Of a DNA stretch of 64,000 bases, positions 1-64,000 are shown piece after piece. The DNA is taken from positions 5,461,023 through 5,525,022 of the forward strand of contig FN649729.1 of NCBI GenBank assembly GCA_000310025.1, written 5' to 3'. Source of the DNA: Ectocarpus siliculosus. Its lineage: Eukaryota; Sar; Phaeophyceae; Ectocarpales; Ectocarpaceae. Position 1 is the first letter of the stretch. Every line of letters starts with the position of its first letter. Under the pieces are notes generated by a model. That model was not told the origin of the DNA and searched no databases. It saw nothing but the letters and a program-made list of their open reading frames with translations. Position numbers and translations under genes: made by a program.

Positions 1-3000
1 AGGTATTGGGGAAGCGGTACCCCCGCCACCGCAGCGGAAAAGGTGGTCGCCGGTTCTCTGGCGTGCTGGGATTTCGAGGACTCCAAGTGGCTGTGGATTC
101 ATGATCTCGGCGAGGTATCTGTGTTTCCTTGATTTCGCTCCATCCTTCACCCGCCCTCACCGCTCACTGGTTTTACTTGCAGTCCTAACTTGCCGAGTTG
201 CTTCTTTGGTGCGGCTAAAATTAGAACTGCGGCAGGGTACCTCGCACGACCGGCTTTGTTCCCCGGAGCGCTGGTGTGTTGCAAGCCTGCAAGGCCACCT
301 TTCAGTGGAGGAACTCGCGCAGGCGTGTGTGTAGGCCATTGATGGTGATTGTAGCGTACGCCAAACAAGCTCTTCAACTGTGTTTAAGCCACCGTGCGAG
401 ACAAGGGTGTGCCGGAACAATTTTCAAGAGCCAGGAGAGACGAACAATTTTCAAGATGTGCAGGTGTTGCGAGGTGCTGAGCTGAGACCAGGACGGGTTC
501 TAGTGCCCAAGACATCAATACAACAACTTTGTGTACTTTGGCAACCCCCTCGTCGCCTCTCAACTCGAATCCCCACGTCCTCAACAGACGACCTCGGGCG
601 AGAAGAAACGAGGGGCTCCCGTGGACGCGTCCCCTACCGTGGGAGACCTCGACGGGGACGGGAAGCTTGAGGTGGTCGTGGGGACAGCTCGTGGAGGGCT
701 CCATGTCGTAGATGCTAGCAGCGGGTGAGGGGCCAGCCTTGTCTTGGCGGGACCGGCGTTTCGCGTCGTGTACAGTACCGTAGGTTGTATAAGTGAGATA
801 CCACACCGTCCTGGACCGATCTTCACAGTTCGACTAGTCCACAGTGGCGGTGCCGGAAACTGCGGTGTTGGAACCTCCCAGTCGAGAGCGCGCGTTTCCG
901 TACCGTATCCTTTTACTTTTTTCACCCTCTTCGTCGTGGAGAAATCGCGCTTTGAAAATCGATCCAGGGTGTGTGGGAGTATCTTACGCGACCTACGTTC
1001 TGCGGGAACACGGCCGATATTTGGGCTCCTTTCTTAACTTGCTGGGTTAGTTCGAAGCAATCGGTCACATGAGCCTATGGGTTTGTGACGTCCTATTTTC
1101 GGTATGTGGCTTTCGGGGCGATATGGCAATGGTTTCTACAAGGCAAGGCGTTCTGTGAACAGACACCCTCATTTTCGTCGATGAAGTGAAGAATCACCGC
1201 CGTCAACAATGGGTACGGTGTTCTTCATCGCACGCCTGCCTCGGCAGTACTTGGGACCATCAGGAGTCTGATGCCTCCCCACCCATGGAACCCCTGCGTT
1301 AACTTTTGTACGCTATGGATACGCGTCGTGTCGCATGATACGGCCGCCGATGCAGCTTGGCGCGAGAGGGATTCCCGTTAACCTACGAACCAATCAGAGG
1401 ACAGGTGAGCACCTAAAGGTCCCTTCTGATGGGAATAGGGCAACACCCCGTTGATCTCAAGGGTTGGCGCATGGCAGGAATAGTATTGCCGCTTTTGACA
1501 CCCCTCCGTCGCGGACCGCACCATTTCGATGAGATGAAATCCCATTGCAACAGCAGTGAAGAGGGTATCCCTCTCCAAGGTCTTCGGTCCGCCGATTCAC
1601 ATACCTTTCGCTCTTCCTCGCCGTTGTGCAGATGATTCTTGAAACCGTATTGCACATTAACACTAGCAAGACAGCGGTTGGCAGCTGGGTGGCCGGCCCA
1701 GACGGAGCACGGGTAGGACTCAGCCGTCACCGTGTTGCCAAACAGTATCGATACTCGCTCTTTGTTCTTGTTGATCTCTCTTCCACCGAGCTCTGCAGCC
1801 GTAGTCACGTGGTCAATATACGTTCCGGAAAGCAGCAATACAAATGTAGCCCTCACGGGAAACGTAAAGTACAAGGGGCTGTCTCCCTCTCCTTCATGGC
1901 AGCCTTACAAGACGCCATTATTTTACCTGGTAGAGGCTCAGGTACGTGGGGACCCTTGTGTGCTGATCATGCCCCCAGTCGTTCGGCGGCGACACTGCCC
2001 CTATGAGGTCCACGCTGCTGGCACTCCGCGGGTGGCGTCGCGAGACGTCAATACCTGCGAATCGTGTTATTGTGGGAAACCCGAGGGTGAGGCTTTTTTG
2101 CTCCCCCGGAGACGGGGACGTGTATGCCTGAACACCGGCCTTTTCCGCCTATTCCGACCTTTTTCTACACCGTACGAAGGCCCTTTGGAGGCATCGTGTG
2201 TAGCATGGCATCCACCCTTGCCCTTTGGACGATCGTTTGACTTTCGGTTCCTTCTTTTTGACTGACGAGTCTATGAAGAGCGGCATGCCAGAAAACATGG
2301 ACGCAGAACCTCACCCTGAGCAAAGTGTGCGATGCAATGCTTTGACACTTTGTTCACGCAACGACCGTCGTAGACTGCTGTGTTAACGACACTCGAGCCG
2401 CAACAGAGTGGGTTCGTTCGCGTCCGTTTTTGCGATGGTTGGTGGTGTGTTGTCGTGTTGGTGAAGGTGGTGATTGCCGACGTCCACGGGGATGAGCGGC
2501 TGGAGATGCTGCTCGCGGATTCCTCCGGAGCCGTGGTGTGCGTCAAGCACGACGGCAAGGAGTGCTGGAATAAGGCGCTTTCGGGTGCGTCGTCTCGACA
2601 GAAATAATTGAATAACGATTTTTCGTTTTGTTTTGTTGTTTCTGTCGCAAGCGTTTAGTCGAGCAGGTCACGCCGTACCAAAGAAAGGGAGGTCCGGCGG
2701 CTGGGGTATCGGGTATCATTATTGCGCGCTCGTCATGCACATGCCTGATGAGAGATACGTAAGGCTGCGATATTTTCACGAAGGCATGCGTGGCGCAGGC
2801 GTGTTATTGAATGCGCTCTTGCGTTCCTTAGCGCTCCCAAATACATTTTTTGCCGCGCGTTTGTTGCCCCGCTCTCCGGGACACTCAAATTCGTCCTTAC
2901 AGCGGGAAAGTGTCCTCAACATCCCCCGCCTATTTCTTTTTTTCATTCGTCGGGGCACCCCGCCATGCTTCTGAAAAAACGGTGTCCTCGAAGCGGAGAT

Positions 3001-6000
3001 TTCTGTACCCTCATCATCGGAAGTTGAAGAAGCCCCGTGATACCACTGCGCCCACCTCCCTATGCGGCAGGTTCAACAACCTCGATGCTGACGCTGGGCG
3101 ACGTGGACGGCGACGGTGCCCTGGATGTTGTAGCTGGCGTTACGACTGCCGAGGGCTCTGCGGAAGTGTGGGCGCTGAGCGCCGAGAGCGGGCTGCCTCT
3201 GCCCAACTACCCGGTCGCGCTCCGCAACCGGTGGGTGGGTCGATTCGATGGTCGGGGGCAGGTACTATATGTATATAGGACCCGGAACGGCTTTCTCGAT
3301 GAGTTTTAACAACCGTACTTGTTCGCACATCGAGCCGTTGTATTGCACTCTGATGTGCAAGTTTCGTTTTTTTGCTTGTTATGTCACGACAGGAAGGGCA
3401 TTAGCGCCCCCATCACGCTGGTCGACTTGCACCAAAGATCCGCCGGAAGCATGGGCGGGGGGGGGCCTGCCGACGCATCCAGCCAGGCCAAGGTACCACT
3501 GCTCTGATATGCATACCTCTCGGCACCCTCTTCTAGCAGTGTCTAGAGCCAACCTTCTAGCGACTCGCTGTGCCTTAAAACAAGACTAGGAGAATCACGT
3601 GCTCATTAGTGAGTTGACCCGAGTTACTTGCTATGTCCGGGCCACTTAAGAACCTGGGAGCTACGAGCGTCGGGCTCCTCAACGGGGATAATTTTAAGAG
3701 CTTGGCGTTAAGAGGAGGTGTTCAGTTACCAATCGTACAGTATAACCTATCAAGTCCCTCTTGGATTATCCCCACGAGGAACGCAAGTAACGTGCCTGGG
3801 GGTAAACTGAGAGGTTATTTTACTGCTGGCACGCTGATTCGTTCTGCACTGACGTCACTCAGCACCCACGCGGGAGCTAGCTCGATTTCGGGTACACGAT
3901 ATAGCTGAAGACTAGGATGGAGGCACCAGCCAATTTCGTGAAACAGCGTTAAAGAAAACTGTCGGCAAGCGCCGAGCGTACCAGATGTTGGTGGCTTCGC
4001 GTTGTGTCGTCACAGCGTTGCCTTGAGTCAACACAGCTAGGGACAGCGATCGGCCTGTTTGCTGCACTTGCAGCAGCGGGTATGATGAGGCAAAGACAGA
4101 CATGCGCACAGCAGGGTGAAGTAAATCTCCGACATACAAGCACCCGAGTTGCTTTTCCTGACCTTCACGGATAAGAAGGCATGGCTGGGTGGAGCCCACG
4201 CAACCGTAGAATGCTGTCACTTTCCGTTCCACAAACCCTCTAACATGCTGCACCGTGGTGATGGGATTACCACACCGCTGTTCTCCACATATTTCCCACC
4301 AGCCCTCCAACATGCTTACCTTCTAGTGGTGGCTTTACCACACGGCTTGTCTCCACATATTAACAACAAACCCTCCAATATACTGCACTAATGGTGTTGG
4401 CTTTCCTATGGTTAATTCACAACATGTGGAGCAAGTAATCAACTGCTGGTCGCCTCGACATTTGAGGCTCTCTGTTTTGAACAACCCAACCCTTGATTTG
4501 GCAGCGAAGAGGAAACGTTGCGCCAATCGGGGGATGGGGTGCGGGTTTGCATCTCCTTGCCCCGTCGGAAGACGGCCACGTGTACGTCATCGAGGGGGCG
4601 ACGGCATGCGTGAACAAGATCGACCTAGGGGAGCGCGTGCGGAGCATGGTTCTGGCGGATGATGTCGACGGCGACGGGACCCTTGACCTTATCGTGGGCA
4701 CCATGAGCGGCGAAGTAAGGCATAGTGTTGTTGTTGTTGTTGTGGTCGTGGGTGTGGTAGCGCTGCTGCTACTGCCGCTGGCACGCCGTGTGGTTCTTCC
4801 TTATGATGGTAGCAGATTCGCCTTCCCTCCTCTCGTATCGCTTGCTTCGTGTTTTGTGGAATTTTTGCAGGTGGTGGCGCTGTCGGCGAACGTGCCGTAC
4901 CACCCGCTGAACGCCTGGACTTCTCAAGTGCGGGGCCCCACCAATGGTTTCACGCACGGAGGCTACCAGGTGACTGTTGCAAGATCGAAGCAGCCTTGGT
5001 AGAACTTTCTCGGCCACGGGCTTTTGTTTCTGGGTTTCCGTGGAAGACGAGGAAATGGGAGGCTCTCGACATAGACGTCAGAAGCAAACACCGTTTCGGC
5101 AACAACTGCTGCGTACGTGTCGTGGTCCTGCCGCCAAGCCGTCCGGGCGTTATCATACGGAAGGTTCCCGCTGTCTGAGTAGTCCGCTGCGATAGGCCCC
5201 GCCCAGCTGCCATAATCCCTCCCCCCTCCCCCAATATCTGATGAGCGTTGTGGAACGCGGACCGTCCGTCAATTTACGCCTAGGCTCTTTCGCGTTGCCA
5301 CTCTCAGAGTCTTGTGGGCATGGCCGAGCTTCTCAACTGTATCAACCTAACCGCCACAGTATTTGGGCATCAGGTCATGCTGGTGCCCGCTATAGGGCCG
5401 GTGTAAATCGTATTTTATTTACTCGTACTCTGAGCAGAGACGGCCCCTCTGCTCATACGAATTGCAAGACTATTGAGGGCCCCCGACTGTACGTGGTCGG
5501 GGCAAAGTAACGCGACAAGACATGCCGATTACTTATTCTTCTTGGTGTTTCTGCACCATGCTGTTCTATTTCCCGGCCAACACGCTGGCTCGCAGGGGGT
5601 TTACTTCGTGGGGGCTGCGTCGGACTACGGCGAGATGGTTGGCCGGCATTTCGCTCTGACGTTTGAGATCGTCGACAGATCCACGAGAACTGCAACGCCG
5701 TTTCAGGTACCAGTGGCCCCGCGCAATGTGTGGCGATGAGACCTTTGCTGTGCGCTCATTGGTTCAGCTGCAGTTCGTTTTTTCTGTCATCGTCTGAGGT
5801 TCATCCAGTTTTTTGGGGTCAACATCGGTAAGAGGGGGCGGGCTCGTCCCGAAGTCCGGCGAAGCTGCAAGCGAACAAGGAAGGATACAGCCTCCTGCTT
5901 CCCTGTTCATATCGTGTAAATTACCGTGCTACCCCCTTTACTTGGCACACCCGACGAGCTTCTTCGCTAGGCCTGGCTGGTCCCTGCGCTGCTTTCAAGT

Positions 6001-6403
6001 TCGGGTATGGTCGGTGATCACTCCAAGCCCCTCGGTAGCGTGCCGAACCACAATCGATGATCTATCACTTCGTGTAATGATGTCTTGTCTTCTTGTGTGG
6101 ACGGGAACAAAACAGATAACTATCTTCGCTGGGACGGAAGAGATATTCCGGCGAGACAACATGTACGGGGGTACCCACGTGGCGACCGTTTCACTGGAAG
6201 CCCCGAGACGTGTACTGCTTCGCATCGAGATGACGAACAAGGCCCAACGGCTGGTGTTCGAGGACCATGTGTTTGTGGGCTACAACACCAAGTTCCACGT
6301 AGCGCTGAAGTGGATGACTGCAATCCCGATGGTGCTCGCCTCGCTGCCGTTTTTGTGGCCCGACCGGGGGTTCCGGGGCACCCGCCGGGGGCTACCTGGG
6401 TGA
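1..6403 (+). CDS. DEX1-like: DEX1-like FG-GAP repeat membrane protein, C-terminal half (5' end outside window)
   Basis: Ten exons join in phase: 1-114, 504-724, 1356-1404, 2467-2584, 3071-3230, 3393-3492, 4505-4714, 4871-4969, 5596-5706 and 6116-6403, giving 489 codons and a TGA stop. FG-GAP/calcium-loop motifs are visible: DLDGDGKLEV near residue 86, a degenerate DVHGDERLEML, DVDGDGALDVV and DVDGDGTLDLI. Order and spacing match the plant exine protein DEX1, including the FPL..PIRGQ segment in the 49-nt exon, the APITLVDL segment and the PYHPLNAW segment after the last repeat. After a beta-rich domain, one membrane helix lies near residues 456-475 (KWMTAIPMVLASLPFLW), followed by a short basic tail. 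Family knowledge: DEX1 is a type I membrane protein with an extracytoplasmic beta-propeller that probably binds calcium, needed for pollen-wall patterning in plants; the role in this organism is unknown. The N-terminal half (plant DEX1 is about 900 residues) is missing only because the window starts here. Confidence 0.9.
776..1000 (+). mobile_element. MITE copy A in DEX1-like intron 2
   Basis: A non-coding element of about 225 bp with imperfect terminal inverted repeats. The left end reads TACCGTAGGTTGTATAAG and the right end, read on the other strand, gives CGTAGGTCGCGTAAGATAC. Both ends then run into a C-rich block and GATC/ATCGAT..TTCA(A)AG. The interior (TCGTCGTGGAGAAATCGCGC) is clearly related to the better preserved copy at 56,830. 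It lies wholly inside an intron. Because this copy is degraded, the outer borders are uncertain by a few bases. Confidence 0.7.
1405..2466 (+). other. DEX1-like intron 3, no gene seen
   Basis: A 1.06-kb intron between the 49-nt exon and the exon starting GTGGTGATTGCC. A 177-codon open frame at 1732-2265 has no recognisable domain, and its product resembles nothing known to me. I treat it as chance. The other introns longer than 300 bases in this gene (115-503, 725-1355, 2585-3070, 3493-4504, 4970-5595, 5707-6115) also show nothing besides the MITE at 776. Confidence 0.6.
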
Positions 6404-6476
6404 CCGCCAAGTAGATGAGCTTTTGGGCAAACTAAGCTCAACGGCGGCGACCTAAGTGCGGGATCACAAGGAGAGC

Positions 6477-6482
6477 AATAAA
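6477..6482 (+). promoter_or_regulatory. Possible poly(A) signal of the DEX1-like gene
   Basis: A canonical AATAAA hexamer lies 74 bases after the stop codon of the DEX1-like gene. Position and sequence are suitable, but many protists use other signals, so this is only a candidate. Confidence 0.3.
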
Positions 6483-6530
6483 TCTGTGTTTGCTGGAAAT
6501 TTTACGTTTGAAGAGCCGTTGTTTTCAACT

Positions 6531-7172
6531 GTGGCTACCCAAAGAGGCGGTGGCGTTGGTTTTTGAGTCGAAGATGGTGCAACCCCCTAACCTGCTCCTG
6601 CTCCCACGAGGGACCGGCGGAGCTGTGGGCAGTCCATCCCTTCCGAACAAGGCCTTGAAGAAGGGAGCATGCGCTCTCTTGCGGCCTCACCCGTGCCCAG
6701 GTCGAGAATGACCTACATAGTGCAGGAACGATTATTCCATGTTTAGACGTCGCCATAGCAGGGGCAGGAGATGGTATGGGCGGGTCGGTGGTGAACGTGA
6801 GCGGAAGGAGGAGGTCCTACGTAGTAGTCGGGATGGACAAAATACTTCTCCTTGCGAAAGACGCGTACGTCTGAAACAGGGGTGAGGCATAGGGAGCGAT
6901 GCAGGTCTTGGGACAATGCAGGGGACAGGTACGGTTTCGAGGGTTGCTGGCTGAGGATGGAAGGCCGTGCGAAGGGGTGGGAAAATAGCGGAAAGCTCCA
7001 AGTCGTATTACTGTATCACCAGGAGAAAAATGTCAATCTTCATTTGTGCACGCGCCATATACAGAAACGCTCATCTATTCATGAGCCGCCATGGCGGCTG
7101 GCTCTGGAATTATATAACGTGCGCCATTCATTCCAGCTTGGAAACCCCCTGGATAGATGACGGCGATTCATT
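6531..7172 (+). repeat. Dispersed repeat R1, left copy
   Basis: About 640 bases that recur in inverted orientation at 22,555-23,165. Shared stretches include GTCGAAGATGGT, GAGGGACCGGC, AAGGCCTTGAAGAAGG, AACGCTCATCTATTCATGAG and CCTGGATAGATG. No intact reading frame or terminal repeat is obvious. Similarity is patchy with small indels, so these are old copies. The nature of the element is unknown. Confidence 0.7.
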
Positions 7173-9725
7173 TCCACGTGTGTTTCCACTAAATAACTAA
7201 AGACAAATGACTTTGCACTGCAGTAGTTTACATCACAGCAGAGACCTCGCGATCGAAACACAAGACGAACGAACGCTCAAACATGTGAATGTTGATCCCA
7301 CATCTACGATGTCCGATGTGTTGACAAGCAGCCGCTAGCCTTTCTACCGTGCTGCCTCTCTGACCGAAGCACTCTGAATAGGGTTCACACACAGCAGTGA
7401 TGTGCAGCAGCAGCAAGCAGCTCTGAGGGTCCCGCAAACAATATTTATTTCCGGAGGGGGGCACGGCAAGACTGGTGGGAAAGCCCGGCTGTTGACCCAT
7501 GTTGCAAGTTGCAAGTTGTTCCGCCCATTTCCATTGGTTCTATTCCCTCCAACTACGAACATGCCGAACGCGCAGGAGGAAGTGCCGCTGGTCGTCCGCC
7601 GAGCAGGTGAGTTTCCAACCAAACGCGCGTATCCTTTCCCAAAGCGAGACTAGACGAGCGACCAGTCGAAAACTCTGAAGAAATCATTCCGCACCCACCA
7701 GAGCGGTAGTTGGCGAAGTTTACACATACACTTCATCCAGCACTCATCGCACATCACCCGTCGCTACATACAGTGAGGTCTATTTAGGTCTACCCAACCG
7801 AAACTAACCCTCACTCACATCCAATGCACGGCCGAGCGGCCGCGAACTGGTCTCGGAGTGCGGAATGGGGAGAGGGCGCTGGAGAGGAACAGACCGCCCG
7901 AACCGACGTTTGACCAATCAGAGGGCGTAAAAGCCCGTAGATGAAAGAGGCACCATCAGACCGTAAATACAACCACTAATGGCCAGTGCACAGGCGCACC
8001 AAAAAGAGCTGCACCATAACGCTGTCCACCACCACAACCCCAAGCAATTCATGAGCTTGGCCGAAGCGAACGAAAGCTTCAAGTAGACTGGTATGTATGT
8101 ACGATATTCTAGCATACATGTGCGCGCAATGGTGTGTGTCTTATTCGGACTGACCAGGGCGGGTTAATTGTTTTTTGGGTTGGAAAAATATTACCTGCAG
8201 TAGCACACGTGTTGCCGCCTATGGAAAACTTGCCACTTATATTTTTTTCATGCAGACATTACTAATCCTGGAATCACAACCCGAGAGGCAGTCTTTCCGC
8301 GAGGGACTTAAAGTTTTTTCTGCTTCAACTCTCGCTGTGGTGCTGATCCCAAATCGTGCACATCATCTATGCGTTGCCCACATGTAAAGACGCACGCGCA
8401 CCATTTTTTTTCTGATTTGGTTTAGGTTCGTCATTCAGCAAACGCGTTTTTAGTCCGTTGCGTGCTTCCATGGCTTGGATTTCTACATGCATGATGTTTT
8501 CGGACGTAGACGCATGATCGTTTCTGGAGGCCACTTTGCTGACTACTGGAGTTTAGACTTGAATTTGGGCCGACTTTCGCAGGCCAACCGCGGACGCTGT
8601 AGTGGAGATCCCTAGTCGTGCACATCATGGGTTCGTTCTATGGTCTTTCATCTCTACTATTGGCCAAGTATCGGCCGAAACGGGGAACCTTAGTGTTTCA
8701 GCAAACCTCGGTGAAAGTTGGCTCCCAAGAGCTGAAACGGGTTGCACACAGCAGCAGACAGGTGGTCCAACTCAGATGTGATCGTGAGGCATTTCTCGCG
8801 TCCACAGCAAATCAAAGGGTAGAAAAAGCTTTCCGGTGGAGGGCATGACCTGTTTGAGGTGCCCGTGTACTTTGGTGGCACGGCGAGGTCTATGTGAGGA
8901 GCACGAGGTGGTGAAAGAACTGGGCTCAGCCATGTCCAATCTGGGGAGGGGGGGGGGGGGCGTACTCGTATGTTTTGCATGCCTTGGCGGTTAGACCATT
9001 GACCACAATCTGGGGAGGGGATGAAACATAATTGACCCCGCTGAAACCAGCGGCGTGATTTTCTGTCCGTACTTTTTTCAATTTAAAAAAACACAGCCTT
9101 TTGCTGCGTCGTGCCGGGTAACTTGGTGGCCATTTCACCATCTACGGACCAAGTCACGAGCCAACCTATGTGCCCACCAAGCAACATTTTGCCCGAGCTG
9201 TCCCAACGGCTACCTTTTTATTCCATGGTCGATGCCTCGAGCATGCACAATATCTGTGCCGAACAAACATGTCGGATTCACGCGTCGCCGAGACCGAGGA
9301 GGAGGCTTGTTTGGAACACGGTTCAGAACTCCTCTCTCTGTCTGCCGCTGCTGTGGTAACCGGCTCGTAACACATACTATCATTAGCGAGCGGCGGTGAG
9401 CACAGCGCCGGGCAACACAGAGAAATGGTCGCGCTTGCATCCGATCGAGCAGCTCACAGACAGGAGATATGCGACTGAGCGAGTTCACAAGCCCAGTTGT
9501 TGTTGTTTACGTATGTTTGTTGGTGAACGGGTTGTTCGGCCAATTGTTGGTTGTTGCCACCAACCAACTGGGAGACAAGAGATGAGCTGTACACCAACAC
9601 GCTCTACGCACCACGATTGACGATGCATGTAATGCTGTACACCTCTCTACACTTGCGTGCGAGGGTCTTGTGTGCGACCCATGCCTTCCCTGCTAATCTG
9701 GTCACCTATCACACGCTTTCGTGAG
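7173..9725. other. Gene-poor stretch; holds only one candidate first exon
   Basis: Apart from the short candidate exon at 7561-7606, I see no convincing coding sequence, RNA gene or repeat border. A short motif (ACACGTGTTGCCGCCTAT) near 8206 recurs in similar form near 9875. A poly(G) run sits at about 8949-8960. Confidence 0.5.
7561..7606 (+). CDS. Candidate first exon of the small membrane-protein gene at 14.1 kb
   Basis: ATG at 7561 opens 15 codons (M-P-N-A-Q-E-E-V-P-L-V-V-R-R-A) plus one base, followed by a textbook donor GTGAGT at 7607. The upstream sequence is pyrimidine-rich. Exon phase is 1. The exon at 14,093 begins after a strong acceptor with exactly two bases plus whole codons up to its own ATG, so the two would join in frame as ..RRA-E-TGGMGIL... 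The intron would be 6.5 kb and full of repeats. The phase match has a one-in-three chance of being accidental. Confidence 0.35.
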
Positions 9726-9782
9726 CTGCCTCTCAGAGTACCAAATAACACCAATGAATTCGGTGTACTGACTGAGAGGCAG
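9726..9782. repeat. 57-nt hairpin (imperfect palindrome)
   Basis: CTGCCTCTCAG at 9726 pairs with CTGAGAGGCAG ending at 9782, and the inner ACACC..GGTGT forms a second helix around AATGAATT. It lies in non-coding DNA. It could be a small foldback element or an RNA hairpin; nothing decides between these. Confidence 0.6.
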
Positions 9783-12296
9783 AGGGGTGTTTTTTTTGTT
9801 GAGCTAGCTGATGGCCACCTCCTCTCTGAGAATCACCGGCGCCCCCCAGAGCTTAAAACGCACGAGCCTACCACACGTGTCGCCGCCTATAGGAACCCCC
9901 TGTCTCTGAACATTTTTTTTAACAAAAAAAAAAAAATCACCCCCACCGGGTCGCTCTGCAAAATAAAGAAACAGTATTAGCATCGACCGCGCTAACCGGC
10001 TGAACCATGAAAACACGCCAGTCTCACGGTTGAAAACGAAACAACACTTCCAAATGCCAGGAACTGGGACCGGTCATAGGGGAGGCTAAGCTGTTCTCCG
10101 CATGGAAAAACAGAAACGGTAGCAACAGAACGACACGTGTCTACCGAGTCTGCTAACTCGCACCCGAGTTTGTTTTGGAGTGCTTTCACCATCACCCTTC
10201 GTGCTTTCACCACCACACACTCTGATCGCGATTATTCGAGCTATTTTGAGGCAATTCTTCTTTGGGCCTGCGTCGTTTGTTGTGAAGAAAGTCACCCGGC
10301 TCGAAGCTCTTACTCTGTTCCACTCGATGCTTCCCTCCTCCATCGCTGTTGTGGCCGTTCCCTTGTACTCCCGTATCCTCTCCTCCTTCGTTGCTACCAA
10401 ATGGATTCCCCTCAATACCACACTTTGTCCGCACTACCGAAGTCCCAACCTAGTAGTTGGCTTTGGTGGAACTTGGTCGATCAGTAACTCGTTGCGTTTG
10501 AACACGTCGCGAGGTCGAACTGAAAAGCGAGCTAGTGTGCGCGTGCGTGTGTGTGCAGCCGCTGCCGCGTCCTCTTGGTGGCAGTTGAATGTAGTGGTAG
10601 AGTCATTATGATGACCTCTTACACGTTTCCCGGTGTCTCTCCGTATCGTTTCCGGTGCGCTACGTCCAAATCATTCCCGCTAAAGTAGCTTTCTCCACTG
10701 CCTTCAAGCACACACACATACAGTCGTAGCAGAGAACAGAGGGGCCGGGTCCAAAACGTTTCACACAGCGGTCAAATGCTAAAAGACAGGGGAAGCAAAG
10801 GCGCGTACGTTTCAAAGGGCCTGTTGCCAATCCGCCACATACGCGCTGATTTGCCATGTAAGTTGTGTGTGCTATGTAGCTCTGCTGTTGCGTTTTTCGC
10901 ACTGCAGTGGCTTTAACTTACTTCCAATACACCATCTAGGCAGATGGGTGTATGCGGTATAGTCCAAGCGAACAACATTTGTTCACCTACTGTTTGGGGT
11001 CTGTGAATAGCAAGAATGCCCTACTTTTTCGATGCGGTGAAGGCGGCGTAATTGACTTCGAAACACAGCAAAAATGTCGGTAGCACAAGCTTGGGTGACA
11101 TGTATGAGAGAAGGACCGTGTCAAGACTTTGACGCCTCTCCGTTCACCTCTGCTCCAATTTTTATCGCAGGTACAGCAATATGGTGGTCACGGTGTGATG
11201 TTCCGATCCATTCGCCCGATCGCACAGCAACCAGGTTTATCGACTCGCGAAAGGAATCGATAAATTGCTGTGCTGCTGTGCAGACTACAACACCCCGCTG
11301 ATTATCCCCCCCGTTTTTCCATCCGAGGTTGAATGATTCGGCGTGGAAAAGACAACACAACAGCAGCCTCAGTGGATGCCGCCACTAACCACCATCAGAC
11401 ACCCGGCTGTTTATAGTCTCCCTGTTGGTGACAGGGTTTCACTTGAACAACCTGCTCTTTCCTTACACTAATTTAGAGTCTGCGTCTATGCACGCGTATA
11501 GTCTACAGCAGTGCTGTAGTTCAACGCTCAACACCAACATGAGACATGTGCACACACGTTGTATTTCGCGCAGCGGAGGGGAGGGGCAGGAGGACAACAC
11601 AAGCACGAAAATCGCAAACCTACAGAGGACGTAGAATTGCCGGGGGGCTACACGTATCAGGTACATCTCGTGCGAGGAAGGAGGAACAACTCAGGCGGAG
11701 GACTCCCGTCCCCTCCCCTGGTGACTGCTTATCTATCGTACGATACTCTGTCGGAGTGTCTCCCCTGTGTCTTGCAGGGTAGGGGGTGGAGCACACCACT
11801 ACCTTAACAAATATAACAGTCTCCCGCGCACGAAAGCGGGCAAAATTGGAAATATTCATTCACACGTTGTGTATTCTGGGCTGATGATGTAGTCCAGGCT
11901 TCGTAACTCGCGACCGGCGTGCTTTACATGCAGTACCATGACATGACACCATGCCTGCGCGGTCAGGCAGCGAGGCTGTTCTTGTCGCTCTCCTCTTGTC
12001 TACGGTATCTGTTTGTTTCGGCTCTGTTTCTCTCGCTTTTTCTGTTTTTTTTTTCCAACAACGTCAAAAGGTCGACCTCCGATCGTTGGAGAGCCAGTGG
12101 TGGTGTAGAAACACATGGCCATTCCAACGCCCTCTCACCACCAGGAAGAAATCACGCGCTACTAGTTGTTGCGGGCCCTACATACACGCGAGCGGTCAGC
12201 CCTTGTGTCCTCCAATCCGCTTGCGGGAACAACAGTGATAAGCGGTCAATTGATCTTGCCCTCATGGGTCTTACCATAGGCGGATTTCCTGCCGGT
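9783..12296. other. Gene-poor stretch
   Basis: Several open frames of 70-145 codons exist on both strands (for example 10,180-10,611 and 11,919-12,299), but none carries a recognisable domain. They start in simple or low-complexity sequence. A short A-rich run sits near 9920-9937. An imperfect hairpin around 11,221-11,270 pairs CACAGCAA..TTTATCGA with TCGATAAA..GCTGTG. Nothing else is supported. Confidence 0.5.
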
Positions 12297-13300
12297 TGAG
12301 GGCTCACGAAATGCAGCGTTGGCAATCCTGGCTGTCTCGTGGCTCTAGAGCCCCCTTTCTGCGGTTTCTCCGCCCCTAGACCTCCGTTCGCCGCGAGAAT
12401 TGCGCCTGCCGATAGCCCTGGGCCGCGAAGGCCTTGCCCGTGGGCGGCTCGCTCTCGGGGCGGCCGTCACGAAGCGCTAGCGAAGGCAGAAAGTCGCGTC
12501 TCAGAGATCTACCACAACTCCACCAATCACAGCCTGGTTGATTTACAACGACCAGGCCATTCCTGTATTCGGCAAGCGGCTGACGTGGCGCGTCTGTGCT
12601 CTGACTACACACCCTCGCCACACGCGACAACCAGGAAACCAAGTCTCCGGATGACACGAGACAAAGCCCTCTACTGCTGTAGTGCGTTTCCCTTTCGACC
12701 CCAGCGAAAGCGGGGAGTTTTGCGCCCGGTGTCCTGCACTCAGCACAGCAGTCTGCAAAGTGCATGGGGCTGGGTGCAAATCCTGGCGCGGTCCATTATG
12801 TTTTTTTCCCGAGAAAACCCTTTGCCTAGAGTTGGCTACATCGAGGGACAGGCTCCACAATCTACCAACACTCGCACTTCTAGAGTCATCTGACCCCCAA
12901 TACCCTCTGGCAGAGCATGTGATATAGCAGTGTTGCTGCTGTGGGACGAGGGGCTTTCGCCTTTCTGTGATACGGCACATTTTTTAGTTCGAAGCACATC
13001 CTCTGTGTGGTAGTTGCTGGGACGGTGTAAGAGATCATCATGTAGGCTATGTGTGATGTACAGTTTTTTTTTTCCCTCCTCACACCGCGTAGACTTTGGC
13101 ATGGTCTACATGTAAACATTTGTGCACATTTTCCGGTGTTGGGGCACATACACACGTTCAGTTCGGGGCGTATGGTCTCCGTATAACCAACAAGTGTATA
13201 TAGATGTTGTTCTGCTTTGTTGTTTCTTGCCACACCTATCTGCATATTTCATTTGCTGTCCTCCGGTCGTCGCATATCCACTCACTTAACCCTCCTTGTA
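12297..13300 (+). repeat. Inverted-repeat arm, left outer segment
   Basis: About 1 kb, starting GAGGGCTCACGAAATGCAGC, that reappears in reverse orientation at about 24,470-25,250. Shared blocks include CTCTCGGGGCGGCCGTCACG, AAAGTCGCGTCTCAGAGATC, GACCAGGCCATTC and TCTGGCAGAGCA. Arm similarity is roughly 80-85% by eye. It contains a tRNA-like 74-mer and no open reading frame of note. The first ~55 bases also occur at 21,275-21,335. Confidence 0.75.
12722..12795 (+). tRNA. Degenerate tRNA-Cys-like sequence (GCA), left arm
   Basis: A 74-base stretch with several tRNA landmarks at canonical positions: the loop CTGCAAA at 32-38 (anticodon GCA), a T-arm CTGGG-TGCAAAT-CCTGG at 49-65 and a 3' end of TCCA. 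The acceptor stem pairs at only four of seven positions and the anticodon stem barely pairs, so it cannot be a working tRNA. It is best read as a tRNA-derived piece of the repeat. A second 74-base copy is at 24,786-24,859. Confidence 0.35.
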
Positions 13301-13400
13301 CCCAGTCCCTCCGCAAAAACAAATGTCCCAAACCATTTGTCAGCCATTGGTCGAGGGGCTGCAGTCCCTCCAAAGAATCTGAGCTCCGCTACAGAAGGGG

Positions 13401-13465
13401 TGACTTGGCTTCAGTATTAAAAGTGTCCAGCACGTGGGGACGCTTTTCATACTGAAGCCAAGTCA
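13401..13465. repeat. 65-nt near-perfect hairpin
   Basis: TGACTTGGCTTCAGTAT (13,401-13,417) is perfectly complementary to ATACTGAAGCCAAGTCA ending at 13,465. Inside it AAAAGTGTCC pairs with GGGACGCTTTT around AGCACGTG with one mismatch. It lies in the 1.2-kb stretch present in the left arm but missing from the right arm. A small-RNA precursor or a tiny foldback element are both possible. Confidence 0.65.
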
Positions 13466-14092
13466 GCAAGTTTTTCCGGACCCAGGCGATGTACAGTTTG
13501 ACGACCTAGGGGGCACGCGGGTTGGGAGATGTGTACAGCAAGTCAGAGGCGCAGAAGAGGCGCCACACAGTATATCACACAGCCTGCCACCTCAGCCAAG
13601 CATGATAGACCAAGGGTTCTCACGATCATTGCACGTAGCAGAGCCTAGGGTGACTACAGTGCGGAATATAGCCATTTGAGTGCTGTGACCCCAAAGTGTC
13701 CCCATTTGGGCTTCCAGAACTAGGACGGTAAATTCTTTGCGGGTGTCCGCTCTCGAACAAATGATCACAATTTTCAAATACAAATTCCTCTTATCTCAAT
13801 ACTCAACCCGCACACCCTTGCCATCGCCATACAGCCTACGCGCGTAGCGGCGACCGCCGATAGCGGTCGTCCGAGAATCGCCTTTGTGTCTCAAAATATT
13901 TTTGTCTCCAAAAAAGGTTAGATATTTATTGCGATTTTCTCTTTTGAACGTACTTCACGCACACACGCGCAGTAGCGCGCACACACATTCGCACGTAGTT
14001 GTATCTGACCATTCTTGCTCCTCCTCTCTCCCTGCACGCCCTCTTCGCGTTTCGTCTTCGTCTTCTTGTCGTTTCGTTTCCTTTCCTCGTAG

Positions 14093-14445
14093 AAACGGGA
14101 GGCATGGGAATCCTGGCCATGCGTCTATTTCTGATTGCATCAACAGTCATGATCTATGTTCAAACGGTTATTGCCATCGTTGGGCATGGATGGCTTTGGC
14201 CGCTTGTTTACTTTCCGGACCTGACCACAAAGGACTGGCGCTCTCAATTCAACTCCGACTTTCTAGTTTATTTGACATTGTCTTCGTGTTGGATTGTTTG
14301 GCGCGAAGGAAGTACGATAAAATCGTATTGTAGTGGCTTTTTGAACATCTTCCTTGGGGGAATGTTCGGCTTCCCCTACTTGCTGATTGCCACCTACAGC
14401 GCAAAGGGTGACATGAAAAAAGTGGTGCTTGGCGTCCATGCTTGA
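14093..14445 (+). CDS. Small three-helix membrane protein (DUF1475/DUF2834-like)
   Basis: Acceptor TTTCCTCGTAG precedes 14,093; the first ATG is at 14,104 and the frame ends with TGA at 14,443-14,445, giving 113 residues from that ATG. Three hydrophobic segments are clear: residues about 5-27 (MRLFLIASTVMIYVQTVIAI), 54-69 (FLVYLTLSSCWIVW) and 78-98 (FLNIFLGGMFGFPYLLIATY). A polar W-R-x-Q-F-N-x-D precedes the second helix and W-R-E-G follows it. This layout recalls the short DUF1475/DUF2834 membrane families common in bacteria; I cannot assign a function. A coding-like 5' exon at 7561 joins in phase. The gene sits between two blocks of an inverted repeat whose other copy (23.6-25.3 kb) lacks it. 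It may equally be a complete single-exon gene started at 14,104. Confidence 0.6.
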
Positions 14446-14499
14446 ATGCAGCTTGGTGTCCCCTTTGGATCGCAGAACGTACTTTCAGCTTTTTCAACA

Positions 14500-15420
14500 T
14501 GTAGCAGCTTTGGAACAGATCGCTGCAATTTTAGGTTTGGGCTCTACGCAGTGGTCGGTGATACGGATAGAGTGGCCATTCACTTTCTAGTTCCGAACCA
14601 GAGCCCACATAACCCGATTTCCGCTGGAAGCGAGTCATTAGCTGGAATCGTTTTGGGCAGGTGTGTCATTGTGTTCATGGAAGGGTTACGTACCTGGTGT
14701 TTGAAGGATGTTGCTTTGGCCGTTGGGTTTCATAGCCGCTACCATCGTCGCTCGTATCGCTAGAGAAGCAAGTTCGCCTAGCCCTATTCATGCTTTCTCT
14801 GCAATTTTCTCGATGTTGGCCTGTATTCCTTAGAAGCTTGCACGACGTCTGACCTTCCCATTCGGTTTGCCGATTGGGCGAGCCTTTCTACGGCGAACCG
14901 TGCTTGTTTTTCGCGAACGTTACGACCACCGATGCCTCAGCCTCTTGGCGTTTCTTTTTTGTTACCTTGCGGCGCTGCGATCCACAACAAACACCAGGGG
15001 CGACGTAAACGCCCGCTTTTGTCATTGTGAGCACCACCGTGGCATCCTCGCTGCCCGAGAGTGTCGATTCGTCAAGAACGCGAAGAAATCATCACTTCTG
15101 GTGTGATGTGACTCAAGCCATGGTACCACGGCAGTAGCACATGCACCTGGCACTAAGCAACCACTACAACAATCACGTGAGAACAGAGGGCACCGCCTAC
15201 TTTACCACGCCACTTGTTGGGGGTCTGTAGGAGTGCCGTTATGAGGTAGACACGCAGCAGCGTTTCAGGGCGTGAACGAGCGCGGGGAAGTAGCCCTCGT
15301 TGACAGCACGCGCGACGCGTGTTCTCTAAATTGAACACAGACACGCAACAGCCTTTCAGGGCGTCAACACACTTGTTTGTTCTCCCATCACTCACCCTGT
15401 AGTGAACAAACATTAACAGA
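14500..15420 (+). repeat. Inverted-repeat arm, left inner segment
   Basis: About 920 bases matched in reverse orientation at 23,610-24,430. Shared blocks include AGCTTTGGAACAGATCGCTG, TTCCGCTGGAAGCGAGTCA, CACTTCTGGTGTGATGTGAC (right arm: GTGATATGGC) and GAGAACAGAGGGCACCGCCT. No gene is visible in it. Confidence 0.75.
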
Positions 15421-16610
15421 CAGGGGGTGGAGTTCAGTATTCCCCTTGCAATCTATAAGGCCGGCATCACCTGGGCGAACAACTATGAACGACGAATTAT
15501 TTTGTTGTGTTGTGAAAAATAATCCTGACTGCGTGAGCGGCAGCTTACGGTGAACATTCTTTGACGGCCGCGCTGCTGCGATGGTTGTACCTCCCTTGGC
15601 TTGACGGTTTCTCGCATACCTGCTACATGCGTAACTAAAAATGTTACCTCTGCTCACCGTTTCGACAACCCAAACGTTTCTTGGATTTTGCCAGAGTACG
15701 CTGTAGTCAACCTGTAGCTTAGCGTGGAAAGGCGAGCCCACCCGGGCTTGATCCATGTTTTACTTTGTGCCGAGCGGTGCCAGATGCGACCCGTCGATAC
15801 AATGTATTGTGGACCCGTTTTGGACAGCGCACACCGCAGAAAAAGGAGGTGGCAGCGGCCTACTCCTTAAGTCCTAGTATGCCGAAGGGAGGTGGCCCAT
15901 GTGAGGAATGCGCGGGGCATCCTTACTGGGTAGTCGCCACAGACCATAACCACCCCTATACCCGAGATCAAAAACGGTATTTTTGCCGTTGAATTTTCAT
16001 CGATAATAACGAGTCTATAGCCCCATCGTAATCACGACTATGACCGTGGTGGTACCACCACCACCCTGAGTTTCGGGCTCAGGGTCGTGCCTATCCTGCC
16101 TATCCTTATTTCCAACGCACCGGTTGCATTGTTCCCCGGCTTTTTCCGTCGGCATCACGCATCGAGCAGTTTGCGGGGCTGAGCTGAAAGAACATTATCA
16201 TTGGTCTCGCGCAAATATGATTTGGGGTTGGTTCACATTGCCGTCTATTACGTGTATACGACTGTGTCTGGCTTTATCGTCGGCGACACGACGACCTGCT
16301 CGGACAGGATCATGTCAACGCTTTGTGCATAAGAAGAGACGGGAGTTACTGGTCTATTGGGCGTTTGACTACAGAGTGCGTGTGTGTGTAAGCTGTGAGG
16401 CTCACTGTATCAAATCTCTCTATCCTCGCCCCCTCGCGGGTGTGAGACAACCGAATTTCGCGAACTAAACGTAATGAAAGCCATTCGCCTGGGCTGCAGC
16501 ACCAGGGCGACACGCACAGCAAACAATGTTTCCAGAGGAGGGGGCGATTACTGCAAGACTGGGAAAGCCCCCCTGCCTTGTGCCGTCCGTGGTGTTCCCA
16601 TTTTTCATTC
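15421..16610. other. Stretch without a recognised gene
   Basis: No domain-bearing reading frame. It holds a perfect 16-bp palindrome GTGGTGGTACCACCAC (16,046-16,061) followed at once by the hairpin CCCTGAG-TTTCGGG-CTCAGGG (16,064-16,084). Confidence 0.5.
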
Positions 16611-16989
16611 GGTAATGTTATTTACTCCACCGGTGGAGTAGGTTCTTATCTGCTTCACCACGCAGATCTCCGCCCACAGAGCTCCAATTGGCCTCAACAA
16701 TTGCGTCGTGTAGGTATGAGCTACAGCCATCTGCAAAGCTAAAGCTGAATCGGACGAAGTAGTAATCGTTTCGAACCGCCGTCCACACAACTTCAATTGA
16801 CCCACATCTTTTGCATCGTGTTGGCACGGTCCATCCCATTTATACAAGCTATCGGACACTCACGTCCGATATGTTCCTCCAGAGGTATGGTCAACAGAGG
16901 GGTTCCGCAGCATCTGGGGGGGGGAGGATGCCATTAGTCCCGCTATACCTCCCATCACACAGCTGAACCGCGCCTCCATCTGACAGAAC

Positions 16990-18370
16990 GGTGTTGGCAT
17001 GGCTCACAGCTATCATTCGAGTCATTGGGCACCCCAATCGGACTAGTGGATGCAGAGAATCGCCCACCAACGGCTCAGTGGCTCAAAGGCCGGTGGAGTA
17101 GATAAAAGCCATATCTGCTCCACCAGGCCAAACTCTATCTTCAGGGCGCCGTTTGCCCTACGAAGACTTGCATGGCTCACAGCTATCAAACAAGCCGTCG
17201 GGCACCCCAATCGGACAGGCGAGTGCAGAGAAACGCCCTCCCACGGGGGCTCTGTCGCTCACAGGCCTGTAGAGCAGATAAGCCATATCTGCCCCACAGG
17301 CCAAATTCTTTCTACAGGGCGTCGTTTACCCTACGAAGAATTGCATTATGTTGGTACGGCCCGCAGCAATCATCCAAGTCACCGGGCACGTGAACCGGAC
17401 AAGCGGGCGCAGAGAAGCGCCCACCCACGGGGGCTCGGTGGCTCAAAGGCCGGTGGAGGCGATTGGCCAAGGTATCTGCACCACCAGGCCAAATTCTATG
17501 TATAGGTTGTCGTTTACCCTAGGAAAGATTTGCATTGTATTGACACGGCCGGCAGCTATTATACAAGCCATCAGGCACCCCAATCGGACTAGTGGGTGCA
17601 GAGAAACGCCGACCCACGCGGGCTGGGTGGCTCAAGGGCCGGTGGCGCAGATTGGCAATATTTACTTCCACCAGAGTCAACTCTATCTGCAGGACATCGT
17701 TTGCCCTACAAAGAAATGCGTTGTGTTGGCACGGCTCACATGTATTCATACAAGCCACCGGGCACCCATATCGGACTAGTGGGTGCAGAGAAACGCCCAC
17801 CAACGGGGGCTCAGTGGCTCAACGGTCGGTGGAGCCGGAAAGCTTATCTGTTCCACCAGCCGAAACTCTATCTTCAGGGCGCCGTTTGCCCTACGAAGAC
17901 TTGCATTGTGTTGCCACGGCTCACAACTATCATACAAGCCATCGGGCACCCCAATCGAACTTGTGGATGCAGAGGAACGCCCACCCACGGGGTCTCAGTG
18001 GCTCAAAGGGCGGTGGAGCGTAAGCTTTGTCTGCTCCACAAGCCAAATTCTTTCTGCAGGGCGTCGTTTACCCTACGAAGAATTGCATTATGCTGGTACG
18101 GTCCACACCAATGATACAAGTAATCGAGAACGTCATTCAGGCCGGTAGCAGAGAAAACGCCCACCCACGGGGGCTGGGCGACTTAAAGGCCGGTGGAGCA
18201 GATTGGCGATATCTGCTCCACGAGGCCAAGCTCGACGCCCTTTGCCGTACACGAAGATTTGCGTTGTGTTGGCGCGGCGCACAACTATCATACAAGCCAT
18301 CGTTTGGATCGGTAGACGCAGAGAAACGCCTACCCACGGTGGCTCGGTGGCTAAAGGGTCGGTGGCGTAG
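16990..18370 (+). repeat. Satellite S1: about eight ~180-bp tandem units
   Basis: Units recur at about 173-189 bases (the GGGCACCCCAATCGGA block at 17,027, 17,200, 17,384, 17,573, 17,760, 17,944, then degenerate at about 18,128 and 18,303). Each unit has the blocks CATACAAGCC, GCAGAGAAACGCCCACC, GGCTCAGTGGCTCAAAGGCC and TACGAAGA. Each also has an inverted repeat, best preserved at 18,190-18,222 as GTGGAGCAGAT..ATCTGCTCCAC. A weak related fragment lies at 16,610-16,860. Reading frames of up to 172 codons across the array are repeat artefacts. Confidence 0.85.
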
Positions 18371-18904
18371 TCATTTCTTATGTCGTACGGGTCGTATGAC
18401 TACGTACCGGACAAAGTTACGTGTCGAGTCGTTGATTACGTACCGGACAAAGTTACCTGTCGAGTCGTTAATTGACATGCCACCCACCCGATTACAAACT
18501 CCGTGTTTGTGTTTCTCACGAGTATTTCGCAGGAAACCAAGAGTGTCACTAGTCCAGCCAGTATTTGACATTTCCGAGTACAGCTTTCTGCAAGAGACCG
18601 CGCTGCCGTGACGGAGTGTTGTTGGACCCAGAAAAATTCGTGCATTGGGCCTTCACCTGTACAGCGCAGGACCCAACACCACGTGTGGACGTGCTGTACT
18701 GACGGGGTCCCACAGCAAACACAGAGACTAGGGCTAGGGTTTCGCTCCCAACCCGGCCATGGGTGTGGGCGGACGTATGCCCGTACGTATGTACACGGGG
18801 GGAAATGTGGCGATGTTTCGCGCTGAAGACACCGTACACACCTTTGCACAGATGGATTGATTTCCGAAAACCGTATTACTATTTAAGACACCGGCCTCGC
18901 CAAG
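18371..18904. other. Spacer between satellite S1 and the foldback element
   Basis: Contains a direct duplication of about 41 bases (ACGTACCGGACAAAGTTAC..GTGTCGAGTCGTT at 18,400 and 18,438). The rest is non-repetitive with no recognisable gene. Confidence 0.5.
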
Positions 18905-21275
18905 CATTTTTACGATACCGCATAAAATACTTCGAAGCAACATCCTCTGGGTTGATACGGCTCTCAGCTGTCGTGCAAGCCCTCTTTCGTCCCATGGTGA
19001 CCGGCGGTTGCCGAGAAATAGCTCAAAATGATGTCACCGCACCACCTCGGCGGTGTCGTTCAAACTATGCCCATGTACGACACCGTAAATATCATTTCCG
19101 AAAACACCTCCGATACGCACGAAAGCGATTGAGCTATGTTCCCAGGCCCCCGGCTGTCGCACAAGCCGCCATTTGGCCGAAACAACATGTGGTGCTCGAG
19201 ATACCTCCAAGAATGTGTCCGCAGTACCAACTCGGCGGCGTCGCCAATAAGCCCATATTTACGGCACCGCGCGATTCTTTCCGAAAACACCTCCCATGGA
19301 CAGGCCAATTTTTCTGTGTTTCCACGGCCCCCGGCTGTCGCGCAAGCCATCATTCTGCCGAACCCAACATGTGGTTGCCGAGATACGCCCAAGAATGTGG
19401 CCGCAGCACCACCTCGGCGGTGTCGTAAGTAAGGCATATTTACGACACCGCGCGAAACCTCCGAGGACACATCCGATCGGCAATAGACCAACTTTGCTGT
19501 GTCCCCACGGCCACCAGCTGTCGCGCAAGTTGTCATTCGGCCAAAACCAACATGCGGTTGCTGCTACGACGTCGAACTACATTATTTATTGCCTTTCTTA
19601 AGACGGCCGAACGAGGGCGCGGGGTGGATCGGCTTCATAATCCACAGAGAAGACTACCTCCATCGCTGCATAGAAACAAAAGGGAAACCTGAACATTTTG
19701 GCAAGCAGTTTCGTCAGCACTTTGGCCGGCGCGCACCACCCAGAGGTCCATCGGCGTTCGTTGTGGAACGGCCCCGATTACCAACACGTAAGCCTAAATC
19801 TCGGTGGCGGAAAGGAGGGACCCGATATGCATCTGAAACGCAACTCTGCGTGTTCAGTAGCGCGACATGGGTGTCGTATTCGGAGTGAAGGTTGTGCCAA
19901 AGTTCTGTGACATCCCAAAGGAAAATGGTATGGGTCGTTGAAGAAACTGAGCTCCACCGAAACACGGTCTTCACGAAGTTCATTTATGAATTCTTCCCGA
20001 AGACATTCATTGGCAGGACTTTCGGATTTCCAAGTTCTGGTTTGAAATCGAGTCCTGAATCCGACACACCCATCTCGCGGGGTTGATCACATCAGAAGCA
20101 TGACATCGCTGGGCGTCATTGTCAAATATATATTTCACTCTTCCTCGTGGAGGGAACCGATACGCATCTGAAGCCAAACTCTGTTCTTTCAGTACCTTAC
20201 TGTTGAAGAACTGGATGATAAAATACTGCGAAACTCACACGACATACCAAAATGGTACCATGTCGGTGGAATATTAGGACTCCATGAAAACGGGCCTGAT
20301 GTATTTCACTCCTTCCGTCCATGAAATTCGGGGCGTATTCTGCGGTATTCGGAGAAATACTCCGCACCAACTGTGACAGGGTAGGAAAATAGCACCTGTC
20401 ATCCCACCTTCTGACCCCGCGCATCGCCCTTCTCCGAAACCTCTCCACCGTCCGCAGTAGTTTCCGACCCGCACGCTATTGCTGACGTTGTTGAGCGACA
20501 CAGAGGGTACCCTCGTTTGCACTCCCCACTCCTCCCGCCACCGAGGTTTACGTTTTCGTCTTCGTAGTCGGGGCCGTTCCACAATGAACGCCTATGCACC
20601 TCTGGGTGCTGTGCGCTGGCCAAAATGCTTTGAATATGCTTTCCAGAGTGGGCAATTTTCCCATCCGGTTGCATGCAGTGATGGAGATAGTCTTCTCTGT
20701 GGATTATGTAGCCGACCCACCCGCGCCCTCGGGCGGTCTTGAGAATGGCAGTTTGTAGGTCAGTACATGTATAGTGACAACTACATGTTGGCTTCGGCCG
20801 AATGATGCCTTGCGCGACAGCTGGTGACCGGGAGAACACGCGAATTTGGTTTTGTGCCCGTTGAATGTGTTCTCGGAAAGTTTCGCGCGGTGATACGGGC
20901 TTACTTACGACACCGCCGAGGTGGTGCTAAGGCCACGTTGTTTGGCGAATCTCGGCAACCACATGTTGGTTCCGGCCGAATATTGGCTTGGCGCGACAGC
21001 TAGTGGCCGCGGGGAAACAGCAAAATAGGTTTCGTGCCCGTTGAATTTGTTCTCGGAGAGTTTCGCGCGGTGTCGTAAAGATGGTCCTTTTTCGTAAATA
21101 TGGGCCTATTTTCGACACCACCGAGGTGGTGCTGCGGCCACGTATGTCGGCAACCACCGGTTACTATGAGACGAACGACGTCTTGCGCGACAGCTGAGCG
21201 CCATAGGGACACAGGGGATGGATGTGGTTTCGAAACATATTGTGCGGTGTCGTAAATAGCTTGACCGTAGACCTA
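18905..21275. mobile_element. Foldback-type element with satellite-bearing inverted arms
   Basis: The left arm (about 18,905-19,820) and right arm (about 20,525-21,262) are inverted copies around a ~0.7-kb centre. The outer part of each arm is a tandem array of ~183-bp units (left at 18,959, 19,145, 19,325 and 19,508; right two to three units). Each unit has the blocks GGCTGTCGCGCAAGCC, CACCTCGGCGGTGTCGTAA and TTTACGACACCGCGCGAAA; the last two form a hairpin. The inner part pairs GGCTTCATAATCCACAGAGA (19,632) with its complement near 20,702. No transposase frame was recognised; open frames of 221 and 146 codons are by-products of the repeats. The structure fits a non-autonomous foldback or long-TIR DNA transposon. 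Confidence 0.7.
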
Positions 21276-21335
21276 CTGAGGGCTCACGAAATTGCAGCGC
21301 TGGCAATCCTGGCGTTGTCGCGGCTCTAGAGCCTC
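21275..21335 (+). repeat. Stray copy of the left-arm terminus
   Basis: GAGGGCTCACGAAATTGCAG to CGGCTCTAGAGCC matches the first ~55 bases of the arm at 12,297 in the same orientation. It abuts the right end of the foldback element. Confidence 0.65.
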
Positions 21336-21375
21336 TCGTGCTTGAATTGTTAACTTTTCTTTTATTAGTTTTGTT

Positions 21376-21536
21376 CATGGAGCTCCATGGAGCACCATGG
21401 ACAAAAAAGACAGACGTGGACATGTTCATGGGAATGTTCATGGTGCACCATGGACAACAGTTTGGGTGCTCCATGGAGCACCATGGACTACCATGAACAT
21501 GTTTTCATGGTGCACCATGGAGCACCATGAAAACAG
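21376..21536. repeat. Cluster of perfect palindromes (CATGG family)
   Basis: About 160 bases made largely of palindromes: CATGGAGCTCCATG, CATGGTGCACCATG (twice), GTGCTCCATGGAGCAC, AACATGTT and the half-sites GAGCACCATGG and CCATGAACATG. The same words recur at 25,232-25,257, at the outer end of the right inverted-repeat arm. Confidence 0.75.
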
Positions 21537-22554
21537 CAAAAAGACAAGACCCAATAATGTTATCCACTCCGCTGATGATGGGAACAGCAAGATTGATTGC
21601 GTTGATGGGAAGATCCGGATTGCTCAAGTTTTGACCTGTGCTACATACAGCAGTGCGCTCGTAAACTACATAGCAACGACATCTGGGCGGTCGAAGCTGG
21701 CTAGGTATGAACTCATTGATCACACCGGCTGCACGGCGACTACATCTTGGAGTAGATTTGGAGAAAAACGAAGATGTGGCCTTTCGTAGGCATCCTTCAT
21801 CAGCGACGCCACGGCATACTTTTTCCACATTGAAACAGTGAAGGAAAGGAATCGGACGAGTTCTTCTGTAGTATATATAGATAGGAATTAGTCTAGATTT
21901 CAAGAGAGCCAAAAAAAAAGTGGAGATGCCAGAGAGCATCATCATCATCACGTTGCTTGAAGTGTTCTGGCGAGAGAACGGGCGTGCAGATGATATAAAA
22001 GCATGCATGGATCCCTGGGTGTGGTACTACTACTGCTGTGCAGTAGCTCGACACATAAAAATCGCGTGTGTGCGCGTGATGCGTGCGTGCGTGTTGGTGC
22101 GATCTCCCTCTCCTCGCTTTATCTCTTCTGGCGGGTGCTGCTGCGTACGTACTCGTCATGGACACTCAGTGTCGTTTGACATTGCGAAACTTCGTGCACG
22201 CAGAGACCAGAGTGGTCTCTGCTGCTGTTGGCGTCTGGTATGCGCCAGTTGCAGCCCGCAGGCTACCGCCTGATGTGTGTCGAACTCTGAACTGGTTGTT
22301 TCGAATGCGGTGCGCGCAGAATAAAAAGCGGTAATTACCAAAATTACTCGAAAATAGATAAATAAGACGCCAAGTAGGCACAAAAATAAAGGGAGACAGC
22401 TGATTGGCGGACGCCAAGTTAAATCTGTCCCGGTGGCTTTTTTTGCTGCCGATGGCTCTCACTAATATTAACGAATCTACGTCGATCGCTAAATAGAAAT
22501 CAAGAAGGCTCACGTCGACGGATATATTTGGTTTGGTGAAACTACAAGTTCATC
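21537..22554. other. Stretch without a recognised gene
   Basis: Short open frames on both strands lack domains. Simple sequence near 21,940 (ATCATCATCATCA) is the only feature seen. Confidence 0.5.
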
Positions 22555-23165
22555 CCGGAGAAATCGCCATCTGTCCAGGGGTTTCCGAGCTAGAAATTCG
22601 TGAATGGGACACGTCATATAATGTTCTAGAGCCTGCCGACATGGTGGCTCATGAATAGATGAGCGTTTCTGTGTATGGCACCTACATATGGCATATGAAA
22701 ATTGACGTTTCTCCTGGTACATAAGACTGAGCTTGCCGGTCTTTCCCACGCGCCCTCTCGACCTCCACCATCCCCAGCCACCTACCCCCGAAGCCGTGCT
22801 CATCTCTTGCAGTCTCCCCAGGCCCGATTGGCACAGTGCGCTTCATCCCTGTGTCAGACGTGTCTTTCGTACACAGAATTCTCTTGTCCATCTCGACCAC
22901 TATATATGGACCCCCTTCTTCCACCTACGTTCACCACCGACCCGCCCATGCCATACCATATCTTGATCCTGTAATGGTGTTTCCGTTCCGTCACAAGGCC
23001 ACTTTCGGCCTGGACAACGGCGAGACGGCGAGAGAGCGTGTGCTCCTTCTTCAAGGCCTCGTTCGGACGGGATACAGCTCTGCCGGTCCCTCGCGGGAAA
23101 GAAGAGCAGGTTGCTTAGGGAATTCGACCATCTTCGACTCGAAACCCGACGCCACCGCCACAGTT
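22555..23165 (-). repeat. Dispersed repeat R1, right copy
   Basis: The reverse-complement counterpart of 6531-7172, collinear over about 610 bases from CCAGGGGTTTCC (22,575) to the GACTCGAAACCCG block (23,140). Orientation is opposite to the left copy. Confidence 0.7.
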
Positions 23166-23609
23166 CACATAAATGGCTGCTCCAAGGTCAGTCATACGGC
23201 TGTATCCAAGAATACCGACGTAGTTTCTGTTTCTCTCCGTGTGGGGATCTCAGCGTAGCCTGACGGACGTTCACAACTTTCGGCAGGCATTCGGGAGGGG
23301 GGTAGCACTCCCTCGGAGCGCACTACTACTCAGACCGCGGGTAGGTTGACGCTGGGCGCGTGAAACCTGCACCATTCAGCACACACAGCTTGGAGGCAAC
23401 CCCCCCCACGCGCAGCCGCTGTTGCCAAAAAGGTTGTTGTCGTCCAACCGAACACAGTTCTTACGTTTATCGATAGCCTCCCCGAACGATGAAACCAAGG
23501 CTTCTTTAATCTTGCAAATGTCACCTGATGGCCTCCGTGCGTGAAGCCACTGGCTCGGCCCGTTTTCGAAGGCCGTAACCAACCCGAAGCGTCTGTGTTA
23601 TAGAGGGAA

Positions 23610-25262
23610 CGCGTCGAGTGAGCTGTCAACGAGAGCTATTTCGCCGCTCTCGTTCACGCCCTGAAACGCTGCTGCGTGTCTGCCTCATAACGGCACTCCT
23701 ACAGACCCCCAACAAGCGGCGTGGTGAAGTAGGCGGTGCCCTCTGTTCTCACGTGATTGTTGTAGTGGTTGTTTAGTGCCAGGTACATGTGCTACATACT
23801 GCCGTGGTACCATGGCTTGAGCCATATCACACCAGAAGTGACTATTTCACCGAGCTCTTGACGAACCGACACTCTTTCGGGCAGCTTGAATACCGGCGTG
23901 GTGCTTACTGTGACAAAGGCGGACGTGTACGTCGCCCCTAGCGGTTGTTGTGGTTCGCAGCGCCGCAAGATGATTAGAACGAAACGCCAAGAGGCCGAGG
24001 CATCGGTGGCGGTCACGTTCGCGAAAAAAAAGCAAGGGTCGCGGCAGATAGGCTCGCCCAATCGGAAAACCGAATGAGAAAGTCAGACGTAGTGAAAGCT
24101 TCTATAGAGATGCAGGTCAACATAAAAAAACAAAAACAAAAACAAGACTAGGGCTAGGCAAACTTGCTACTGAAGCGATACGAGCGACGATGGTAGCGCC
24201 TATGAAATCCCCAAGAGCCAAAGCAACAGCCTTCAAGCACCAGGTAGGTACCCACAACACATCTGCCCAAAACGATTCTAGCTAGTGACTCGCTTCCAGC
24301 GGGAATCGGGTTATATCGGCTCTGGTTTGGAACTGGAAAGTGAATGGCCACTCTATCCGTACTACTGTACCGACCACTGTGTAGAGCCCAAACGTTACCT
24401 TTCAGCGATCTGTTCCAAAGCTGCTCCAAGTCGAGAAGTGAAAATGTGTGTGAAACGTTTCATTGCTGGAGAGCGGAGCCCCACCACAAATTAAGTAATG
24501 AACATGCGATGGCCGGAGGACAGAAAATTAAGCATACACATAGACCGGGCAAGAAACAACACTGCAGCAAGAACAACTTCGAAGTAGAAACGTTTGTGCC
24601 GTATCACAGGAGGGCGAGCCCTCGTCCCACAGCGGTAGTCCTCTTATATCATGTGCTCTGCCAGAGAGTTTTTGGGGTCAGATGGCTTTAAAAAAGCTCT
24701 TTTGTCGGTGGATTGCGGAGCCTGTCCCTCTGTGAGCCACTCGAGCCAAATGATTTTCTCGGAAAAGAATATTCTTCTAGAAAAATGGACCGCGCCAGGA
24801 TTCGCACCCAGTCCCTTGTACTTTGCAGACTGATGTGCTGGGCGCACGATAACGGGCGCAAAGCCCCCCGCTTTCGTTGGGATCGAAAAAGAAACGCATT
24901 ACAGCAGCAGAGTGCTTCGTCTCGTGTGATAAGTAGACTTGGTTGCTTGGTTGTCGCGTGCGGCGAGAGTGTGCAGTCAGCACACACGCACGACGTCAGT
25001 CAGCCGCTTGCGGAATGTACGAATGGCCTGGTCGTTGTCAATAAACCGGGCTGCGGTTGGTGTAGTCGTGTTAGATCTCTGAGACGCGACTTTCTGCCAT
25101 CGCTAGCGTTTCGTGACGGCCGCCCCGAGAGCGAGTCGCGCACAGGCACGGCCCTCGCGGCCCGGGCTACCGGCAGGCGCGGATCTCGCGGCGAACGGAG
25201 GTCTAGGGGCGGAAAAAAAGGGCCCCAGAGCTCCATGGTCCTCCATGAACATGTTCACGGCG
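23610..25262 (-). repeat. Inverted-repeat arm, right copy
   Basis: Carries both segments found at 12,297-13,300 and 14,500-15,420 in inverted order, with only about 50 bases (24,430-24,480) where the left arm has 1.2 kb including the small membrane-protein gene and a 65-nt hairpin. It ends outwards in GGGCCCCAGAGCTCCATGG, the same palindrome vocabulary as 21.4 kb. No gene is visible inside. Confidence 0.75.
24786..24859 (-). tRNA. Degenerate tRNA-Cys-like sequence (GCA), right arm
   Basis: On the minus strand, 74 bases with the loop CTGCAAA at 32-38, the T-arm CTGGG-TGCGAAT-CCTGG at 49-65 and a terminal TCCA. Landmarks match the left-arm copy and stems are equally poor. The GGTGCGAATCC block is one base off an ideal pol III box B. 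I read it as a tRNA-derived repeat component. Confidence 0.35.
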
Positions 25263-25813
25263 TGACCCCATAATCACGTTCGTTCGTCCTGTCTACATAC
25301 ATGCAAAAAAACATTTCATGAAAAACTCCCACATACACCCACGTGACTATGGAAAAATTGGGAATTCCGACAATTTCCGCTGAAGAACCAGAAATCTGCA
25401 CTTCAAAGAGCCAGCCAGCCACATCTATCTGCTGAGAGGAGCACGCATGCAGTCATCCCGTTTTTATATCAGCTACCTACCTCTCTTGGATTGCGCAGGT
25501 AGCCGGCATTTCGGATCCAGCCGTTGTGCGATACTAATCATCTCCGATAGGACTTGAGGAGGACGGACTGTAAAGCTGTAGTAGCATACTGCGTCTGCTC
25601 CTTGCTGCCGCTCTTGGCTGACCCAGGACTTCGAAAATCCCCACAGGTACGAACAAACTCCTCTATGTGTGTGTGGTCGAAGGATGCATGTACTGCGCTC
25701 CTTTGTGTGTGGTCGAAGGATGGACTACGCTATGTACACCATGCATGACATGCTGCAGCTGCCTTCACCTGTCGCCGCTATTCCACGTCTACCTGTCCAT
25801 GACACGTGCTGCC

Positions 25814-26145
25814 TATTCGATATACTCGTAGCATAGCATGGGGGTGGTATATTGCGTATACATATGCGGGGATTGCAGTGACGAACTACGGAGGGACAAG
25901 AAGTTTCTTTGTGTTTTCCTTGGGAGTGTAGTAGATTGGTGGAGATTCATGGAGATTCGTTCTGGGTATTAAAGCGTTATGCGTGACTTGATGCCGTGAT
26001 GGAATGACGAGCTCAAGCACGCCCCCGATGAATACAACACGTTTTTCACCACGTCTACACGTCTTTACCTACCCGTGCGGCCCGTCATGGCCGAGCCGCT
26101 CTACGCTCCCATCACACACAACTGAGCCACCCGAATTATCGATCA
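25814..26145 (+). repeat. 5' LTR
   Basis: 332 bp, starting TATTCGATATACTCG and ending ATTATCGATCA. It differs from the 3' LTR at two transitions (GGGAGTGTAG versus GGGAATGTAG, and GTTTTTCACC versus GTTTTCCACC). The ends form an imperfect inverted repeat around TCGAT rather than the usual TG..CA. Confidence 0.92.
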
Positions 26146-26229
26146 CGCTAGCGTATGACACGTCGTCTACGAGATTCGAGTCGAGCTTAGTTTGGAGTAT
26201 CGCTTTGCGGCGATCAGCAGCAGCCACCG

Positions 26230-26535
26230 ATGAGCGACACCGAGCAAGATCGAGTGAGCGCCCGACTAGCAGAGGAGGAAGCCCGGATCAACTACTTGGT
26301 CGAACAGAGGGTAGAAGCAAGACTGGCCGAGATGTCGAGGCAAGAAGCAGAGGAGCGGAGGACAGATGACGTCCGGACCGGAAGAGAGCACGAGGATCGC
26401 CACCAGCAACACGCGGGGCGGCCATCGGCCAACCCGACGACCGACGAAATCGCCCGCACACTCGCCGACGCCCTCACCGGTCGACTTCACGTCTCATCAG
26501 GGGACATGGGTAGAGTACAGGGACGGTTCGAATGA
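26230..26535 (+). CDS. Retrotransposon 5' ORF, coiled-coil (Gag N-terminal segment)
   Basis: 101 codons, rich in Glu, Arg and Ala with heptad-like spacing (EEEARINYLVEQRVEARLAE). The stop TGA overlaps the ATG of the next frame as ATGA at 26,532-26,535. It may be a separate small protein translated ahead of gag, or the true Gag N-terminus separated by one frame change. Related elements would decide. Confidence 0.6.
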   Translation: MSDTEQDRVSARLAEEEARINYLVEQRVEARLAEMSRQEAEERRTDDVRTGREHEDRHQQHAGRPSANPTTDEIARTLADALTGRLHVSSGDMGRVQGRFE

Positions 26536-28886
26536 CTGAGACAAAGCGCCAAGCGCCTTGGGATGGTATATTTAAGCAGGGGGAGGATGAGCAGGCTAAG
26601 TTCTTGATTTTTCGGTCGAACATGGTAGCTATGTTTGCCCAGGAAGGAGTGCGTGACGTAGTACTGACTGAAGAAAAGATTCCAGTTGGGAAAGAAGGCG
26701 TGAGCATGGAGGAGATGCGTAGGGTGCATTCGAGTGGAAGGGTAGAAAAGGCAATAACGGCGTGGAACCTGCTGATCACGACAGTGACATACATGCCAAT
26801 CCTAACCCAGATCATCGCCGATGGGAGCCCTAGTGGAGGTTGGAAGATATTCCTCAATTATTACGAGCCGCGTGCCAGGGCCGAAAAAGAAAGGCTGTCA
26901 TCTCAATATCACGCTCTTGAGATGAAAGTAGGGGAGACCCCGCAAGAGTACTTCGGGAGATTTGCTGTTTTGCGCAGTAGGCTCGCCTCGCACAGTGTTG
27001 TTTTCTCCGACGATGATGCCAATGCCCACATGGTATACCACCTTTCCGACGAGTACTCGGTAGAGAAGAAGATTCTGACCATGTCACCGATTCCCCCCTC
27101 GCGCGAGACAATTGAAAAGGCTGTGCGAGATGCTCATGCGGACTCGGTTCGCCGTCGGGAGGGGGAACCGAAGAATGGCGCGGGGCACGCGTTCGTCCCT
27201 TCCGGTGGCATCCGGGGCGATGGACGTGTCCAAAATGGGTCGAGTGGAAACGGCGGGGGTCAGGACGTAGACGGAGGCGCCCGGAGTCGGAGCAGGAGCA
27301 GGGTGAGAGGAAACAAGAAAGGCGGAGGTGAGAGAGGAGCCGACAACGACCACTGCTACCTACATCCGCGCTTGTTCCACACCAACGCCCAGTGCTACAC
27401 CCAGCGCGACCGTCGGAAGGAGCAGGAGCAGCAGCAGCCCCAACAGCAGCAGTCTCAGCAACAGCAGCCTCAGCAACAGCAGCCTCAGCAACAGCAACTT
27501 CACGGACCGCCGCCGCAGCAGCCGAGCTACAGTGGGGGGGGCTGGGGCGGTGGGCCTCAGCACGGACCTCACAGCGGCTACGGAGGACAGCATCAGCACA
27601 GGTATGCAGCGCCCCCTCGTCCTCCACAACCGCCTTGGCGGCCTCCGTACGGGCACGCTATTGTGATGCACGCGTATAGTGCTATGCCCTACGGGGGGCC
27701 CGCGAATGGTACCGAGTATGGCGGGTGGGAGCAGCAGCTGCAGCAGCAGCAGCCTTCGCCAGACTACTACCAGCAGCAGCCGTACTACCCGCCTCCGACA
27801 CCGTACTACCAGCAGCAGCAGCCACCACCGCAGCCTCCGCCACCGCCGTCGTTTCAGCCGCAGCAGCAGCAGCAGCAGCACTCCACCCATGCCCCGCCCC
27901 AGTCGCCCTCTCCCGGAGCAGCAACCTATCCGCCTGGGCATCTCCACTCCCTGATGGCACACTTTGTGTCCGCTGACGAGATGAGTTCGCTTTCGGTTTC
28001 GAGTGATGTAAGCAGTGTCGCATGTGGTGATGATCTTGGCTTTGCTTTGTCTGCACAGAGTTGCGAATACAGTCCTGGGAGGGAGGTATTTTGGTCTGAT
28101 AGCGGTGCAAGCAACCATTTTGTGAGTAACAGCTCCAAGATGTACAACATCTCGCCTGTCCCCCCCGGCAAAGAATTCATCAAAGTAGGCAATGGTGCAT
28201 ATTTGCGCGTGGAGTGCGTAGGTAGTGTCAATCTGGCATTTCACATGGCAGGAGGTCGATCGGGAGAAGCGGATTTCTGTGTCCAATTGACAGACGTGTA
28301 CGTAGTACCAGGGATTTCGTTCAACTTGTTCTCTCTGCACCACACGCAGAAAAAGCACAGGATAATGTTGGATGAGAGGGGTGTGCACCTTTTCGGTGGT
28401 CGGCTTAGTTTCGCATACTCGGATATCGGATGCTCTCTATCGGCCACCCGCTTGCCTCCCTCGTACCGCGACGGTGATGTAATCCCCTCTACCGTTGTCC
28501 CTCCCCCCGTTGTCCGCCAAGCGTCTCCGCCTGGTGTTGGTACTGGCCTTTTTGCGCAAAACCCCCCTCCCCCTTCTCAGATTTCAGGATCGGGTGCAGG
28601 ATGCGGTCCGAGTTCCAGCTTCCCGTCCATCGGTCCCGCCGGTGTTGTACCTTCGGCTTCGAGCTTCCCGCCCATCGGCGCTGCCGGTGTCGTACCTTCG
28701 AGTTCGAGCATCCCGTCCACCACTTCCGGTGTAGTACCTCCGAGTGATGCTTCCCCGCCTATCGATGTTGATTTAGTGTCTCCGTCGATCCGAGATTTTC
28801 AGCCTGCCCTAGCCGCAGCCATCGCCTCATCCGACGTCCTGTCCCCCTCAGTCGTGAACCCGAATGTGTCGCGAGATTGGAACTAG
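26532..28886 (+). CDS. gag-pr: Gag-protease polyprotein of the copia element
   Basis: 784 codons. Residues 1-210 form a helical Gag domain (AKFLIFRSNMVAMFAQEGV; EYFGRFAVLRSRL). A zinc-knuckle-like Cys/His cluster, CYLHPRLFHTNAQC, follows near residue 275, then a long Gln/Pro-rich tract encoded partly by CAG runs (about 27,420-27,900). The protease active site DSGASNHF is near residue 523, with YVVPGISFNLFSL downstream as usual for copia proteases. A Pro/Ser/Val-rich tail ends at TAG 28,884-28,886. In complete elements the integrase would continue here. The stop lies inside a 14-bp stem (28,879-28,930). Confidence 0.85.
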   Translation: MTETKRQAPWDGIFKQGEDEQAKFLIFRSNMVAMFAQEGVRDVVLTEEKIPVGKEGVSMEEMRRVHSSGRVEKAITAWNLLITTVTYMPILTQIIADGSPSGGWKIFLNYYEPRARAEKERLSSQYHALEMKVGETPQEYFGRFAVLRSRLASHSVVFSDDDANAHMVYHLSDEYSVEKKILTMSPIPPSRETIEKAVRDAHADSVRRREGEPKNGAGHAFVPSGGIRGDGRVQNGSSGNGGGQDVDGGARSRSRSRVRGNKKGGGERGADNDHCYLHPRLFHTNAQCYTQRDRRKEQEQQQPQQQQSQQQQPQQQQPQQQQLHGPPPQQPSYSGGGWGGGPQHGPHSGYGGQHQHRYAAPPRPPQPPWRPPYGHAIVMHAYSAMPYGGPANGTEYGGWEQQLQQQQPSPDYYQQQPYYPPPTPYYQQQQPPPQPPPPPSFQPQQQQQQHSTHAPPQSPSPGAATYPPGHLHSLMAHFVSADEMSSLSVSSDVSSVACGDDLGFALSAQSCEYSPGREVFWSDSGASNHFVSNSSKMYNISPVPPGKEFIKVGNGAYLRVECVGSVNLAFHMAGGRSGEADFCVQLTDVYVVPGISFNLFSLHHTQKKHRIMLDERGVHLFGGRLSFAYSDIGCSLSATRLPPSYRDGDVIPSTVVPPPVVRQASPPGVGTGLFAQNPPPPSQISGSGAGCGPSSSFPSIGPAGVVPSASSFPPIGAAGVVPSSSSIPSTTSGVVPPSDASPPIDVDLVSPSIRDFQPALAAAIASSDVLSPSVVNPNVSRDWN

Positions 28887-28930
28887 ACCATCCGACTAGT
28901 CAGCGCTGACTTGCCTGATGGTCTAGTTCC
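28879..28930. repeat. Cruciform-type hairpin at the gag-protease stop
   Basis: GGAACTAGACCATC at 28,879 is perfectly complementary to GATGGTCTAGTTCC ending at 28,930. Between them is the perfect 14-bp palindrome AGTCAGCGCTGACT (28,898-28,911). The gag stop codon lies in the left stem, and the integrase core is missing immediately downstream. Confidence 0.8.
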
Positions 28931-28961
28931 GCGATTAAAAGATATGCGCTGAGCTCGTTAG

Positions 28962-29612
28962 CACCCGGCCGGATCACATGGGCTTGAGGCCTTCTTCGGA
29001 CGTAAACCGCCGCTCAACGTCGTCCCTTTTTTCCAGGAGGGGATGATGCGCGTGAAGCGCGCCAGCAAGGCGGACGTCCAATCCGTGCGTTGCTTCTACA
29101 TGCACGGAGCGCGCAACCACTCCGCCGCCACTGCCGTCGTTCTCCGCGCCGACACCGGAAGGATCTGCCTGTCCAACAACGTCGTGTGGATCAACCGCCG
29201 CACCGCCGTGCCGGCGCCGGTACCGGCCAGCGGGGGGGGCTCTTCGGTCACCGCGGCGCCCTCGCCCGGCCGCCGCCGTTCCTGCAGCCGCTGCCGCACC
29301 GCCACCGCCATGGGCATCGCGGACGTACACCTACACCCCGCCCACAGCGACCACCGCTTCGCCGCCGCCCGCTTCTCCGTCGATCTTCACAGGGACCGGA
29401 GCCGCGTCGCCGATCTCCTCGGCGTCTTCGAGTGCACCGCCGTCCACCGCAGCCACGCCGCCCCGTCCACCGCCGACAACACCGCCCGCAAGCGCCGGCG
29501 CTCCCGCTCCCCATCACCCGCCGCTTTCACAGCGAGTCGTCAGAGAATTGGGCGAGAAGGAAACCAGAGTGCATGGCCGTACACGCGGCGACCGAGTACG
29601 CTTCATGGATGA
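28962..29612 (+). pseudogene. Integrase C-terminal remnant
   Basis: Open in the gag frame after a TAG at 28,959. It reads SHGLEAFFGRKPPLNVVPF, then RVKRASKADVQS..CFY and NNVVWINRR, which match the end of copia integrases (the GKP..L segment and the strand-rich C-terminal domain with a V-x-W ending). The HHCC zinc domain and the DDE catalytic core, about 300 residues, are absent. The rest to 29,612 is Ala/Arg/Ser-rich linker. The following RT frame is offset by one base. Confidence 0.75.
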
Positions 29613-31506
29613 GCAACAGCAACCGCCGTCGCCGTCAGGTGGCGGCACCGCTCTCCAACACCGCCTTGGGCTGCTGTCGATGATGGGCAAGGACGCTCTC
29701 GTCTCGTCGCTCGCCACCCGGGAGGCCGTCGATCAAGGACGTCGAGACCTGCCACCGTCCGCCAGCATCGCCCCTCCCGCTCCCCCACCGCCGCAAGATA
29801 CGAGTTTAGCAGGCCATGGGAGCGGGGGGGCCGCAGGAGCTGGAGGGCCGGGGGGCCTGCACATGTTCGCAGCAATGTTCGCCACCCGCGAGGACGTGGA
29901 AGCCACTCTTCGTGCCAAGCGCCCTCCTGACAAGATGCCGGACCTCCCTCACTGCCTCGCCAGCGACCTCCGAGTGCCGAAAACGTTCAAGGAGGCCATG
30001 CGGTCTCAACATTCAGAGTTGTGGGATGATGCAGTCGGTCGGGAGTTTTTCGGTCTGTTGGATGCGGGTACTTTTAGTCCGGTGTAGCAACCAGTAGAAA
30101 ATTTCATCAACGCCAAGTGGGTATTCAACTGTAAGGCAGACGAGTACGGATGGCCGACGAAATTCAAGGCAAGACTTGTAGCGCGGGGGGACATGCAGAG
30201 GGCTTCGATTGATTTTGGAGAATTTTTTGCACCCACCGTATCCGTGTCTAGTGTGCGTTTGTTGGCAGCTTTGGCATGTGAGCAGAACCTTGACTTGTGT
30301 CATTTCGATATTCAGCAGGCGTTTGTGCAGTCTGAGCTTGAAGAGGATGTTTTCATGCGTCTCCCGCAAGGTTGTGGTAGGTTATCTGGACTGATCGTGA
30401 AGCTATGCAAGAGTCTGTACGGTTTGAAGCAGGCGTCACGACAATGGCATGCGCACCTGACGAGGTGTTTGTTACTTTTAGGATTTGTGCAATGTTTGGC
30501 GGATGCATGTGTTTTTCGATTTATGGAGGATGGATGTGTGATCATGATCATCGTGGTCCACGTGGATGACATTTTTGCCGTAGGGCAGAAGGAGAGATGT
30601 GACAAGTTTGGCAGAGACCTCAACGAGATGGTCCCCGTGAAAAACCTTGGGGAGTTGAGGTGGTACTCCGCGTGCTTTTACCAGAGAGATCTAGAGAGAG
30701 GCCTTTTGAGGGTCTCGCAGCAAAGGTTTGCAGAAGAGTTGGCTGCAGAGTACGGCGTAGAGTGGGGGAAGAGTGTGCCCTTGCCTGTGAGCATGAAGCT
30801 CACCGACTTTGACGAGGACGAAGCGTGTGCTGACGTCCCTTTCCGCGAGTTGGTAGGATCCCTGATGTGGTTGGCCACTCAAACCAGGCCGGACATCGCG
30901 AATGCAGTACGAGCAGTAGCGCGGTATTGCGCGTCTCCCAAGATGGTGCACTGGAAGGCAGCACTTGGTATTTTAGGGTACGTGCGTAGGACGAGTTGGA
31001 TGGGGATTACATTTGAGAGGGGTGTCGTGACTGGCATGAGCATGCAGGTGTTTGTGGATGCTGACTATGCGAGCAAGGCAGCAGACCGTAGGTCGGTTTC
31101 AGGAGGACTAGTGATGTGTGGGGGTGGGTGTGTGACTTGGTTTTCGAGGACGCAGAAGTGCGTTACGCTTTCCACAACGGAAGCAGAGTATGTGGCAATT
31201 GCCGACGTCTTGAAGGAGGTGCTTTTCTTGAGGCAAGTTTGGCGTTTTATGTTGCCAGATGCAGGTATGCCGTGCATTCAAATCTTCGAGGATAATCAGG
31301 GAGCGATTCAGATTGCGCACAACCCGATCACGAACTCAAACTCGAAGCACATTGATGTACGACATCACTTTATTAGGGAACTGGTAGAGAGGAAGGAGAT
31401 TTCGATTACCCATGTGGCGTCGGAGTTTCAGCATGCAGATTTCTTGAAGGCTATCAGCAAGGAATCTTTTGCGTTGCACAGAGACTTTGTGATGAATTTG
31501 CAGTGA
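29548..31506 (+). pseudogene. pol: Reverse transcriptase/RNase H of the copia element, one in-frame stop
   Basis: A single frame interrupted only by TAG at 30,085-30,087; the part after 30,193 is 437 codons. RT landmarks: KWVFNCKADEYG and KARLVARGD, FDIQQAFVQSELEEDVFMR, LCKSLYGLKQASRQWH, and VVHVDDIFAVG, where HVDD replaces the usual YVDD but keeps both catalytic aspartates. RNase H landmarks: VDADYASKAADRRSVSGG, STTEAEYVAI, EDNQGAI and SKHIDVRHHFIRELV. The C-terminus HADFLKAISKESFA lacks the Thr normally seen before Lys. The domain set is complete; only the stop and the upstream frame change argue against an active protein. Confidence 0.9.
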
Positions 31507-31797
31507 CAGAGGTGTTTTGGGATCAAATCGTGCTTTGCCGTTGAGTGGAATAGAGAGGATATGTACGAGTTTGAACAAGAGATAGAGAGGGTCAAGTGGA
31601 GATGGTAGTGTTTTGGAAGGTTAATGTTTGGGATTTTTCTTGATGATTTGGAAGAGTTGGTATGCGATTGATTGTTTTTGGAGGAGGTATTGTTTTGGTG
31701 TTGGAGTTTTCGATTTTGTCTTGGTTTTGATTTGTTTTGGGATGAACTGGTATGATAAGGATGACTTGATATTTTGTTGGAGCATGACGATGCATAC

Positions 31798-31809
31798 GAG
31801 CAGGGGGGC
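31798..31809 (+). promoter_or_regulatory. Polypurine tract of the retrotransposon
   Basis: GAGCAGGGGGG directly precedes the 3' LTR, the expected place for the primer of plus-strand DNA synthesis. Confidence 0.7.
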
Positions 31810-32141
31810 TATTCGATATACTCGTAGCATAGCATGGGGGTGGTATATTGCGTATACATATGCGGGGATTGCAGTGACGAACTACGGAGGGACAAGAAGT
31901 TTCTTTGTGTTTTCCTTGGGAATGTAGTAGATTGGTGGAGATTCATGGAGATTCGTTCTGGGTATTAAAGCGTTATGCGTGACTTGATGCCGTGATGGAA
32001 TGACGAGCTCAAGCACGCCCCCGATGAATACAACACGTTTTCCACCACGTCTACACGTCTTTACCTACCCGTGCGGCCCGTCATGGCCGAGCCGCTCTAC
32101 GCTCCCATCACACACAACTGAGCCACCCGAATTATCGATCA
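31810..32141 (+). repeat. 3' LTR
   Basis: 332 bp, two transitions different from the 5' LTR, followed by the target-site duplication CTGCC at 32,142-32,146. Confidence 0.92.
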
Positions 32142-32279
32142 CTGCCAACTGATGCGACAACTGATGCGACGACACCTGGGTACAATACGGACACAGGGAG
32201 TACTTCCCCTGCCCATACACCGTCAAAATTGCTTACAAACTACGTCGAACAACCCCTTTTTCCTCTCATGCCAAATACC

Positions 32280-32595
32280 GGTCGCCCCGGTGGTCTACTT
32301 GGTAGCCTCGTAACCTTCTAGAGGTCAGGTCAAGGGTTCGAATCCCGGCGTAGGCGAGCTTTTCTTGCAAAGGGGCTTTTTCTCTCGCTTCCGCTCCTGG
32401 CCATTTGGATAGCGCTAGTTCGTGTGTACACACAGGGAAGAGAGTGCTGAACTCTTCTCGCATTAAAAATTGAAGGCGAAGTACCGCAGGAGGGGAGGGT
32501 AGAGAGAGGCTCTTCTGTGTGACCACGGATTGGAATAAACGGCACTAGTGCTGTGAGCGCTGATTTGAAGTGAAGAAAAAAAAAAAAAAAACAAA
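32280..32595 (+). mobile_element. tRNA-derived SINE with A-tail
   Basis: The head resembles a tRNA and has a pol III box A (TGGTCTACTTGG, 11 of 12 to consensus) and a perfect box B (GGTTCGAATCC, 32,332). A ~230-base body follows and ends in a run of about 17 A at 32,575. The flanks carry a target-site duplication: CAAATACCGGT at 32,272 and CAAATACCCGGT at 32,596. In the head, the loop TTCTAGA would put CTA in the anticodon position, but the acceptor and T stems are imperfect, so a working suppressor tRNA is unlikely. No second copy is in the window. Confidence 0.8.
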
Positions 32596-32607
32596 CAAAT
32601 ACCCGGT

Positions 32608-34442
32608 ACATACGCGTACCACATTGAAAAAACTTACAGTACATGTAGTTGTGAACTGAAATTCGAATCAAAGAATCAACGAAGTAGCAGCTCTCGCGCT
32701 AACTTCAAGGGTACTGAAGGATTGCTTGCCAGTCCGTGCAATGCAACAACACACGTCGGGGGCCCACAATCCAGTAAACATGTTGCGTTTTCAACGTGAA
32801 ATTGTTCAGGGAAACAACACCTGCAGCAGGGTATTGTTCGCCTTTCCCTCTTGCCTTAGGTGTGCAAACCGGGCACATCAATCATCGATCAAAATCAGCA
32901 TGACAATAGCGAGTTCGCTCAATTGCCGCTCTACTGTAACTCCCGGAACGCGATGATACCAGTAGGAAGGGATGGTCAGGGCGGCAGGGTCTCAACAACT
33001 GAATGCACAGCAGTGTAATACGATGGGTGACAGAAATAACGACAGTCGATCATTGCATCACGAAGTCAGAATGAATATTTCTGCCGCAGATGCATGCAGT
33101 CTACTGTAGTCTTTACTCCATGAGAGGATAGTATGTTTGTTCATGTGGTAAAACAGTTTAGAAAACCTATGAACTAAGACACGAACTATCTTGATACAAT
33201 TACTGTCAAGTCGGCTTGGGCGATAGCACTGCGTGATGTGGATCATACGATTCGTAGGCAGCACTTAAGCACCTACGGTCTCCATGGGTTCCACCGGGTG
33301 CAGCTCCGCTGTTTTCCATCATTTCATTCAAAACCTTCTGAACCCATCCAAACTTTTGGGACATGGGATATGCACTGTATACCACTGGAGATTGTAACCG
33401 AGTGATGCGTAGATGACATCCTTGCACACATGCGTCTCTGTTTGATGTATGTCACATCAGGTAGTGCGGCTTTCCACAGGACGTGGAAAGGGATCTGTGT
33501 CTTTCATTTTCATTCGAAATCTTCCTCCAAAAAATGAACTATCGGGCTGAATCTCGATGATCGGTGCGAGCACTCGAAAAATATGGTGCTTTGTATAACA
33601 TTAAACGACCGAGAGAGATCTCCCGGTAACCAGGCACGAGGCACAAACCTCGGTCGCACGAACGCGTGACCCTCGTATTCCTACATAGCTCCGACACATT
33701 ACCTTGCACACGAGGCTAACACCGTATTGGTGTAGAGGTCACTCCACACACAGCACTCGAAGGCACTTATTCATTCTTCCTGCCGTCAAGTTCATATTTC
33801 AGACACCGATATGAAACAGGGAGAGGTGTCCATTGGGTGTCATCTCTTGGTTTCTGACGAAGGGCTCGATAACATATATTTACTGGTCCCGAATCGCACC
33901 ATAGCACGAATACCATGATAAATTTGGCCCTGCCTCCCTTTGTGCGTGTGTTAAATAGAAACCTTGGAAACAATTGCTTCTTGTATCCATCCGTGCTCAT
34001 GGCGATACATGAAGACCCATCATGCACCAAACATGTGGACTCGCTCGCGGTCGCGGTTGGCCCGTGATTGGGCATTCGCGGGTCCCGTGTTAGGGCTCGT
34101 TCATGTTCTGACCTGCGAATAGCAGTCAATCCCTCGGACGCCCCCGTGGACCGAAGTCATTGGGTTGTGAAGTGTGGTGCAATGTTTACGGAGTAGGCGC
34201 TAATGGCTTAGGTTCGTATGTCACATATTTTCTGTGCAGTCGCACGCTACTTCAGGTTTTGCTCAGGTAGCGGTAGCATCGTCGAGCACTGTAGAGCTTC
34301 ATGCCCGTTAACCTATTCCCTTGCCAATCCAGCCAAGGTTCTCTTACTACTGTGAGGAAGTATTAGACAACCGTGCGCCCGCTCATACGCCTCAAAACGC
34401 CGTCATTGACCAACATCGAACCATTCATTCACGCGAACAGAT
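32608..34442. other. Stretch without a recognised gene
   Basis: Several short open frames, none with a domain. A block at 32,965-33,070 (GGGCGGCAGGGTCTCAA..GATGGGTG..CACGAA) resembles 45,228-45,305, so an old dispersed repeat is likely. Confidence 0.5.
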
Positions 34443-34613
34443 ATGCCGACTCAGCATCAACGGCCCCATCAGCAGCAGCAACCGAACAATCCACCTGCCG
34501 CAGCTGTTGCTGGTGCGGATGGCCCCAGACGGCCGTTGGTTGGATTGCTCGGCATGCTGGCAGCGATGGTAGTTCTGCTCGTTGCAATAATTGCAGAATT
34601 ATTCTTCTCCCTG
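34443..34613 (+). CDS. Candidate first exon of a one-helix membrane protein
   Basis: ATG at 34,443 opens 57 codons: a Gln/Pro-rich start (HQRPHQQQQPNN), a short basic segment GPRRP, then a 26-residue hydrophobic helix (LVGLLGMLAAMVVLLVAIIA). It stops at a textbook donor, GTGAGC at 34,614. Phase is 0. The shape suggests a signal-anchor protein. I could not find a following exon with confidence, and the function is unknown. Confidence 0.4.
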
Positions 34614-35640
34614 GTGAGCACCTTCCGCAGCGATGCCCATCATGTCGTGTACTTGTGTGTGTGTGTTTCGTCCTATTTATTATGGCGAGAGTCCCCCCAT
34701 TTTTCGTGGTGAGACGTGTACTACAGTTTTCAGCGTATGTAGCGTACTACTGTGCACTTTTCAGTGTAATTTTTTTCGTACAACTACAACCGTCTAGGGT
34801 CACACAGGAGGGGGGTAAACGCCCGGGCTTTTCTATTCTTTTTATTTTTTTCGTGCCCCACCGCCCTCCTGCGGTGCGTGTGCTTGTATGGGCGCTACAA
34901 AAAAGGGTACTGTGGAACACTACTTACTTTGTCTACTAAGTAGACAGATTTATTAAACTTCCTCGTACAGCACAGCAAATACAATCTGTGCACACCAACC
35001 TAAACAAGGCGAGACAAGATAAATTAGGGGGTAACATGTTTGGCTTACAACTACTAAGAAGCATTCCTTTCGTACCCCTTGGGTCAACGAAATGGGAAGC
35101 CGAAGCCGAGGGGACTCACTGCACTGTAGATGTGGGTGCTCGCAGCTTGAAACCTAGACTTCATGTTCATGACTTCTCCAGCAGGCTAAGGATGCCACAT
35201 GTCGTCGAACCTACATGCAATGAGCGCTGCATTTAACAGCGAAGCAGTTTCTCTGGGGACGATCCTGCCTGTGTAGAAGAGCTGCCGCCGCCCGTAAACC
35301 AAAGACAACAACAAACGATTTTGAATATTTGTGATCTATGTCATCGATCGAGGTTGTGCCGATCGCAGAAATATTCCTCAGTGACGTGATGCGCCGTCGC
35401 TCGTCGAACCTTCGGGCATGTGGTGCGATGTCCGTGCAAAGTCGTAAATTCAACTACTTTTGCATCATTTCAAAAGGCAGCCGCGTCGGAGGCGGGACGT
35501 TTCATAGTTTAGTCTGGAGGTTGACAAAAATACACCCAAAATGGGTCAATGGTAGGCGTTGAGAAGGGAGACCGAAGAACCTTGACCAGACTCGCAAAAA
35601 ATTAATCAATACTGCAAGTGGATCAGGTTGAGGTTTCTCT
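34614..35640. other. Stretch without a recognised gene
   Basis: Would be the first intron of the candidate gene starting at 34,443 if that gene is real. No domain-bearing frame is seen. Confidence 0.4.
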
Positions 35641-36216
35641 AAATTGTTTCGGTGCAAAATGATCTGACCCGCGCTGGACGAAAGAAACCGGGAAACACGT
35701 ATCCTTCGCTCCTCCACCCGTTGGACAAGGGTGTCCGTCAAAACTACCGTCAAACGCGTTCGGTTGAAAGATCATGCAGCTGAGGTATATGTCCCATTGC
35801 CTGAAGGGAAATAGGTTCACACATACTTGTATAAGACCTCCCAACTGCTCGACGCAAACCCAGATATCGAGGAACCGCCAAGGCCAAGGGGAATTGTTTC
35901 CGGTGATGGTGCTGCGGCCGGAAGCAGGACTAACGACAACCGGGCTCGACGAGGAGACCCCTGACACCTCGGTGAGCGCGATAAATTGACAGTGCCGCAG
36001 GCCGTTGATGAAATATTTCCCGGAAGGGCAACAATGTATGTCGGGGAACCGCAACAACACACGTGTCGGGAGGGGGGGGGTCATGATTTACGGTGCAGAC
36101 AATATGGCCGCCGCAGGGGGCTACAAACCACGGTGGGTTTCGCCCAAATGGGGGTAGAACAGGACGGACACATTCTGCTGGCAATGCTATCCATAGGGCC
36201 AACAATTGTTTGTTGA
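35641..36216 (+). pseudogene. Eroded coding-like stretch, function unknown
   Basis: One plus-strand frame looks coding but has TGA at 35,665, TAG at 35,812 and TGA near 35,960. The pieces read KDHAAEVYVPLPEGK, YLYKTSQLLDANPDIEEPPR and VPQAVDEIFPGRATMYV. The opposite strand is open for 153 codons over 35,623-36,084, so strand and reality are both uncertain. No family recognised. Confidence 0.2.
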
Positions 36217-37469
36217 CCGCGTACGACCAATCCAGCAGCACTTTGGTTGTACAGCGAAAAGGATACAGTATCATGCCAACCGAGTTTGATACTCGGCTAT
36301 GCCTCAGAGCTATCACATTTTTGCAGTGTTGAGGGTAGTATGCTCTTGCAAGATTCGGTTGATTCAGTGCTCGCTGGACCAATCACGTACCCCCAGCTTT
36401 GACTCGCCTCCTACTGGTTTCAGGGTCGTCGGCGGTCTTGTCCTTAGCTATTAGATTTTGCTCAGCGGGGCAACGAGGTTGACACGGTTACGGCACTGAA
36501 AAATGTTCGGGCCGCGATTCGCCCGAGGTACGGGGAGGATATTTGGTGTTCTCATTTCGTCACCCCAAAATAAGCCCTGACAAACAACCAAAACCTTTGT
36601 TTTACACGAGTCAATGTCCGAGCGACGTCCATGATCGATGCCGGGCGTCGGGGACACCAGGTGTTTGCTCGCTTGTAGAAACTCGCCCATTGGCGGTTTC
36701 AACTCTCTACTTCTATGGAGCATTACCTACAGTGAGCGATGCTGACAGATGCTTTTTCCGACCACGCTTCGGTACGATCGCCCCGTGAACGGCCCGGGTT
36801 CAATGGAAAATGCGAAGGACACTATGAAGCATCCCCACTTGGCCGCTTGCAAGGTTGCAGTAGGCAACGAGATAACGATATGCGCGATTTTTAGATGAGA
36901 CTGCACGCACGGGCTGGTGGCCAACAGAGAATACACGAAATGGTTGAAGTTTGGGTCCGTCCACCTGGGCAAGTGGCCTCGTCCAACTCCCAACTTCTGA
37001 GAATAAATTGACTATATGTACCTGCGCCTGTAGTAATCATGTACGAGTATGCAATTTAGTGTAACGATTACCAGGCACAATACTAGCGCAGGAGAGTATG
37101 CCCTTTTCCCGGAGTGTTCTCCGGTGGCGCCACAAGTGCATTGGTGACAACGTAAACCGTATTGTGAATCAACTCTGTCATATGAATATACCTTCAACTG
37201 CCGACGTACCTCTGCCCTCTTGTAAATGCCACCCCCGTCATTCGTTAGACATGCTGGGCCGAGGCAGTGGCTGAGCCAATGGTACTGGTCCGACTACTGT
37301 TCTACATTGGAGCAGCGTGGACAATCGTAAGTTGCTAACAATCTACCGATGATTTAGCTTGCTTACCTCTGTTTCATGCCTACAGTAGATGGGGTTTACA
37401 ATCATTATTGTCGGGAAGCAACGAACCAAGAGCGCTCGCGGCAGGTGCATGCCCCGTTCGTATGGCTTA
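36217..37469. other. Stretch with at most one short exon-like piece
   Basis: After the acceptor-like TTTTGCTCAG at 36,458 a frame reads RGNEVDTVTALKNVRAAIRP before losing coding character. No domain is recognised and no partner exon is evident. Confidence 0.3.
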
Positions 37470-39028
37470 TGACTTGCATGTTGTTCCAATGACGGTCCGA
37501 ACACGAGATCATAGCACGGGTATGGGGATATCGGAAGGAAGGGCGGATATGCCTACCAAGGAAATGTTGCGGTGTTGAGTTCACGACCGACCCACATAAG
37601 GCTTTTCGGCACGCTCTCAAAAACGAGTTGCCACTGAGAAAAAGCAATAGGTCCAACGACCAACCAGCAAAGCACTCTTCCTCTCACGCCTTCCGCCTCA
37701 TGCCTGCCGACAGTGGACGAAATTTTCGAAGGCATCAACGGAAGATGTGGTAGCTGCGCAGGAACAGGCGGCAGCTGCAAGGGAGCAGGCTCCGGAGTAC
37801 GCCGCTGAGCTCACGGCTTTCAGGGCAGACATTGTAGCTGCCAGGCAAGAGGCGGCCGCTGCGAAGGAAGATGCGGCCGCTGCAAGGAAACGGGCCGAGG
37901 AAGACCGGAGGGAACTTGCGGTGGCGATGGAAGGCATTGAGGCTACACTTGACGTTTGGAGGGAAGACACGGCCACCGAAACGAAGAAGAGGGAGGAGGA
38001 TAATGAAAGGCTGGTGAGGCGACTCGACGTCTTGAGAGTGTTTATTTGGTAAATGGTGGGTGATTTTGGGACTGACCTCTCGAACACATTCATTTGTTCC
38101 CGTCCAGCAACCCGGGCATTAACCATCCACACGACTGGTCTTGATGATCTGCTGTAAACGCAATGCGAGGAGTTGGCTACGAAGCACTTTTCTAGGTGAG
38201 CCCTCCATACAGCCCCATTCTGCGTCTTTGGCTTGTCGCCATGAAGAGCTGGCATCCGATGTCAATACTGGCGTTGTTCGCTTCCATGATCGCTCCAACA
38301 TCATTTATCTGCGGAGATTTTGCTTCTCTTCGAAACCACAGAGTGTCAACTCCTCAGAGATCGTTCGCAGTTGTACTATGGCTTAACGCAGCAACTGTTG
38401 CACGGCTCCCGCAAAAAGCATGTATTGATATCGTCGACGAAGCACATATTGTGCATCAATCGCCACCATTCCAGCAGCTGGGTCATGTGACTAAAGTGGT
38501 GCAGGTAGACCTTCTACTTGTCGTCTGCGCAAGTGCACTCGGTTAGTCTCACCCACTGCCAATGGACCCTGACACGCGCAAGGAGCGCCAAAGTAGCGAA
38601 AATGGAGGCTGGAAGTAGAACAGTTGCCATAAATGTTTCTAGGGGAGAGGCGGCAATACCGACACGGAAACCCGACGCTGCACGAGAGACTGTGAGCAGG
38701 GAGAGGGCCGAGGACGATATGTTGTAGAGAAAACGTTGCTTCGCACAAGAAGGGGCGTGTAGGTGTTGACACTAACAGGCAAACCATCATCGTTTGGCGA
38801 CGGTTCTATTCTGGTATCGAAGCTACTTTCCCTGCAGGGGTATTTGTAGATCATCATCTTCCTCAGATTCTGACGTCAATGGGGAAGGTCACAGGGGAGT
38901 ACCGTTCGATGAGAAATCCATGAGCCTCTTTCCTACGCTACACGGTTCATGTTTCCAGGGCCAACGGTCACCGGTGCGGTATGGCGGCCGCAGAGGGTCG
39001 GTGCTTGAAGCTGGTTTGCGAAAGAAGC
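37470..39028 (+). repeat. Tandem 1.78-kb duplication, copy A
   Basis: Collinear with 39,250-40,805 at an offset of 1775-1779 bases. The two copies are nearly identical over long stretches; they differ most in the coiled-coil exon and in a ~65-base stretch after copy A that copy B lacks. Confidence 0.85.
37714..38052 (+). CDS. Coiled-coil exon, copy A
   Basis: After the acceptor CCTGCCGACAG an open frame runs 112 codons to TAA 38,050, or to a donor GTAAAT at 38,049. It is strongly coiled-coil: Ala/Glu/Arg-rich with heptads (AARQEAAAAKEDAAAARKRA, EDRRELAVAMEGIEATL, KKREEDNERLVRRLDVLR). No globular domain and no recognised family. The paralogous exon at 39,493 keeps the frame over its full length and differs mainly by amino-acid substitutions, which favours coding. 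The 5' and 3' partner exons are not identified. Confidence 0.5.
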   Translation, partial: WTKFSKASTEDVVAAQEQAAAAREQAPEYAAELTAFRADIVAARQEAAAAKEDAAAARKRAEEDRRELAVAMEGIEATLDVWREDTATETKKREEDNERLVRRLDVLRVFIW

Positions 39029-39249
39029 GTTTAGGAGGCGATCAGATTGACAAAATGAAAACACGAAGTACATAGTAGTATTCCTACCTTACGAAGACTC
39101 GATGAACCTCTTGTACCGATGATGCAACTTCCCGGGTAAGGCAGTACTGATCACAGGGATGGCAACCCTGGGGGGACGTGTTCGTGGCTGCAAAGCCAGA
39201 CTGGACGCGGGCATTAACTTTTGTTTAGAAGCACGATGTACCGACTTCT

Positions 39250-40805
39250 GACTTGTAGGTTGTCCCAATGACGGTCCGAACACGAGATCATAGCACGGCT
39301 ATGGGGATATCGGAAGGAAGAGCTGATATCCCTACCAAGGAAGTGTTGCGGTGTTGAGTCCACTGCCGACCCACGTAAGGCTTTTCGGCGCGCTCTCAAA
39401 AACGAGTTGCCACTGAGAAAAAGCAATAGGTCCAACGACCAACCAGCAATGCACTCTTCCTCCCACGCCTCCCGCCCCATGCTTGCCGACAGTGGACGAA
39501 ATTTTCGAAGGCATCAACGGAAGATGTGGTAGCTGCGCAGGAACAGGCGGCAGCTGCAAGGCAGAAGGCTCGGGAGTACGCCGCTGAGCTCACGGATTTC
39601 AGGGCAGACATTGCAGCTGCAAGACAAGAGGCGGCCGCTGCGGAGGAAGATGCGGACGCTGCAAGGAAACGGGCCGAGGAAGACCGGAGGGAACTTGCGG
39701 CGGCAATGGAAGGCATTGAGGCTACACTTGACGTTTGGAGGGAAGACACGGCCACCGAAACGAAGAAGAGGGAGGAGGATAATGAAAGGCTGGTGAGGCG
39801 ACTCGACGTCTTGAGGGTGCTTATTTGGTAAATGGGTCATTTTGGGACTGACCTCTCGAACACATTCATTTGTTCCCGTCCAGCAACCCGACATCAACCA
39901 TCCACACGACTGGTCTTGATGATCTGCTGTAAACGCAATGCGAGGAGTTGGCTACGAAGCACTTTTCTAGGTGAGCCCTCCATACAGCCCCATTCTGCGT
40001 CTTTGGCTTGTCGCCATGAAGAGCTGGCATCCGATGTCAATACTGGCGTTGTTCGCTTCCATGATCGCTCCAACATCATTTATCTGCGGAGATTTTGCTT
40101 CTCTTCGAAACCACAGAGTGTCAACTCCTCAGAGATCGTTCGCAGTTGTACTATGGCTTAACGCAGCAACTGTTGCACGGCTCCCGCAAAAAGCATGTAT
40201 TGATATCGTCGACGAAGCACATATTGTGCATCAATCGCCACCATTCCAGCAGCTGGGTCATGTGACTAAAGTGGTGCAGGTAGACCTTCTACTTGTCGTC
40301 TGCGCAAGTGCACTCGGTTAGTCTCACCCACTGCCAATGGACCCTGACACGCGCAAGGAGCGCCAAAGTAGCCAAATTGGAGGCTGGAAGTAGAACAGTT
40401 GACACAAATATTTCTAGGGGAGAGGCGGCAATACCGACACGGAAACCTGACGCTGCACGAGAGACTGTGAGCAGGGAGACGGCCGAGGACGATATGTTGT
40501 AGAGAGAACTTTGCTTCGCACAAGAAGGGGCGTGTAGGTGTTGACACTAACAGGCAAACCATCATCGTTTGGCGACGGTTCTATTCTGGTATCGAAGCTA
40601 CTTTCCTTGCACGGGTACCTGTAGATCATCATCTTCCTCAGATTCTGACGTCAATGGGGAAGGTCACAGGGGAGTACCGTTCGATGAGAAATCCATGAGC
40701 CTCTTTCCTACACTACACGGTTCATGTTTCCAGGGCCAACGGTCACCGGTGCGGTATGGCGGCCGCGGAGGGTCGGTGCTTGTGGCTGGGATGCGAAAGT
40801 ATCCC
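39250..40805 (+). repeat. Tandem 1.78-kb duplication, copy B
   Basis: Second copy of 37,470-39,028. The 350-base segment at 39,961-40,321 gives the same 116-codon translation as 38,186-38,546, so it is almost or fully identical. The copy ends near TGCGAAAGTATCCCTAC. Confidence 0.85.
39493..39831 (+). CDS. Coiled-coil exon, copy B
   Basis: Same acceptor, length and end as copy A. Substitutions cluster in the first half (QKAREYAAELTDFRADIAAA versus EQAPEYAAELTAFRADIVAA), while the second half (DVWREDTATETKKREEDNER) is unchanged. If both copies belong to one transcript this is an exon duplication; otherwise it is a partial gene duplication. Function unknown. Confidence 0.5.
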   Translation, partial: WTKFSKASTEDVVAAQEQAAAARQKAREYAAELTDFRADIAAARQEAAAAEEDADAARKRAEEDRRELAAAMEGIEATLDVWREDTATETKKREEDNERLVRRLDVLRVLIW

Positions 40806-42306
40806 TACATTACGAAGACTCTCCCCTGGTTTCGCTCCTTCCCTGCTCTTAGGGCCCCAAGACGCCACACATGATTGTTTGCTTTCTTGAACGATGATCT
40901 GGCGGAGTGGGTTGTGTTGTCCGATAGTCTAGCTACAGGGATGTTGGGTGTGGGTGTTGAGCATAGAGGCACCCAGCCTTGACCCAAGCTCCACTGCACG
41001 AAATAACTACATTAACGGAAAGCACCGTGTGGGTGTTGTTCAGCATGTACTGACATTGTCGAAAAAGAAAGACAGAGGCGTTCGTTGTTTGCTCTTGAAT
41101 TGCTTCTTTGTGGAATAAGCAAAATTCAAAACGCCGAAGAAACGGCCATCCGAAGAGAGCGTGCCGAAAACAGCGTAAACACCCCGAGGGGCGATCGCAC
41201 ATGGGATGACCAAGGGCGCGCCCCACGGTATTCCCACAACCATTCACGGGGCGGGAAGACCTGAGAGCCTGCACTCTCAACGCCGCCGACATGTCGCGAG
41301 CCAACAGAAACGCCGACAACTCTTGCTGCAGGGAACACTGCTGACGAGCAGCGAAGCAGTTGGTGAAGGTTGCGACGCTGAGGTTGATTTTAGAACAGTG
41401 CTCACCCGGCTTGCTAGATTTGTGCAGTTATATTTTCCCTACTTGTTTGGTGTATGTTAACACCCCTCTTGCCTCCGTTTTGTTTCCGTTCGTTTGATCC
41501 TGGCGTTGTATCGGTTGCCTCCAAAGAATGGGTGAGGTATCCAGTCAACTTGGTGATAATAATATCAGTGGCTTCAACATACATACGAAAAAAGGATATT
41601 GGTGTGTTTGCTACCTTGGTCGGGACTTCGACGTAGCTAGTTGCTTACCCCATTCCGCGTGACCCGCCAAAACGGGGTGTGTGCTGCACACTACTGTGTA
41701 TTCCTCAACGCGTTGCGCTTGGGTCCAGTGGACACGTGTCTATCAGACTCTTGCTGCTGGAGCAGCGAGGCAGCAGAACGAGAACGCCTACTTTGTATGC
41801 CACTTTCTCTTTTTGGGACCCCAGAATGTTGACCCAAAGCATCCGAACCAACACGCCTCCAGGGCGGCACAACAAGAACCTGTTTTGAAGCACGATGACC
41901 ACAAATGCATTGGTAGGTGTGGGAGAGGTTCCGAACTGTGCCGTTCACAAAATACGCCAGCTTGCTTGCTTTTCGACAACAGTCGTTTTTGTCAATACAC
42001 GGAAAACGAAAGTATTCAGCGCGTCGATGCTGCTCCGCCCATCGCAACATGCTGCTTGCTTCGGGGGCAGATCCAGTTCCAACAACGTGTTGTGTTTTTT
42101 GCCTGAGCACCCGGGCGTTTCCCGTCGAGGCAGCCAGAAGAATGTCGCCGGGCATCCGCAACGAAGCGGTGGAGTTCGTTCAGCCCACAAGCCGAATGAC
42201 ATGCCTCATTTCGTTTGGTTTACAATGTAGCACCTCGGGGCTATGTCCGTGGAGGACGTACTTGACCCCGTTCTTCTCAACAACTCAACCTTCCTTCTCC
42301 CGCCCC
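40806..42306. other. Stretch without a confident gene
   Basis: Open frames of 84-156 codons occur on both strands (41,206-41,460 and 41,691-42,161, for example) but none has a recognisable domain or good splice context. Confidence 0.4.
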
Positions 42307-42321
42307 CTCTCCTCCTTCCCA

Positions 42322-42846
42322 GTCGGCAAAGTTTGCTGAAGCACAAACGGCGGTCATGGAGCGAAAGATGATCTCGCCCCTTTTCTAGCCAAGGGAGCGG
42401 CCATCAGGGCGGCGGAAGCACAGGAAGCGGTGAGTAGATGTCCACTGCGCCCCCTAATTTCGCTGAACGAACAGCAGTACCCGTCCACTGCCACTCGAGG
42501 CCCCCGACCCCAAGCAGACCTCGGCCACCATCCAATCCGCACCACGATACCAACCTTAACGTTGCCCGCGAGCCGGGGTAGCGGGGTGCCGCGAGGACTA
42601 CTCAATGTGCAGCACGGACCATTTAGTTGCTCGGAACATGCCCGAGGCCTCGTGGTGTCCCCGTTCCTCCCATACGTCTCTCTGAAAGTGTCACGGTAGG
42701 TCAATATTCGGTATTTCATCCTGATAAACGACCACATCACAAATTTCAAGTTGTCCCGCTGCACCCGTACAACATGTCATGCTGAAGGCGGACGAGGCGC
42801 GTGCACGGAGGGAGGCGGAGAAACAAGCAGTTCTACTCGCATCAGG
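42322..42846 (+). pseudogene. Coiled-coil-like coding fragments, frame broken
   Basis: After the acceptor CTTCCCAG (42,322) a frame reads SAKFAEAQTAVMERK and then meets a stop. Shifting by one base gives KDDLAPFLAKGAAIRAAEAQ up to the donor GCG-GTGAGT at 42,430. A second piece, LKADEARARREAEKQAVLLA, runs to GTAAGG at 42,847. Composition resembles the coiled-coil exons upstream, suggesting one eroded or multi-exon coiled-coil gene. Confidence 0.35.
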
Positions 42847-43135
42847 GTAAGGCGTTTCAGCAGCGTCCTGAATTCCGCCTGTCACCGCTAATTTCACGTG
42901 GAATTTTTGCTGAGCAGGGACGCGCCTTGACACCGGTCCTTCCCTGTAGCCCATCCATGATAGTGAACATACGTTGAAGAACATCTCGGCGGAATATTGA
43001 TGATCCTGGCCTATATTCAATTCAGATATCTCAGCCTTCGACGTGATGGATTGGCGTGAAGCCTATACCGTGTGCCAGCCGGGGTGTCCGGTCTACCGAC
43101 TAACGCGTGGTGTACCACCTCTCTTCGAACCTTAG

Positions 43136-44288
43136 AAATCCAGGCTGGTATGTCGACGTGGGAGATGAGCAGCTCTGCAGGAAAGCAGCAAGCATCGGTC
43201 ACCTCGAGGTCCTTCAGTGGGCAAGAAACAACGGGTGCCCCTGGGACGAGACCACGTGCTGGTGGGCGGCTGCCAACGGACACCTTGAGGTCCTCAAGTG
43301 GGCGAGAAACAACGGATGCCCCTGGGACGAGAACACGTGCTTTACGGCGGCTGCCTACGGACATCTCGAGGTCCTTCAGAGGGCGAGAAGCAACGGATGC
43401 CCCTGGGACGAGAACACGTGCCATAAGGCGGCTGCCTACGGACATCTCGAGGTCCTTGAGTGGGCAAGAAACAACGGATGCCCCTGGGACGAGACCACGT
43501 GCTCTGAGGCGGCTTACAACGGACGTCTCGAGGTCCTCCAGTGGGCGAGAAGCAACGGATGCCCCTGGGACGAGAGCACGTGCTGGTGGGCGGCTGCCGA
43601 CGGACATCTCGAGGTCCTCCAGTGGGCGAGAAGCAACGGATGCCCCTGGGACGAGGACACGTGCTGGTGGGCGGCTGGCCACGGACATCTCGAGGTCCTT
43701 CAGTGGGCGAGAAACAACGGATGCCCCTGGGACGAGACCACGTGCTCTGAGGCGGCTGCCAACGGACATCTCGAGGTCCTTCAGTGGGCGAGAAGCAACG
43801 GATGCCCCTGGAACGAGACCACGTGCTCTAAGGCATCTTACAACGGACATCTCGAGGTCCTCCAGTGGACGAGAAACAACGGGTGCCCCTAGGACGAGAC
43901 CACGTGCTCTAAGGCGGCTGCCAACGGACATCTCGAGGTCCTTCAATGGGCAAGAAACAATGGATGCCCCTGGAACGAGACCACGTGCTGGTGGGCGGCT
44001 TACAACGGACACCTTGAGGTCCTCCAATGGGCAAGGAACAACGGATGCTCCTGGAACGAGGCGACATGCTCTGAATCGGCTAAGAACGGACACCTTGAGG
44101 TCCTTCAGTGGGCTAGAAACAACGGATGCCCCTGGGACGAGACCACGTGCTCTAAGGCGGCTGCCAACGGACATCTTGAGGTCCCTAAGTGGACGAGAAG
44201 CAACGGATGCCCCTGGGACAGGGACGATTGCCTAGACCGGGCTGAAGGATCACACGATCACGTATGTGCATGGATAAGAAACAACTAA
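43136..44288 (+). pseudogene. Ankyrin-type repeat gene with one premature stop
   Basis: Begins after acceptor CGAACCTTAG and runs in one frame to TAA at 44,286-44,288, broken only by TAG at 43,890-43,892 where every other unit has TGG (C-P-W to C-P-stop). There are 13 repeats of 27 residues with the pattern GHLEVLQWARNNGCPWDE-TC-WWAA plus a degenerate last one (SHDHVCAWIRNN). The helix-turn-helix core GHLEVLQWA is ankyrin-like; the NNGCPW part is characteristic of large repeat families in stramenopiles, whose functions are mostly unknown and assumed to be protein binding. An upstream exon is probably missing, as no good start precedes the acceptor. Units are so alike in DNA that the other frames stay open too. 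Confidence 0.7.
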
Positions 44289-46394
44289 CCCAACACCCTG
44301 ATAGGGGGTCGTGCCGCGGCAACGACTCTTTCCGTGGACGAGACGACAAAGATGGATGTCCTTCCGGGTGTCTTCATGTGGTTGCAAGTAGGAGCGAAGG
44401 GGGGGGGGGGGGTGACGGTTCCAGGGGTGGGGCTTGTGAGAAAACGACTGGAGGTCGGTACACCTGTGACGAGAGAACATGGACACGGGATGCCTGGCAA
44501 ACACCATGGCGTTCGTTCGTGCTCAGCATTTGGTATTGCATGATGGTAGTTACGAAGGTGCTTTCCGCTCGCCCTCCAGGAAAAGCGTGAAGAACAAGAA
44601 CCGGGGGAGTAGGCTTGAATAGCGTGCTTCAGGCTTCCCAGGGGGAGGCAGTGGTGACAGAAACCGTTGGATGATATTCTTGTTGGGGCTGAAGGAAATC
44701 CAACCTGTGTCGGACGAATGTACGTCAGAATTCCACCACTGTCTGTTGTATGTGGTGCCTATCTAGAAGCGAAACAACGCATGAAATGTGCAGTAGTAGT
44801 AGGCCAAGTAGGCGTGCGGACAAACGCGTCCAAGCATCGTCTCGGGTTTTTGCGACGCCTGAATGTGCCCGATCTGTTTTCGTGGTTTGGTTGGCTCGTG
44901 TGGGTTGGAGAGGTTAAGCGTCATGGTGGGTGCGGAACAAGCGATGTCGAGGCAGCACATGGAATACTCTAGCTGAACGGTCTACCCCCAAAGACGTGTA
45001 GCGCTGTGACGTTTCAACCATCCAATTGCTCCCGACCAACGAAAATCTGTTTTGAGTTTTAGCACGATGAGGAACCTCTTTGAACTGAGAATCTAAGTAA
45101 CACTCCAAAACAAACTTGCGTGTATGAGTAACATGAGCATACAGTCGGTTGGATCAAATTTCCGCACAGCGTGTGGTCAAGGGCCGCTGTATCAGCTATC
45201 AGCTATCCCGGCACAGGGTAGCAGAGCCAGGGCGGCAGCGTCTCAATGTATGATGGGTGGTGGAGAAAGCGAGATGTGACCGTGTCACAGCGTCACGAAA
45301 TCAACATGTCATGACATCATGGCAAAGCCCTCGGCGAGATTCAGCCTCATTGACGATTCTCCCGACAATAATATTGTCTCTGGTATGGGTGATCGTGCAT
45401 GCTGTAGATACCGCTTTCCCGCATGAGACACACACAAAAAGATCGGTATGTACGCAATCGCCAGATAAAAACTAAACACCAGAACCTCGACCTTGTACCT
45501 AGCATATGACGTTGTTATTATTTTCCTTCCCTGGTCCTCGATGGACAGGGAGTCACTGCAGGATGCATTGTTCCTTCAACCAAACAGGTATTGATTAGTT
45601 GTGTGCGGTTCTTCATCTCGTCTGTGCTCTCTACGTGTTCACGTTACGTTCAAAACCGGAATTCCGCGTTTGCAACACCCGGTGGAAGCGAGATACCACC
45701 TCAAAACATAAATAATAACTCGTAGAGGACCAGCAGGCACGGTTGCACGAGGCAAGCTGCGACACAAATCTAGTATGCATTGTCCTTCAACCAACATGCC
45801 GTGTGTACGGGCGGCCAGCAGACAGCTGGCGCCGTCCGGGAAGCATTCCTCCGCGAAACAGAACACACTTTCTGTTTCGGAACGCCTGCTACATACACCC
45901 AAAGCAACAGACTGTGCATATACCGAGGACGACCTCGAGTATTCGCAGGAAACCATACAGCTCTCTCGCACTCGTATCTACCGCCGGTAACGCTCCCCAT
46001 CAACACCACACCCATACAAATTGGTCGAAGTCATAACGTCAACATCGTTGTTAACCGAACAGCCAAAAATGCATTATTGACACCTTGTATTCCAACCGCA
46101 TCACCTTATCAAGTGCTGCAATGATCCTACATTCCCTAGCGGCTAAATGAAAAATGCCTGCGGCGGTCTTTCTCAGGCCTCAAAGAGGAATATAAAATGT
46201 CACCGAAGCCGGACTCTCGTCGCAGCCCATATTCCTATCCCCCGCCGAGTTTTTCGCACAACGCGCACCAAGGTTCGCACGCTGCCTAGACTTCACGCTA
46301 CTTAACTTATTTATCTCCGCGCACGTAGGTCAACTAACGCAGACCAACGCAAAACATCGCAACCATGCACGGGCGCACAACACACTTTGATCGC
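44289..46394. other. Stretch without a recognised gene
   Basis: No domain-bearing frame. A run of about 13 G lies near 44,399-44,411, and a repeat fragment related to 32,965 at 45,228-45,305. Small direct repeats (GCATTGT..CCTTCAACCAA at 45,564 and 45,777) are seen. Confidence 0.5.
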
Positions 46395-46535
46395 CGCCGA
46401 TTAATATCATGCGCGAGAGGCAAAGGTCTGCAATGGGACTGAATGAACAAAGAGAGTAGGCCAGACGCCGATTAACATCATGCGCGAGAGGCAAGGTCTG
46501 CACTGGGACTGAATGAACAAAGAGAGTAGGCCACA
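46395..46535 (+). repeat. Two-unit 71-bp tandem repeat
   Basis: CGCCGATTAATATCATGCGC.. at 46,395 is repeated at 46,466 with three differences or so. It lies about 350 bases beyond the 3' end of DOMON gene 1. Confidence 0.8.
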
Positions 46536-46882
46536 ACGCACTCTGACAAAGGCAAGTGATGCGACAAATATAAAGGCCCCGCCGTGCCCTGAATGAGCAA
46601 CCACGGCACCACACGCAAAAATGAGAATTGACAACATCAACGCAGACACAGCAGTGAAGGTGGACGTCCTACAGCATTTGTTGAGAAACAGATCCCCACA
46701 TATTGAGGAAGGGTACATATGGACGCACCGCAGACATGCAGCAAAAGAAACAAACTAAAAGACAGCAGACTATATTCTACGCGTGCTTGTGTGCGTGCGT
46801 GCGTGCGTCCGAAGACCAAAAAGCAAAACATTCAATGTGATTTCAATGTGATTACCGCTCACGCCCCCGCCTGGCTGCCGCA

Positions 46883-49800
46883 CTAGAGCGACGACAGGAC
46901 GGCAAGCACCGTCACGAACCCAGTCGCCGCCGCCGCCGCCCACCTGCCCCCGCCTCCCACGCGGAGAGCGCCGTCCGTCTCCTCCTCCACCAGGCCTTCC
47001 CCCGCCGCCGACGGGCTTTCGGTAATCAGCAGCGAATCGGAGGCATCGGTAGGAGCGCGAGTCTCTCCGGGAACATCGACGCCCCTGTCACCATCGGCGG
47101 CGCTGGGCGCCATGGTTTCCGAGCCCGTCATCCCTGCAGCCCCCGTGGGCGAGGATGTGGACCCCTCGACGCCGGTGGGTGCCGCAGAGGGAGCGGAGGA
47201 GGAGCCCGTTTCTGACTCCAAAGTCGTCGGCGCCACGGAGAGGGTCGAAGACGGAGGCGTTCCTGACACCGCCATCGTTGGCCCCGCCGTCGGCGTGTCG
47301 GCGGCGATCGGTGCCGCAGAGGAGGCCTCCGAAGCGGCGGGAGTTCCGCCGCCGGTCGCGGCAGGCGTTCCAGCGATCGTGGGCGCCGCCGTCGGCGTGT
47401 CGGCGGCGATCGGTGCCGCAGAGGAGGCCTCCGAAGCGGTGGGAGTTCCGCCGACGGTCGGGGCAGGTGTTCCAGCGACCGTCGCACCGTCGCCGTCGCC
47501 GCCGTCCCCGCAGAAGAGATCCAAGACCAAGGACCCCCGGTTGGGGGCCAGTCCGTGGAACCCGAGCTCGTTGTCCCCGCCGAAGGCGTAGAGGAATATG
47601 GTCTCGTCCCCGGGAGTTCCCGAGATGGCCTGCTTGTTCGCGGGGGCTAGGGGCCGGGTGAAGGAGAGGGTCGTGCCAGACGCGTCTTGGCTAACCGAGC
47701 CGCCGGTGATATCTTGCGTTGCGGAGGGCAGCACTCCCGCGGTCGTCTTGCGTTTCGCGGCGAAAAGGGTTGAGTTGTTGGGCCGGCAAAGTTTGCCACG
47801 ATTCGTGCCGGGGAAAAGATGTATGCGAGTCGAATGGGGACGGGGAGAGGGGGAAAAGGAAGGCACGGTAAGAGGGGGGTTACACTACAACTGGGGAACG
47901 GATTCCATCCAAAGGGAGAAATCGTCAGCCCACAAGAAGGTCACGGTGAGTATTCGTGATGCATACCAGCGACAACGTTGAAGAAAGAAATGCAATCGGT
48001 GCGCTCAACTCTGATTCTTCGGGCATGCGCACAAAAAATACTACAGAACGTGAAAGAAAGACAAACGTGGAATACGAGATTGAAGCTTTTCATCATGAAC
48101 GGGCCGGTCATCCAATCATCCTCTCACCACCACATTCTAAAGCCAGAAAAACTTCAAGAACCTCAGCAGCAGTGCTGCACGTGCGAGAACAACGCGACCG
48201 ATGAAGCAAACGTCGAGGGCGCGGCAATCTCCAGCACCGTACTGCAACATAAACTAACGTCGCTCGGCAGTGCCAAATCGACGTGTTTGATCCCGGTTAT
48301 TACCTGGGAGATCAGGTCGTACTCCTCGACGGCAGACTCGTCAGGCAGGCCGATGACGGCGTCCGATCCGATCATCATTAAGTCAGAAGAGAAGCCCAGA
48401 CTCGTCCACGCGACTGCCGTGCTCACGACCTGGAATGGGTTGGCCGACGGGAGAGCGAAGAAAGCAATCAATGCCTGTGGGACTCTCTGGACAGAGGGGA
48501 AAAACCCGTCACGAATGGCTAGGCTAGGTTCTTCCACCAACGGGGGCACCTCGTTTACCATGTCCATAGCATGACGTCGTCCATTGGTTTCTTCGAGAAC
48601 GAACTCGTACGAAACTTTTACGCCACTATTTTGGAGGCAGCAGGTGAACATGGAAATGTCTTCGTTGATTTGGAAATAGATATGAAGAGCAGATACGGGA
48701 CGAAGGCCAGCGAGGAGCGGGGGGGGTGGGTACTTATGGTCGTGCATGCCGTCGTCGTTCGAACATTGACCTCGAATCCCCTACAAAGACCAGGCTCTCA
48801 CATCACCAAGCGCGAAGCGCCGTGAGGTATTCGGCGAGTCGTATGAAGGGTGCGCTGCAACCTGCTAAGGGTGTTCGGCATCTTGTGCTTACTTCCTTGC
48901 GTGCGAATGACAGCTGCGTAGGACTTTATTATTTTCTGGTGCTTCCACTTCCAGAGACAGTTATTGGCACTGTGTAACTGCCTCAAGCGTGCTTGACAAA
49001 GCTTGACCATCTTTAACACAACGTGGTGCGATCATCTCCCTTGCGCGGAGTGACGGTCCTCGACCCCGCACAACATAATCTACTCGGCCACCATTGCGGT
49101 TACCGCAAAGAGAAAACCAGAGATGAAAAAAAAAATGCAACCTGGTTGCCGAGCCCACGAAGTGATTGGCTTGTTTTACAACAACGTCGTTGCCATACGA
49201 CGAAAACCCAACCCGGATGGCAAACACCGAGGGGGGCTTGTTTTACAACGTCGTTGCCAAGCGACGAAAATCCAACCCCGATGGCAATCACCGGGGGGGG
49301 ACAGGGGAGGGGGAGGGGGGAGGGGGGGGGGTGTGGGGTGTTGGGTTGTGGGGGGGGTGGGGGTGTTTGTTTGGTGNNNNNNNNNNNNNNNNNNNNNNNN
49401 NNNNNNNNNNNNNNNNNNNNNNNNNNNNNNNNNNNNNNNNNNNNNNNNNNNNNNNNNNNNNNNNNNNNNNNNNNNNACCTACTTCATTTCCGGTCCCCCG
49501 GGTAGGGGGGAGGGGGGGGGCAGAAGAGATCAACAACGACGAGTGTTTTCTGTTCAAGGGCGCGGTGGAGTTGAAAAGGGGCAACACGGGCTAAAGGTCC
49601 TCGAATTTCGCCGAGCCCCATTTTTGATGAAATTTTTTTCTGCGGGTGAAGGGATGGACCCGTTCCACACTATTTTCAAGTGATACATGAGGAGATGTCA
49701 CTTCTCCAATTGAGTCTACCGCAGTCACAAGGGAACAAAGAGGGCCAGAGCGAGAGAAGAACAGAAGTGTAGCACAGCAATAGGGTGGTGTCAAAAAGGC

Positions 49801-51127
49801 CGGTCGATTAGCGCCGGTGGCCCTGGATAGAGCCCGTGAAATTGCTGGGCACCGAGTCATTCTGTACGTTGAATAGAGCCGGTCGATGCGCCGGGCACAA
49901 CCGGGGTTGTTTAATGAGGGCCCCCTACTGCTGTATTGAGCGAAGGGAATCTGGGGGTTGCGGGGAGCGGGAATGGGATCGTACAGCATCACGTATGTAC
50001 GGAGAGAATTGCTACAGGTACTTCATATCTTCTGGTTGTAGACCTCGCGCAGATGTATGCTTGTAAACGGGAAGATTCGGATTCAGTTGGTTGGCTAAAA
50101 GGAAGCAAGAAATACCGACGGCGGGGTGACGTCATCGCACAGCAAGAAATCCGCTGTGGACCCTACACGAGTGTATGTGTATTTATGGTATAGGGCGTTC
50201 GAAAGTCCGCTGTAGACCCCCCTAGTGTAGGTATGGTTTAGGGCGTTAGAAAGGTCTGAGTGAGCTTCGGGCGTCGAGTGGGCTGACTACGCGTAAGAAC
50301 CCTCTTGGGGCGTGGGCGAATCTCAACTCTCACCTCAACAGATATCGTCTCAGCAACGGTATCCACCGACCAGTGCACGTCGAATCCATCCGTTGGCGTG
50401 ACCTGTCGTTAAATACAAGCGGCAACAGAAATGGCGACCAGCCGCAGAGATGGTTCAACGGGGACAACAGGCATCCGAGCCAGCTGCTGCTGTGTGCCAC
50501 CAGTCTGGATCGCCATCAGCGAAAACATGCAAGATGCGGAGTATTCCACCACGAACAGTTTTCTCCGCCCGCTTCCTCCCGCTTCCTCCCGCTTCCTGCC
50601 CGCTCTCTTAGCACCTGCTTGCTGTCTTCTCTGTCTACCTATGTGGCAAAGCACAGGCTAGGTACCAAAAGAGGGAGTGGGCCTGCTGTCTATGTCGCCG
50701 AGGCTTTGTCGGAAAATCTCTGCAGCCGGGGCTCTACACTTGTCCCTCCACATGTTATTTGTAGAGCGCCGAGGGACGACACGATCAATGTATGTATGTA
50801 ATTAATCTTAATTGTATGCATAGGCCAAAAAGGCCGACTCGGTAGCACGGGGAATAATGAATAACTTGCCGTCCAAGACGACTGCTCATCAGAGATCCAC
50901 AGTGAACTCCGGCGGCAGGGGGGCTACAACAGCACCTACTACGCACACACGCGCCGTCGTGTGAGGGTCGGGCCGGCCGCAAGGTGAAAGCCCTGAAGTC
51001 TTCGCACCTGGTAGTCGAAGGCACCATTGGTCGATGGCTCACAAGACGTCAAATCCTGACCGCACCCGAGCTGCGCCGCTGCCAACAGCAGCAGCGCAGA
51101 CGCCTTGATCGATGACAATGAGCTCAT
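46883..51127 (-). CDS. Secreted GPI-type DOMON protein, gene 1
   Basis: Four exons, all phase 0: 51127-51008, 50402-50334, 48429-48304 and 47746-46883, giving 392 residues. Residues 1-23 are a signal peptide (KASALLLLAAAQLGCGQ). The DOMON fold follows: FDVHWSVD near 46, VAWTSLGFSSDLMMIGSDAV at 69-88 and LYAFGGDNELGFHG near 157-170. Met82 and His169 occupy the places of the axial heme ligands in cytochrome-type DOMONs (CDH, AIR12). A Thr/Pro/Ala/Ser stalk of about 180 residues contains a 34-residue duplication, and the chain ends in a short hydrophobic tail (AAAAATGFVTVLAVLSSL) with nothing after it, typical of a GPI signal. Likely an extracellular or cell-wall electron-transfer or sugar-binding protein; the role is inferred. 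Intron 2 contains the 100-N gap. Confidence 0.85.
49170..49295 (+). repeat. Two-unit ~67-bp direct repeat in DOMON1 intron 2
   Basis: CTTGTTTTACAAC..CGTCGTTGCCA..CGACGAAAA..CCAACCC.GATGGCAA.CACCG occurs at 49,170 and 49,237. It is followed by a G-rich run leading into the gap. Confidence 0.7.
49377..49476. other. Assembly gap (100 N)
   Basis: Exactly 100 N between G-rich homopolymer sequence. True length is unknown. It lies in an intron of DOMON gene 1, so no coding base of the model is lost. Confidence 0.99.
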
Positions 51128-53635
51128 CTCGAGGATCTGTTGAGCTGGCGCGGCTGGAGAGGGTCGGGAGGAGGCGGGTGCGGGGGAGAGAGCGTCTCGT
51201 GCCAAGTGGCCAGCTGTCTGGGTGTGTGTGTGTGTGTGTGTCGGTTGTGATTCTGATTCACGTGCAGGGCCGAAAAAAATAAAAAAATAACCCCAATTGC
51301 CGTAGAGGTGGTAGGTACCGAGAGTTCGGTTCTACGATCGGAGATCATCGAAGATCTGATCATCGGAACATTTGTTTTTATTATTCCTTAATTTGTTTTT
51401 TCTAAATGACACATTTGTTTTTTTTTATCTTAGGTAACAGGCTCAGCGAGACAGTTTGGTAGCTGCCTTGTGTGTCTCATATATGTTTTTTTGGTCTGCA
51501 GGGCAAAAAAGAGGGTCGACGGGTCGACTTCAGCCAGTAGTACACGTCATCGTCGTCGTCATCATCATGACGGATGGTGATGTTGCCCTTGAACGTGTTG
51601 TTGCACTCTCGTCCGAGAAATGATGAAAGGGGGTGACCCTGTGTGGCCCTACGCCCTGCTATGCCCAATCCGAAATCAAGCTCATGGTATGTACGTACGC
51701 CTCGGTCATTTCGAACTACTGCTGTACTGCGGCGAGTGACACGAGATACCACCCCCCGGCCCGATTTCAACCTCGACCAATGTATACTCCCCGACTACGT
51801 ATGAATAGAATGTATGAATACTTGTAGGATCCAAAATCAAATGAGACGCTTTCGGAAAGATCCCGACGAGACGGCTCCGAGATAGCCTCTTTTGGCACCG
51901 CCGCTCCCCTCACTTTGAAAATCGGTCCAGGGGGTTTGGTATCTTCTTGCGTCACTTAGTCTACAGTTGCTCGCTGTTACAATAGCGAAGTGGTGTATAC
52001 TGTAGAACATGCAAAAACAAGTGCAGGCCCGCTCGCAGGGTATACGAGGCAGAACATAGGAAGTCATGTACCGTTGTAGCACTGCTGCTTTCACTTCAAT
52101 TGCTGATGCATCAGGATGTCCTCCTCAACTCAAGTACGAAACGTTGACGTTGACAACAACATATGCGTGCCATTTGGAAGTGGCATTTGGTGTACGGATG
52201 GTAAGAGAGGCGTTAATGCGGGGGGTCACTACATACTGTCTCTAACTAAGCGAATAAACTTCAATCTCAACATTTGTTTTCAATTCTGATCTATTCTACA
52301 TTGTTCCCCGCTGCTTGCGATATCAAGGCAACCACTCCCTTCAGTCTGTCGGGACACATTCAACAAACAACCAAATATTGTTGTTGGCATTCGTTCGACA
52401 CTCACGCACAACTCAATCAAAGGATTTTTTCTTCTTAACGGTGTGCGTATTTTTCGCGCTTGTCTCCGATCCGCGGCACCCGCCGTCCCCGGGTTCAGCT
52501 GATCAAAAAAACCAAAATGTGATCGGCACTAAACTGGGTACAAGCTACAAGCTATTTGTGCGGGCCATGGTTTCCCTGGCATCTGCAATCTGCAACCGCC
52601 TCGCGATGTGTACGAACACGAAAGAAAGAAACCTACAGCGATAATCAAATCTTATCATCCCTCAATTCACGAGCAAGCAGGCCCCGACGAGACCACCGCG
52701 AAATTCTAGCCACAGGACCAAAAATACGGACCTCTACAAATCCATCCAAAGAGCCGGACGCCAACTGCTTCTTCTGTGTTCTCAGTATACATGGAAAGCA
52801 CCAGATTTAGTCCAGCACAAGACAAGATCGATCATGGTACCCTACCGAACACGGGGGGTGCGGTCAAGGAGTCAAGTGACGAAGGCACGCGACAATCTCA
52901 AGCGGAACTACCCGGCCTGATTCTAGACCTACGAGTGATGGGACAAGAAAAAATCACCAATGGTCATCTCAAAGATCCGGGGTCGCAGACGAAAACATCG
53001 AGACTCCAGAAAAAACTACGAGACGATGAGACACCAGTACAACGGGGAGGAACGATCTACCAATAACAAGAAAAAAATAAAGGAAAAAAAGACAAAAAGA
53101 GAGGGTTGCGGTTCACGCGTGCAGCGTCACAGCGCACCAACACAGCCGAGGTTCCGGTGACGCATGGGCGCGCCCGGTCGCTTGACGCAGTCATCGAACC
53201 CCCGAACAAAGACGAGCGGCACAAAACACGAAACAAATATAAAGATCAAAAGACGGAACGAATCGTGAAGAGCAGCAGCAGTCTTGATTGATGTCACCCC
53301 ACGGGCGCGCTGTGGTAAAAGGGCTAAAGGCGACCAGAGCTAGCTGCCCGCGTGACACATCCACCACATATCCCTTTCCCCCCACACCGACCACCAACAC
53401 CGACAACCCAACCCGACCCAACACTGGCTGCACAACGAGCCAAGCAACGCCGCAGGCGTTCCACGAGACTCTCATCTATTATCTACTTCGTCCGGTTGGT
53501 AAAGCACGCGCGCAGGCGGCAACGATCTTCTTCGAGGGCAGCAAGACCCCGCAGAACTCCTAGGGTCCTCACCACGCCGCCCCTCAAGAGCAACTAAAGG
53601 CACGCATGTTCTTAAGCCTGCGCGACGCCGGTTGG
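51128..53635. other. Intergenic region between DOMON genes 1 and 2
   Basis: 2.5 kb that should contain the promoter of gene 1 and the 3' end of gene 2. It holds a (GT)n run at 51,220-51,241 just upstream of the gene 1 start, and a MITE at 51,725. No further gene is recognised; frames at 52.3-53.1 kb lack domains. Confidence 0.5.
51725..51964 (-). mobile_element. MITE copy B
   Basis: Left end TACTGCGGCGAGTGACACGA..CCGATTTCAA and right end, read inverted, ACTAAGTGACGCAAGAAGAT..CCGATTTTCAAAG form imperfect terminal repeats. The interior matches the copy at 56,830 in reverse (CCGTCTCGTCGGGATC, minus strand). It lies upstream of DOMON gene 1. Confidence 0.65.
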
Positions 53636-56600
53636 TTACAGCGACAAGGCGGCCAGCACCGTCGCTACGCCAGTCGCTGCCGCCGCCATCGCCGCCCACC
53701 CGGCCCCAGCGGCGGCGTGGAACGCGCCGTCCGAGTCCCCCTGGCCGCCAGCCTCGGTTGTTGGGCCCTCCGTTGCCGGCACTCCGTCGGCCTCTGCGCT
53801 GGGCGAGGGGGTCTCCCCGTCCGTGGTCGTTATCCCCCGGTCGCCGTCAGCCGGGGTAGGCGCGGGCGTCTCCCCGTCCGCCGCCCCGTTCTCCGCGACG
53901 GCCGCCGCGGTAGGCGCCAGGGTAGGCGCAGGGGTTTCCCCCGTGCCTCCACCGACGACGGTCGGGGCCGGTGTTCGGGCGAGGGCGGCGATGCCGCCGG
54001 TGCCACAGTAGAGGTCCACCCTCATGCCCGACCACGTCACGTCGCTGATGACGCCGAGCTCGTTGTCCGCGCCCTGGCCGAAGATTAGCTTGGTCGCGTC
54101 GCCCGCTACGTACGAGATGTTCTGCTTGTTGCCCCCCGGGGACAGGGGTCGGATGAAGGAGAGGGTAGTGCTGCCGTCGGCCTGAACGATCGAGGCTTCC
54201 GTGATGTCTTGCTGCTCGAACACCACCACCTCTTCCGCCGTCTGATGGTTTTTTTCGTGGTGACGACAGTTGCCAGCCATCCCGTGCGAAGAAACGAAAT
54301 GACAGGGGGTCCGGCGAATAGGAGGCGGGGGGGGGGGGCAGACGGGAGAAGGTTACGCGAAGTGGGAGGGGTACAGTATTTCCACGGTAACCTCAGGAGC
54401 CGTTCTTCTCAGGAGCCGTTTTTCTGGGACAAATGTAGCCTGACAGTCGACGGTGCGATGCCGAAACAGCTATTGGTCCCTCAAATCTTTCCAACACACA
54501 GAAGAATTTCCAGCCAAGAACACGGGTTGTGGCACTAAAGAATCGTGTGATAATGTGGGTCGTAGTCCAAACAATCACGTTGCCGCATGGATGCGCGAGG
54601 ATGTGGCTCGGAAGAAACATAAAAATACTGCACACACTGGACAAGACGATCAAAATGTAGAGCAACATACGCACATGTGGGCTCCCTACGCAAAGAGAGC
54701 AAAGCTATGTTACTATGTACGAATAAGACCAGGCACGCCGCACGCAGATCCTAACTTAGCTTAGTCGATGGTAGTAGTTCATCCAGTATGTTTGCTTGCG
54801 TTAGAAGAGCCGTAGAGTAGACTTCGGTACTGGTTTCCGGGAGGGGTTGTTCGATTTGTTTATTACCTCTCCCAAGACCTCGTACTCCAACACGGAAGAG
54901 TTGTCCGGGAGCCCGATGATGACGTCGGATCCAACCAGGTCCAGATCTACGGAAGGGAACCCGATGCCAGCCCAAGCCACCGACGATGTGACCATCTGGA
55001 GAAACGCAGAGTGAACAGCACATGAGCGCGGGTGGTGGGGGGGCAGTTTCAGCTGGATGCATTGGGCTGCAGAAAGTTCTCTTTGGACGCTAAATGACCT
55101 CCTGGATATAAAGGTTCGAAGGTAAAAAAGGGGCGTCCACCGCTCTCGCAGGCGTAGTCCTCTCCAACGTGAATTGGTGCAATAGGAAAGAGAACCGAAA
55201 CGAGGGGGGGCGGAGAGACATAGCCACTACTTAGCTATTTCGACACACAAGGACTTTGTGCACAACAGAGCCTGTCGTAGTCTTGGGTTTTGTTTTTCGT
55301 AATGGCACATCATATTTTGCACATGTTGCTTGAGGGCTGACGAGAAACTTCAGAGAAAACAGTATACTTTATGCGTGTGTATTTGTGTTTACTTATAATT
55401 TACAGAGTAACTGATTTTGTCAGAAAGTCGTGTGTGACGGAAATGGGAGAATATTTTCTACGGCCATGGGAACCATTGGTATGGAAGCGGGAGGACTTGC
55501 TGCTGTGCTTGTGTGACTGGTGACGGTTTCGGTAACAGCAGTAACGGCGGTACTACGGACGTACCATGATGAATTGATTGCAATGAACCAGCTAACAGCG
55601 GTTTTACGAGAGCCTTGGAACTTTCGGCAGTCGAGGGTCAAATATATGCTTCGAAGTATGCTGAAAGGGGTGGGGAAGCTGGAAGCTGGGGAATCGGATA
55701 GAAAAAAACGACCTGGTTGGGTAAAGAGGGACGCACAGCACCAGTGCCGCACGAAAAAAAAGCCCGACCAGATGGCGACCCTCGTAAGTAGAACAATTTG
55801 AAGAATTTTGTAGAACACAGTAGCAGCAGTCATACAATAGTAGCATGATAACACCACGGATCACCATCGTCGTAGAAATTCTCGCCTTTCCATATTATAG
55901 CAACACTCATTCACTTAGTTGTTTTATTTTCACGTCAGTTCTTCACAGATACCAGGTCCCACAGACTATGTTTGCGTCTAGGCTGGAATGTCAGTTTCTT
56001 TTTTTGCGCCAAAAAAAAAAAACATGAGAGCGAGAGCGAGCGGGAGAGAGAGAAGTGCAGAGAAAGACACCAGTGTACTTCTGCACACGCAACAGGTATC
56101 TCCACCTGTAGGCAATGAGGGAAGCCGGCGACAGGGTGGTGGCCACAGACAGGGTTGTAGAAGGGTTGATGGGTGGTCGCGCTGCGGTCAGTAGGGCAGG
56201 TTAGCTGTGTAGACTTTGAAATGATCGTCTAGCTGCCTCAAAACTAGTCTATTTTCGGTAGGTTGGAAATGATCAGTCCAGAGAGGGCAAAATGATCAGT
56301 GAAGACCCATAGCTGGTATTTGTACTTCAGTGCTTCTCTGTTCTCTGGCTCCCGAAATGTGCCCTGCCAGCTCTCTAGAGCTCCTGTGTTTTTCAAACAA
56401 GCACATCCACCAGCACACACCTGTACCTCGTGGTTTCCTAGGTTCGGGCGAGGGTATGTGTGGCGCTACGAGTGTGGACGTGGTGCTGATATGTTTTACT
56501 CGTCTACAGTAGTAGTGTTGTAGCGTTCGTTGTAGCTGCTGACATAATGACTGCTGGATCTTGGGAACGATTTCCAAATTGTTGGGAACCACGATATCCT

Positions 56601-59313
56601 CGATATCTGGGCTTTGGCAGGGTTTGCAATACCCCTCCCTTTTGCCCTCGGCTCTTTGCAGCAGTGGCTTCCTACGTTCGGGCGAGTGTATGTGTGGTGC
56701 TGCGAAAGAACGCATGTGTATGTATGTATGTATGTATGTATGTATGTATGCACACACGCGTTCATGTACATAAACGTTGACAGATTCACGATTTGGCATT
56801 GATTGGCCCCATTCCCGAGACCTTGATATTACCGTATATGACACAAGATAACACACCCCCTTGGCCGATTTTTCAAAGCTCGATTTCTCAACAGCAGGAA
56901 GAGTCACAGCGCCGAAAACGGCGGCGTTGGAACCGTCTCGTCGAGAGCTGTTCGAAAACGTATTGTTTCATTTATGCATCCTCTTCGTCGTGGAGTAATC
57001 GAGCTTTGAAAATCGGTCCAGGGGGTGTGTTATCTTGTGTCATATACGGTACCCGCTGTCACTGACGTCTCTTCATTGGTCAGCCGGTTACGCGGGTGCA
57101 AATAATCTAGACACACCTACCTATGGACTTGCCACTACACGGCGCGAAGGGTTGCAGGGCGGCAACTCCACGAATTGCCACTACACCAGCATTTGCAAAT
57201 GATCAATCAATGATCAGCGAGAACGCCTGAAGACTCAAACGGGTGAATCAATTTCGCTGCGTAGACTACTGAGTCTATGGGATCAAACAGCAGTGGCATC
57301 ACCTCCCACAAAGGTCAGTGTTGCCACTTCTCGAGAATACTGCAGTAGGAAGGGAAATAATGCGTGTGCCCTCAATCCGTTCGTACGACGAGCGACACTC
57401 ATTTCCATATGAATAATAATTATTTCACGCTCATGTGGTCGGAGGTCGGAGAACAACTGGGCGAAAATACCTTCTAGGGCGGGTGGATGGTGTCTCAACT
57501 CTCAACAGAGAGCACACTCTCTTACTCTGTATCATTATTGCTGTATTTATAGAAGTATGCATGTTTCCTCGTCAGTTGGACCACGGACATACTGCTGTGT
57601 GCAAGGTACTGGGCGGAGACGGCTTCAATTTCATGTGTACTTTCTAAGAACTACACACCGGAGCAGCACTGCAACACAAGGAAAGGGATATTTTTTTGTT
57701 GCTCCCACCTCGCTGCCCCCTCCGTTGCTTGCCTTCGATGTTCGGCAAAAAACGCGGGAGTTCAGCAGCGGCAGTCCCCGTTGGCTTACTGCTGCTGTTG
57801 TGTACACTCACACACACATGTGAATCTAACACAGAATCACCACACACCACTACCCCTTCGTCCTATTGCTGCTGTGTATACTTCCACGAACAATATGGAG
57901 TGTCACCACGTACCACACCTACCTGAACAAACTACTTCGAAGTACTTACTTCCAGTCAGGTACCACCGACATCGTTGTGTGGAAGAAAAAGACCAATACC
58001 GCGGTTGTGTTGTGTGCGGTGCCATGCTGCGTAGCGGGGCATTCGAGTAAGCTTGACTACAGCAGTATAGACTTGGGATCCATACATAAATAGATGGGAA
58101 CCAACACACCAACACACACGTACATCGATCACCCGGAGACATTCAACCCATAACCTGGTGAAGAGCGTCGGAGCTGAACCAAGCCGCTCAACAAACTCCG
58201 CTGGCGGTGTGGCATTTTTTTCCCCCCGCAAAAGATACGGGGGGGCACGAAAACAATTTGTGTGCTCCTTTCGTCTCCGCGCTTTACTAGCATATATAGT
58301 CGCCACCATCGTGGAGGGTGGACTCGGCAGCGAGTGATAGGAAGAAAGTAGTTCGTGTGTGGGGCACAGAGGCGGAGCGAGGGCCCAGAGTTGGAGAAAG
58401 AGCCAACGGTAACCTCGTTACCACATGCGCTTCCCGCCGCCGTTCATGTTGTAGATCCCAGTACGTCACCTCCGCCTTAACCGCTTCTCTACAATACAGC
58501 TATGAGGATCCATGATGATATCTTACCTGGATCGCTATCATCTTGGTGTCGTTGTTCAACGTCCAGCGGATCTCATAGCCATCCTCTGGCATGACCTGCC
58601 CACGACAGCACAAGTTGGTGCAGGCGGAAGGTGTAGGAAGGGGGGCAGCCGTGTTTGTTGTGTTTTCCGTTTTCGGCGGAGAGTTCCGAGATCGAACGGC
58701 TCGGGGGACGACAAATACGCACCACATGGATAATACGGAAGATGCACAAACGTCTGTCTGTACATGACATGTACGTGGCTTGGGGGAAACAAGAAGGGTC
58801 AGCGACAGCATGGCATGCTCACGCCTCTTATCCCTCTTAGCAGGGCGTAGCAGCAGTCGCAAGATGGCGTGGTGGCAGGCACACGTGCACACCGTACAAC
58901 ACACGAAGGAACAAAAAAAAGTCGGGGAGCTTCGAATCCCTTCCGGCCATCACAGTAGAGCTCACGCGGGAAATGCACCGCCGGTCTGTCCACAGCCTTT
59001 CACCGTCACAGCCCCTTTTCTCGCCATACATTTGTTGACTAGTTCGTGCACACACAACGTCAACCGGACCCATCCTACGCGCGTCCCGCGCGTCGATAGC
59101 TGGTACTACACACATACGTATTTTGAACCGTATCATCATGTAAAATACGTGACAACTCTCTTTCTCTCTGGGAACATGCGCACGCAGCGCACATACCTCG
59201 AAATCGTACCCATCCACGGCGGACGCGTCGCACGAGTCGGTGAACTGAGACACGCCCACGTGTGCCCCTGCCAAGAGAGCCAGTGCAGCTGCCTTCAGCG
59301 ACGAGGAAATCAT
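53636..59313 (-). CDS. Secreted GPI-type DOMON protein, gene 2 (heme ligands lost)
   Basis: Four exons, all phase 0: 59313-59197, 58595-58527, 54995-54867 and 54241-53636, giving 306 residues. Signal peptide: MISSSLKAAALALLAGAHVG. The DOMON pieces are collinear with gene 1: YEIRWTLNN, VAWAGIGFPSVDLDLVGSDV and FGQGADNELGVISD. The Met and His expected for heme binding are replaced (LDLVG instead of MMIG; ELGVISD instead of ELGFHG). A Pro/Thr/Ala stalk (TPAPT repeats) and a terminal hydrophobic stretch (AAMAAAATGVATVLAALSL) follow, consistent with a GPI anchor. Intron 2 is 3.5 kb and carries a MITE and a tetranucleotide repeat. Shared exon borders show that genes 1 and 2 arose by duplication. 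Without heme ligands it may bind a carbohydrate or a partner instead. Confidence 0.82.
56717..56750 (+). repeat. (TGTA)n microsatellite
   Basis: About eight uninterrupted TGTA units in intron 2 of DOMON gene 2, followed by CACACACG. A ~35-base motif (CGTTCGGGCGAGTGTATGTG, 56,678) occurs in similar form at 56,442. Confidence 0.9.
56830..57051 (+). mobile_element. MITE copy C, best preserved, TA-flanked
   Basis: The first 32 bases (TACCGTATATGACACAAGAT then AACACACCCCCT) are repeated exactly, inverted, at the right end. The inverted match continues with small differences to about 55 bases (CCGATTTT..CAAAGCTCGATT). Element 222 bp including the TA at each end, so insertion at a TA site is likely, as for Tc1/mariner-type MITEs. 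The interior is non-coding. It lies in intron 2 of DOMON gene 2. Confidence 0.88.
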
Positions 59314-60052
59314 CTTGACGATCTTCTGCTGCAGTGGTACAACTGCCGGAGGGACGTGATGTGATGAAAGGAATTGTGTGCGTGTGCGAGGAGACCCCGG
59401 CCGCCGCAAAGATGAGATGATGAGATGACGGACAAAAAATCTCCGGAGATTGTCGGCGGGGAAAGTTCTGGAAGCCACCCCGGGGATCAGGTCTTTGGTT
59501 CTTGGCCCGGCATGCAGACGCAACACACCCTGATCAAGGTTACGCGCCCCACCCGTCGTTGCTAGCTCGATCGTGGTGTTGTCTGTGGGCACATTGTTTG
59601 GGTTGGAGATTGGGGATAGGATCGGAGACAGCAAAATCTCCACTACGAGATTACGAGAGCTGCTGCTGCTCCTACCACAAAACATGAAGCCACACTACAA
59701 TACTGCTGTATCCCCGGGAGGCGTGTTGGTTCGCTGATGCCAGGTACGCCGGCACTGGTATCCATAATTTTCCTCTCTTTTCCTCTCAGCATCATGCCCG
59801 CTGATGGCCATTCACATCGGATTCCTCTCCCTCTCTCTCACACAACCCGTCTCTCTCCACGCCAAGAACACAGCCCCGCCACGCACGCCAATCACCCATC
59901 GACGTGCTTCGATACGCTCGAGCTCCAAGCCCGCATCTGGATCCTCTCTTGGCAATCGGATTTGAATCCCTCCTGCGGACAGCTGTGAAGTCAATCGAAC
60001 CGAGAGGACGGGATCACAGCGTGCTGCCGCCACACCACACCACAGCAGGGCA
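59314..60052. promoter_or_regulatory. Divergent promoter region of DOMON genes 2 and 3
   Basis: 739 bases separate the start codons of gene 2 (minus) and gene 3 (plus). Both 5' leaders and promoters must lie here, so shared control is possible. I recognise no specific binding site; CT-rich stretches near 59,760-59,850 are present. Confidence 0.5.
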
Positions 60053-63000
60053 ATGATGGCCATGGTGTCTACCGCGATCCGCCCGCTCGGCCTGGTCGTC
60101 TTGGCTGCTCTCGCAGTGTCTACTGCAGCACAGTCGGGATCGAATTGCGAAGTCAGCGACCTCGATGAGTACGAGTTCATGGTAAGCCGCATGACTAAAA
60201 CATGTAGTGGCTGTATCACACCAGTTCCCGCAACATGCACATGTGTACATGAACAGCCGAATTGTTAAACGGGATTGGGAAATAGCAGGGTCACCCTGAG
60301 TTGGATACGCGCAGTACAAAGCACAAGACGCGAAAGAAGGGTAGGTGTGTACAGGGAGTGGGGTGCAATCGGCCAGCTGTTTGGTGCCGCAAGCTACACC
60401 ACGTTTCAGACACAGCAGGGAGAGAAGCGGCTCGCGTGGTGGGACATGAACGTGTGCCCGCGCGGGTGGTCGGGCTCTTGCGGATAATTTTTTTTTCGTT
60501 TTTCCTGTCTGTGCCGTTCTCCAAAATCGGTCCCTGCAACGCACACACCCGCATCCGTCACTACATATTGTTGCCAACCCATGCCGTGGCGGGTACAGTG
60601 TATTCAGGCGAAACAGTCGTGTGTCCCAACAAGAGGTCTGCTAGCTTAGCAGGGCAGGCCATACCCCGGAGTGTCGTGTAAAGAAGGGTGATCTATTTAG
60701 TCCCCGGAACAGAGTTGTTGCAACCGATTGCCGTTTAAGTGGTGGTATTAATTCTTTTGTTGTGTCTGACATTAATTTCCATGTGCATGCCGGCGCGAAC
60801 GGCGGGTTGGGGTGATGAACCAGCGAGAACCGGCCTTTGCTGGAATACAACCGGAAGTGGCCACCGTTTTAAGTGTGAAGCGATGTAGCAGCCCACATCA
60901 CCGGGCGCCCATCACTTGTTTCGTTTCACAGTAGAACGTGGCGATCACGGATCGATCCTCCGGCTTCACCCGTCGGCAGGCACTTGGTGTGAACTGGCGA
61001 TACACATGTTCCCTTGAGAGCACGGAATAACAGTGAGATGTAGGGTCACGATGGTCTTCCTTTGTTGATTTGCACGTTGTGGAAATGATTCAGGGATGGA
61101 ACCCAAGCTATTATTGATGCCGATTGATTTTGAAAGAGACCGCAAGAGCACCAGAAAATGCACGCACGAGACACACAAAACCAGTCGCCGGAAGGCATCG
61201 GGACTATTAATAGAAATCGTTGATTCTCGCACTCGGCGGCAGTAGAGGCTGCTTGCTCTAAACATAAAGGTACATGTCATTAGTCTACCTCTACACGACC
61301 CCTTAGAAATCGAGACAAAATTAACACTAGTCTAAATTCAAGTCAAACGAGCCAAAACGGCAGGCGCAAATAAGGTCAGTTTAGCATTCTGACTGCACCT
61401 TAGTACTGATGCCACTAGCAGGCACCCTACAACAGCGGGGAGGGTGTGTTGGCGCGCTCAAAACTGCTTCTGTGGTGGTAACATCGAGAACCGTACAGAG
61501 TAATGGCCAACAATCTCCGCAAATAATACCGACACCCAGTGTCTTGTACTTCTGTGCTCGCCGCCCCTTACTCCAATCTCCTAAACTGCGGGTTGACACC
61601 AGTAACTGATGTCACTATTGTATTATATAGCTTCTGCTGATGACTCAGGGGCTTACGGTCCGTGGTGGTGAGCACAAGCAGAATACACTGGGGTCGTTCA
61701 AACTCTGGGAGACTAGGCCATTGCTACGATCGACCGTCGATATCTCCACCCAACAGGCAAACCTCCACGTGCCAGCACATACGACACTTTTTTCATGGTG
61801 TCCTGTGCTGATAACACTACCAAGGTGCAGTTAGAAACGGCGGGAAGGTTGCATTCGTTTCGTATATGGGAATAAAGTATGAATATAGAGCCAGCGGGAG
61901 AAGAGGTTTTGAGTTCCCCCCCCCGCTATCGATATATGTATTAGATCGTTGACCGGGGCTACTTCAGAAATTGGTGGACAACCTTGGCGGTTTTGCGGTA
62001 TATCACAAGATCCTTGCCAAAACATGGCAGCAACGGGGCACAAACAGGAACTTATGTTTTCTTGGGGGCAAGCACTCGGTGAGTTTTCCGATTTGGATGA
62101 GGAGATACATATGTGCATGCGGTGTGTCTACTGGTTTTTCGTCCTGAAAAACAAAAGAAAGATGCGGTACATACAGCAAATTGTTTTTGACGCTGTTCCT
62201 GTGCCCCAGCCCCCGTCCAATCTTGTTGCGCAACATACGCCGCCCATTTTTTTGCGATGCCCTTTTTTGCCTTGTTGCCACAACATGTATTGCTGATCAG
62301 CACTCTCCAACCCACGGATTCGTCATCTACTGGACACACGACACGGACACAGTCTCCTTCATGGTGAGCCAATAGGTAGAGAGAGCCCTGTCAAGAAGAG
62401 GATAACTTGTTGCCTTGCCTGCAGCGCAGGAGACAGCTCTTCTGTTGTTTGTTGTTGCCGTCGTCGGGACGATGCCGTTTGGTTTCTGCCCACTTCCCGC
62501 TCAGCGCCTGTCCGGTGCAACCTACGCGGACGCCGTCCGTGGTCACAGGCAAATAACATCCCACGAGGGCCAAATCAACACATAGACAGAAATCCTGCTG
62601 CACTGAAAATAGAACATGGATGTATGTGTGTGTATGCATGTGTTTATAGGAGAACCTGTTGTCATTCAACCCTCCTCCGATACCGGTCTTGCTTGCATCA
62701 CTGAAAAGGGAAAGGTTGATACCCTCCCTGAGTTCGACAAGAGCATACCACAAATCACCGATCAGAGAGCATTTTGTCCGTGCACACACCGCCGTCCTCA
62801 GAACTATGGGGACCCTACGAACAACCGCATCGCTATCTACCGCTCTCTTCTGGTGTAATTTTCTTTGTTTGAAATAACCATGACTTACGGCTGTCTGCGC
62901 GTATTGCAGTTTTACTTTCCCGATTGAGTTATTTTCGTTTTCGTTTCCATCTCATCTTCAAACGTAAAAGGCCGTGAAGGTTTAGGTGTTCCTCCCGCAA

Positions 63001-63574
63001 AGGGTGCCTCACACGCCGACGCCTTTTGTCGTTTGGACTGGCGAGCGCTCGCAGGAAGCATCGATGCCCTTGGCACATACGTTTCCTATTTTTTTTGGGC
63101 ACAAAACAAATATTTTTACCGAATCGTTACGCGAACGTGCTCGATTTCTTGGGCACAGAACAACTCCCGTACAATATTATATGAAACCTCGACAGTCTGT
63201 CGCCTCTCGTTTCTAGCTGCTCTAATTGAAGTCACCGGAAGGCTAACCGGAGTACAAAAAAGAGCAAAAAATATCACCATCAAGGCGGGACTTCTCATCG
63301 CAAAAGAAACAAGACACCCACCACACCACCAGTCCATCACCAGCAGCTCTCGCAAAGCTTTAAAAAAACAACACCCTGCTTCGCCCTTGCCGGCCACCTC
63401 CCACCCCCACCCCCACGGTACGACGGCCGTGGTCATCGGCAAACACAGGTGGAGGCCGAGGCCGAGCAATGGACGGCGGTAGGCTTCTCGCCGGACGGAG
63501 ACATGGTCGGGTCAGACGCCGTCATCTACCGCCCGGAGGACGAAGAAGTTTCGGAACAGTTTCTCGACGCACAG
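60053..63574 (+). CDS. Secreted DOMON protein, gene 3 (3' end outside window)
   Basis: Three exons, all phase 0: 60053-60181, 62301-62363 and 63449-63574, giving 106 residues so far. ATG at 60,053 (a second ATG at 60,059 is possible) opens a signal peptide (GLVVLAALAVSTAAQ). The DOMON start is FVIYWTHDTDTVSFM, then WTAVGFSPDGDMVGSDAVIY with Met83 at the heme-ligand position. Donors GTAAGC, GTGAGC and GTACTA. The exon sizes (43, 21 and 42 codons) match genes 1 and 2 (39-40, 23 and 42-43), so a last exon with the His segment, stalk and anchor should lie beyond 64,000. Introns of 2.1 and 1.1 kb contain nothing I recognise. Confidence 0.8.
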
Positions 63575-64000
63575 GTACTACTGTGCTGCGGTGCAGCGGA
63601 TCTCCGGAGATTTATGTGGTGCCGCGGACAACCAATCAATGCGGCGTGCCAGCCGCGTGTGCTTTTTTTTCGGTCGGGATTTTTCTCGGTCGTTCGCGCA
63701 TGAATCAGTGTTGCTGGTGGAGTGGGATTGTAGCTTTTGCGCGTGGAGACCACCAATCCGACGGCGGCGGCGGAAGAACGCCCCCCCCCCCCCCCCCCCC
63801 CTTTCCAGGGGAGGAAAGCTTCCCCGGTAGTTGGGACCCTTTTTGGTTACTTTCGGGGAAAAATAAAAAAAACCTTTCTGCCCGACCAAGGCAAAAAAAA
63901 AAAAAGTCCTGGCCACCCCCCCCCCCAAAGGGGGCCCGCGGGGGAGAAACCCCCCCCACCCTCCCGGGGTTTACACACAAACCCCTCCCACCCCAACCCG
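63575..64000. other. Intron start, then low-quality contig end
   Basis: From about 63,780 the sequence is a 21-C run followed by many short homopolymers (A13, C9, repeated GGG/CCC/AAA), with little natural composition. Read as poor-quality consensus near a contig end; no feature should be taken from it. Confidence 0.6.

Follow-up and report, generated by a model that had tools for sequence, protein, structure and literature searches.

A cluster of predicted secreted single-DOMON genes in Ectocarpus siliculosus, with and without a candidate heme-ligand pair

The window, i.e. the whole 64,000-base stretch of DNA analyzed here, takes up the end of a 5,525,022-base contig in the 189-Mb genome assembly of Ectocarpus siliculosus. 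Three genes that each encode a signal-peptide-like stretch and a DOMON domain lie in its last part, with genes 1 and 2 on the minus strand; gene 3, on the plus strand, diverges from gene 2. The gene models were obtained by splicing exons by hand from the sequence of this one assembly. The span given for the cluster in a preliminary description of the window, 46883-63574, is exact at both ends: the gene 1 stop codon ends at position 46883, and exon 3 of gene 3 ends at position 63574.

Genes 1 and 2 are complete, with four exons each, and encode proteins of 392 and 306 residues, respectively. Exon 1 of gene 1 (51008-51127, minus strand, as are all exons of genes 1 and 2) carries the start codon, the signal-peptide-like stretch and the first conserved Cys, while the DOMON domain begins in exon 2 (50334-50402). 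Exon 3 (48304-48429) encodes the DOMON core with a ligand-type Met, Met82, in the motif MIGSD, and exon 4 (46883-47746) encodes the end of the domain with a ligand-type His, His169, followed by the second Cys, a stalk of 173 residues, a GPI-like tail and the stop codon. Within the stalk are two tandem units of 102 bases (34 residues each; 47274-47482, minus strand) with 93% matches. A 100-base gap in the assembly (49377-49476) falls within intron 2. Gene 2 has the same layout: exon 1 (59197-59313) contains the start codon, signal-peptide-like stretch and first Cys; the DOMON domain begins in exon 2 (58527-58595); exon 3 (54867-54995) encodes the DOMON core, in which Leu replaces the ligand Met (LVGSD); and exon 4 (53636-54241) encodes the domain end, in which Ile replaces the ligand His, then the second Cys, an 86-residue stalk, a GPI-like tail and the stop codon. 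The three introns in each gene are all GT-AG and phase 0, and their positions match between the two genes.

Gene 3 is read on the plus strand. Its exon 1 (60056-60181) encodes the start codon, a signal-peptide-like stretch and the first Cys, and its exon 3 (63449-63574) encodes a DOMON core with a ligand-type Met (MVGSD). Both exons are at positions matching those of genes 1 and 2. The best candidate for exon 2 (62301-62363) was picked by motif and splice sites, and the contig stops, in homopolymer-rich sequence (about 63780-64000), before exon 4 is reached. Judged from these exons, gene 3 is the genuine start of a third copy. The three DOMON paralogues proposed previously are thus borne out as complete models for genes 1 and 2, and as exons 1-3 only for gene 3. 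The divergent start codons of genes 2 and 3 are separated by 742 bases (59314-60055), a possible shared promoter region from which the two genes may be co-expressed.

Other features of the window include an ankyrin-repeat gene (NGHLEVLQWARNNGCPWDE type; 43104-44288, plus strand; Pfam Ank_4, 3.2e-34) that adjoins gene 1 on its downstream side, Copia-type retrotransposon frames (gag, Pol_BBD and the reverse transcriptase RVT_2; 26514-31503, plus strand) and an open frame with a weak match to the FG-GAP repeat (4481-4999, plus strand; 7.3e-5).

The preliminary description had proposed a profile search of the joined proteins, and in Pfam the DOMON profile (PF03351; gathering cut-off 32.7 bits) was matched by all three: spliced gene 1 at 56.6 bits (E 3.8e-15), spliced gene 2 at 50.9 bits (E 2.2e-13), and gene 3, as joined exons 1-3, at 37.7 bits (E 2.8e-9). 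These scores, together with intron phases and positions that agree between the two complete genes, rule out a set of chance exons. In the spliced proteins of genes 1 and 2, no second Pfam family was found at E≤1, the domains absent including b561, flavin dehydrogenase, DM13 and copper monooxygenase, and an NCBIfam search gave no match. The layout described previously, a single DOMON domain with no b561 or dehydrogenase partner, therefore holds for genes 1 and 2, while the sequence of gene 3 stops before its last exon. The third-position GC content is 77% for gene 1 and 82% for gene 2, against a GC content of 53% for the entire window. A search of the bacterial and archaeal collection with exon 4 of gene 1 gave no relative, and neither did a search of the viral collection.

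Hydropathy analysis places a hydrophobic stretch at the N-terminus of the complete proteins. The stalks and anchor-type tails noted earlier in genes 1 and 2 are also present: 62% of the gene 1 stalk and 55% of the gene 2 stalk is Pro, Ala, Ser or Thr, and in both proteins a hydrophobic tail extends as far as the C-terminal residue. Their assignment as GPI-type cell-surface single-DOMON proteins is well supported as a prediction. A Cys is found near either end of the domain (C29/C184 in gene 1, C28/C184 in gene 2 and C35/C201 in a related copy on contig C8), and these two residues are probably joined by a disulfide closing the domain.

In the DOMON-type domain of cellobiose dehydrogenase (CDH), the heme iron is ligated by a Met and a His, and the animal b561-DOMON proteins keep both residues, while dopamine beta-hydroxylase (DBH) and the sugar-binding DOMON domains do not (PMC10691727). 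We mapped these positions by alignment and from published papers; PDB sequence searches with three queries (gene 1, the family profile and a b561-DOMON protein encoded in this genome) returned no DOMON structure. Met82 and His169 of gene 1 are 87 residues apart, within the range of 84 to 93 given by three published examples, namely: HYP1 (M90/H174, spacing 84; PMC10784544), CRR (M89/H180, spacing 91; PMC10784552) and fly CG8399 (spacing 93; PMC10691727). When the family is aligned, the Met position is occupied by M, L, M, M and M in gene 1, gene 2, gene 3, the C8 copy and a copy on contig C25, and the His position by H, I, H and H in the same genes with the exception of gene 3, in which this position is not seen. 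It should be noted that a Met near the ligand position is also present in the DBH/MOXD-like exons of this genome, so that the Met alone is weak evidence; it is the His, and the combination of the two, that carry the argument. The His of gene 1 and the NRG that follows it align with the b561-DOMON protein encoded at C4:2.63 Mb (BLASTP, E 0.006); an hhalign profile comparison with one b561-DOMON protein was not significant (1% probability). Since both ligand residues are present and the His aligns with a b561-DOMON protein, a redox reading of gene 1 is supported.

The situation differs for gene 2. Its only histidines are at position 18, in the signal-peptide stretch, and at position 280, in the tail, such that the mature domain has none. 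A frame error at the lost His is unlikely because the flanks are conserved (DNELG before and DLYCG after). HYP1 with its ligand Met and His changed to Leu was found to be mislocalised (PMC10784544), and gene 2 naturally carries the Met-to-Leu change made in that study. Without the ligand pair in gene 2, the three genes are not to be read as one uniform redox system, and a uniform redox cluster is rejected. The surface redox role suggested in the preliminary description thus survives for gene 1 and fails for gene 2.

Several other DOMON genes are found in the genome. The copy at C8:2.504 Mb looks complete, with four recognisable exons and a GPI-like tail. The copy at C25:1.632 Mb is 5′-truncated: the stretch read shows exons 3 and 4 only, exon 3 is followed by GC rather than GT, and the DNA similarity to gene 1 stops inside intron 2. 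The 3′ end of this copy also differs (C25:1629001-1637000, positions 2307-3709, minus strand): its stalk frame closes with no GPI-like tail, and downstream of it is a frame with a transmembrane stretch and a cytoplasmic-type tail. About 1.5 kb of the Copia-type element of the window is 73% identical to an element adjoining this copy. A fragment at C23:1.715 Mb consists of one exon 3 that adjoins an assembly gap, and an unstopped frame of 6190 residues on the same contig was rejected as an artefact of an N run. b561-DOMON genes are found at two places on C15 and one at C4:2.63 Mb, and DBH/MOXD-like DOMON genes on C29 and C48, with a putative one at C23:3.8 Mb; both classes were assigned by eye from the neighbouring exons as read on C15, C4, C29 and C48. 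The DBH/MOXD-like genes occupy three places on C29 and two on C48, a separate local expansion. Stand-alone b561 matches are on C11 and C6. As b561-type genes are present in the genome, a membrane electron source exists in trans. Among open-licence papers we found none on brown-algal DOMON proteins, which does not demonstrate their absence, and DOMON genes are likely to be annotated in published brown-algal genomes.

Among known systems, the closest layout is that of AIR12, a GPI-anchored single-DOMON b-type cytochrome that is described as specific to flowering plants in the title of a paper cited in PMC10784552; its heme can be reduced by ascorbate, according to the CRR paper (PMC10784552). 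Genes 1 and 2 share with AIR12 one DOMON domain and the lack of b561, their hydrophobic N-terminus and C-terminal tail may correspond to its signal peptide and GPI anchor, and gene 1 shares the Met/His pair. They differ from it in the 173-residue Pro/Ala/Ser/Thr stalk of gene 1 and in the loss of both ligands from gene 2. Judged by sequence, gene 1 would work like AIR12, but as the cited title restricts AIR12 to flowering plants, it is not filed under that name. The b561-DOMON proteins (CYBDOM: HYP1, CRR, SDR2 and CG8399) resemble gene 1 in their extracellular DOMON domain and Met/His ligands but contain the b561 domain that genes 1 and 2 lack, and such genes exist separately on C15 and at C4:2.63 Mb. 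Likewise, the cytochrome domain of CDH has a DOMON-type fold and the Met/His ligation modelled for gene 1, whereas genes 1 and 2 have no dehydrogenase domain and end in a GPI-like tail. The DBH/MOXD-like proteins have a DOMON domain together with the copper monooxygenase domain absent from genes 1 and 2, and are encoded separately on C29, C48 and C23. Finally, Knickkopf, a GPI-anchored protein of the insect cuticle with one DOMON domain, associates with chitin and protects it (PMC4140639). Its anchor and single DOMON domain make it a plausible model for a heme-less gene 2, but its two N-terminal DM13 domains and its long conserved C-terminal region are absent from genes 1 and 2 (PMC4140639). 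Since the defining domain of each family is missing, genes 1 and 2 fall outside the CYBDOM, CDH, DBH and Knickkopf families.

We favour, with about even confidence, a reading in which genes 1 and 2 are local paralogues that would both be GPI-anchored, gene 1 being an AIR12-like surface b-type cytochrome and gene 2 a heme-less protein that binds the wall or a partner. The cluster would be a group of neighbouring paralogues, each encoding a secreted single-DOMON protein. The proteins of genes 1 and 2 would sit on the extracellular side of the plasma membrane, attached through a GPI anchor and carried on a stalk liable to O-glycosylation. The gene 1 protein, taken individually, is probably an AIR12-like surface b-type cytochrome. 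Its domain would bind one heme via Met82 and His169, accept electrons supplied by ascorbate or by b561 or b561-DOMON membrane proteins whose genes lie elsewhere in the genome, and pass them to wall acceptors such as Fe3+, Cu2+ or oxygen. Counting against such a relay, the stalk may keep the domain distant from the membrane b561 proteins. Gene 2 appears to keep the fold, Cys pair, stalk and anchor, and with both ligands lost it has most likely lost the heme; it is probably unable to bind heme via Met/His, matrix or partner binding being more likely, and it may serve as a surface domain that binds the wall or a partner. It would be going considerably further, and seems improbable, to regard the two as a matched set, in which the gene 1 cytochrome gives electrons while the heme-less gene 2 recognizes polysaccharides or partners, the whole being an AIR12-type arrangement of independent origin outside the flowering plants.

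An alternative that we regard as rather unlikely is that every member is a matrix-binding surface protein that acts, like Knickkopf, on the algal wall polysaccharides, any heme of gene 1 being incidental or structural. The broad layout of DOMON domain and GPI anchor, the latter predicted here, is common to these proteins and the chitin-binding Knickkopf (PMC4140639), sugar binding is possible for DOMON domains, and gene 2 is without heme ligands. In addition, the stalk suits a wall protein, and wall proteins with AGP backbones, some of them chimeric, are reported in brown algae (PMC8307928). However, an exact Met/His pair is present in gene 1 and in the C8 and C25 copies, and this pair is not conserved in sugar-binding DOMON domains (PMC10691727); nor did Pfam detect a DM13 domain in genes 1 and 2.

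The remaining alternative accepts gene 1 as a functional cytochrome but treats gene 2 as a decaying duplicate and gene 3 as incomplete, with ligand loss equated to loss of function. The simultaneous loss of both ligands from gene 2 would fit such decay, as would the partial copies elsewhere, for example that on C25 with its missing exons 1 and 2 in the stretch read and its GC for GT. Nevertheless, all four exons of gene 2 are open with correct splice sites, and its signal-peptide-like start, Cys pair, stalk and tail are kept. Furthermore, genes 1 and 2 share 43% identity across 161 aligned codons (pS 0.56, pN 0.34), and their dN/dS of about 0.4 after correction indicates that, on average, change in the protein has been constrained. 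We consider this alternative improbable. For gene 1, the comparison with the C25 copy over the DOMON codons of exons 3 and 4 gives a dN/dS of 0.24 (17 synonymous and 13 nonsynonymous differences; Fisher p 0.00026), and judged against this copy the gene 1 domain is under purifying selection, in line with the favoured reading.

If the favoured reading of an AIR12-like surface cytochrome is true, finding such a protein in a brown alga would suggest that the surface electron carriers of walled multicellular organisms arose independently or are older, AIR12 having earlier been described, in the cited title, as specific to flowering plants. The pair of genes 1 and 2 also allows the same fold to be compared, as it occurs in nature, with its heme ligands present and absent, so that the role of heme in DOMON surface proteins can be tested directly.
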